DNA of 41,914 nucleotides from Bdellovibrionales bacterium. GTDB taxonomy: Bacteria > Bdellovibrionota > Bdellovibrionia > Bdellovibrionales > UBA1609. Shown in pieces: positions 1 to 41,914 of this stretch (positions are counted from its first letter, which is position 1; every line of letters begins with the position of its first letter). The position numbers were made by a program, and so were the translations under genes. The notes below the pieces were generated by a model that saw only the letters and a program-made list of their open reading frames with translations, searched no databases and was not told the DNA's origin. The stretch covers positions 1-41,914 of the forward strand of contig JADZEO010000160.1 in NCBI GenBank assembly GCA_020850475.1, given 5' to 3'.

Positions 1-28
1 AAATTCACCATGGAGAGGTTCGGGTTGA

Positions 29-754
29 GTGATAACCTCGGGGCAAAGGGGGAGAGACTCTTTGCGCCGACTGATTGTGATATTGAGCGTTTTGTTTGTC
101 GTAGTGTGGACCGCGCGATGGTGGTCTAAGGGAAACATCATTGTCGAACGGGTGCGCCCATCGCTTCCTGCTTTTTCTCGGCAAATTCAAGCGGTCAAGC
201 GTGATGCAAGGACCGCCGCCTCCGTTGAAAATCCAGTCAAAACTAAGATGCCGCCGGTGACTCCAGTCCCTCAGCCGAATCAATCCGGTCGTTCTTCGCT
301 CTTAAAGGATCCGGAGCAAATCCGCCAATATTTAAAGTCCACCTTAATTCAACTCGAGAGTCTTGGGCGAGAGGCAATTCCAACGGGACGACTAACTCTC
401 GACCAAACCAACGACATGGGATTTCGCTCAACCATTGAGGAGACTCAAACGGGCGACACGGTGGCGCGAACTTACGACGTCTCTGGTTCCATGCTTGGGG
501 AAAAGTGGAAAACGGCAAAGGGCGAGGAAATCATTCGGACCTTCCGCGCTGACGGGCAGGTTGAGGGTGTCTATTACCAGCGTCGGGATGGCACCAGTTC
601 ATCCGTCAGTTGGTCTCGCGAGGGCCGCCTTCACTCCAAGAAGGATGATCTTGGAAATGGTGAACTCATCTATACATTATATGATAGCTCTGGGTATGAG
701 TCCCAGGTTTGGAAGAAAACCAAAGACGGACGCAACCTACGCCTGGACAATTAG
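29..754 (+). CDS. Membrane-anchored protein of unknown function
   Basis: A 241-residue protein that I do not recognise. A hydrophobic segment at about residues 14-30 follows a basic N-terminus and looks like an uncleaved membrane anchor, leaving most of the protein outside the inner membrane. The middle is a proline- and charge-rich linker (about 60-95). The C-terminal 90 residues are rich in G, Y, W and charged residues with weak repeats of the type DGxxxGxxYxxRDG, resembling YwqK/MORN-like antitoxin-type repeats; this likeness is weak. The GTG start is chosen because GGAGAGG lies ten bases upstream; no in-frame ATG lies nearby. It sits 131 bases before an outer-membrane barrel gene and may belong to the motility region, but nothing in the sequence proves that. 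Confidence 0.6.
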   Translation: MITSGQRGRDSLRRLIVILSVLFVVVWTARWWSKGNIIVERVRPSLPAFSRQIQAVKRDARTAASVENPVKTKMPPVTPVPQPNQSGRSSLLKDPEQIRQYLKSTLIQLESLGREAIPTGRLTLDQTNDMGFRSTIEETQTGDTVARTYDVSGSMLGEKWKTAKGEEIIRTFRADGQVEGVYYQRRDGTSSSVSWSREGRLHSKKDDLGNGELIYTLYDSSGYESQVWKKTKDGRNLRLDN

Positions 755-885
755 CGAACTCCCATTGACCGAGTGGAGAAGTTCGACCAAGGACTGGCCT
801 GCTTTCAATCTCTTCTCGCCAAGACTTCGAACAACCTCTATTATTAAGTCGATACCTAAATTCCTGAACACGAGAGTAAGTGCAA

Positions 886-1614
886 ATGAGATGGGCTTCA
901 CGAGGATTCGCGGTACTCTTTGTTGGTTGTCTCTCCGTTAACGGCAATGCCGAAACCATTGAATTCCCCACCGAGGAGTTGGCGAGCGAGTCCGTCCTGC
1001 CGGTCTTTGATAAAGTAGAAAACGTAAAAAACCGCAATGTGGTGACCGCCAAGCGTATCGAAGTGGGCGGTGGCATCGGATTTAACCTCATGGATGCCTT
1101 CTACAATCCCATGAATTTTCATGGTTCGGTCAGTTATCATTTTGATGAGATTCACGGGATTAATGCCGCTGCGGCATTTTGGATGAGCGGTCTCTCAAAT
1201 TACGGCGAACAATTAAAAAACGGCGAAGGACTGGATGGCGATTTTTTTGATCCCAGCCGAGCGCCAAGTCCCAAGTATATGCTCATGGGGAACTACCAAT
1301 ACACGGCCTACTACGGAAAGATCAGTTTGTCGAAACAGATGGTGATGAACCTATCGCTCTTCGGCTTGGCCGGGCTCGGAACGATTGCTATTGGAGATCA
1401 AAATAAGATTGCTTTGAACTTCGGAATTGGCGAGAAGTTTTATTTCACCAAAAACCTGGCCTTACGTCTTGATCTGCGAATGCTCCTTTACCGCGGACCG
1501 GATCCGACGACCAGACGACTCCTACCCACCGACTCTGAGTACGAAGCTTCGGCCTTCGGAGAAACGACCTTTTTTCACACGATGCTGACGTTTGGTCTGG
1601 TGTATTTGCTCTAA
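886..1614 (+). CDS. Outer-membrane beta-barrel protein, GltA/GltB-like
   Basis: A 242-residue protein with a signal peptide (residues 1-20, ending near VNGNA). It then shows the alternating polar/hydrophobic strands of a small outer-membrane barrel, including VGGGIGFNLMDAFYNP, GSVSYHF, the YGKISL strand and a C-terminal strand that ends in hydrophobic residues (FGLVYLL). It resembles the outer-membrane barrel family common in myxobacteria and Bdellovibrio, which includes the gliding proteins GltA and GltB. The ATG at 886 is preferred to the GTG at 880 because GAGAG lies about nine bases upstream of it. A second barrel gene and the TPR genes of the gliding complex follow. By position it probably is one of the paired GltA/GltB barrels; which one cannot be told by eye. 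Confidence 0.7.
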   Translation: MRWASRGFAVLFVGCLSVNGNAETIEFPTEELASESVLPVFDKVENVKNRNVVTAKRIEVGGGIGFNLMDAFYNPMNFHGSVSYHFDEIHGINAAAAFWMSGLSNYGEQLKNGEGLDGDFFDPSRAPSPKYMLMGNYQYTAYYGKISLSKQMVMNLSLFGLAGLGTIAIGDQNKIALNFGIGEKFYFTKNLALRLDLRMLLYRGPDPTTRRLLPTDSEYEASAFGETTFFHTMLTFGLVYLL

Positions 1615-1652
1615 AAAGGTCTCGTTTTCAGCCCCTCTTCATCCCTTCTACC

Positions 1653-1667
1653 TGCTAAATTATTGTT
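1653..1667 (+). promoter_or_regulatory. Possible extended -10 promoter element before the gliding unit
   Basis: TGCTAAATTATTGTT lies about 110 bases before the second barrel gene. TGnTAAATT fits an extended -10 element, but no -35 box is visible 16-18 bases upstream. An almost identical 15-mer, with one difference, precedes the lptC gene at 13325. Low-confidence call. Confidence 0.3.
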
Positions 1668-1778
1668 TCACACGACTAGACTTCCGATTTGAAGTTTGTG
1701 TTTAGTGTATAACTACTCAATTTTGCGCCATTTTGCTGCTATCGTTTTGAATTGAGAGTATTCATCTTGGGGATAGTA

Positions 1779-2657
1779 GTGCTCAAACAAGTACTTCTAG
1801 TTGCAGCTTTCTCGGTGTGGGTCATGAACTTTCCTGGCATCGCTTCTGCGCAAGAAACTGAAGATGCTTCGGAAACTTCACAGGTTCTTGAAGGCAATCA
1901 GGGCGGCGAGCAGGAGAAGTCCGACGCCGAAGTCGAAGATCTTTATGATAAATTCGACGCCACCGAAACCGCCAAGCGCGAGCAAGTGAAGAAAGGGCGC
2001 GACAAATCGCGCGAAGAACCTAAGAAGGACATTTCGACCCTTTCAGAGCTTTCGACTCTGGCTCCCTTCAGCGACATTGCCGTGATCGAACGGCGGTTCC
2101 TGCCGAAAACCAAACGTTGGGAATTTTCTGGTAGTTTACTGGGCACAATTAACAACCCATTTTTTACCAATATGGGTGCTGGTCTTCGCGGCGGATATTA
2201 CTTTCAAGAAAAGTTCGGCGTCGAGGCCATGTACTTTTTTGTTTCCTCCAATGAGCGGTCCGTGACCGACAATCTCCGCACCAAGCGAAATGTTAAGACT
2301 GAAAGTTTAGTCACTCCCAAAGGGTATTTCGGCGCTGATTTTAAATGGACACCGATGTACGGCAAAATGACCTTCATGAACAAGCGCATCGTGCCCTTTG
2401 ACTTTTACTTTTCCGCAGGAGTCGGTATGACCAATACCGATCAGGGAAACAGCGAGCCGACCCTGCATTTGGCGACGGGCCAGGCGTTCGCCCTTTCTAA
2501 GAAAATGGCGGTTCGCTGGGATCTGAGTTGGAACCTCTACCAAGCGAAGACGACTGTCGTAAAGAGCGGGGCTTCGCGTGAAACGACGGCCAATCAAGAC
2601 GATCTTTACCTGTCGCTCGGCGTGAGTTTCTTCTTTCCGGAGGCTACGTACCGATGA
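1779..2657 (+). CDS. Outer-membrane beta-barrel protein, first gene of the gliding unit
   Basis: About 292 residues. A signal peptide (VLLVAAFSVWVMNFPGIASA) is followed by a charged, probably coiled or disordered segment rich in E, K and D (about residues 25-95), then a conserved stretch with VIERRFLPKTKRWEFSG leading into a beta-barrel with aromatic strands (GGYYFQEKFGVEAMYFF, YLSLGVSFFF). This arrangement is typical of the GltA/GltB class of outer-membrane proteins in Bdellovibrio and Myxococcus. The GTG at 1779 is favoured because GGGGA sits five bases upstream; the frame stays open to a TTG at 1752. Its stop codon overlaps the next gene's ATG by four bases, which ties it to the TPR genes. 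The charged segment may reach into the periplasm toward the TPR partners (inference). Confidence 0.75.
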   Translation: MLKQVLLVAAFSVWVMNFPGIASAQETEDASETSQVLEGNQGGEQEKSDAEVEDLYDKFDATETAKREQVKKGRDKSREEPKKDISTLSELSTLAPFSDIAVIERRFLPKTKRWEFSGSLLGTINNPFFTNMGAGLRGGYYFQEKFGVEAMYFFVSSNERSVTDNLRTKRNVKTESLVTPKGYFGADFKWTPMYGKMTFMNKRIVPFDFYFSAGVGMTNTDQGNSEPTLHLATGQAFALSKKMAVRWDLSWNLYQAKTTVVKSGASRETTANQDDLYLSLGVSFFFPEATYR

Positions 2658-4225
2658 CGAAGAAACTAATGTGCTTAGTTCTGATCGCTTTACTGCCACT
2701 CGGGCTGCACGGGGCGGAAAAAAAGGCAGCCCCTCGGACGGTCACGCGTGATGCGACGACCAAAGGAAGCGCGCGGGCCGAGCTTGTTCAAGCATTGCAA
2801 CTGGTCAAACAAGGAAAGTTTCAAGCGGCTAGCGTTAAGCTCTTTCAGTTGAGTCACAATCCGCGTTTTCGAGATCGCAAAATGCAGATCAAGTATCTGT
2901 TGGGTTTGATGCTCTATCAAATGAAGATGCCGCAAGTGGCGGCCTTCCAGTTCATTAGCGTCGTCAAAGATGGTAACAACAAGTATTTGCAGCAGGCTCT
3001 CGAGAAATTGTCGCTCGCGGCGGACTCCCTTGGCGACGACACCTTGCTGAATTACGCAATTTCCCGGGTGAAGGTGGACGATTTTCCGCGAGTTCATCGT
3101 GATATGCTGTTCTTCCGAATCGGGGAGTTCCAGCTGCGCAACCAGCAGTTTGAAGCTGCGGCCGAAAGCTTCAAACGGGTGCAGCGCACCAGTGGCCTGT
3201 TTCCCAAGGCGCGGTACCTAGAGGCCTTGGCCTACACCGAAGCCAACAAGGCCAAAGAAGCCTACGAGGCGTTTGAGGACTTAGTGCAGTCGCGTGAACA
3301 GTACGGAGTTACTGATGTGGCGCGGGTGTCGGGTCTCATCGGTCAGGCGCGAATTCTCTACCAAGCCAAAAAGTGGGACGAATCAATTGAGCTTTATCGC
3401 CAAGTTCCCCGCGACACTGAGGCCTGGCACGATGTCTTCTTTGAGTCCAGTTGGGCCATGCTGCGATCTGGGCGATTCCGTTCATCTTTGAGTAACTTCC
3501 ACTCGCTCCATTCGGGATTTTATGAGGATCGATATCTTCCCGAATCGCTACTGCTAAGGGCGATCGTCTATTTGTACATTTGTAAGTATGACGAGATGGA
3601 AAAGGTTCTGAATCTCTTCAACAAAATCTATAAGCCAGTTTACAAAGATGTAACGACCTTTCTTAAAACACCCTCAGCCGACGCCTATTTCGCTGAAGTC
3701 ATTCGGGCAATGAAGGAGTTCAAAGAAAAAGGGGATCAGCTCGACAAAACTCAGTTTAAAATTCCCTTTGTCGTAACCAGAAAAATCTTTGCCGAGGGTG
3801 ATTTCCAACGCTCTTATAGTTACATCAAGAAACTGCTAGATGAGAAAAAGAGCGTTGACGACATGGACGGCTCTTGGCGGAATTCCGCGATCGGCAGATA
3901 CGCCAAGCGAGTCGTACAAAAGCGCTTAGTCAAAGCGCGCAACCGGGCCGGGCTTCAGGTCAAAGCACACCTCGACGCCGTTCGGGAAGACCTCTTTGAT
4001 CTGTTTGAGCAGGAGGGCTTCATCCGCTACGAGATGATCAATGGTAAAAAAGAAGCGCTTAAGAAAAAGCTGGCCGGCAAGGACCTGCCCGAAGAACAAA
4101 TCGATCAAGACACACAGAGAGACTATTACATTCAAAATGGGTACGAGTACTGGCCATTTAAGGGCGAGTATTGGCTAGATGAGTTGGGTAACTACCACTA
4201 TGTTGGAACGCAAAGCTGTAATTAA
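2654..4225 (+). CDS. gltC: Periplasmic TPR protein, GltC-like
   Basis: A 523-residue protein with a short signal peptide (MTKKLMCLVLIALLPLGLHGA) and a long helical region with TPR-type repeats, visible as alternating A/Y/F-rich pairs such as QGKFQAASVKLFQLS, NQQFEAAAESFKRV and EANKAKEAYEAFEDL. The last 100 residues are charged and end in a WPFKGEYWLDELGNYHY segment. In Myxococcus, GltC is a periplasmic protein that links the inner-membrane gliding motor with outer-membrane barrels. Size, export signal and place directly behind a barrel gene and before the large TPR gene fit GltC. The name rests on gene order more than on sequence identity. Translation is probably coupled to the barrel gene through the ATGA overlap. 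Confidence 0.7.
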   Translation: MTKKLMCLVLIALLPLGLHGAEKKAAPRTVTRDATTKGSARAELVQALQLVKQGKFQAASVKLFQLSHNPRFRDRKMQIKYLLGLMLYQMKMPQVAAFQFISVVKDGNNKYLQQALEKLSLAADSLGDDTLLNYAISRVKVDDFPRVHRDMLFFRIGEFQLRNQQFEAAAESFKRVQRTSGLFPKARYLEALAYTEANKAKEAYEAFEDLVQSREQYGVTDVARVSGLIGQARILYQAKKWDESIELYRQVPRDTEAWHDVFFESSWAMLRSGRFRSSLSNFHSLHSGFYEDRYLPESLLLRAIVYLYICKYDEMEKVLNLFNKIYKPVYKDVTTFLKTPSADAYFAEVIRAMKEFKEKGDQLDKTQFKIPFVVTRKIFAEGDFQRSYSYIKKLLDEKKSVDDMDGSWRNSAIGRYAKRVVQKRLVKARNRAGLQVKAHLDAVREDLFDLFEQEGFIRYEMINGKKEALKKKLAGKDLPEEQIDQDTQRDYYIQNGYEYWPFKGEYWLDELGNYHYVGTQSCN

Positions 4226-7200
4226 CAGTCGGTTCTCCCGATCTTTCTCGCGGATGTGGGTATTTCTACTCATCGTCGTAGGCCTCACTGCGTCGGGGGC
4301 GGCGCTTGCCGCCGATGACAAAGGAAAAGGCGACAAAACCGTCGGTGATGTGCTCAAAAAAATTGAAAAATCGAATCTCAAAATTCAAAAGGGGAGTGCG
4401 ACCCTTCCCAAGTTTGATGCGGTGGAGGGACGCCAACAGGTCAATCTCAGTGCGGTTAAGCCGCCGTCCTCGTCCACCCTGTATTATGAAGAGGGCTCTG
4501 ACGAAGCCGCTTTGGAAAAGGTCACTGACGAAGGCATCGACCAACTCTACGCCCTGACGCAAAAATTCAAGAACAGCAAAAAGCGCGGTGAATTGTGGTT
4601 GCGACTGGCCGAACTCTATGTCGAGAAGGCCCGCCTCATAGAACATCGCATTCAACTCGACTTTGACAAGCGTCTCCGCGAGGAAAAAGAAGGCGGGAAG
4701 CCCGTCAAGGCACGGCTCGATATGAAGCCCGCCCAAGAGTACAACAAAAAAGCGGTTCAACTCTATGAGTGGTTTTTGCGCGACTTCCCTAAAGACGAAA
4801 AAGTCGACCAAGCGCTGTTTTTTCTTGGCTACAACTATTTTGAGCTCAATGACGAACAAAAGGGGATGAGCTACTACGAGCGCCTCACCAAGGAGTTCCC
4901 CAAGAGTCCTTACGTGGATGAGTCCAACTTTGCTATCGGCGAATTCCATTTTGAAAACGAAAAGTGGGCGGAAGCGCTCGAGTACTATAAGCGAGTTGCG
5001 CAAAATCGAAGGGCGCGCCTCTATTCATTTGCTCTCTACAAATCGGCTTGGTGTGAGTACAAAGTGGGTAAAACCAAGGATGCTTTGCGCTCACTCGAGC
5101 GAGTCATCAAGGCAGGACGGGTGGCCAAGGGTTCGGACCAGCGAACTGCGGGAGGGGTCAGTCGGATCCGTCTAGCGACCGAAGCGCTCAAAGACTTGGT
5201 AATTTTTTATGCTGAAGTTGGTAGCTATAAGTCCGCACGAGCTTACTTTGACAAAGTGGCGGGCTCAAAGAACGTCTACACGCTTCAAGAGAAACTCGCT
5301 TACTATTATGCCGACACCGGCAATCGGGCGGGCGCTGCGTATGTTTTCCATGAGCTGGTCGCCGAACGCCCGAGTGCGCCCAAGGCCTATGACTATCAAT
5401 ATCAAATCGTCACGATGTACGCCGCGACGGGCGAATCAAACACCTTTCGCAAAGAGCTGTATGAGTGGATTCAAGGCTATGGCCCGGAGAGTGTATGGCA
5501 GCGGGCTAACGAGAAAAAGCGGGATTTGATTGCCAAGGCCACGCAACTCATCGAGACGACTCTGCGGAATTACATTCTTCAGCAGCATCAGACCGCGCAA
5601 AACTCGCGTGCTCCCAATGCTCAAACTCTCGCGAAAAGTGGGTATGAGCTGTACTTCCGCACCTTCAAAACCTCGCCCAAACTGGACGAAATGCACTTCT
5701 TCTTTGCTGAATTGTTGTTCGACATGAACGAGCACGAGCGGGCGGCTGACCACTATTTGTGGGTGGCGGAAAATTCTCCTCAGAGTGTCTATCACAACAA
5801 AGCAGTGTTGAACGCGGTGTTGTCGTTAGAGAAGAAGCTGCCGACGGCTGAAGAAATTAAAAAGATTGTGGGTGAGACCACCGAGCCTGTCGAATTTGAC
5901 AGCACCATCAAAAAGTTCGAAAAGGTCGTCGTGAAGTTCGTACCAGCGTCAGCCAAGAACGAAGATACGGTGGCGATCAAATACCGTTTGGCTTCGCTCT
6001 ATTACTATTACAACCAGTTTGATAAAGCATTGGCGATCTTCAAAGAAATCATGAAGGAATATCCGACCACTAAGTTTGCGGAGTATTCAGCGAATCTCAC
6101 TCTGGATATTTTTAATATCAAAAAGGACTACGACGGCCTGGAAAAAGCAGGACAAGAGATTTTGGCAATTCCCCAGATTGCGAGTTCGCCGGTTGGTGTG
6201 GAGATAAAAAAGATTCTGGAAAAAGCCACATTCAAGCGCGCCCAAAATTTGGAAACCAACAAGGACTACTTGGCGAGTGCTAAGCAGTTTGAAGAGTTCT
6301 CATTGAAGAATGCGGGTTCAAAGCTTGCCGTCTCGTCGCGCTTCAATGCCGCGGTTAACTATGAGCGCGCGGGCGATATGTTTAAAGCGATTTCGATGTA
6401 TATGGCGGTCCTAAAAGGGGCGGATGGGGCTGGTCATGAGGACCTAAAGAAAAAGTCATTGAAGTTTATCGCGATTCTGTATGAAAAGACCGGCCAGTAC
6501 AAAGCTGCCGCCGATTTCTTTGAAAAGTATGCCAACGAAAACACCAAGTCCGACCGTGACACGGCTGCCAAGTTCTACTTCAATGCCGGGGTGATCCGCG
6601 ACGGTATGAACTTCTTCAATGCCGCTCTTGATAATTATCAAAAGTCATTTGACCTCAACAAAAAGCGAGACCGCGCTGAAGTCGTATTCTTGATGGCAAA
6701 GGTTTGGGAGAAGCGCGGTAACAAATCGCGCGCCAAGAACTACTATAAACAATATATTGATCTGCAACCCGCAAACGGCGCAGCGCTTGTCGAGGCCGTA
6801 TTTACCATTGCAAAAATCGACGAGAGCCAAGGTAACCGCACACTTTCTGAAGAGGGTTTTAAGAGAACCATCTCGGTGCAAAGAAGCCTGGCGAAGTCAG
6901 GGCAAAATGTCGGTGTTTCCTATGCTGCCGAAGCGCAGTTCAAGTTGGTTTACAAGATTTATGAAGAATTAAAGGGCATCTCCATCAAAGGAAGTCAGGC
7001 GGCGCAGGCCCAAGCTGTACAAAAAAAGCTGGATCTCGTGACTCGGCTCAAAGAGAGTCTTAAGCCGGTCATTCAATATGACGACGGACCGATGGTTGTT
7101 GCTTCGTTGGCTTTGATGGGACAAGCCAATCAGCACATGAGTGCGGCCCTTTACAAAGCTCCCAAACCCAGTGGACTCACGCCTGAGCAGTTAAATGAGT

Positions 7201-7412
7201 ACATGGCGGGAGTGGACAAGGTGGCCAAACCTTTTCAGGAAGAAGCTCTCAAGAGTTATCAAAGCGCAATTGAGAAGGGTTACCGCCTCGAAGCTTACAA
7301 CCAGTGGCTCAAAGTGGCGGCGATCGAAGCCGCAAATTTAAATAAAGAACAGTCCCCTGACTTTGGCGAAGAGGCAATCTTGACTCAGCTTCCTGACGAC
7401 TTAGGAATGTAG
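4179..7412 (+). CDS. gltD: Large periplasmic TPR protein, GltD-like
   Basis: Up to 1077 residues, the largest gene of the gliding unit. After a signal peptide (WVFLLIVVGLTASGAALAA) comes a near-continuous array of TPR-like helix pairs, for example QALFFLGYNYFELNDEQKGM, KWAEALEYYKRVAQN and QYKAAADFFEKYANEN, with many Y, F, A and K residues at repeat positions. Such long exported TPR proteins (GltD of Myxococcus, NfsD in the related spore-coat machinery) are thought to form a scaffold in the periplasm. The start is uncertain: the frame opens at 4179 inside the end of the previous gene, while ATG 4254 would give a conventional signal peptide directly, though without a clear ribosome site. The next gene begins one base after its stop. 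Confidence 0.72.
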   Translation: MSWVTTTMLERKAVINSRFSRSFSRMWVFLLIVVGLTASGAALAADDKGKGDKTVGDVLKKIEKSNLKIQKGSATLPKFDAVEGRQQVNLSAVKPPSSSTLYYEEGSDEAALEKVTDEGIDQLYALTQKFKNSKKRGELWLRLAELYVEKARLIEHRIQLDFDKRLREEKEGGKPVKARLDMKPAQEYNKKAVQLYEWFLRDFPKDEKVDQALFFLGYNYFELNDEQKGMSYYERLTKEFPKSPYVDESNFAIGEFHFENEKWAEALEYYKRVAQNRRARLYSFALYKSAWCEYKVGKTKDALRSLERVIKAGRVAKGSDQRTAGGVSRIRLATEALKDLVIFYAEVGSYKSARAYFDKVAGSKNVYTLQEKLAYYYADTGNRAGAAYVFHELVAERPSAPKAYDYQYQIVTMYAATGESNTFRKELYEWIQGYGPESVWQRANEKKRDLIAKATQLIETTLRNYILQQHQTAQNSRAPNAQTLAKSGYELYFRTFKTSPKLDEMHFFFAELLFDMNEHERAADHYLWVAENSPQSVYHNKAVLNAVLSLEKKLPTAEEIKKIVGETTEPVEFDSTIKKFEKVVVKFVPASAKNEDTVAIKYRLASLYYYYNQFDKALAIFKEIMKEYPTTKFAEYSANLTLDIFNIKKDYDGLEKAGQEILAIPQIASSPVGVEIKKILEKATFKRAQNLETNKDYLASAKQFEEFSLKNAGSKLAVSSRFNAAVNYERAGDMFKAISMYMAVLKGADGAGHEDLKKKSLKFIAILYEKTGQYKAAADFFEKYANENTKSDRDTAAKFYFNAGVIRDGMNFFNAALDNYQKSFDLNKKRDRAEVVFLMAKVWEKRGNKSRAKNYYKQYIDLQPANGAALVEAVFTIAKIDESQGNRTLSEEGFKRTISVQRSLAKSGQNVGVSYAAEAQFKLVYKIYEELKGISIKGSQAAQAQAVQKKLDLVTRLKESLKPVIQYDDGPMVVASLALMGQANQHMSAALYKAPKPSGLTPEQLNEYMAGVDKVAKPFQEEALKSYQSAIEKGYRLEAYNQWLKVAAIEAANLNKEQSPDFGEEAILTQLPDDLGM

Positions 7413-7413
7413 A

Positions 7414-8292
7414 ATGAAGAAGTATTTAGTCCTACTCCATCTGATCGCTCTTTTCGGTTTGCCGATGTTAACGGCAACAGCGATGCAATTTGACGACATG
7501 GAGGGTGTCGACGAAGAGGTGGGTGCGGCCGACAATTCGGCGGCTGACGCGCCTGATGAGGGAGAGCCGGCGGAAGAAATTAAGCCGCAGGTTGAAGTCA
7601 CCAAAGAAGATCTAAATGAACTCAAAGATGCCAAGGCCAAAAACCTCGAGCCTCGAATTATCACGGCGACGGCCAAGGTTTTAGGGCGAGATCCAAACAA
7701 TCTTTTGGCCTTGAACACCTTGGCGGTGTTTTACTTTCGCGAAAAGAAATTCGGCTTAGCAAAGATCATTCTCAATCGGGCCTTGGCCGCTCATCCGAAC
7801 GAGCCCGCCCTGCACAATAACTTGGGAGTCGTCTACCTCAGCGAAGGTGATCAGCGTGCCGCAATTAAGTCACTTAAGAAAAGCCTGGAAGTTGATTCGG
7901 GCTATGCGATTGGTGCGACGAACTTGGCATCTATATATTTAGAGTATCGCGACTTCAATCGCGCTTTGGCGCCGCTTGAAAGTGGCTATAAGATCGTCAA
8001 GGGAACTCTGCGAGAAGGCAAAGCCGAAGCCGTTGGGGTGGCAAACAATTTGGCAGTCGCTTTAAGTGCGCAAAATCAGGGAAGCAAGGCGCGTGACATT
8101 TACGAGGAAATTATGCGAGGGGATTCAAGGAATGTTACTGTTTTGCTAAATTATGCTATACTTTTAGTCGAGCGATTAAAGGTCAAGGATGAAGCTTTGA
8201 AGGTGATCAGTAAGATCAAATTTATCGCTGATAACCCTAAGGCTATTCGACAAGCTGAAGAGCTTGAAAAGAAGGCCAAGTCCTTGGACTGA
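7414..8292 (+). CDS. gltE: Secreted TPR protein, GltE-like
   Basis: A 292-residue protein with a signal peptide (about residues 1-22), an acidic linker (residues 25-60) and four to six TPR units such as NLLALNTLAVFYFREKKFGL, EPALHNNLGVVYLSEGDQRA and SGYAIGATNLASIYLEYRD. There is no lipobox cysteine. In Myxococcus GltE is an exported TPR protein of the gliding complex; the position after the large TPR gene and before the small GltF-like gene supports this name. An AGGA about eight bases upstream supports the ATG at 7414. Near its 3' end lies a promoter-like TGCTATACT sequence (8154-8162), which may be chance. Confidence 0.68.
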   Translation: MKKYLVLLHLIALFGLPMLTATAMQFDDMEGVDEEVGAADNSAADAPDEGEPAEEIKPQVEVTKEDLNELKDAKAKNLEPRIITATAKVLGRDPNNLLALNTLAVFYFREKKFGLAKIILNRALAAHPNEPALHNNLGVVYLSEGDQRAAIKSLKKSLEVDSGYAIGATNLASIYLEYRDFNRALAPLESGYKIVKGTLREGKAEAVGVANNLAVALSAQNQGSKARDIYEEIMRGDSRNVTVLLNYAILLVERLKVKDEALKVISKIKFIADNPKAIRQAEELEKKAKSLD

Positions 8293-8307
8293 GACTAGGG
8301 GTTAGCA

Positions 8308-8595
8308 GTGAAGGGGCATATGAAAAGGTACTTTTTCGCTCTCATGTCAGTTTTCTTTTTATTTACTGGCGTGACTACATCTTACGGCAAAGAAGAAGCC
8401 GACAAAGACAAGAAACGCACCTCAATCAACTTTGAAGATGAGTTGATCGAAGGTGAAGTTAAAAAGCCCGAACTCTTTTATCTCCTCCAGAAGAAACAGT
8501 TTAACTTTAAGCGGCTCATCAAACTTCGCGAGAACTTTCTTCCTGAAATGCGCAGGACGGCCGAAGATTTACCTCGTGGCGGGAGTGGCGAATGA
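8308..8595 (+). CDS. gltF: Small secreted protein, GltF-like
   Basis: A 95-residue protein with a signal peptide (MKRYFFALMSVFFLFTGVTTSYG) and a compact, highly charged mature part containing INFEDELIEGEVKKPELFYL and FNFKRLIKLRENFLPEMRR. It has no recognised domain and is assigned as GltF-like only from its size, export signal and place between the GltE-like and GltG-like genes. The GTG at 8308 has AGGGG six bases upstream; an ATG at 8320 is the alternative, but its AAGGGG is only three bases away. The stop overlaps the next start by four bases. The mature part is too short for an enzyme and more likely acts as a linker or accessory subunit (inference). Confidence 0.6.
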   Translation: MKGHMKRYFFALMSVFFLFTGVTTSYGKEEADKDKKRTSINFEDELIEGEVKKPELFYLLQKKQFNFKRLIKLRENFLPEMRRTAEDLPRGGSGE

Positions 8596-10670
8596 AGCAG
8601 CCAATTGTCATTCGCATTTACCGAGGAAGCCAGCTCGAAGGGGTTAAGCAGTTTACCACTCCGCAGGTGGTCATTGGCAGTAACGATGAAGTGCAAATTC
8701 GTTTGAGCGACAACGATGTGTCGCCGTTGCATGCAGTGATTGAAGAGCGTGATGCCGGCTTTTACGTGTCGGATCTTGGTTCGGCAACCGGTACTCGACG
8801 ACACGGCGAGCGCGTGCTGGATGATCGCATCGAATCTGGTGATGTGATTGAAGTCGGACCATTCCGCCTGGAGTTCTTTGTTGGTGTGCCCAAACCATTG
8901 GCGCCACCCAAGTCCGCCCCGGCACCCGCCACCAAACCGCAATCTGGCAAAGGCAAGAAGGACGTCCCGCCGCCGACTCCTAAAGAGGAGATTACCGAAA
9001 GTGGCAAGGTCATTGAAGATGGCATTACTGCTTCGGGATTTATTATCGAGGATTCCATTACCGCAAAGATCCCTGACATCGTTCCGGACCTCCGTGAAAC
9101 CGAGGCTCCGAGCGGCGGCTCGTTCCGTTCTGAGACAGCCAGTGCTTCGAGTGGCATCAAAGTCGCAACAGTTAATGCCAAAGGGACCTTTGCACCGCCC
9201 AGCGAATTTAAGAATCTCAATGAGATCATTCGCCCGGGCAAGGGAACTGTCGTTGAAGTCCTGGTGGCTTGGCGAGAGCGGATTTTGACGTCACATCATT
9301 TTAACGAAAAAGGAATGGTGCGGATTGGTTCCGGGCCGGACAACGAAATTGTTTTGCCGGTGTTGGGACCGACCATTTCACACACCCTGGTTCGAATTGA
9401 CTCGTTGGCAACCGTCTGTGTCACCGGCGACATGTCGGGCGAGCTGGTTTCGGAAGCGGGGGTCAAGAACTTCGGCGAACTGACTCGCAGTAATCGCTTA
9501 GTAAAAAACGCCGTGGGCTACGAAATCGGCCTGGCGCAAGGCGAGATGTTACGCGTTGGGGTGCAGGGTGATTTGATAAATATTTATGTTCGTTATGTGC
9601 CGGAGGCTCCCAAACCTCTCGTTGCGCCTCTGTTGGACCTCAGTGCCTCTGAGGTTACCGGAGTTATTTTAGCGACGGTCGTATCGCTGATTTTTGGTTT
9701 GTACATGATGATCTATGCGCCGAAGAAGCTGGATGAAGAGGCGCTCCTTGAGGAACCACTGCGCAAGGCGGTAGTTACTTTTAAGCCGCCAACCCCGACT
9801 CCGAAAGAAGTCGTAGAACCCAAGACCGAGCCGGTTCCGCAAGAAAAGAAGATTGTTAAAGTCGTAGATAAAAAGAAAGAACCTCAAGCACCATCGGCGG
9901 CTATTCAAACCAAAGAAGATCCAGGCAAAGCTGCCGAGGCTCGCCCCAATCCTAACAAGTCTCCTAAAAAGACTTTGACCTCTACTCGCCAGGGCGGAGC
10001 GATTGATACAGGCAAGAAGGGTGCGAGCCCGACCAGTGAGACGGTGGATGTGTCCAAGACGGGTCTGTTGGGCGTATTTGGCAGTCGCGGAACCCAGAAG
10101 AAACTCGACAAGGCCTATACTGGATCAGGCGAACTTCAGGGAATGGCGGACTCTGCCACCGGATTTGCGGGTGATACCGAAACAAGAGCGGGCGACAACC
10201 TGGGATCAAAAATCAAAGACACCGGGCCCGGTGGCAAAGGCACGGCGACGGTGGGAATCGCGGGAGTGGGTACTTCTGGAAAAGGCGGAACAGGAAATTT
10301 TGGCTATGGAACCGGGGGGCTCGGTAAAAAGGGTCGCATCGAGGTCCAAGTCGGAGGTCAGGAAGCCGAGTTTGTGGGCGCCATTGACCGCGAAGCGATC
10401 CGCCGCGTGATCTTGGCCAACAAGAAAGTCATTCGTACTTGCTACGAAATGGCGCTGGCTCGTAATCCAGATCTTTACGGCAAACTAGTCATTCAATGGG
10501 ATATCGAAGAGCGGGGCCGTGTGACGAACGCTCAGATTGTCAGTAATACTTTGGGCAATAACACGGTTGCCACTTGTCTCGTGCAACGATTGCAAACATG
10601 GAGATTTCCGGATCCGCCACCCGATCAAATTGGCCGGGTGACCTATCCGTTTGTCTTTACATCACAATAA
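8592..10670 (+). CDS. gltG: FHA / transmembrane / TonB-like gliding protein, GltG-like
   Basis: A 692-residue modular protein. Residues 1-97 form an FHA domain (VSPLHAVI, DLGSATGT) for reading phosphothreonine, though the usual GR arginine is replaced (VIGSND) and NG is TG. A linker with a short internal repeat (ITESGKVIED and ITASGFIIED, 134-153) leads to a second FHA-like fold (about 218-335). One membrane helix follows (about 354-376), then a K/P-rich and a glycine-rich periplasmic stretch. The last 95 residues are a TonB-like AgmX/PglI-type domain (REAIRRVILANKKVIRTCYE, TWRFPDPP). This matches GltG of Myxococcus: cytoplasmic signal input, one membrane pass and a periplasmic arm that could be driven by the AglRQS motor and reach the outer membrane. 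Confidence 0.82.
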   Translation: MKQPIVIRIYRGSQLEGVKQFTTPQVVIGSNDEVQIRLSDNDVSPLHAVIEERDAGFYVSDLGSATGTRRHGERVLDDRIESGDVIEVGPFRLEFFVGVPKPLAPPKSAPAPATKPQSGKGKKDVPPPTPKEEITESGKVIEDGITASGFIIEDSITAKIPDIVPDLRETEAPSGGSFRSETASASSGIKVATVNAKGTFAPPSEFKNLNEIIRPGKGTVVEVLVAWRERILTSHHFNEKGMVRIGSGPDNEIVLPVLGPTISHTLVRIDSLATVCVTGDMSGELVSEAGVKNFGELTRSNRLVKNAVGYEIGLAQGEMLRVGVQGDLINIYVRYVPEAPKPLVAPLLDLSASEVTGVILATVVSLIFGLYMMIYAPKKLDEEALLEEPLRKAVVTFKPPTPTPKEVVEPKTEPVPQEKKIVKVVDKKKEPQAPSAAIQTKEDPGKAAEARPNPNKSPKKTLTSTRQGGAIDTGKKGASPTSETVDVSKTGLLGVFGSRGTQKKLDKAYTGSGELQGMADSATGFAGDTETRAGDNLGSKIKDTGPGGKGTATVGIAGVGTSGKGGTGNFGYGTGGLGKKGRIEVQVGGQEAEFVGAIDREAIRRVILANKKVIRTCYEMALARNPDLYGKLVIQWDIEERGRVTNAQIVSNTLGNNTVATCLVQRLQTWRFPDPPPDQIGRVTYPFVFTSQ

Positions 10671-10686
10671 GAGGGAGGGAGTCACT

Positions 10687-11364
10687 TTGGAACAAGCAGC
10701 CTACGTAAGTCGGTGCGCCGACTACGGCAACTTTATCGGGAGAGCCTTTTGCGAGGGCGGTCCCGTTATGTATCTCATTTTAATCGTCGGAATCTTAACC
10801 GTCTTTCTAGTGCTCGAGAGAGCGATGAGTCTCTCTAAGCTCACTTTGGATAAGACGAGCTTGAATGAAAATCTCTTCAGTATGTTACTGCGCGGAGATA
10901 TCAAACAGGCGATCGCCTTTTGTGACAGTCGGCCGACGCCGCTGACCAACACTCTCAAGTCCGGTTTGGTGCAAGTCATGAACAAGCGCCCGGATGAAGA
11001 AGTGCAGGTGGCGATGGATGCCGCCGTCCTTCGGGAAACGCCCCGTCTGGAAGGCTGGACTTCGTTCCTCGCGGTGTTTGGAAACGTCTCGGTGTTGATC
11101 GGACTGTTCGGAACCATTGTGGGTCTGATCACTTCGTTCGCCGGTGTGGCTGAAGCCGATGCCGCAACCAAAGCGGCGCGTTTGTCGGCGGGTATTTCGG
11201 AAGCCCTTAACTGTACGGCCTTCGGACTGCTCGTGGCGATCTGCGCGATCGTAGCCTTTGGTTTTTTTCAAATCAAAATTGGTCGGGCAATCAACGATAT
11301 GCTCGAGAGCTCAATGAATCTCATGAACTTGGTTGTTTCGAATCGCGATAAGATCAAGTACTGA
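10687..11364 (+). CDS. aglR: Gliding motor subunit AglR (TolQ/ExbB/MotA family)
   Basis: About 225 residues. Inner-membrane proton-channel subunit with three membrane segments: VMYLILIVGILTVFLVLER near the N-terminus, then a long cytoplasmic loop, then two helices with the family signature (FGTIVGLITSFAGVAEAD, and ALNCTAFGLLVAICAIVAFG). In Myxococcus AglR, with AglQ and AglS, uses proton flow to power gliding. The TTG at 10687 is preferred because AGGGAGGGAG lies just upstream; the open frame extends upstream into gltG from an ATG at 10651 that has no such site. It lies 16 bases after gltG and 13 before the next motor gene. Confidence 0.85.
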   Translation: MEQAAYVSRCADYGNFIGRAFCEGGPVMYLILIVGILTVFLVLERAMSLSKLTLDKTSLNENLFSMLLRGDIKQAIAFCDSRPTPLTNTLKSGLVQVMNKRPDEEVQVAMDAAVLRETPRLEGWTSFLAVFGNVSVLIGLFGTIVGLITSFAGVAEADAATKAARLSAGISEALNCTAFGLLVAICAIVAFGFFQIKIGRAINDMLESSMNLMNLVVSNRDKIKY

Positions 11365-11377
11365 GTAGAGGATAGTT

Positions 11378-11848
11378 ATGGCCCAAATTAGTGATGGCGA
11401 TGATGAACGGTCCGCATCGGTAGATTTAAATATCGTGCCGTTCATTGACTTGATGAGCGTGTGCATCATCTTTCTGCTCATCACCGCAGTATGGTCACAA
11501 GTCTCGATGATTCAAATTGGTAGCTCGATCTATGGCAAAAAATCGGAGCTGGAACCGGCGAAACCTCCTCCCCGCGCGGAAATCCCGTTTCGATTGGATG
11601 TCAAATCGGAAGGTTACCATGTCGTCGTAGGGCAAAAGTCAGTTGTGATCCCTAAGCTTAATGGCGACTATGACTATATAAAATTGGTAGAAGAACTGAA
11701 AACGGTAAAAGAACTCTATCCTGAAAAAATTGACGCTGTGATCACCATGTCTGATGACTTGGAATACGGATTTCTCATCAAAGGAATGGATGCTCTTCTC
11801 ACCTCGGGATTTCCAGAAATTTCAGTCGCAACAGGAGGGGTGAAGTAG
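11378..11848 (+). CDS. aglQ: Gliding motor subunit AglQ (TolR/ExbD family)
   Basis: A 156-residue inner-membrane protein with a single N-terminal membrane helix carrying the proton-accepting aspartate (NIVPFIDLMSVCIIFLLI, Asp24) and a periplasmic domain of about 115 residues. This is the ExbD/TolR arrangement; the aspartate is the residue essential for proton-driven rotation in this family and is present. Which of the two TolR-like genes matches AglQ and which AglS is inferred from order (R-Q-S). Its stop overlaps the next start by one base (TAGTG), so the two TolR-type subunits are probably made in fixed ratio. Confidence 0.82.
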   Translation: MAQISDGDDERSASVDLNIVPFIDLMSVCIIFLLITAVWSQVSMIQIGSSIYGKKSELEPAKPPPRAEIPFRLDVKSEGYHVVVGQKSVVIPKLNGDYDYIKLVEELKTVKELYPEKIDAVITMSDDLEYGFLIKGMDALLTSGFPEISVATGGVK

Positions 11849-12459
11849 TGCCTATCCATGTACCAGGTCATCGAAATCGGTCCGGACGAGCCAAGAAGCC
11901 GAAGAAACGCAATGCGGTTGCAGTGCTGTCGCTAACGGCGATGGTCGACATGTTTACCGTTCTTACGGTCTTCCTTCTGCAAAACTATGCGACCACCGGT
12001 GAAGTGATCTTTATCCCGAAAGAAGTAAAACTCCCGCAAGCTCACACCGTCAAAGAACTCAAACCTTCGAACGTGGTGGTCATCTCCAGTGACCGGATCA
12101 TGGTCAATAACGATCAAGTCGCTGAGTTTCAAGCGGTGAAGGAACAGCAGGACTGGGATATTCCGGCCCTCAAAGATCGCGTGGTAGCGCTGATCGAGGA
12201 AGGCAAAAAAGAAGAGTCAACGCTGGGTAGTCGAGTGCGCAAGGCGATGACGGACTCCAAAGAACCTGGTGCTGCGGAAGAGGAAGAGGATCAAGTTCCT
12301 CAGTATATGAAGATCACGATCCAAGCCGATAAGTCGGTTGATTTTCTCACGGTCAAAAAAGTCATGTACACCGTGACGGAAGCGGGAATTGCCGAAATCA
12401 ATTTTGCGGTGATAAAGCTTCCTGATGAAATCAAAGAACCGTCAGGTGACGGCTCCTAA
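11848..12459 (+). CDS. aglS: Gliding motor subunit AglS (TolR/ExbD family)
   Basis: A 203-residue protein starting at GTG. It has a strongly basic N-terminal tail (HRNRSGRAKKPKKRN), a membrane helix with the conserved aspartate (LSLTAMVDMFTVLTVFLL, Asp34) and a periplasmic domain. Compared with TolR/ExbD (about 140 residues) it carries an extra charged insertion, about residues 115-152, with a run of glutamates (GAAEEEEDQ). The aspartate suggests a working proton path. It is the last gene of the gliding unit; 23 bases later the opposing GYF-PilZ gene ends. Confidence 0.8.
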   Translation: MPIHVPGHRNRSGRAKKPKKRNAVAVLSLTAMVDMFTVLTVFLLQNYATTGEVIFIPKEVKLPQAHTVKELKPSNVVVISSDRIMVNNDQVAEFQAVKEQQDWDIPALKDRVVALIEEGKKEESTLGSRVRKAMTDSKEPGAAEEEEDQVPQYMKITIQADKSVDFLTVKKVMYTVTEAGIAEINFAVIKLPDEIKEPSGDGS

Positions 12460-12471
12460 GCTCGAGCCTTT
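12451..12471. terminator. Weak hairpin between converging genes
   Basis: GGCTC and GAGCC can pair (5 bp) around the aglS stop codon, followed on the plus strand by TTT. It lies at the junction of two converging genes where a terminator is expected, but the stem is short and the T-run is poor. Confidence 0.25.
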
Positions 12472-12482
12472 AAACTATTCGA

Positions 12483-13181
12483 TCAAGCGGCATTACGTAC
12501 GGAAGTCGTGAGTGCAGAGTGTTTGATGTACTCAATCAAGATCGACTTGGACTCAGTCGAAATCTGACTAAATTGAATCCCCGTGTAGCCGCTTTCGGTG
12601 GTGTAGCGAACTTCGCCCTTAACGCGAATCGGTTCCGTTAGCGAGGAACTCTTGATCTCCATTTGGATTTCCTGCCCAGGATGAACACCATTAAGGCCCG
12701 TGACCCCGACACCGCCTTGGCTGACCGTGTGGAGCTGCGCGATCGTAATGAGATCGTCTTTGTTGATGGTGATCGTTCCCTTGATTCGAGCCCGAGGGTG
12801 TTCGCGACGGTTAACGCCGACTTCATCCATCACATCATGAAATTCATAGACTGGCGCCCAGCCCTTCATGCCTTTGCTCCAAAGCATGACACCTTGAAAG
12901 GAAGTGAGTTTGGTTAGGGCGGAGACCAGCTCCTCCCGACTCATAGGGCCATGAGACTGGCCATCGGCGGCGAAATGCCAGCGGCGATTTTCGACGGAAA
13001 AGACTTGGTTTTCTTGTAAGCGGGGCAACTCTTTTTCCCACCACGCGAGCGAGCGCCAATCGGTTTGTCCTCTTCCCCAAATTAAGCAGTTGGGGGGTAG
13101 ACGCCCCATCTTGCCCTTGACCTCTTCAGTCGAGAAAGGACCGCTCACATCTTCATCAATCGTCAAAAACCACTTGCTCAT
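12483..13181 (-). CDS. GYF-GYF-PilZ protein (possible c-di-GMP adaptor)
   Basis: A 232-residue cytoplasmic protein without signal peptide. Residues about 1-50 and 64-115 are two GYF_2-type domains (KWFLTIDEDVSGPFSTEEV with LIWGRGQTDWRSL, and WHFAADGQSHGPMSREELV with MLWSKGMKGWAPV). Residues about 125-225 are a PilZ domain with the arginine motif RREHPR and VSQGG in place of the usual D/NxSxxG, so the first Asp/Asn is missing while Ser and Gly remain. PilZ domains bind c-di-GMP; GYF domains bind proline-rich peptides, and a GYF domain occurs in the gliding regulator GltJ of Myxococcus. The ATG at 13181 gives the shorter form; a GTG at 13190 is also possible. It converges on the gliding unit, which suggests but does not prove a motility role. 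Confidence 0.75.
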   Translation of the reverse strand: MSKWFLTIDEDVSGPFSTEEVKGKMGRLPPNCLIWGRGQTDWRSLAWWEKELPRLQENQVFSVENRRWHFAADGQSHGPMSREELVSALTKLTSFQGVMLWSKGMKGWAPVYEFHDVMDEVGVNRREHPRARIKGTITINKDDLITIAQLHTVSQGGVGVTGLNGVHPGQEIQMEIKSSSLTEPIRVKGEVRYTTESGYTGIQFSQISTESKSILIEYIKHSALTTSVRNAA

Positions 13182-13324
13182 ACCCCACACTTTTCGGCAG
13201 TCTAAGTCCTTAACTTTAGATGGAAAACGGGTGCGTTAAATGGACCCTGGACCTCATCTGACCATGAGCTCCGGTACCATTCTTGCGAAGAGTGGAGAAA
13301 CTCGCGAAGTTCGTGCCAAATCCG

Positions 13325-13339
13325 TGCTAAACTATTGTT
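13325..13339 (+). promoter_or_regulatory. Possible extended -10 promoter element of the lpt-rpoN unit
   Basis: TGCTAAACTATTGTT fits an extended -10 element (TGnTAAACT) 20 bases before the lptC start. The same 15-mer with one change precedes the gliding unit at 1653. No good -35 is visible, so confidence is low. Confidence 0.35.
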
Positions 13340-13359
13340 AGCGAAGGGTGTTTTTAACC

Positions 13360-14331
13360 ATGAAGATCGGTAAATTTCTCTTGGGACTGCTGATTGTTCT
13401 CCTTGTTGTGGAGATTCTCGTGGTTGCGCCCAGAGATGTTGACCAATCCGAGTCAGAAGCAGTTAAAGATGAGCCGCAAGAGCCGGCCTCGGGTATTGAG
13501 CAGCTGATGCGCGGGGCTCACCTAGTTGAAACGCGCGAAGGGGAAAAAGAGTGGGAGTTGTGGTCCGACACTGCCACCAGTTACAAGCAGAAAGCCCAGT
13601 GGTCACTTCAGACGGTAAAGACCCAGTTTTTTGGTAAGGATGGCGTGCATTTTATCGTTACAGGAGAACGGGGTTCGGTGCAGGTCCAGACGACGGATAT
13701 GACGGTCTTGGGCAACGTGAAAATCCGTTCGTCCAACGGCTACGTGTTTAAGACTGAAGCGGTTGAGTATCACTCGGTTCAGCGGAGATTGATTGCACCC
13801 AAACCGGTGACCATGTGGGGACCTCAGGATGAAACCGGGAACTCCCTGTTTTTGCGCGGCCAAAGTCTAGAGGCTGACCTCAACAACGCACTGATGACGG
13901 TTCACCGTGATGTCAAAGGCGAGAAGTCATTTAAGGGCGACAAGCGATTGCAAATCCGCAGTCAGCGAGCAGATTTTAGCGGCAAATCCAACTTGGCGCG
14001 ATTTTCGGGCGAAGTGGTGATGGACTTTGAGTCGATGCGGATTACTGGACCAGAGGCGGTTTTTGAGTACGGTCCGGATGCGAATCTGGTCAAGTCCGTG
14101 CACGTCTCGGGGGGCGTTCGGGTGAGTGACCTCGATAAGTGGGCGACCTCTCAAAAAGTAAGTGTTAACTTTGACAAAGATAAATATGTTTTTCGGGGGA
14201 ACCCGAAGGTTGTGCAAAACAATGATGAGTTGCAAGGAGAGGAAATTGTCTTTCTTGAGGGGGGCCGCAAAGTCGAAGTGCTTAAGGCCCGCGCCAAAGT
14301 GGATAAGTCTCGATTGGAGAAAGTGAATTGA
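13360..14331 (+). CDS. lptC: LptC-LptA fusion, lipopolysaccharide transport
   Basis: About 323 residues, against roughly 190 for E. coli LptC. An N-terminal membrane anchor ([18 protein letters not shown]) is followed by an LptC-like periplasmic domain to about residue 180 ([46 protein letters not shown]). A second OstA/LptA-like beta domain follows, about 195-310 ([45 protein letters not shown]). LptC receives lipopolysaccharide from LptB2FG and LptA carries it across the periplasm; here both seem joined. The ATG at 13360 has GAAGGG eleven bases upstream (a GTG at 13348 is the alternative). The stop overlaps lptB by four bases. Confidence 0.82.
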
Positions 14332-15050
14332 ATCAGCTGAGCATCCAAAACATTTCGAAAAAATTTAAGCTCCGACAAGTGGTCAAAGGGGTTTCCTTTA
14401 AGGTCCAGTCGGGTGAAATCGTCGGTCTCCTAGGTCCCAATGGAGCGGGCAAAACGACCAGTTTTTATATGGTAGTGGGGCTTCTGAGCCCCGATGAGGG
14501 AGAGATCACTCTCAATGACCGGGCAATTGGATCATTGCCGATGTACAAGCGAGCCCGGATCGGTCTGAGTTACCTGCCCCAGGAGGCAAGTATTTTTCGC
14601 CGCCTGACAGTTGCCGAAAACATTATGGTGGCACTCGAGGCCCACGGCTATACGGGTTCCGATAAACTCGAGCGCCTGGACCAGCTCCTCACGGAATTTC
14701 GCATCGACCACGTCCGCGACAGTTATGGCTACTCTCTCTCGGGAGGGGAGCGGCGGCGGGTTGAAATTGCCCGGGCTTTGGCCGGGCAGCCCAAGTTTCT
14801 GCTGCTCGACGAACCTTTTGCGGGAATCGATCCCATCGCTGTCGGCGATATCCAAGAAATCATTCGCCAGTTGAAGGCCAAGGGCATCGGGGTCTTGATT
14901 ACTGACCACAATGTTCGCGAGACACTTGGTATCTGCGATCGAGCCCACATTCTCAAGGAGGGCAAGATCGAAGTCGAGGGAAGTGCCCAGGAAGTGGCGC
15001 AGTCGCCTGTTGCCAGAAAGTTTTATCTAGGCGAAAATTTTAGACTGTAG
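14328..15050 (+). CDS. lptB: LptB, ATPase of the lipopolysaccharide exporter
   Basis: A 240-residue ABC ATPase. Walker [10 protein letters not shown] (residues 36-44), the Q-loop region [14 protein letters not shown], which is characteristic of LptB, signature [15 protein letters not shown], Walker [13 protein letters not shown] and switch histidine (TDHNV) are all present. It powers lipopolysaccharide extraction from the inner membrane with LptF and LptG, which are not in this window. It starts at TTG, overlapping the lptC stop by four bases and with GGAG about nine bases upstream. The lptC-lptB-rpoN-hpf order is common across Proteobacteria and supports the call. Confidence 0.95.
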
Positions 15051-15060
15051 GAGTGATGGA

Positions 15061-16515
15061 ATGGCAATGAACCTGAAGATGAGTATGAAGCTTTCGCAGC
15101 AGCTGCGGATGACCCCACAGCTGCAGCAGGCGATTAAGCTCCTCCAGCTCTCGCGAATGGAGCTCGAAACCCAGGTTCGTAAAGAATTGACCGAAAATCC
15201 GGTGCTCGAGGAAATCCAAGAGACCACCGAAGATGACCCCGCTCCCAAGGCCGCCACCACCAGTGAGGATTCTCGAACGACAGGGACCGAGGTGCCCGAG
15301 GGCGGCCAAGATCAAGACCCCCGTAAGCAGGACGAGTTTGATTGGGACACCTATTTTGAAAACCAGTATAAACCACCGCAGAGTTCTGGAGGTGGCAACG
15401 AAGAGATCATGAACTACGAAAACGTGATCTCGGCTCGACAAACCCTGCACGACCATCTGGTGTGGCAGGCCGGACTGGCTGGTTTTAACGAAGAAGAGAT
15501 GGCACTGATCAGCGTTCTCATTTCCTACGTCGACGATGATGGGTATATCAAAATTCCACTGCAACAAATGGCAGAAGAAGAGGGACTCGACGTCGCCGAT
15601 CTCGAAGATGTATTACCTTTCTTGCAAGAATTTGACCCGCCGGGAGTGGGGGCGCGAGACCTCAAAGAGTGTTTGCTGATTCAAGCCAAGCACATTGAGG
15701 AGGACACCAACGACCTGGTTCGCCTGATCAACGATCACCTCAAGGATCTCGAGAAAAAGAACTATCAAGCAATTTCCAAGGCAATGAGCATCGAAATGGC
15801 CGATGTCGTGGAAATGTGTAAAATCATTTATTCGATGGATCCCAAGCCGGGTCGGGCGTACCTGCCGCAGGACACTCACTTTATCACTCCCGACGTGTAC
15901 GTTTACAAAGTGGGCGAAGAATACATCGTATCGCTGAACGAAGACGGCCTACCTCGCCTCAGAATTTCTAATCTTTATAAAAATGTGCTTAAAGGCGGCG
16001 ACGCCGTCGGCGCGAACTCCGAAGCCCAGGAATACATTCAAGACAAGCTGCGATCGGCCTTGTGGTTGATCAAGTCCATTGCTCAGCGCCAACGGACCAT
16101 TTACAAGGTGACCGAAAGTATCGTGCGCCACCAGCACGACTTCTTCGAAAAAGGCCCCGCGTTTATTAAGCCGATGATCTTAAGAGATATTGCCAACGAC
16201 ATTGGCATGCACGAGTCCACGGTCAGCCGGGTGACGACCAACAAGTACGTTCACACTCCGCGAGGGATCTTTGAGCTGAAGTACTTCTTCAATTCGGGAA
16301 TTAACAAAACCGATGGTGATTCCCTGGCCAGCGAGTCCGTGAAACTCAAAATTAAGCAACTGGTCAGTGAAGAAGATGTTAAAGATCCCCTCTCAGATCA
16401 GCGGATTGTGGAACTACTCAAGAAGGACGGGATCAAAATCGCTCGCCGCACAGTTGCGAAGTACCGCGACGTTTTAAAAATCTTGCCATCCTCAAAGCGT
16501 AAGAAGTACTTCTAG
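15061..16515 (+). CDS. rpoN: RNA polymerase sigma-54 factor RpoN
   Basis: A 484-residue full-length sigma-54. The glutamine- and leucine-rich region I (SQQLRMTPQLQQAIKLLQLS) binds activators; an acidic region II follows (about 60-115). The core-binding and DNA-binding regions include the HESTVSRVTTNKYVHTPRG helix-turn-helix, and the RpoN box ARRTVAKYRD lies at about residues 461-470, reading the -24 promoter element. It directs transcription that depends on enhancer-binding ATPases. It starts ten bases after lptB with GGAG upstream and is followed at four bases by the alkyltransferase gene. Confidence 0.97.
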   Translation: MAMNLKMSMKLSQQLRMTPQLQQAIKLLQLSRMELETQVRKELTENPVLEEIQETTEDDPAPKAATTSEDSRTTGTEVPEGGQDQDPRKQDEFDWDTYFENQYKPPQSSGGGNEEIMNYENVISARQTLHDHLVWQAGLAGFNEEEMALISVLISYVDDDGYIKIPLQQMAEEEGLDVADLEDVLPFLQEFDPPGVGARDLKECLLIQAKHIEEDTNDLVRLINDHLKDLEKKNYQAISKAMSIEMADVVEMCKIIYSMDPKPGRAYLPQDTHFITPDVYVYKVGEEYIVSLNEDGLPRLRISNLYKNVLKGGDAVGANSEAQEYIQDKLRSALWLIKSIAQRQRTIYKVTESIVRHQHDFFEKGPAFIKPMILRDIANDIGMHESTVSRVTTNKYVHTPRGIFELKYFFNSGINKTDGDSLASESVKLKIKQLVSEEDVKDPLSDQRIVELLKKDGIKIARRTVAKYRDVLKILPSSKRKKYF

Positions 16516-16519
16516 GCGC

Positions 16520-17014
16520 ATGGAAATTTCCTACCTCAAAACTCCCGTCGGGTGGCTTAAGCTCACAGTGATTGACCATTGCGTGGCGGGCATCGAGCGC
16601 GCCGCCACGGGCCGTAAAGGTTCGTCCCGGTCCCCTTCACGAGTGATGAATGATCTGCGGACCCAGCTGACCGAGTATTTTGCAGGGGAGCGCAAGGCCT
16701 TTAATTTGCCCCTCAAACCCACCGGAACGGCCTTTCAATGGCGGGTGTGGAACCGCATGGCCCGCATTCCCTTTGGTCAGACCATGTCCTACGGTGATCT
16801 TGCGGCGGCCGTGGGCACCCCGGGCGGGGCTCGAGCCATAGGCTCAGTGTGTGGGCGCAATCCCTGGTTGATACTGATTCCTTGCCACCGCGTGCTGGCT
16901 GCCCATGGCAAGATTGGGGGCTTTTCAGGCGGTGTGCGGCTCAAGCGACGTATTTTAGCGCTGGAGAATATCACCCCCGCCGAGTCATTGTCTCAAAATG
17001 AGAATCAGCAATAG
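16520..17014 (+). CDS. ogt: O6-alkylguanine-DNA alkyltransferase
   Basis: A 164-residue DNA-repair protein. The active-site motif PCHRVL (Cys122) accepts the alkyl group from O6-methylguanine, and the upstream helix-turn-helix recognition region (FGQTMSYGDLAAAVGTPGGARAIGSV) is complete. The N-terminal part matches the short Ogt/MGMT form without an Ada regulatory domain. Its gene is squeezed between rpoN (four bases) and hpf, a place usually left empty or held by hpf itself, so it appears to be an insertion into a conserved unit. A possible terminator overlaps its end. Confidence 0.92.
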   Translation: MEISYLKTPVGWLKLTVIDHCVAGIERAATGRKGSSRSPSRVMNDLRTQLTEYFAGERKAFNLPLKPTGTAFQWRVWNRMARIPFGQTMSYGDLAAAVGTPGGARAIGSVCGRNPWLILIPCHRVLAAHGKIGGFSGGVRLKRRILALENITPAESLSQNENQQ

Positions 17015-17034
17015 ACCTCGAATCTGATTTTTTT
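17003..17034 (+). terminator. Possible terminator after the alkyltransferase gene
   Basis: AATCAG (17003-17008) can pair with CTGATT (17024-17029) around the stop codon, followed by a run of seven T. The stem has six pairs and a 15-base loop, so it is only moderately convincing. Confidence 0.4.
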
Positions 17035-17089
17035 CCTGCCGATAAGACTAATGTCTGAGAATCATCCCCTAAGTCTGGGAAAGGTTTTT

Positions 17090-17117
17090 TTGGCATGCAG
17101 ATGCCCTTCCGTTTAAA
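17090..17117 (+). promoter_or_regulatory. Candidate sigma-70 promoter of hpf
   Basis: TTGGCA (17090-17095) and TTTAAA (17112-17117) are separated by 16 bases, about 45 bases before the hpf start. A second candidate, a GCCGATAA box of the sigma-28 type, lies farther upstream at 17038-17045. Confidence 0.4.
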
Positions 17118-17162
17118 GAAATCAATTCGGCACAATTACCCACGTAGAGGAAAGGAGTTGGC

Positions 17163-17552
17163 ATGAAAGTCAGCTGCCAGTTTAAGAGTTTGCAGTGGTC
17201 CGATGCTTTGGTCGATTATACAGAGGAGAAACTTCAAAAGGTTAAAAAGTTTGAGTTGAAACCCATCCAAGTTCACGTCACCTTTAGTGCGGAGCGACAT
17301 CGCAAGTCAGTCGAAATGCACATCGTTGGACATTCTGTGTCGATTTCGGGTCGGGGCTACGCGGACAACTTTAACGAGGCAGTGGATAGTGTGGTGGCGA
17401 AGGTGACTCGCCAACTTTCCAAGCGCAAGCAGAAGATCAAAAAGCACAAGTCCTTTGAACTCAGCAATGCCGGTCAACTTGACTTGGTGAATGCGCAGAT
17501 GGAGTTCATGTCACCCGAGGATCCGGACGACGATATCAAAAAGGCCGGCTAA
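17163..17552 (+). CDS. hpf: Ribosome hibernation-promoting factor (short HPF/RaiA type)
   Basis: A 129-residue protein of the HPF/RaiA family, which binds the small ribosomal subunit and silences ribosomes in non-growing cells. The beta-alpha-beta fold is visible (VDYTEEKLQKVKKF, IQVHVTFSAERHRKSVEMHI, ISGRGYADNFNEAVDSVVAKVTRQLSKRKQKIKKHK). It lacks the C-terminal dimerisation domain of long HPF. AAAGGAG lies directly upstream of the ATG. It has its own promoter candidates and a strong terminator, so it may be expressed separately from rpoN. In a predator with a non-dividing attack phase such a factor would be useful (inference). Confidence 0.93.
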   Translation: MKVSCQFKSLQWSDALVDYTEEKLQKVKKFELKPIQVHVTFSAERHRKSVEMHIVGHSVSISGRGYADNFNEAVDSVVAKVTRQLSKRKQKIKKHKSFELSNAGQLDLVNAQMEFMSPEDPDDDIKKAG

Positions 17553-17580
17553 GCCTCAGCCAAAAGCGAGGGCCATTGTA

Positions 17581-17616
17581 AAAGGACTAACCTTCGAGGT
17601 TGGTCCTTTTTGTTTT
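17581..17616 (+). terminator. Strong intrinsic terminator after hpf
   Basis: An 11-pair stem (17582-17592 with 17098-equivalent arm 17598-17608), one wobble pair, loop TTCGA, followed by TTTTTGTTTT. This closes the lpt-rpoN-hpf region before metK. Confidence 0.88.
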
Positions 17617-17617
17617 A

Positions 17618-17646
17618 TTGACCCCCCCATTTATACCCTGTTAACT
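17618..17646 (+). promoter_or_regulatory. Candidate metK promoter
   Basis: TTGACC and TTAACT are separated by 17 bases, right after the hpf terminator and 35 bases before the metK start. The -35 equals that of the rRNA promoter in this window; the -10 is weak. Confidence 0.38.
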
Positions 17647-17680
17647 AAGTCGTTTTAAGCCGATCTGGCGAGGGCAATCT

Positions 17681-18844
17681 ATGCGCAATTATCTTTTTAC
17701 CAGCGAATCAGTTTCCGAGGGTCATCCCGATAAGATGGCCGACCAAATTAGCGATGCGATTCTTGATGCCTACTTGGCGGGGGATCCGCGGAGTCGGGTG
17801 GCGTGTGAGACCATGATTAGCACCGGTTTTGTGATGGTGGCCGGCGAGGTCACTTCCAAGGCCCATATCGAAATTCCGGATACGATCCGTCAAACCATTC
17901 GCGAAATCGGGTACACGCAAACCGACATGGGCTTTGATTGCAACACCTGTGCGGTCCAAGTGGCGCTCAATCGACAAAGCCCTGATATTGCGATGGGTGT
18001 TGATGCCAACGGCGGCCACGAACAAGGGGCTGGTGATCAGGGGATTATGTTTGGCTATGCCGTGAATGAAAGTCCTGAACTGATGCCGTTGACGATGTCC
18101 TTGTCCCATAAGTTGGTCAAGGAGCTGGCGCAGTTGCGCAAATCGGGCAAAGTAAATTTTCTGCGCCCCGATGCTAAGAGCCAGGTCACCATCGAGTATG
18201 TCGACGGTAAGGCCCGTCGGATAGATACCATTGTTATTTCCACTCAACATTCTCCTGAGGTCGGCCAAAAGGACATCAAGGCCTATGTGCAGGACGAACT
18301 CATTCCCAAGGTGATTCCTCGAGAGTGGATGGACGCTAAAACCAAATTGCTGGTGAACCCGACCGGCCGTTTTGTGGTCGGTGGTCCAATGGGCGACTGC
18401 GGACTGACGGGGCGAAAAATCATTGTCGACACCTATGGGGGCCATGGTGCTCATGGTGGTGGAGCTTTCTCTGGAAAAGATCCATCCAAAGTGGACCGCT
18501 CGGCGGCCTACGCTGCTCGCCATGTAGCCAAGAACATTGTTGCGGCCGGCTTGGCCGACAAGGTCTTAGTGCAATTGGCCTACGCTATCGGCGTGGCTGA
18601 TCCGGTGAGTGTAATGGTTAACGACTACGGCACGGGCAAAGTTGAGCCCGAGATCTTGGCTCAAGCCGTGCGCCAGGTTTGGAGTCTCAAGCCTGCGGAC
18701 ATTATCGCTCAATTTGACTTGCTCAAACCGCGCTATAAAAAGACGGCTTCTTACGGTCATTTTGGACGCGAGGGTGCTGAGTTCACTTGGGAAAAAGTCG
18801 ACAAGGTGGACCAACTCAAGGATGTTGTGAAATCTCTGGCTTAA
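17681..18844 (+). CDS. metK: S-adenosylmethionine synthetase
   Basis: A 387-residue enzyme that makes S-adenosylmethionine from methionine and ATP. All family signatures are present: [20 protein letters not shown] at the N-terminus, [12 protein letters not shown] in the centre and [19 protein letters not shown] near residue 265. Length is normal. GAGGG about six bases upstream supports the ATG. No SAM-binding riboswitch is visible in the short leader (see rejected items). Confidence 0.98.
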
Positions 18845-18883
18845 TGTATTGCAACGTATGGTAACTTGGGCTAACACCTTGTT

Positions 18884-19111
18884 ATGCCAAAAAAAATAGC
18901 CACGACGGTCTACATTACCGAAGAACAACAGCAGTTATTGAAGGAACTCAATCAGCGATCGCGAGTCCCCATTGCTGAGTTTATCCGGCAGGGGATCGAT
19001 ATGGTTTTGTTGAAGTACCAAAACCTTTTGCCTGGGCAGATTCCTTTAGAACCGCTGCCGCTGGGTCGCCCGAGCTCGGACGTAGAACAAGCTCAAGTAT
19101 TGGAAGTTTAA
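18884..19111 (+). CDS. Small ribbon-helix-helix protein
   Basis: A 75-residue protein whose first 48 residues fit a ribbon-helix-helix (CopG/MetJ-type) DNA-binding fold: a short strand ([10 protein letters not shown]), then [14 protein letters not shown] and [18 protein letters not shown]. The rest is a proline-rich tail. Such proteins dimerise and repress transcription, often of their own operon or as antitoxins; no toxin gene lies beside it. It sits 39 bases after metK and only five bases before lepA, so it probably is co-transcribed with lepA and the signal peptidase genes. Its target is unknown. Confidence 0.75.
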
Positions 19112-19116
19112 TCAAC

Positions 19117-20919
19117 ATGACTCAGCCCCAATTTATCCGCAACTTCTCGATCATCGCGCATATTGATCACGGCAAATCGACCTTAGCCGACTGCCTTTTG
19201 AAGGCCACTGGAGCACTTTCCGACCGCGAAGCCAAAGACCAATTTCTTGATAACATGGATTTGGAGAGAGAGCGGGGGATTACTATTAAGGCTCAAACCG
19301 TGCGGCTCCGCTACCAAGCGAAGGATGGCAACGTTTACCAAATCAATTTGATCGATACCCCCGGACACGTCGATTTTACTTATGAAGTGTCGCGTTCGCT
19401 CGCCGCCTGTGAAGGGGCAATACTCGTAGTGGATGCCGCCCAAGGAGTTGAAGCTCAAACTTTGGCGAACGTGTATTTGGCGCTCGATAATAATCTCGAA
19501 ATTATTCCCGTCCTCAATAAAATCGACCTGCCCTCGGCAGATCCCGAAGGGGTGCGTAAGCAAATCGAAGAGGCCATTGGTCTCGATACCTCTCACGCGG
19601 TACTTGCCAGTGCCAAAGAAATGAAAGGGATCGACGAAATTCTCGAGGCCGTGGTGAAGTTGGTTCCAGCGCCCAAGGCGGATCGCACACTCCCTCTGCG
19701 CGCTTTGATTTTTGATTCTTGGTTTGATTCTTACCAAGGGGTGGTCGTGCTCTGTCGAATCGTCGACGGCTCACTCAGAAAAGGCGATCGAGTTAAGTTT
19801 ATGGCCACCGATCGGGATTACGAAGTTTTAAAGTTGGGTGTTTTTGCACCATTCGCCAAAGACTTGGACCAATTGGACGCCGGCGAGGTGGGATTTATCA
19901 TTTGCGGGATTAAGGACATCCGTGACGTGAAGGTGGGTGACACGGTTACTGCCGCTCGCAACGGCGCCACCGAGGCGTTACCCGGTTTTCGCAAAATCAA
20001 ACCGATGGTTTTTGCGGGAATTTTCCCCGTCATTTCTTCGGACTATACCAACCTGAAAGATGCTTTGGAGAAGTTGGTCCTTAATGATTCGAGCTTGAGT
20101 TATGAAGTCGAGTCTTCAGCGGCACTGGGGTTTGGCTATCGTTGTGGTTTCCTCGGGCTCTTGCATATGGAGATTGTACAGGAGCGTTTGGAGCGCGAGT
20201 TTAATCTCGATCTGATCACCACGGCGCCGACAGTAATTTACAAAGTTTTTATGACTGACGGTGTGGTGATGGAGTTGGAAAACCCGGCTAAACTTCCTGA
20301 TGTTTCCCGGATCGAACACATGGAAGAACCCATGGTGCGCGTGACAATTCATACGCCTTCTGAACACATCGGCGGAATCTTAAAACTTTGTGAAGACAAG
20401 CGCGGTGTTCAGTTAAAAATGGAGTATGTCTCTGAGACCAAAGTCATGATTGACTATCGGCTGCCGTTGAATGAAATCGTCTTGGATTTTTATGATAAGC
20501 TGAAGTCCATTTCTCGCGGCTACGCTTCCTTAGAATATGAGATTGCTGACTATGAAACCGCCGACCTTGTGAAAATGGATATTTTGATCAATGGCGAGCC
20601 CGTGGATGCGCTTTCAGTCATTGTGCATCGTTCGAAGGCGGATTGGCGCGGCAGACAACTCGCTAAAAAACTCAAGGAACTGATTCCGCGACAGCAGTAC
20701 CAAGTTGCCATTCAGGCCGCAATTGGCGCTAAGATCATCGCCCGTGAGACTCTGGGTGCGCTCAGAAAAGACGTGACAGCCAAATGTTACGGAGGCGATA
20801 TTACTAGGAAGCGCAAACTTTTGGAGCGCCAAAAAGAGGGAAAAAAGCGCATGAAGGCGATCGGCCAGGTCGATGTCCCTCAGGAAGCTTTTCTCGCCAT
20901 CTTGAAGGTGGAGGATTAA
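19117..20919 (+). CDS. lepA: Elongation factor 4 (LepA)
   Basis: A 600-residue ribosomal GTPase of normal length. The GTP-binding motifs AHIDHGKST (G1), RGITIKAQT (G2), DTPGHVDF (G3) and [11 protein letters not shown] (G4) are present, followed by domain II, the EF-G-like domains and the LepA-specific C-terminal domain ([17 protein letters not shown]). LepA acts on stalled or mis-translocated ribosomes and in initiation. As in E. coli, it stands immediately before lepB, here with a one-base gap to the first of three signal peptidase genes. Confidence 0.98.
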
Positions 20920-20920
20920 T

Positions 20921-21673
20921 TTGAAAACGGGGCGGTTGTTCTGGACCGAAGGTGCGGGATCCTTTTTGATCGCCGTGCTTATCGCCCTGACTATTCGTTG
21001 GGCTTTTATTGAGGCCTACGTGATCCCCTCCGGCAGCATGCTCCCGACTCTTCTGGTTCACGATCACATTTTTGTTAATAAGCTCATTTACGGGCTTCGC
21101 ATTCCCTTTACCTCAGATTGGCTGGTTAAGTTCACTGGTCCAAAGCGGGGCGAGGTGATTGTGTTTCGCTATCCGGAAAGGCCCAATCTCTATTACATCA
21201 AGAGGGTCGTTGGTCTTCCCGGCGATCGGGTTTTTTATGAAAACGGGAGCCTCTTTGTGAATGAACAGCCCGTTGAAAAGCAGGTCCCTCAGGCCTTGAT
21301 GGCGGAAATGAATTGGGTCAAGGATGAGCACTTTCCCGGTGATGGCCCTGGCGGTAAAGGTCGATATGTTCATTGGGAAGAGCGGTTAGGACAATCACTC
21401 CATAGTATTTTGCTGAAGACCGAAGATCAAACGAACGTGGCGTATGGTCCCTACGAAGTCCCCGAAGGGCACTTTTTTGTGATGGGCGATAACCGGGATA
21501 ATTCCCAGGACAGTCGGTTTTGGGAACCAGGTAAACAATTTGTGCCCCAAGAGTACCTCGTCGGGCGGGCGATGTTTGTGTGGCTCAGTTGCGACAAGAC
21601 TCTTCCGGTGGTTTCTTTTCTTTGTAATCCAGTAGCTTTGCGTTGGGATCGCTTTTTCTACAATGTCCACTGA
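20921..21673 (+). CDS. lepB: Signal peptidase I, first copy
   Basis: A 250-residue inner-membrane protease that cuts signal peptides from exported proteins. One N-terminal membrane helix (SFLIAVLIALTIRWAF) precedes the catalytic serine in IPSGSMLPT (Ser39) and the general-base lysine in YYIKRVVGLPGD (Lys94); box E is MGDNRDNSQDSR. All catalytic parts are present. A conserved-looking insertion between about residues 115 and 165 distinguishes it from E. coli LepB. It starts at TTG one base after lepA; the second copy begins inside its end. Confidence 0.95.
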   Translation: MKTGRLFWTEGAGSFLIAVLIALTIRWAFIEAYVIPSGSMLPTLLVHDHIFVNKLIYGLRIPFTSDWLVKFTGPKRGEVIVFRYPERPNLYYIKRVVGLPGDRVFYENGSLFVNEQPVEKQVPQALMAEMNWVKDEHFPGDGPGGKGRYVHWEERLGQSLHSILLKTEDQTNVAYGPYEVPEGHFFVMGDNRDNSQDSRFWEPGKQFVPQEYLVGRAMFVWLSCDKTLPVVSFLCNPVALRWDRFFYNVH

Positions 21674-22484
21674 TTCAAGTTTATCCACGCCAAGTGGTCC
21701 AAGCTCTGACTCTCAAAAATCGCGTCCAAATCGGCGGGCTTCTCTAGGAAGGGCCATTGGGAGTTTTACTGGCGCGGTTCTTCTCATCCTCACTCTGCGC
21801 TGGGCGGTGGCGGAACCTTATGTGATCCCCTCGGGCAGTATGTTTCCAACTCTCCTGATTCATGATCATATCCTGGTAAACAAGCTCGCATTTGGAGTGC
21901 GAGTGCCCTTCACCAAGCGTTGGCTGGTCAAGTTCGCGCAGCCCCGCCGCGGGGACGTGGTGGTTTTTCGAAGTGTCGAAGATGATGGTTTTTTTATGAT
22001 CAAGCGGGTGGTCGGGTTACCCGGCGACACCGTCGCCCTGGATGCCGAGGCTCGCTTGTTGATTAATGGCCAGGCCCTCGACCGAACCCCTCTCGAATAC
22101 GAGGTACCTGGAGAGAATTCAGGCGAGGTGGCAAACCAGGATCCCTATTATCGAGTCACTCCAGCGGATATTGGTGGGGAGTTTAAGATATTTGATTTTT
22201 TCGAGGAAACTCTGGAAGGGCGAAAGCATCGGGGGATGCAAAACCGAGGCAGCTATCGCTGGCCCGAGGAACCTTTTCAGGTCCCGCCAGGAGAGGTTTT
22301 TCTGATGGGTGATAACCGCGACAATTCTCGAGACAGCCGAACCTGGGGAAGCCTACCGGTGGACAACCTTTTGGGTCGAGCTTCCTTTGTGTGGTTGAGT
22401 TGCACGCAAACTCTAAAGACCGCGCCCTTTCTCTGTGATCCGGTTCATTTGCGTTGGCGGCGTTTTTTTCATTGGATTCACTGA
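21663..22484 (+). CDS. lepB: Signal peptidase I, second copy
   Basis: A 273-residue paralogue with an extra serine-rich N-terminal tail of about 28 residues. The membrane helix (GAVLLILTLRWAVAEPYV), catalytic IPSGSMFPT (Ser59), FMIKRVVGLPGD (Lys114) and box E MGDNRDNSRDSR are intact, so it should be active. Identity with the first copy is obvious over the whole catalytic core, which points to tandem duplication. It overlaps the first copy by 11 bases. Confidence 0.94.
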   Translation: MSTDSSLSTPSGPSSDSQKSRPNRRASLGRAIGSFTGAVLLILTLRWAVAEPYVIPSGSMFPTLLIHDHILVNKLAFGVRVPFTKRWLVKFAQPRRGDVVVFRSVEDDGFFMIKRVVGLPGDTVALDAEARLLINGQALDRTPLEYEVPGENSGEVANQDPYYRVTPADIGGEFKIFDFFEETLEGRKHRGMQNRGSYRWPEEPFQVPPGEVFLMGDNRDNSRDSRTWGSLPVDNLLGRASFVWLSCTQTLKTAPFLCDPVHLRWRRFFHWIH

Positions 22485-22493
22485 GGAGTTACG

Positions 22494-23219
22494 ATGGGAC
22501 CGAAAAAATCCGGCCACTCCGTCCTCCAGGTTTCATTGAAGTTTCTTCTCCGCGAGTATGCCGAAGCCCTCGTTTTGGCTGTGGTGTTGGCACTCGTGGT
22601 TCGGGCTTTTGTGGTGTCGGCTTATCGAATTCCAACCATGGCCATGTCACCGACCCTGTTGCCTGGCGATTTTATCTTTGCCTTTAAATTACCCTTCGGT
22701 TTTCAACCTCCACTGAGTGGGGGTGACCGAATCGGGGGACGCGCCCCTCATCGCGGCGAAGTTGTCATCTTTAAGTGCCCTCAGGATACCAGTCTCAGTT
22801 GTATCAAGAGGGTGATTGGACTTCCTGGGGATCGCATTGAAATTCGCGGGAAGCGCTTAATGATCAATAGCAAAAGAGCCACTTATCGGGAAGCGAAGGG
22901 TTTTGATCTGGGGACCGTGGCGGGCGGAGCGCGAGCGGCCGTGGTTGACGAGGCCTGGGGGAAGTTTCGGCACCCGATTTTAGTTGGAACAAGTAGGACC
23001 TCGGAAAATTTTGGTCCCCTCGTGGTCCCTCCCGGTCACTTCTTCGTCCTTAGTGACAACCGCGATCACGAAGAAGACTCGAGAAAGTGGGGTTTTATCC
23101 CGTTTCGTTCCCTCGAGGCTCGGGCCGGCTTTATTTGGTTGAGTTTGGGATGGCGTGAGGGCCAAAAGGGGTATTTGCCTACGCCCCGCTGGAAGCGCGT
23201 GCTGCAGACTGTCGATTGA
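22494..23219 (+). CDS. Signal peptidase I-like protein lacking the catalytic serine
   Basis: A 241-residue third member of the tandem. The fold landmarks remain: membrane helix (ALVLAVVLALVVRAFVV), substrate-binding segment, CIKRVIGLPGD (Lys105) and a box E of the form SDNRDHEEDSR. However, the nucleophile motif reads IPTMAMSPT, so alanine (Ala50, codon GCC) stands where Ser39 and Ser59 stand in the other copies, and the box E glycine is serine. By family knowledge, removal of this serine abolishes cleavage. It is probably a non-catalytic paralogue or one with changed chemistry; Ser52 two positions on is an unlikely substitute. It is full length and shows no frame damage. Confidence 0.88.
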   Translation: MGPKKSGHSVLQVSLKFLLREYAEALVLAVVLALVVRAFVVSAYRIPTMAMSPTLLPGDFIFAFKLPFGFQPPLSGGDRIGGRAPHRGEVVIFKCPQDTSLSCIKRVIGLPGDRIEIRGKRLMINSKRATYREAKGFDLGTVAGGARAAVVDEAWGKFRHPILVGTSRTSENFGPLVVPPGHFFVLSDNRDHEEDSRKWGFIPFRSLEARAGFIWLSLGWREGQKGYLPTPRWKRVLQTVD

Positions 23220-23244
23220 CTGTCTGGCACCCCCATGATAGCAT
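23216..23244 (+). promoter_or_regulatory. Candidate pyrB promoter
   Basis: TTGACT, overlapping the end of the third signal peptidase gene, and TAGCAT are separated by 17 bases. The predicted RNA start, about 23251, is only a few bases before the pyrB ATG at 23254. Confidence 0.45.
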
Positions 23245-23253
23245 GCCCCCTTA

Positions 23254-24207
23254 ATGTCATTTGTCGGCCAATCCTTTCTTAGCGTCGAAAACCTTAACTC
23301 CCAACAATTGAAACTCCTTTTTGATCGAGCGAAACTCTTCAAAAGCGAATTTGCTAAGCGTCGGTCGATTGACCACTTGATCAAGAACCGTCCGAAGAGT
23401 CCGAAGCTGCTGGCCATGGTTTTCTTGGAACCCAGCACCCGAACGCGGATTAGTTTCCAAACTGCTGCCTATCGTCTTGGGCTGGAGTCATTTGTTTTCG
23501 ATAGCGCCACGACCACCAGCCTGAGCAAGGGAGAAACCCAGTCCGACACGCTCAAGAATATTGCAGCGATGCTGCCCGATCTCTTGATTCTTCGTTACGG
23601 AAATTCCGCGGAAGTCGAGACCACCATCCCCCACCTGAATTGTCCGGTGATTAACGCCGGGAGTGGCATTACTGAGCACCCCACTCAGGCCCTGCTGGAT
23701 GCCTTTACCATCCAAGAAGCCCTCGGCAACTTAAAGGGAAAAAAGGTTCTCATTGTTGGCGATGTCGCCCACAGTCGTGTGGCTAATTCGAACTTAAGGC
23801 TTTTGAGTCACCTGGGCGCTAAAGTCGCGGCCTGTGGCCCGGAATATATGCTGCCTAAAACTGAGGCATGGAAGAGAATCAACCATTTTGCAGATCTGAA
23901 CGAGGCGGCCGGTTGGTGCGATGTCCTGATGGGATTGAGGGTGCAAACCGAGCGGCATGGCGAAAAGAGTGAAGCCTTTGTCCTCGCCGAGTACCGAGAT
24001 AAGTACCAGGTGACTGAACAGCACTTGAAGATCATGGGTCCAGGTGGTTTACTGATGCACCCAGGTCCAGTCATTCACGGAGTCGAATTTTCGCCCGAGG
24101 TCTTACGGAGTCGTCAGTGTTTGGTACTTACACAGGTGACCAACGGGGTCTTTGTGCGAGCCGCCCTGTACACCCTGATGCTGGGTTTGGAAGTTGAGAG
24201 TAACTGA
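23254..24207 (+). CDS. pyrB: Aspartate carbamoyltransferase catalytic subunit
   Basis: A 317-residue enzyme that joins carbamoyl phosphate and aspartate in pyrimidine synthesis. The carbamoyl-phosphate motif FLEPSTRTRISF (STRTR at 61-65), SLSKGET with its lysine, HPTQALLDAFT and the C-terminal MHPGPV are present. The STRTR form and SLSKGET loop indicate aspartate rather than ornithine carbamoyltransferase. No Shine-Dalgarno sequence precedes the ATG. The stop overlaps carA by one base, coupling it to the source of carbamoyl phosphate. No regulatory subunit PyrI is seen. Confidence 0.96.
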   Translation: MSFVGQSFLSVENLNSQQLKLLFDRAKLFKSEFAKRRSIDHLIKNRPKSPKLLAMVFLEPSTRTRISFQTAAYRLGLESFVFDSATTTSLSKGETQSDTLKNIAAMLPDLLILRYGNSAEVETTIPHLNCPVINAGSGITEHPTQALLDAFTIQEALGNLKGKKVLIVGDVAHSRVANSNLRLLSHLGAKVAACGPEYMLPKTEAWKRINHFADLNEAAGWCDVLMGLRVQTERHGEKSEAFVLAEYRDKYQVTEQHLKIMGPGGLLMHPGPVIHGVEFSPEVLRSRQCLVLTQVTNGVFVRAALYTLMLGLEVESN

Positions 24208-25277
24208 TGGAACAGTCCGGATATTTAATTCTCGAAACCGGCGACGTTTTTGTCGGCCGATGGCTCGGTGGAACGGACCGCGCCGGTGAGATTGTTTTTA
24301 ACACTTCTCATTCGGGCTATGAGGAAATGGCCACCGACCCCTCCTACTTCAGCCAAATTCTGATCACCACAGCCTCCATGCAGGGAAATTACGGAGAGAG
24401 CGACGACTTCTGGGAGTCGCAGCAGATTTATATCAATGGGTTTGTTTGCTTAGAGATGCAGAATTCTTCGCGCGACGGTTCATGGAAGGACAAGCTGGTG
24501 GGATGTGGGGTGCCGGTGCTTGACCAAGTCGACACGCGGCGGTTGGTCACGCGACTTCGAGAGCGGGGGACCGTGTGGGGAGCGTTGGTACAGGCGGTGT
24601 CGGAATCCACAGCTCGAGCTAAGGCGGGGACGCTCATTGGACAAGCCAAAAACCTCGATCCCGATTGGGCTCATTTGGTGAGTTCAAAAGAACCTCAGGA
24701 GATTCGCGGGGATGTTAACGACGGTCCGAGGGTCGCGGTTATTGACTTTGGTTGCAAGAAAAACATTTTGCGGGAACTCAAACAGCGCACGTCGCAAGTC
24801 AGGGTCTTTCCTTGTCGGACTTCGGCCCAGGAAATTCGCCGTTGGAATCCAGACGGTATATTGCTGTCCAATGGCCCGGGCAATCCCGCCGACGTAAAGA
24901 TCGCGGTCGAAACGGTGCGAGACTTGTTGGGTTGGCGATTTATTTTTGGGATTTGCATGGGGCATCAGATCCTCTCGTTGGCCCTTGGTGCGACGACCTA
25001 TAAATTGAAATTCGGCCACCGAGGAAGCAACCACCCAATTCGTGACGACGTCTTGAAGTCAGTGTATGTTACCAGCCAAAATCATGGTTATGCTGTCGAG
25101 GCCAAGTCTCTTCCGTCTGGAGTCAAGGTGACTCACGTCAACCTTAACGACAACACTATTAGCGGCATTCAGTTTGAGGCTAAGAAGTGTTTGAGTGTTC
25201 AGTTCCATCCGGAGAGTCACCCAGGGCCTCATGATGCAGTTGGCTTGTTCGATTACTTTGTGAAGCAGTTGTTATGA
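24207..25277 (+). CDS. carA: Carbamoyl-phosphate synthase small subunit
   Basis: A 356-residue glutamine amidotransferase subunit that releases ammonia from glutamine for CarB. The N-terminal CarA domain (LILETGDVFVGRWLGG, GEIVFNTSHSGYEEMATDPSY) is followed by the class I amidotransferase domain with nucleophile FGICMGHQIL (Cys250) and the His-Glu pair in VQFHPESHPGP. It lies in an overlapping series after pyrB and overlaps the next, unknown gene by four bases (ATGA). Confidence 0.97.
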   Translation: MEQSGYLILETGDVFVGRWLGGTDRAGEIVFNTSHSGYEEMATDPSYFSQILITTASMQGNYGESDDFWESQQIYINGFVCLEMQNSSRDGSWKDKLVGCGVPVLDQVDTRRLVTRLRERGTVWGALVQAVSESTARAKAGTLIGQAKNLDPDWAHLVSSKEPQEIRGDVNDGPRVAVIDFGCKKNILRELKQRTSQVRVFPCRTSAQEIRRWNPDGILLSNGPGNPADVKIAVETVRDLLGWRFIFGICMGHQILSLALGATTYKLKFGHRGSNHPIRDDVLKSVYVTSQNHGYAVEAKSLPSGVKVTHVNLNDNTISGIQFEAKKCLSVQFHPESHPGPHDAVGLFDYFVKQLL

Positions 25278-25936
25278 ACTACGATGGATTGATTGGAAAA
25301 ATGATGCAGCAGTTTTCAACCGGTGATTTTCTCACTGAGGTTAATGCTGCTAAGAAGCAGTTCTTCGAAAGCGCTGGAGTATTCGATGAGTATTCCACTG
25401 ACTTTGAACAAAAAATGTCTCAGTTTGTCGACTGGTTTTTGTTTTCTCGGCCCTTTGCCAGCCAGGGTGATCCTCCGATAAAAGCCGCCCGCAACGGGGG
25501 CCTACGACTCAATCTGAATGCAGACGAAGTTAATTTGTTGGAAAATCTCGATCAGAGCCGTCATAGTTTGTTTGAGTTTTTGAAAACCAAAAATAGCGAC
25601 GTCTATTTGCGCGATCTGTTTGCCAACGAAAAACTCATTCTCAAGAATTCAGCGGTGACGATTGGTTTTGAAAAGGATCAGATTTTTGAGGCGCGTTTGA
25701 TTCCGTACCAGGAAACCTTTGTTTTCACCCATTCGTTTTGTTTTCATCCCCCCAAGGCCTCCAAGTACATACTCAAGGAAATCAAGCGGGTGCGAAAGAT
25801 CAAGAACGAGGAGGAGCGGCTACGCGAAAAAGAAGCCCTCATCATGAAGCTGTTTAAGATGCGGTATAAATTTGAGCAGTACCGGCACGTCGATATCAAA
25901 GAGATTTACACTAACGAACCTAGATTGAGAATTTAG
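25274..25936 (+). CDS. Unknown conserved-looking protein between carA and carB
   Basis: A 220-residue cytoplasmic protein without signal peptide or membrane helix. I do not recognise a named domain. Visible landmarks are [17 protein letters not shown], a [11 protein letters not shown] motif, and a C-terminal basic helical segment ([20 protein letters not shown]). The DWFLFSRP motif recalls uncharacterised deltaproteobacterial families, from memory. It overlaps carA by four bases and ends two bases before carB, so it must be translated together with both synthetase subunits. A role in carbamoyl-phosphate synthase assembly or control is possible but not shown. Confidence 0.72.
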
Positions 25937-25938
25937 TT

Positions 25939-28900
25939 TTGGGCAAGCGTGAAGACCTTCGCAAAATCGTACTCCTAGGCAGCGGGCCGATTGTCATCGG
26001 TCAGGCCTGTGAGTTTGATTATTCAGGGACCCAGGCCTGTAAGGCCTTAATGAAGGAGGGCTACGAAGTCGTCCTCATCAACTCCAATCCGGCCACCATT
26101 ATGACGGATCCGGAGCTGGCCACTCGAGTCTACATCGAACCTTTGAAACTGCCTTTCGTAAAGAAGGTTTTGGAACGCGAACGTCCCGATGCCTTGATCC
26201 CAACCCTCGGGGGACAGACGGCTCTTAATTTGGCCTTAGAACTCAATGAAGCGGGTATTCTTAAGGAGCTGGGAATTGAGCTGCTGGGAGCGCGAGTTGA
26301 CACCATCAAAGCGGCCGAAGACCGAGAGCGATTTCGCGATATCTTGGATTCGATTGGAGCGAAGTATCCAAAGAGCGAAATGGTGCGAACCTTTGAGCAG
26401 GGGCTGCAAGTCGCCGAAACCATCGGCTTTCCCTTGATCCTTCGCCCGAACTACACCTTGGGGGGCGGCGGCGGCGGGGTGGCCTTTTCTCTCGAAGAGT
26501 ACAAAGGAAAGATTGCCACGGCTCTTCACGAGAGTCCCACTTCTGAGGTTTTGGTCGAAGAAAGCATCATGGGCTGGAAGGAATTTGAGCTCGAGGTGAT
26601 GCGCGACAAGGCTGGAACTTTTGTCGTCATTTGCTCCATCGAAAACATCGATCCTTGTGGGGTTCATACCGGCGACAGCATCACCGTGGCACCTCAGCAG
26701 ACCCTCACAGATCGCCAGTACCAGGCGATGCGGGATGAAGCTAAAAAAATCATTGAATCCGTCGGCGTGGAAACGGGAGGGGCCAATATCCAATTTGCGG
26801 TTCATCCTCAGACCGGCGAACGACTGGTGATTGAGATGAATCCCCGGGTCAGCCGCTCTTCAGCTCTTGCAAGTAAGGCGACCGGATTTCCCATTGCTAA
26901 GATAGCGGCGTTACTTGCCGTGGGCTACCGCTTGGACGAAATTCGCAACGACATTACCGGCACCACACCCTCTTGTTACGAGCCGGCTTTAGATTATGTG
27001 GTTACTAAAATTCCGCGGTTTGCATTCGAAAAATTTGCTGGTTCCAAAGATGTGCTGACCACGCAAATGAAGAGTGTAGGCGAGGTCATGGGTATCGGCC
27101 GCACCTTCAAAGAGTCCTTGCAAAAGGCTGTATGCTCTTTAGAGGCGCAACCAGAGGGGTTTCCGGTTGTCACGTGCACACACGATCTGGTGACTTACCC
27201 TAACAGTAACCGCCTCTTCCACCTGTATCAGGCGTTTCGCGACGGTTTGTCGGTCGAAGAAGCCAATCACTTAACCCAGATTACCCCCTGGTTTTTAGAG
27301 CAGATCAAGGAGCTCGCGGATTTCGAAAAGGTCTTGTCGAGAGAGTCATTGACGACTGAACTCATCAGGAAAGCGAAGCGCTTAGGGTTTGCGGATGCGG
27401 CAATTGCAAAATGGTCGAATCGGCCAGTGGAAGACGTTCGTTCTTCTCGGTGGAAGGCAGGAATTGTTCCTTGTTACTTCCAAGTCGATACTTGCGCGGC
27501 GGAGTTTGCTTCGTCGACACCATATTTCTACTCCACTTATTGGAGTCACCCCGAGCCTCGTACCCCCCATAAAGAAACGGTGGCGCTACTCGGCAGTGGA
27601 CCGAACCGGATCGGCCAGGGCATCGAGTTTGATTACAGTTGCGTGCGCAGCGTGCGTCAGTTTCAGCGCATGGGGCAACGAGTGGTCATGATCAATTCAA
27701 ATCCTGAAACCGTTTCCACGGACTACGACACGTCGGACGAATTGTACTTCGAACCATTGACTGAGGAACACGTGCTGGAGGTTTTACGGTATGTGGAGCC
27801 CAAAGGGGTGATTTGTCAGCTCGGGGGTCAAACTCCGATCAATCTGGCCCCGTCAATTGTCGCCAATGGGTTTGCAATTATCGGTTCTTCACTTGAGGCG
27901 ATCGACTTAGCAGAAGATCGTGGCCGTTTTGCGCAGGTGTGCAAAGAGTTGCAATTCAAAATCCCAGAATCCGGGATGGCTGCGGACCTCAGTGAGGCCC
28001 GGACGATTGCCGCCCGAGTGGGATTCCCTCTGATTTGCCGCCCGAGCTATGTCCTTGGCGGACGGCGAATGGAAATTATCGAGACGGAAGATGAACTGAC
28101 TTCTTACTTCGAACGACACGGGGCCATCTTTACGAAAAAGGTACCTTGCCTCATGGATCAGTTTTTGGATCGCGCGTTGGAAGTCGACGTGGATCTGGTG
28201 AGGGGAAGTGACTGGTCGTTAATTGGTGGCATTATTGAACATATTGAAGCCGCCGGTGTGCACAGTGGCGATAGCATGGGTGTGCTTCCACCCCAACGAC
28301 TGAAACCCGAAACCAGTGAGCGCATTGAGGCCCTCAGTCTCAGTTTGGCAGACCGGCTCGGCATTGTCGGGTTTCTCAATTTGCAGCTTGCGGTTAAAGA
28401 CGATGAGATTTTCATGCTCGAAGCCAATCCCCGGTCCTCGCGAAGCGTGCCCTTTATCGCCAAGGCCAGTGCGATCCCCTTGGTTGATTTAGGGGTCATG
28501 GCCATGTTGGGATGGAATCGCGCCCGCGTGAGGCCCGAGCGATTCAAATGGAGTGAAGTCGACAAAGTCAGCGTCAAGGGCGTGGTATTTCCATTTAAAA
28601 AGTTTCCCGAGGCCGACTCGATCTTGGGACCAGAAATGAAATCGACGGGCGAGAGCATGGGACGCGGTGACGATTACTCAGAGGCTTTGCTTAAGGCCCT
28701 GTTTTCCAGCCAAATGACTTTTCCGAGTCATGGCGAAGTGTTTTTATCACTGAGGAGCAAAGACAAGTCCGAGTTGGCTCCAGTCATGCGAGACTTGGTC
28801 GAAATGGGTTATACTCTCTCAGCCACTTCGGGTACGGCCCAGTTTATTTCTCAGTTGGGTCTGCCGGTCACCGAAGTCAAAAAGGTTCAAGAAGGCAGAC

Positions 28901-29130
28901 CTCATTGCGTTGATCGCATTCGCTCCGGCCAGGTGGCAGTCGTCATCAATACCACATCGGGACGACAATCCATTGAAACCAGTTTTGGGATTCGCCGAAG
29001 TTGTATCGACTATTCCGTCCCCTGCATTACCGAGAGTGATGCCGCCAAAGCATTTCTTTTGGCGCTCAAAAAACATCTGACGGGAAACTTCGAGGTTGCT
29101 TGTTTGCCAGCCACAAAGCTTTTTGACTGA
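25939..29130 (+). CDS. carB: Carbamoyl-phosphate synthase large subunit
   Basis: A 1063-residue enzyme of normal length that makes carbamoyl phosphate from bicarbonate, ammonia and two ATP. The two homologous halves each begin with a pre-ATP-grasp motif ([20 protein letters not shown] and [20 protein letters not shown]) and carry ATP-grasp domains ([13 protein letters not shown] and [11 protein letters not shown]). The C-terminal MGS-like allosteric domain (about 940-1060) is present and would bind effectors such as UMP or ornithine. The start is TTG, two bases after the unknown gene. Confidence 0.97.
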
Positions 29131-29278
29131 ACAGTCCGAGAAAGGGTTGGAAATATCCGGACTTTCGTCTCACAAGCTCCAAGATTCCGGTCAACTGATT
29201 TATGAGGAACTTGCGATAGACGTCGTTGTCCTATTTGAGTGGATTGATTGTCTTGGCGATTTGTGTTCCAATTTTTTC

Positions 29279-30163
29279 ATGTCCGAAGTTGTCAAAGTCG
29301 AAGACCTATACAAGTCCTTTAAAAAAGGATTTATTCCGCGCCGCCAAGAAATACTCAAAGGCGTCAACTTTACCGTCCCATCAGGGATGATCACGGGCTT
29401 CTTGGGGGCCAATGGAGCAGGTAAGACCACCACGATGAAGAGCCTGCTGGGGTTGGCCTTTCCAGATCGCGGCCGGATCACCTTTTTTGGGGGCAAGGAA
29501 ATTTCTCCGGAGGTCAAACGGCGGATCGGCTTTCTCCCTGAACACCCTTACTTTTACAACTACCTCACCGGTGAAGAATTCCTGCGCTTTTACGGTGAGC
29601 TGTCGACCAATCTTAAGCGGGCCGATTTAAAGTTGCGGATCGAGGCTCTGCTCAAAAAGGTCGACTTGCTCCACGCCAGAGATAAAAAACTCAAAAACTA
29701 CTCCAAGGGCATGTTGCAGAAAATTGGAGTGGCTCAGGCACTCATCCATGATCCTGAGTTTGTCATCCTCGATGAACCGATGAGTGGCTTGGACCCAGAC
29801 GGTCGCTATTATTTGGCTGAAATTATTCGCGAGACCGCCAAGATGGGCAAGGCCGTATTTTTTAGTTCCCATCACCTGCTTGATGCGGAACGATTGTGCG
29901 AGAATCTGGTCATTCTGCGTGACGGCCGAGTCATTTACGAGGGAAAAACCGAAGCTCTCCTGTTGAGCATGGGACACCAGGCTTCGATCGTCTACCTGGA
30001 CAAGGGTGAAAAGAAGACTCTCTCGGCCCCCAGCCTGGAGGAAGCACAAACTTCCATAGACCGGCTTCGCCGTTCGGGGGCGACCATTTTTGAGGTCCGG
30101 CAAGAGCGGGTCAGTTTGGAAGAGGCCTTTGTCAAAGTGGCACTGCGAGGACCACATCCATGA
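29279..30163 (+). CDS. pilH: ABC transporter ATPase, PilH-like
   Basis: A 294-residue ABC ATPase with Walker A GANGAGKTT (43-51), signature NYSKGMLQKIGVAQAL, Walker B FVILDEPMSGLDP and switch histidine (SSHHL). The C-terminal domain (about 225-294) is of the ABC-2 exporter type. The ATG at 29279 is chosen; the open frame continues upstream into the end of carB but that part shows no domain. It is followed by a permease (four-base overlap), pilD and pilMNOPQ, the same order as pilH-pilI-pilD-pilM in Myxococcus, where PilGHI is needed for type IV pili. The pilH name rests on that order. Confidence 0.8.
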   Translation: MSEVVKVEDLYKSFKKGFIPRRQEILKGVNFTVPSGMITGFLGANGAGKTTTMKSLLGLAFPDRGRITFFGGKEISPEVKRRIGFLPEHPYFYNYLTGEEFLRFYGELSTNLKRADLKLRIEALLKKVDLLHARDKKLKNYSKGMLQKIGVAQALIHDPEFVILDEPMSGLDPDGRYYLAEIIRETAKMGKAVFFSSHHLLDAERLCENLVILRDGRVIYEGKTEALLLSMGHQASIVYLDKGEKKTLSAPSLEEAQTSIDRLRRSGATIFEVRQERVSLEEAFVKVALRGPHP

Positions 30164-30927
30164 AGTCAATTTGGGTGCTAGCCAAGAATACCTATATGGA
30201 GATTATTCGGGATCGAATTCTCTACGGCCTTTTGGTATTCGCGTTCTTGCTCATTGGTATGAGCTTGGCCTTAGGAGAACTCAGTTTTGCTGAGCAATCT
30301 AGAATTTCGGCCAATTTTGGGTTTACGGCCATTCATTTAAGTATGGTCGCCCTGAGCATCTTTGTCGGCTCAACGCTTGTGGCCCGAGAAATCGACAAGA
30401 AGACCATTCTCACTCTGCTGGCTCGACCCATCTCAAGGCCGCAGTTTTTGTTGGGCAAGTGTTTGGGGTTGACGCTCATCACTCTCACCGTGGTGGTGGG
30501 TCTGGCACTGGTATTGGTCGGGGTTTTCTTGGTCCTCAAAGTGTCGATCAATGCCCAGTTTGCGATTGCCCTCCTGGGCGTGCTCTTCGAGTCATTGATC
30601 TTGTTGGGTTTAACAATCTTTTTTGGCAGTTTTGCCAGTCCCATGATGGCCGTGGCGTTTTCCGTCGGACTTTTCTTGATCGGTCATTGGCTCAATGACC
30701 TCGCTTTTTTTGCGGAGAAGAGCAAGAGCGAGGGGTTCGACGTGTTCAATCAGGTGATCGGAACAGTCATGCCCAACCTCGAGAAGTTCAATTGGCGGTC
30801 GGCGGTCATTTATGACGAAGTCGTTGGTGTCAAAGAGGTCATGGCAGCCGCTGGCTACTCGCTGGGTTGGTTCGTGTTTTTGATTGCGCTGACCTCCTGG
30901 GTATTCCGGAGAAAAGACTTTGCTTGA
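30160..30927 (+). CDS. pilI: ABC-2 type permease, PilI-like
   Basis: A 255-residue membrane protein with six predicted membrane segments, e.g. ILYGLLVFAFLLIGMSLAL, LSMVALSIFVGSTLV, LTLITLTVVVGLALVLVGVF and SLGWFVFLIALTSWVF. The conserved EIDKKTILTLLARPISRPQF segment after the second helix is typical of ABC-2 permeases and contacts the ATPase. It overlaps the ATPase gene by four bases and pilD by eight. Cargo is unknown; by gene order it corresponds to PilI of Myxococcus. No PilG-like third gene is present. Confidence 0.78.
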   Translation: MKSIWVLAKNTYMEIIRDRILYGLLVFAFLLIGMSLALGELSFAEQSRISANFGFTAIHLSMVALSIFVGSTLVAREIDKKTILTLLARPISRPQFLLGKCLGLTLITLTVVVGLALVLVGVFLVLKVSINAQFAIALLGVLFESLILLGLTIFFGSFASPMMAVAFSVGLFLIGHWLNDLAFFAEKSKSEGFDVFNQVIGTVMPNLEKFNWRSAVIYDEVVGVKEVMAAAGYSLGWFVFLIALTSWVFRRKDFA

Positions 30928-31735
30928 TGATTTCGATCGCTTTTGGACCTTGATTTCGGCATTGGCATTTTTTGGGCTTGGTGCAATTTGGGGTAGCTTT
31001 GGCAACGTCTTAATCTACCGAGTGCCCTTAAAAAAAAATATTGCGTGGCCGGGTAGTGCTTGTCCCAAGTGCCAAGCCCCGATTGCCTGGCGAGACAACA
31101 TTCCCGTACTTTCCTGGCTTTGGTTACGTGGAAAGTGCCGCAACTGCCGGGCCCCGATCTCCTTTCGCTATCCTCTCGTTGAATTATTGACCGCTTTCGT
31201 CTTTGCGGGACTTTATCTGCGGTTTGGATTGTCTTGGAGTTTGCTCGAATATTTGTTGTTTTCATTTGGCTTAATCGTGGTCACGTTTATTGATTTGGAT
31301 CACATGCTCCTGCCCGATGTTTTTACTTGGCCTGGAATGGCGGTGGGCTTAGTTGGAGCCTTGCTTAACCCGGAACGACGTTTTTGGGATGCATTCCTGG
31401 GAGCCGCACTCGGTTTTGGATTCCTCTATGCGATTGCCTATATCTACCTCGCCATCCGCAAAGAAGAAGGAATGGGGGGCGGAGACATCAAGTTGCTCGG
31501 CTGGATCGGGGCGGTTCTGGGATGGAAAAGCATTCCCTTTGTGATTCTAGCTTCTAGCATCATCGGGAGTGTCGTGGGCATCATCTTTGCGATCAGGACG
31601 AAAGGCGGGCTCAAGAGTACCATTCCCTTTGGTCCTTATCTCGTCTTGGCGGCGCTCGCTTATTTATTTGGCGGGGAATCCATCGGACAGTGGTACTTGG
31701 ATCTCTTTCTACCAAGCCTTATTTCACCCAATTGA
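30920..31735 (+). CDS. pilD: Prepilin peptidase / N-methyltransferase PilD
   Basis: A 271-residue inner-membrane aspartic protease that removes the leader of type IV prepilins and methylates the new N-terminus. Present are the N-terminal GSFGNVLIYRVP segment, the zinc-type cysteine pairs CPKC (48, 51) and CRNC (73, 76), FIDLDHMLLPD (Asp125) and GGGDIKLLG (Asp189), plus about seven membrane helices. The TTG start overlaps the permease gene by eight bases. A promoter for pilM lies right behind its stop. Confidence 0.95.
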   Translation: MLDDFDRFWTLISALAFFGLGAIWGSFGNVLIYRVPLKKNIAWPGSACPKCQAPIAWRDNIPVLSWLWLRGKCRNCRAPISFRYPLVELLTAFVFAGLYLRFGLSWSLLEYLLFSFGLIVVTFIDLDHMLLPDVFTWPGMAVGLVGALLNPERRFWDAFLGAALGFGFLYAIAYIYLAIRKEEGMGGGDIKLLGWIGAVLGWKSIPFVILASSIIGSVVGIIFAIRTKGGLKSTIPFGPYLVLAALAYLFGGESIGQWYLDLFLPSLISPN

Positions 31736-31760
31736 CATTCGACGTCGTGTTCGATTTAAT
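31732..31760 (+). promoter_or_regulatory. Near-consensus sigma-70 promoter of pilMNOPQ
   Basis: TTGACA (31732-31737), a spacer of exactly 17 bases and TTTAAT (31755-31760, five of six) overlap the pilD stop. Predicted RNA start is near 31767, giving a leader of about 54 bases before pilM. Confidence 0.75.
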
Positions 31761-31820
31761 CTTTAACGGATTAGGGTATTTACTGCGCCGAAGCATACAT
31801 CTTTGAAGGGGCAGCACAGA

Positions 31821-32876
31821 ATGTTTTTCCCGAGCAAAAAGATCATCGGCCTCGATGTGGGGACGAGTACGATCAAAATTGCTGAGCTCGATGTTACTCG
31901 CAAGGGCGCTAAACTCATTTCATTCGGTCTTACGCCCACGCCCAACGGCGCGGTGATCGGCGGCGAAGTCATGGATAGCCAGGCGATCTCCGAAGCGATT
32001 CGCCGGATGTTAGCTGAAGTCAAAACCAAGCGCAAGAATGTGGCCACGGGACTTTGGGGAACCGCCATCATCGTCAAAAAAATTACTATCCCGCGCATGG
32101 ATGAAAACCTTGTTGCCGAGCAGATTCGCTGGGAAGCCGAACAGTACATTCCTTTTGACGTCAACGAGGTGAACCTCGAATACAAAATTCTCGAGAAGGT
32201 CAACCAGAGCGCGGAAACAATGGACATCATTCTCATCGCTGCTCGCCAGGAAAATGTCTTTCGTTACGCCGAAATTGTCGAATCATCAGGCCTCATTTGT
32301 TCCATCCTGGATGTGGGAGGGTTTGCTCTCGCCAATTGCTTTGAGAGCAACTATGGCGATATGACGGGCAACGTGGTGGGACTGCTTAACGTCGGCGCCA
32401 GTGTTACCAACTTTGTGGTGGTCGAAAGTGGTGAGGTGGTCTTTTGCCGAGATATTCCAGTGGGTGGAATGACCTATAACAACGAAGTGCAAAAGGCGAT
32501 GGGCATCAGCATGGAAGAGGCCGAAGCCCTCAAGATTGCTCACTCCGGAGGGCAACCCGGGCCAGATGAATTGGGACGCGTGATTCAATCGACGCACGAA
32601 GTGGTTTGCGACGAAATCCAAGGAAGTTTGGATTTTTTCAAAAACACCTCCGCCTCAGGCTCGATCACTCACTGCTTTATTACCGGGGGAGGAGCTCGGA
32701 CCGGGGGGCTGAGGGAAAATTTATCGCGTCACATTGGTTTGCAAGTCGAAGTCTTCGATCCGTTCATTAACATTTCGTACAATGATCGAGTGTTTTCTCC
32801 GGATTACATTTCACAAATTCGTGATTTTTCATCAGTGGCGATGGGCCTAGGAATGCGCGAGTTAGGTGATGCATGA
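31821..32876 (+). CDS. pilM: Type IV pilus assembly protein PilM
   Basis: A 351-residue cytoplasmic, FtsA/actin-like ATP-binding protein. The phosphate-binding loop GLDVGTSTIKIAEL is near the N-terminus and the second actin-type motif HCFITGGGARTGGL is near residue 295. PilM binds the cytoplasmic tail of PilN and joins the pilus motor to the alignment complex. The ATG at 31821 has AAGGGG ten bases upstream and is preferred to the TTG at 31803. It overlaps pilN by four bases. Confidence 0.94.
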   Translation: MFFPSKKIIGLDVGTSTIKIAELDVTRKGAKLISFGLTPTPNGAVIGGEVMDSQAISEAIRRMLAEVKTKRKNVATGLWGTAIIVKKITIPRMDENLVAEQIRWEAEQYIPFDVNEVNLEYKILEKVNQSAETMDIILIAARQENVFRYAEIVESSGLICSILDVGGFALANCFESNYGDMTGNVVGLLNVGASVTNFVVVESGEVVFCRDIPVGGMTYNNEVQKAMGISMEEAEALKIAHSGGQPGPDELGRVIQSTHEVVCDEIQGSLDFFKNTSASGSITHCFITGGGARTGGLRENLSRHIGLQVEVFDPFINISYNDRVFSPDYISQIRDFSSVAMGLGMRELGDA

Positions 32877-33469
32877 TTAAGATTAACCTTCTGAAAAATC
32901 GCTCGATGCAGGGGGGTGGCGACACCACCTACGCGGTTTCAATCGATCGTGGCGGCAACGAGGTTCAGAAGGAAGCGGTTATCAAGATCCTCTTGATGGG
33001 GATTTTCGCCGTCGTTTTGGTCTTTGTCGAAAACCACAATGTTGATTCTCTTAAAGAGGAGCAACAACGGTACATGATTCAACTCAATGAGCTGCAGTCT
33101 CAGGTCGACAAGCTAAAGGGCGAAACCACCAAAGTGGCGGAACTTGAAAAGCAGTCCAAAGAGCTCGAAGACAAAATGAAGATCATGAAGCAGCTTTCTA
33201 AGACCCGTCTCCGCGAGTTGAAGGCACTCGATTACCTGCAGTCGGTGATGCCCGAGCGGGTGTGGTTATCGGCGCTGATCTACAATGAAGAAAAGTTTAA
33301 TCTGCGCGGGTATGCGTTGACCGATGACGACCTCACGGACTTGATTCAATCCTTGGACAAGAGCACCTTTTTTACTGACGTCATTCTGCTGCAAGCCAAA
33401 GAGCAAAATACTCCGGAAGGAACTTTGAAGAACTTTGAGATTACCGCCGGGATTGGAGCGGTCGAATGA
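32873..33469 (+). CDS. pilN: Type IV pilus assembly protein PilN
   Basis: A 198-residue inner-membrane protein. The N-terminal tail begins IKINLLKNR, a form of the INLLPxR motif that docks into PilM, with the proline changed to lysine. A membrane helix (KILLMGIFAVVLVFVE) is followed by a coiled coil (about 60-105) and the periplasmic ferredoxin-like domain (VWLSALIYNEEKFNLRGYALTDDDLTDLIQSL, split here by domain features). It pairs with PilO. Four-base overlaps on both sides couple it to pilM and pilO. Confidence 0.9.
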   Translation: MIKINLLKNRSMQGGGDTTYAVSIDRGGNEVQKEAVIKILLMGIFAVVLVFVENHNVDSLKEEQQRYMIQLNELQSQVDKLKGETTKVAELEKQSKELEDKMKIMKQLSKTRLRELKALDYLQSVMPERVWLSALIYNEEKFNLRGYALTDDDLTDLIQSLDKSTFFTDVILLQAKEQNTPEGTLKNFEITAGIGAVE

Positions 33470-34104
33470 CACTTGCCGAACGGATGCAACAGCTGACGTT
33501 TGGTCGATCACTGATGATCGGTGTTGTTGTCGCCGGAATGTACTATGCCATCGGCTACGACAGCGGCACTGCTTTAAACGAGGGAATCGTCAAAACCAAG
33601 GAACAGATTGCCGAGAAGGAAATCGAAATCAAAGGACTTGAGCGGCAACTCGAGCGCATTAAGACCATGCAAAAGGTGATGGGTGTTCTGGGTGGCGAGT
33701 TTGATTCTTTCTTGAGTTATATTCCTGAAAAAATGAGTATGTCTGATCTGATGAAGATCATCTCCACCGAGGCCAAAGCGGCGGGCGTCGGCATTAACGG
33801 CATTGGAGAGGTCAATCGCGCAGGGGCAGGGGGGACTCGCCGGGGTGATGGTGCCCCAAACGAAGGGCAATTTTACGAGGAACTAACGGTCGAGGTGGAG
33901 TTGGTGGGTACTTATGCTCAGCTCCTGTTGTTTCTTTCTTATCTAACCAAGCTCGACAAAATTCTCTCGATCTCGCAACTTTCGATGACGAGTTCAGCAA
34001 AAGTGGGAGATCGGGTTTCTCCGATGATCACCTTTAAGTGTTTCATTCGGGGTTACCGTTATTTGCCTTCTCAAGAAGCCGCAACCACGGGGCAACCGCA
34101 ATGA
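33466..34104 (+). CDS. pilO: Type IV pilus assembly protein PilO
   Basis: A 212-residue inner-membrane protein with one membrane segment near residues 15-30 (SLMIGVVVAGMYYAIGY), a coiled coil (about 42-70, KEQIAEKEIEIKGLERQ) and a periplasmic domain with the typical FYEELTVEVELVGTYAQLL and FLSYLTKLDKILSIS motifs. PilO forms heterodimers with PilN and binds PilP. It is linked to both neighbours by ATGA overlaps. Confidence 0.92.
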   Translation: MTLAERMQQLTFGRSLMIGVVVAGMYYAIGYDSGTALNEGIVKTKEQIAEKEIEIKGLERQLERIKTMQKVMGVLGGEFDSFLSYIPEKMSMSDLMKIISTEAKAAGVGINGIGEVNRAGAGGTRRGDGAPNEGQFYEELTVEVELVGTYAQLLLFLSYLTKLDKILSISQLSMTSSAKVGDRVSPMITFKCFIRGYRYLPSQEAATTGQPQ

Positions 34105-34814
34105 ATTTGAAACAAGCGAAAGGCCTTTTAGCGTATCTTGGTGTGGGACTGGTGAGTACCGGGCTCGCTTTTTTTGTGGCCACCCAGTTTATTACCCCAT
34201 CGCGTTCGCAAACGCCCGACGCTCCTCCGCCGGAACCCGTGTCGCCGGCCCCCGCCCCTGAGGTTGAATTAACCATGCCGCCAACCCAAGAGGCAGGCGG
34301 CACTCCCGCCGCCACTGAGGGGGCCCCTCCAGTTCCCGAAGGCGGACTTCCTCCGCCGCTCCCGGAGGGACAGGTGGCTCCTGCTCCCGGGGACCAACCC
34401 CCGGCAGGCGATGCGGCGATCGACGCGGGACTGGAAGGAATTCCCAAATTTACTGACTTTCAAACGTTCTTAGAGCCTTTCATTTACGATCCTAAGAACC
34501 GCAAAGATCCTTTCAAGCCCTATGTCGAGGTTGAACCAGTCTATCAAGGTGAATTGCAGGGGCCATTGTTACCTTTGCAACGATTTGACCTGAACGAAAT
34601 CCGTCTTGTTGGTATAATCTTCGAAGTGCGGGAGCCGAAGGCGATGTTCCTGGATCCAACCAATACCGTTCACATTATCGGCAAGAACGAGCGGATTGGT
34701 CGCAACAACGGATACATCGCCGTTATTCGTGAAGGTGAAGTGGTGGTGGTAGAGGCGACTCGTAAGGAAAATGAAGTCATCTATACAACGACGGTTATGA
34801 AGATTTCCCGATAA
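34101..34814 (+). CDS. pilP: Type IV pilus assembly protein PilP
   Basis: A 237-residue protein. The N-terminal hydrophobic segment (LLAYLGVGLVSTGLAFFVA) appears to be a membrane anchor; no lipobox is seen, whereas PilP of Pseudomonas and Neisseria is a lipoprotein. About 90 residues of proline/alanine/glutamate linker (38-125) lead to the conserved PilP beta domain (RKDPFKPYVEV, FDLNEIRLVGIIFE, GRNNGYIAVIREGEVVV). PilP bridges PilN/PilO to PilQ. The ATG at 34101 overlaps the pilO stop by four bases; the frame is open farther upstream but inside pilO. Confidence 0.9.
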   Translation: MNLKQAKGLLAYLGVGLVSTGLAFFVATQFITPSRSQTPDAPPPEPVSPAPAPEVELTMPPTQEAGGTPAATEGAPPVPEGGLPPPLPEGQVAPAPGDQPPAGDAAIDAGLEGIPKFTDFQTFLEPFIYDPKNRKDPFKPYVEVEPVYQGELQGPLLPLQRFDLNEIRLVGIIFEVREPKAMFLDPTNTVHIIGKNERIGRNNGYIAVIREGEVVVVEATRKENEVIYTTTVMKISR

Positions 34815-34844
34815 CCGCAGATTGAGCAACTAGGAGTATCAAGG

Positions 34845-37121
34845 ATGATGCATTCTAAGTGGAAAAATCTCTTTATCATTTTTGTCATGTTGAGTGCCTT
34901 TTCGGCCTGTACGAGCGTGGCACCTGAGGCCCCCGATGAGGATCTGGCTGAACTCGATGCCGGCAGTGGAGCCGAGGAGGGCGGCGACGACGGCGAGATG
35001 ATGGACGAGGGTGACAGCGCTGATATGGCCGACGAAGGCGATGGTGAGGAATCAGTCGCCGGAGATACCGGGGGCGATGAATTCACCGACGACGAATTCG
35101 CTGAACCAGAGAATGAGACCGAAACCGCTGATGCCGGCCAGGAGCCAGCCGAGGATGAGGGATTAGACGCGGAAGACCCCTTTGCCGAAGAAGAGGCCGC
35201 TGGTGGTGGTGAGGTGGCTGAGCAAGCGGCTCCCACCGAAGAAGCAGCTCCGCTTCCTGAGGAATCAACTGGGGACTCAGCAGCCGGGGGATTTGCTGAG
35301 TCATCAGCTGGTGGGTCGGGTGGTAATGAAATTACCGACATCAAATTTATGGCCAACCAAGCTGGCGGGACCGTCGTTATTGAAACCAGCAGCACGGCCA
35401 AATATCGTACGCGGCAAAATCCAGAATCAAACCAATTTGTCATCGAGATTGCCGGTGCCAATTTGCCGAAGCGACTCAAACGCCCCTATATCATGAAGGA
35501 GTTTCAAGGCGAATTCGCCGCAATTAACGCTTATCAAAACCCAGGCTCCAGTACTGCACGGGTTGTCGTACAGATGCGAAATCCAGGCAAGGCCCTGGTT
35601 CAGCAGGAAGGCAACTCGATTCTGGTTCTCCCGCCCACTCAAGAGAATATGGCTGCCTTCGTTGACGATGCTCAGCCGGGCGAAGTGGCCGAGCAGGATG
35701 AAATGAAAGCCGCGGTCGAGGAGGAAGATAAAACTCCTTCCTATGATGTTGCCAAGGCCGAGCATGATGAAAAAGTTCTGGGCTCGCGCACACTCGATGA
35801 GTTTCTCACAGGTAATAATCGCTTTTATGGCCGAAACCTCTCGATCCAAACCAAGGACGCCGACGTTCGCGATGCACTTAATTTTATCGCCGAGTACTCG
35901 GGCGTAAACATGATTATTAGTGACGACGTGGGTGGTTCGATTTCTCTCAAACTCCGGGACGTCCCGTGGGACCAAGCGCTGGTAACCATCATGCGCGCCA
36001 AGCGGTTAGGCTACATTCGTCAGGGGAACGTCATTCGCATTTCGACACTGGGCACCCTTCAGGCCGAGGCTGATTCCGCACGGGCAATTATTCAGTCACA
36101 AAAATCACTCATCCCGATTCGAGTGAAAGTCATCCCAGTTTCCTATGCCGTCGTTGAAGATTTGGCCCGTCAGTTGACCCCTTTCCTCTCTGAAGGCCGC
36201 GGTAAAATTGCGGGAGACAACCGCACCAGTTCACTCATCGTCACTGACACCGACGAAGTTATCAATCGGGTGGCTCGGTTGGTGAAGAGCTTAGATATTC
36301 CTCCGATGCAGGTCATGATCGAAGGCAAAATCGTCGAAGCCCAAGAACAGTTCCAGCGCACCATCGGCGTCAACTGGGGATTTGACGGCGAAACGATGAC
36401 GTTAAGTGATACCGGTGGAGCCAATGGTGGCCCTCTGGATTTGCGCACCACTTTCAGTGTCAATCCAGTTGGTCGGGATTCGCTCCGTGGTAACCCCTTC
36501 GCGCTCAACCTCAGTGTCGGGCGACTCGACTTTTTGGGCGAGCTGAGTGCCGTATTGTCGTTGGCCGAGACGGAGAATGTGGCCAAGGTCCTGTCCTCTC
36601 CAAGGATCGTCACCCTCAACAAGCAGCCAGCCGAAATCACCCAAGAGAGCCAGGTGCTGACCAAATCAACAGTGGTCGACCAAACCGGCAGTTCAAAGAC
36701 CCAAATCGAGCGAACTCCAGTGGCACTCAACCTTAAAGTCACTCCGCAGATCACCGCCGTCGGAAGCGTCATTCTTGATGTGGATGTCAAACGCCAATTC
36801 GCTGGTGGTGTGGTCGACACCGCGTCCTTAGCTCGCGCCATTAATACCCGACAGGCAAAGACCAAGGTGTTGGTCGACAACGGCCAAACAGCGGTCATTG
36901 GCGGAGTCTACCAGAGTGACAACACTCAGTCGGATACCGGCGTTCCAGTCCTTAAGGACTTGCCGGTCGTCGGCTGGCTATTCAAAGCTCGCGGTCGTGA
37001 TTACCAAAAGAACGAACTACTCATCTTCCTCACGCCTAGGATTATTAGTTTTGGGGGAAAGGGTGAGAGTGGCGGCATGGAGACGTCCTCAGCGACCGAT
37101 CTCAACGAAGGCGCCGGCTGA
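34845..37121 (+). CDS. pilQ: Type IV pilus secretin PilQ, with lipobox and acidic N-terminal region
   Basis: A 758-residue outer-membrane secretin. The signal sequence ends in AFSAC, which fits a lipobox with Cys22. Residues 31-140 contain 46 Asp/Glu (my count), and no Lys or Arg occurs between residues 8 and 166. An AMIN domain (about 162-262), an STN domain (about 330-402), a secretin N domain (about 425-500) and the gate-forming secretin core (about 560-740, with KVLSSPRIVTLNKQPAEI and LLIFLTPRII) follow. PilQ forms the pilus exit pore. AGGAG lies eight bases before the first ATG. A stable hairpin overlaps its stop codon. Confidence 0.95.
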   Translation: MMHSKWKNLFIIFVMLSAFSACTSVAPEAPDEDLAELDAGSGAEEGGDDGEMMDEGDSADMADEGDGEESVAGDTGGDEFTDDEFAEPENETETADAGQEPAEDEGLDAEDPFAEEEAAGGGEVAEQAAPTEEAAPLPEESTGDSAAGGFAESSAGGSGGNEITDIKFMANQAGGTVVIETSSTAKYRTRQNPESNQFVIEIAGANLPKRLKRPYIMKEFQGEFAAINAYQNPGSSTARVVVQMRNPGKALVQQEGNSILVLPPTQENMAAFVDDAQPGEVAEQDEMKAAVEEEDKTPSYDVAKAEHDEKVLGSRTLDEFLTGNNRFYGRNLSIQTKDADVRDALNFIAEYSGVNMIISDDVGGSISLKLRDVPWDQALVTIMRAKRLGYIRQGNVIRISTLGTLQAEADSARAIIQSQKSLIPIRVKVIPVSYAVVEDLARQLTPFLSEGRGKIAGDNRTSSLIVTDTDEVINRVARLVKSLDIPPMQVMIEGKIVEAQEQFQRTIGVNWGFDGETMTLSDTGGANGGPLDLRTTFSVNPVGRDSLRGNPFALNLSVGRLDFLGELSAVLSLAETENVAKVLSSPRIVTLNKQPAEITQESQVLTKSTVVDQTGSSKTQIERTPVALNLKVTPQITAVGSVILDVDVKRQFAGGVVDTASLARAINTRQAKTKVLVDNGQTAVIGGVYQSDNTQSDTGVPVLKDLPVVGWLFKARGRDYQKNELLIFLTPRIISFGGKGESGGMETSSATDLNEGAG

Positions 37122-37129
37122 ACGGCGCC
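37110..37129 (+). terminator. GC-rich hairpin at the pilQ stop codon
   Basis: GGCGCCG and CGGCGCC form a perfect 7-bp stem with loop GCTGAA, spanning the stop. No T-run follows, so it could end transcription only weakly or instead protect the RNA 3' end. It lies between converging genes. Confidence 0.4.
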
Positions 37130-37144
37130 TCGCAACCAGCTCAA

Positions 37145-37705
37145 TCACTGCGTCGTGAACGTGAGTTCTTTATCAAACCGCTCTTTGGGATCGGTTGCTT
37201 TGCCAACCCAACCCTGCACTTCAACTTTCACTTTGTAGCTGAAGTTATCGACGTTGGCGGGCAGAGTATGGATATACCAAGTGACGTCTGTAAAGCGACT
37301 GGCTGATCGGCCGGGACCGATTTCCTCTAAGTAAGTCACATTGGTACCCAGGTCATCCAGCGAAAGCTCTGAGGTTGTCGAAGTGGATTCAGTGCCTTTG
37401 CGACCCGTGACCGTAAATTTAAAGTTGACGATCGTAATGTACTCACTGGAGTTATTCTTCACCGTATAACTGAAGGGGAACCAGGGTGCGGTAATCTCCT
37501 CAGTTTGAAAGGTGTCGGGGTCGCCGTCGCCGTCTTCAATGCGGAGGGTGAAATCAGTGTCAATCACCACCGGCCGCTCCGGCACCACACTGACGTCGAC
37601 CTTGCTGGCCACGCCAGAACCCCCCGAGCAGTGAATACTTGCGGTACTCATTAGCGCAAGAAGCACAGGCAAAATGAATTTTCTAAGCTGTGTTGAATGC
37701 TTCAT
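37145..37705 (-). CDS. Secreted protein of unknown function
   Basis: A 186-residue protein with a signal peptide (KFILPVLLALMSTASIHCS). The cysteine follows a histidine, which is unusual for a lipobox, so lipidation is doubtful. The mature part is all-beta in appearance, with alternating polar/hydrophobic strands (FPFSYTVKNNSSEYITIVNF) and an acidic GDGDPDTFQ loop, suggesting an immunoglobulin-like fold. No family is recognised. A very good ribosome site (GAGGAGGG) stands upstream of the ATG. It converges with pilQ and diverges from rarA; a pilus-related role is only a guess from position. Confidence 0.75.
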   Translation of the reverse strand: MKHSTQLRKFILPVLLALMSTASIHCSGGSGVASKVDVSVVPERPVVIDTDFTLRIEDGDGDPDTFQTEEITAPWFPFSYTVKNNSSEYITIVNFKFTVTGRKGTESTSTTSELSLDDLGTNVTYLEEIGPGRSASRFTDVTWYIHTLPANVDNFSYKVKVEVQGWVGKATDPKERFDKELTFTTQ

Positions 37706-37891
37706 TGAGGCGCCCTCCTCACTCTACTTATCGACAACCCTCGTCGTTCTATTGAGTCTTTTGCCCTGATTTCTGATAGTTGCGCTAAAATTTCTGCAAT
37801 GTTTGCTGGACCATGCTTCAGATTGATACGACATGAGGTCCCAGTCGGCAGGAAGGGTTGAATTTTGCGGGCGGACCCCCTATGAAAGGGT

Positions 37892-39241
37892 ATGGACTTG
37901 TTTTCCGCCGTCGACCAAAATCCAGGTGCTGATCGGCCTTTGGCCGAGCGCTTGCGCCCGCGCCAGTTTTCCGAGTTCTTTGGCCATCACAAGATTTTGG
38001 GGCCGCAGTCGGCTTTACGTCAGCAAATTGAAAAGGGCGAATCGCTCCCGAACCTCATTTTGTGGGGCCCCCCAGGGACGGGCAAAACGACCTTCAGCCG
38101 CTTACTCGCGCGTTACGTGCAAGCCGAATTCTTGGAAGTGAGTGCCGTCGATACGGGGGCGAAGGAACTCAAGCGTTTAGGAGAAGAAGCGCGCTTTCGC
38201 CGTCTTGGACATCAACGCAAAACTCTGCTCTTTATCGACGAAATTCATCGCCTCAATAAAGCTCAACAAGACGTGCTGTTGCCCTACACCGAACGTGGCG
38301 ACTTTATTTTGGTCGGTGCCACGACGGAAAACCCTGCCTATGAACTGAATTCGGCATTATTGAGCCGCTCGCGAATTCTAATCTTTGAGCGACTCCAAGA
38401 AGTTGACTTGCTGGCCATTCTCCAACGCGCGTGTCAGCTCCTTGGCCCCTCACCAGAGTCCTTGCTCCAACCCGAGGCAATCCAGGCCATTCTCCAAGGT
38501 GCGGACGGAGACGCTCGCCAACTGATTGGTTGGATGGATCAAGTTCATCAGCACTTTTCCAACTCCAACCCCTCGGCGAATGAGTTTCCCTTAAACGCCG
38601 ACCGCCTTTGGGAAATCTGCTCGCGATCCGTAGTTCGGTACGACAAGAGTGGCGATGCCCACTACGACTGTATTTCGGCTTTTATTAAGAGCATTCGCGG
38701 GAGTGATCCGGATGCCGGCCTCTATTATCTCGCCCGCATGTTAGCCGGAGGCGAAAACCCGGTTTTTATCGCCCGCCGCCTCATCATTTTGGCGTCCGAA
38801 GATGTTGGCAATGCCGACCCTCGCGCGCTCTCCGTCGCCGTGGCGGGTTTACAGGCTGTTGAAGCCATCGGGTTGCCCGAAGGCGCGATTAGCCTCGCTC
38901 AGGTGGTTACCTACTTAGCCTGCGCTCCCAAGTCCAACCGCAGCTATGAGGGGCTCAAAAAAGCTCAAGACTACGTCGCTCAAACCGGCACTCTCCCAGT
39001 CCCTTTTTCTTTGCGTTCGGCTCCAAATCGGGCGGCTCGTGAAATGGGACTTGGGCAAGGCTACCGCTATTCCCATGACGGGCCGACGGGGTGGGTGCCG
39101 CAGCCCTTTTTGCCCGAGTCAGCTCAGGGGCAGGTGTTCTACGAACCCTCCACGCGCGGTTTTGAAAAGACCATGGCCCAGTATCTCGAGTGGATGAAGC
39201 AATCTCTCAAAACGTCCTCGAGCACCTCTCTCGACGAGTAG
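37892..39241 (+). CDS. rarA: Replication-associated recombination protein RarA (MgsA)
   Basis: A 449-residue AAA+ ATPase, the normal length. Walker A GPPGTGKTT (59-67), Walker B LLFIDEIHRLNKAQQD, sensor motif GATTENPAYELNSALLSR and the C-terminal tetramerisation region (HYDCISAFIKSIRGSDPDAGLYYLARML, split over helices) are present. RarA acts at stalled replication forks with single-strand-binding protein. AAAGG lies shortly before the ATG. TTGAGT and GATAGT, 17 bases apart at 37752-37780, are a weak promoter candidate. Confidence 0.96.
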   Translation: MDLFSAVDQNPGADRPLAERLRPRQFSEFFGHHKILGPQSALRQQIEKGESLPNLILWGPPGTGKTTFSRLLARYVQAEFLEVSAVDTGAKELKRLGEEARFRRLGHQRKTLLFIDEIHRLNKAQQDVLLPYTERGDFILVGATTENPAYELNSALLSRSRILIFERLQEVDLLAILQRACQLLGPSPESLLQPEAIQAILQGADGDARQLIGWMDQVHQHFSNSNPSANEFPLNADRLWEICSRSVVRYDKSGDAHYDCISAFIKSIRGSDPDAGLYYLARMLAGGENPVFIARRLIILASEDVGNADPRALSVAVAGLQAVEAIGLPEGAISLAQVVTYLACAPKSNRSYEGLKKAQDYVAQTGTLPVPFSLRSAPNRAAREMGLGQGYRYSHDGPTGWVPQPFLPESAQGQVFYEPSTRGFEKTMAQYLEWMKQSLKTSSSTSLDE

Positions 39242-39334
39242 GGATGAGATTTATTCGTCAATCAACTGTCTGTCGGTCAGTCAGTGCCTTTGGTGGGTCC
39301 CTTCTATGACGGGTCAGCTCTAATCGGCGGTTGG

Positions 39335-39757
39335 CTAGGGTTTGCGCAGTTCGCCCGACTGAATTCGAGACCAAATTCCCCGAATCTTTTGCTCGATCGT
39401 TTTTCCGGTAAAGGGCTTAACGACGAAGTCGCTCACCCCCATTTGAATGGCCTTCAGAACATATTCGCGCTCGCTCTCAATCGTCACCATCAAAAACGGG
39501 ATGTTTCTGAGTTGATCGTCTTTGAGGCAATCATCGAGGAGAGCTAAACCAGTTTTGTTCGGCATATTCCAATCACTGATGATAAAGCCAAACGGGGCAT
39601 CCGAATTTGCCGCCTCTTTGAGAAGGCTCCAGGCCTTTAAACCGTCTTCGGCCTCAGCGATATTTGAAAAACCCAATTTCTTCAGGATGTCCTTCAGCAA
39701 CGAACGAATCGTCTTAAGATCGTCGACAATCAAAAATCGCGTGTGCTTATCAAACAT
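39335..39757 (-). CDS. CheY-like single-domain response regulator
   Basis: A 140-residue receiver domain with no output domain. The acidic pair Asp12-Asp13, phosphate-accepting Asp62 in ISDWNMP, Thr92 and Lys114 (VVKPF) are all present. The SDWNMP form is that of chemotaxis CheY. It probably passes a phosphate signal to a motor or another protein; no kinase or other chemotaxis gene is in the window. The ATG at 39757 is preferred to a TTG one codon upstream. Tandem 21-bp repeats lie about 100 bases upstream. Confidence 0.9.
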   Translation of the reverse strand: MFDKHTRFLIVDDLKTIRSLLKDILKKLGFSNIAEAEDGLKAWSLLKEAANSDAPFGFIISDWNMPNKTGLALLDDCLKDDQLRNIPFLMVTIESEREYVLKAIQMGVSDFVVKPFTGKTIEQKIRGIWSRIQSGELRKP

Positions 39758-39857
39758 CAATCAATACCCATTCAATAAAATCGCATTAAGCTTAAGCAAA
39801 GATTACCATTCTCGTCTTCACTCTTGTAGGAACTTGTGAGCGAGCATTCAGCTTTGG

Positions 39858-39910
39858 TCGAGTCGAGTTAATTATGAATCGAGTCCAGTTGATTATGACT
39901 CGAATCGAGC
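39858..39910. repeat. 21-bp tandem direct repeat, two full copies and a partial third
   Basis: Copies at 39858-39878 and 39879-39899 share the core TCGAGTCnAGTTnATTATGA with three differences in 21; ten bases of a third copy follow at 39900 (TCGAATCGAG). Part of the array is also an imperfect palindrome (39876-39885 against 39897-39906). It lies between the end of the cupin gene and the start of the CheY-like gene. Confidence 0.85.
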
Positions 39911-39918
39911 GCGCCCAC

Positions 39919-40224
39919 TCAATAGGTTTTGCTGGCGCACACGCAAACACAGGGTTCCGTTCCTTCCACTTTTTTTGAGTGACGTGTATTGGAGGGAATG
40001 ACGATCTTATCTCCGGCTCGAAGCAAAAGCTTGTTACCGGCAACATCAATCACCAACTGACCAGACGCCACCATGCGAACCTCATCAAACGGATGACGGT
40101 GGTTAGCAACAAATGCCCCGGGTTCAAACACCTCTTCAAAGGGTTCTAGCCCTTCGGCTGAAAACATCATGTGGATCTGTTTTCGATCCGGGACCAACGG
40201 CGCTTGCCATCTGGATACAATCAT
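39919..40224 (-). CDS. Small single-domain cupin
   Basis: A 101-residue cupin barrel. Motif 1 is GAFVANHRHPFDEV with His42, His44 and Glu48, and motif 2 ends with PSNTRH (His82), the usual metal ligands, so it probably binds a metal. The C-terminus is cysteine-rich (CVCVCAS). Such small cupins can be enzymes, sugar-binding or sensing proteins; nothing shows which. The ATG at 40224 has GGGAG about eight bases upstream; a GTG at 40233 is possible. It stands upstream of the CheY-like gene on the same strand but is separated by 161 bases containing the repeats. Confidence 0.85.
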   Translation of the reverse strand: MIVSRWQAPLVPDRKQIHMMFSAEGLEPFEEVFEPGAFVANHRHPFDEVRMVASGQLVIDVAGNKLLLRAGDKIVIPSNTRHSKKVEGTEPCVCVCASKTY

Positions 40225-40361
40225 CAAAAACACTCCCTGGTTGGCGTATCATCCCGAAACGCCTTACTTGGATACAGGACAATTAACCAAAAATACATGG
40301 AAAGCTCAAGTCTTAGCGGTCCCACGACGACAACTTAGTACAGGTTTTTCCTGATAGGAGA

Positions 40362-40892
40362 GTGAAACCTTTGTCTAAGGGCACAAAACCAGGCGACGCC
40401 AATACCGTTGCCGAAACAATCCTTACTTACGTTGAAGACACAGCAGGCTTAGTGAATTGCGGCTCCTCTACTGAGAAGCTCCAGATCTTTCAAAAAGCAG
40501 ACGGCAAGAGCCTCTCCTTTGAAGTCCTCGACATCGACGAAGTCATTCCCCGCACTGATTCCGAAGGGAAACCATTCCTTCAGGTCAACTTTCTCTCTGG
40601 AAAAAAGATCTTACTCACCGACACGTTGGTGGGCTTCAAGCCAGCCGTAAATCCAGGTCTCGACATGGGCAAATTGCCCTCTGTAGTGACCACACCCGAC
40701 CTCATATCGGTCGTCGAAGCGATCGAGGAATCAATGAGTTCTACTGAGACCGAGCCCGAGGAAATTGAAGTTCTTCGCCGAGTCTTTGGTAGTGTTCTCG
40801 AGGGCGGCGAAGCTGTTGGCTTCGATCTCACGTCCGAGCGAGTGTGGCTCACACGACTCACACACCAGTCGGGACAAAGGCACACGGCCTAA
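40362..40892 (+). CDS. Unknown acidic protein
   Basis: A 176-residue cytoplasmic protein, or 173 if the TTG at 40371 is used, which is better spaced from AGGAG at 40356 than the GTG at 40362. No signal peptide, membrane helix or known domain is seen. The N-terminal half looks like a small beta-rich domain (LQIFQKADGKSLSFEVLDID, FLQVNFLSGKKILLTD), the C-terminal half is acidic and helical (VVEAIEESMSSTETEPEEIE). It diverges from the cupin gene and precedes the tRNA. Function unknown. Confidence 0.65.
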   Translation: MKPLSKGTKPGDANTVAETILTYVEDTAGLVNCGSSTEKLQIFQKADGKSLSFEVLDIDEVIPRTDSEGKPFLQVNFLSGKKILLTDTLVGFKPAVNPGLDMGKLPSVVTTPDLISVVEAIEESMSSTETEPEEIEVLRRVFGSVLEGGEAVGFDLTSERVWLTRLTHQSGQRHTA

Positions 40893-41069
40893 CTTATCAA
40901 CCAGTCTCTCGTCTCCAGCTGAAGAATCCCATCCCCCTACCCCCATTCGGTGTCGACAACTTCTTTGACAGTACATTTTTCCGACCAAGGTCTATTCAAA
41001 ACCCATTGAATACCTGTTGACCAAACCCAGGAAATTAGGCACATTTCCGCGAAGACCAAACATGCCAGT

Positions 41070-41145
<76 letters not shown>

Positions 41146-41334
41146 AATCTTGGTAATTTCAAATACTTGAAGCCTAATCGGGACGTGCCTATAGGGGATC
41201 ACTGACCCAGATTCGGCGAGGGTAAATGAGGTTCGCGTAGGGGATGTTGTGGTCCTTGGAATTGCTTGCGGTGAGGCAAAATTTCAGACTTGGTAAGATG
41301 CTTAAAAAGCTCGAAAAAAAAGTTAAAAAGCGTG

Positions 41335-41363
41335 TTGACCAGGTTCCCTCATTGCTCTATTTT
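41335..41363 (+). promoter_or_regulatory. rRNA operon promoter
   Basis: TTGACC and TATTTT are separated by 17 bases. Upstream lies an A-rich tract (AAAAAGCTCGAAAAAAAAG) like an UP element. Position before boxA and the 16S gene supports it. Confidence 0.78.
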
Positions 41364-41380
41364 CTCAGGCTCTCGAATTT

Positions 41381-41390
41381 TGCTCTTTGA
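41381..41390 (+). promoter_or_regulatory. boxA antitermination signal
   Basis: TGCTCTTTGA matches the rRNA boxA consensus (TGCTCTTTA) in its first eight bases. It lies in the rRNA leader and would recruit NusB-S10 for antitermination. Confidence 0.8.
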
Positions 41391-41550
41391 AAACTGAATA
41401 GCTAGTCAAATATGGTTTTGGGTCCCTGCAGGGACGACTACTTCGGTAGTCAGATCTGTAAGGGTCAATTTATTAAGCTAAGCGTATGATAGTCTCCCTC
41501 TCGGGGGAGAACAGAATGCGCTCTTTTATTGAAATTTGATTTTCAAATTT

Positions 41551-41914
<364 letters not shown>

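Follow-up and report, generated by a model that had tools for sequence, protein, structure and literature searches.

A one-piece Glt-Agl cluster of a Bdellovibrionales bacterium and its relation to Bd0828-0838 of Bdellovibrio bacteriovorus HD100

Glt-Agl sets described in Bdellovibrio and Myxococcus

Four tonB-like/agl operons, Bd0828-0838 included, were reported in B. bacteriovorus HD100 by Lambert et al. in 2010 (PMC2797640). In 2011, Luciano et al. counted Bd0828-0838, which lacks gltH-K, among four expanded core sets, considered it the strongest candidate for a gliding apparatus in Bdellovibrio, detected a two-hybrid contact between AglR and GltG, and found that gammaproteobacterial core complexes also keep core and motor in one locus (PMC3169522). 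An insertion mutant in aglS (Bd0838) was defective in prey attachment, killing, and rounding (Duncan et al. 2019; PMC6561027). As for the other sets of HD100, a 2022 paper presented Bd1480 as a surface-induced aglQ (PMC9140294), and in a 2025 proteome Bd2368-2377 was associated with exit from prey and Bd0411-0421 with the early bdelloplast stage (PMC12546842). The gliding machinery of Bdellovibrio was called unidentified in a 2026 review (PMC13104615), and in our literature search we found no published gliding assay of the Bd0828-0838 set, referred to here as set 1. In Myxococcus, the Nfs spore-coat machinery contains the same Glt-like protein set as Agl-Glt and is driven by the same AglRQS motor (PMC3858216), whereas the nfs cluster itself, which has a sporulation role, contains no motor genes.

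We analyzed a stretch of 41,914 nt (the window; 51% G+C) from a Bdellovibrionales genome of 3.91 Mb in 175 contigs. The locus in the window is the standard set-1 Glt-Agl cluster of its order, which is already published for Bdellovibrio and is not new. It shares ten genes and their order with Bd0828-0838 of HD100 and is orthologous to it in both trees described below, but the gap between the two barrel genes is 137 bases in the window and 13 bases in HD100, and the gene content just 3' of aglS differs. We estimate a probability of about 0.75 that the cluster, as the orthologue of Bd0828-0838, represents the ancestral set-1 Glt-Agl machine of the order, combining a motor, envelope-spanning force transfer, and surface or prey contact. 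The locus bears on the question of which Glt-Agl set moves Bdellovibrio relatives and which serves contact with prey or surfaces.

Gene content and protein identities

Nine intact genes followed one another on the forward strand in the order barrel, gltC, gltD, gltE, gltF, gltG, aglR, aglQ, and aglS. The original prediction, made from the DNA alone, had put their spacing at overlaps or gaps of at most 16 bases; the widest gap was 15 bases, between gltE and gltF, and the other genes overlapped or were separated by 1 to 13 bases. The single barrel of that prediction, at 1779-2657, was confirmed (TIGR04565, 6.9e-33), but another barrel of the GltA/GltB type at 880-1614 on the same strand (TIGR04565, 1.7e-26) had been overlooked. 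The latter was kept upstream of the former across the order and belongs to the conserved set, which thus has two barrels, like GltA and GltB in Myxococcus; two barrels of the Myxococcus-type comparison genome also matched TIGR04565. The longest reading frame of the second barrel began at TTG 1752, and GTG 1779, which gives a clean signal peptide, is a plausible start. From the sequences, signal peptides were read at the N-termini of both barrels, GltC, GltD, GltE, and GltF.

Every product of the cluster was homologous to a Glt or Agl component. GltC (2654-4225), GltE (7414-8292), GltF (8308-8595), and GltG (8592-10670), all on the forward strand, had the expected NCBIfam families as their best matches over long stretches: NF033756 (5.5e-64) for GltC, NF033758 (2.2e-18) for GltE, NF033764 (3.8e-13) for the small exported GltF, and NF033760 (5.5e-78, full length) for GltG. 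The NF033764 family is named CglF, and CglF and GltF are one protein (PMC4488436); the predicted small GltF-like protein was thereby borne out. All four scores were under the curated equivalog cut-offs (217 of 450, 66 of 225, 49 of 90, and 263 of 650 bits, respectively), which the Myxococcus-genome proteins cleared, and the cut-offs are evidently tuned to myxobacterial members. GltC and GltE are exported TPR proteins; GltE is a lipoprotein in Myxococcus, whereas that of the window had no lipobox. For the large exported TPR protein GltD (4203-7412, forward strand) there was no family model among the NCBIfam matches, and its identity rests on a profile that we made from the GltD proteins of the order, which gave 539 bits with Myxococcus GltD, 532 bits with the Nfs counterpart, and about 20 bits with other TPR proteins. 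The anticipated homology of the three TPR proteins with GltC, GltD, and GltE was thus found.

The motor genes, likewise on the forward strand, were aglR (10681-11364; PF01618, 4.9e-27), aglQ (11378-11848; PF02472, 5.4e-14), and aglS (11848-12459; PF02472, 2.4e-12). Pfam assigns AglR to the MotA/TolQ/ExbB proteins and the other two to the ExbD proteins; AglQ and AglS have a membrane aspartate at Asp24 and Asp34, respectively. The aglR gene may start at TTG 10651 or at GTG 10681. When the Myxococcus genome was searched with AglR, the top match was the AglR of the motor locus M1 (43% identity, 148 bits), and the runner-up scored 81 bits.

GltG had been called an FHA-TonB protein. The cytoplasmic FHA domain (PF00498, 3.8e-13) and the match to GltG held, but the periplasmic tail beyond the single membrane span was of the AgmX/PglI type (NF033768, 9.2e-31) and a poor match to TonB_C (PF03544, 0.028). 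This bears on a reading of the cluster as a system of the TonB/Tol kind, for uptake or for upkeep of the outer membrane and with no part in movement, which would account for the ExbB/ExbD-type motor, the TonB-like tail, and the label of tonB-like operons in early papers (PMC2797640). However, full-length proteins of the Glt type for C, D, E, F, and G stood in Glt order, no TonB-dependent receptor was present among the neighbouring genes, and PF03544 was weak against the strong AgmX/PglI match; we consider such a system very improbable.

The cluster had also been described as a complete gliding-machine core. This did not hold, since proteins essential for Myxococcus gliding were missing: GltH and GltI had no match in the host genome or in HD100, and GltJ was matched in both only by the shared C-terminal tail. 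Of the partners predicted to lie outside the window, GltH, GltI, and GltJ were not found in the genome, whereas the polarity GTPase MglA is encoded on another contig (C64; 197 aa, 72% identical to that of HD100 and 61% to MglA of the Myxococcus genome). This gene ruled out an absence of MglA control. The predicted single transcription unit was scanned for promoters and terminators, and the counts were no better than those of shuffled sequence.

Conservation of the arrangement and phylogeny of the sets

We searched 192 genomes of the phylum for full-length GltG, and all the listed members of the same order had a match. Gene order was then compared in 36 order-level loci, namely the window, HD100 (taken to be comparison genome G073), and 34 others, each read to the limit of its contig or of the stretch that was fetched. 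Within that reach, the arrangement barrel-barrel-gltC-D-E-F-G-aglR-Q-S was identical in all 36, except that the first barrel of one locus (L041) lay on the opposite strand. GltG identity among these loci dropped to about 40%, and gene order kept despite such divergence excluded chance clustering. Three genomes from other families of the phylum (f9 and f12) had no aglRQS beside the glt locus, and their AglR matches were on other contigs, which marks the one-piece form as typical of this order. The predicted separation in Myxococcus was verified in the Myxococcus-type comparison genome, which we take to be M. macrosporus: gltA/B/C were at 2.95 Mb, gltD-G at 6.01 Mb, and aglRQS at 8.16 Mb. The barrels of the GltA/B type, GltC to GltG, and the three motor proteins all have homologues in the Myxococcus Agl-Glt system (clusters G1, G2, and M1), but that system is split over these three loci and has GltH, I, J (and K) in addition, whereas the window set is in one piece. 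Since the arrangement is both order-wide and published, the notion of a compact and remarkable machine for gliding was not upheld; as a new compact version the arrangement was ruled out by HD100 and the papers of 2010-2011 (PMC2797640, PMC3169522).

In a tree of AglRQS with 55 rows, the window set and Bd0828-38 of HD100 formed a 100/100 clade. A wider 100/98 clade contained set 1, the Myxococcus M1 motor, Anaeromyxobacter, Sorangium, and several Bdellovibrio-type paralogous sets, and inside it set 1 and the M1 motor stood at an open fork. The gammaproteobacterial sets fell outside this clade; the gammaproteobacterial/Geobacter core complex resembles the window in having GltC, D, E, G, and AglRQS in one locus, but it forms a separate clade and its AglQ aspartate is usually an asparagine. 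A lone AglRQS without glt genes seen beside it was located elsewhere in the host genome (C80:15975-17710; positions 6975-8710 of locus L279), with both aspartates kept; its branch was long and placed close to the motors of myxobacteria.

The tree of GltC, GltD, and GltG again placed the window set with set 1 of HD100 at 100/100, and Myxococcus Glt and Nfs clustered together to the exclusion of the window set with moderate support (85/92). By this grouping, the window set is co-orthologous to both. The HMMs of the order scored Glt and Nfs proteins about equally (GltC 284 and 257, GltD 539 and 532, and GltG 308 and 314 bits). Sequence alone therefore cannot select a gliding role over a polymer-moving role. 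Several paralogous sets were also detected in the host genome, on contigs C73, C113, C81 with C21, C48 with C146, and C43, the last with no visible motor, in parallel with those of HD100; they were examined region by region, two being cut by contig ends, and C81/C21 and C48/C146 are probably the halves of two split sets.

One possibility is that gliding is powered by set 1 alone, as a compact counterpart of the Myxococcus machine that lacks GltH-K. In favor of it, HD100 is able to glide, the host genome encodes MglA, set-1 AglRQS groups with the Myxococcus motor clade, and Bd0828-0838 was the favored candidate of Luciano et al. (PMC3169522). Against this, set 1 was equidistant from Glt and Nfs, and GltH, I, and J, which are needed for Myxococcus gliding, were absent from the host genome. 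Set 1 moreover has several paralogous counterparts that are expressed differently (PMC2797640, PMC12546842): in HD100 it is not set 1 but Bd2368-2377 that has its peak at the exit stage, when gliding is presumed (PMC12546842), and Bd1480, of another set, that increases on surfaces (PMC9140294). The published Bd0838 phenotype concerns attachment and killing, in an assay other than gliding. We regard a dedicated gliding machine as doubtful, and the specific gliding role that had been assigned to the cluster was not sustained, given the co-orthology and the paralogous sets. Somewhat less probable still is an Nfs-like role, in which the set would move or compact an exported polysaccharide or coat and defects in adhesion or motility would be secondary. 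The grouping of Glt with Nfs apart from the window set, the nearly equal HMM scores, and the service of one motor to Nfs as well in Myxococcus (PMC3858216) would agree with it, as would the LPS-transport genes downstream; the cluster contained no polysaccharide export genes, however, and the neighbourhood of LPS genes may be coincidental.

We favor the set-1 Glt-Agl machine named at the outset. By analogy with Myxococcus, AglR, AglQ, and AglS would form a proton-driven inner-membrane motor acting, through an AglR-GltG contact, on GltG with its cytoplasmic FHA domain and periplasmic TonB-like tail. Force would be relayed via the periplasmic GltC, D, E, and F to the two outer-membrane barrels and to the cell surface, where the machine may move or engage surface material on contact with a substrate or prey, a role suggested by HD100. 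The lack of GltH, I, and J, the exit-stage and surface-related expression of other HD100 sets, and the verdict of the 2026 review (PMC13104615) count against this reading as well. Gene content, gene order, orthology, signal peptides, and conserved motor aspartates are observed features of the cluster.

Motor aspartates and GltD-GltE fusions

The two membrane aspartates, AglQ Asp24 and AglS Asp34, were both kept in all 36 set-1 orthologues. The AglS aspartate was kept in 152 of 152 sets (one Myxococcus set being counted twice), whereas 36 of the 116 non-set-1 sets had Asn, Ser, or Ala in place of the AglQ aspartate, proportions that are not population estimates because the sample was drawn by a pattern favoring high-G+C AglR genes. 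The sets with a replacement were mostly gammaproteobacterial, usually with asparagine; 31 of the replacements were in loci among L071-L189. Four paralogous sets of the host genome (C73, C81, C113, and C48) had also lost the AglQ aspartate, as had the set at 1.39 Mb of HD100 (L274), whose aglQ position fits Bd1480; published work has used Bd1480 as a gene for a proton channel. The equivalent change in Myxococcus, AglQ D28N, abolishes proton conduction and motility (PMC3858216). A literature search for AglQ, AglS, and heterodimer together returned no paper, and we count the pattern, with the AglQ aspartate always present in set 1 and often replaced elsewhere, as a new detail. From these losses one can predict the motors that would work with AglS alone. 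Being universal in the order and having both motor aspartates, set 1 is the first choice for deletion.

In 10 of the 36 order-level loci (L032, L033, L035, L040, L041, L042, L043, L052, L053, and L062), GltD and GltE were joined in a single protein of about 1230-1300 aa, GltE minus its signal peptide forming the C-terminus. Two loci outside the order (L063 and L065) looked fused as well. On the tree, the fusion state required five changes, at least three of them forced by well-supported branches, which indicated that fusion or splitting occurred more than once. The fusions suggested that GltD and GltE act side by side in the periplasm; they predict direct contact, which is open to structural work, and are consistent with a fixed ratio for that pair only. 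We count them also among the new details of this analysis.

Together, these details allow a bolder proposal, which we put forward tentatively and think rather unlikely as a whole. Set 1 would be a machine for contact in general, shared by the whole order, and not one for gliding, and GltD and GltE would form one physical periplasmic arm. Agl motors would fall into two classes, a two-carboxylate class (set 1 and Myxococcus M1) and a one-carboxylate class (most gammaproteobacterial core complexes and several Bdellovibrio-type paralogous sets, including that fitting Bd1480), in which AglQ lacks the aspartate and proton carriage would be possible only via AglS.

Downstream of the cluster, a GYF_2 and PilZ protein was encoded at 12483-13190 on the reverse strand, convergent with aglS, and homologues occupied the same place in 13 relatives; it is a possible cyclic-dinucleotide link. 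It was followed at 13348-16515 by an LptC/LptA-like gene, an LptB-type ABC ATPase gene, and a sigma-54 gene, and the LptC/LptA-like gene was near aglS in many relatives, HD100 among them. Type IV pilus genes, including those for PilM and a PilQ-type secretin, were located at 31803-37121, 19-25 kb downstream of the cluster.
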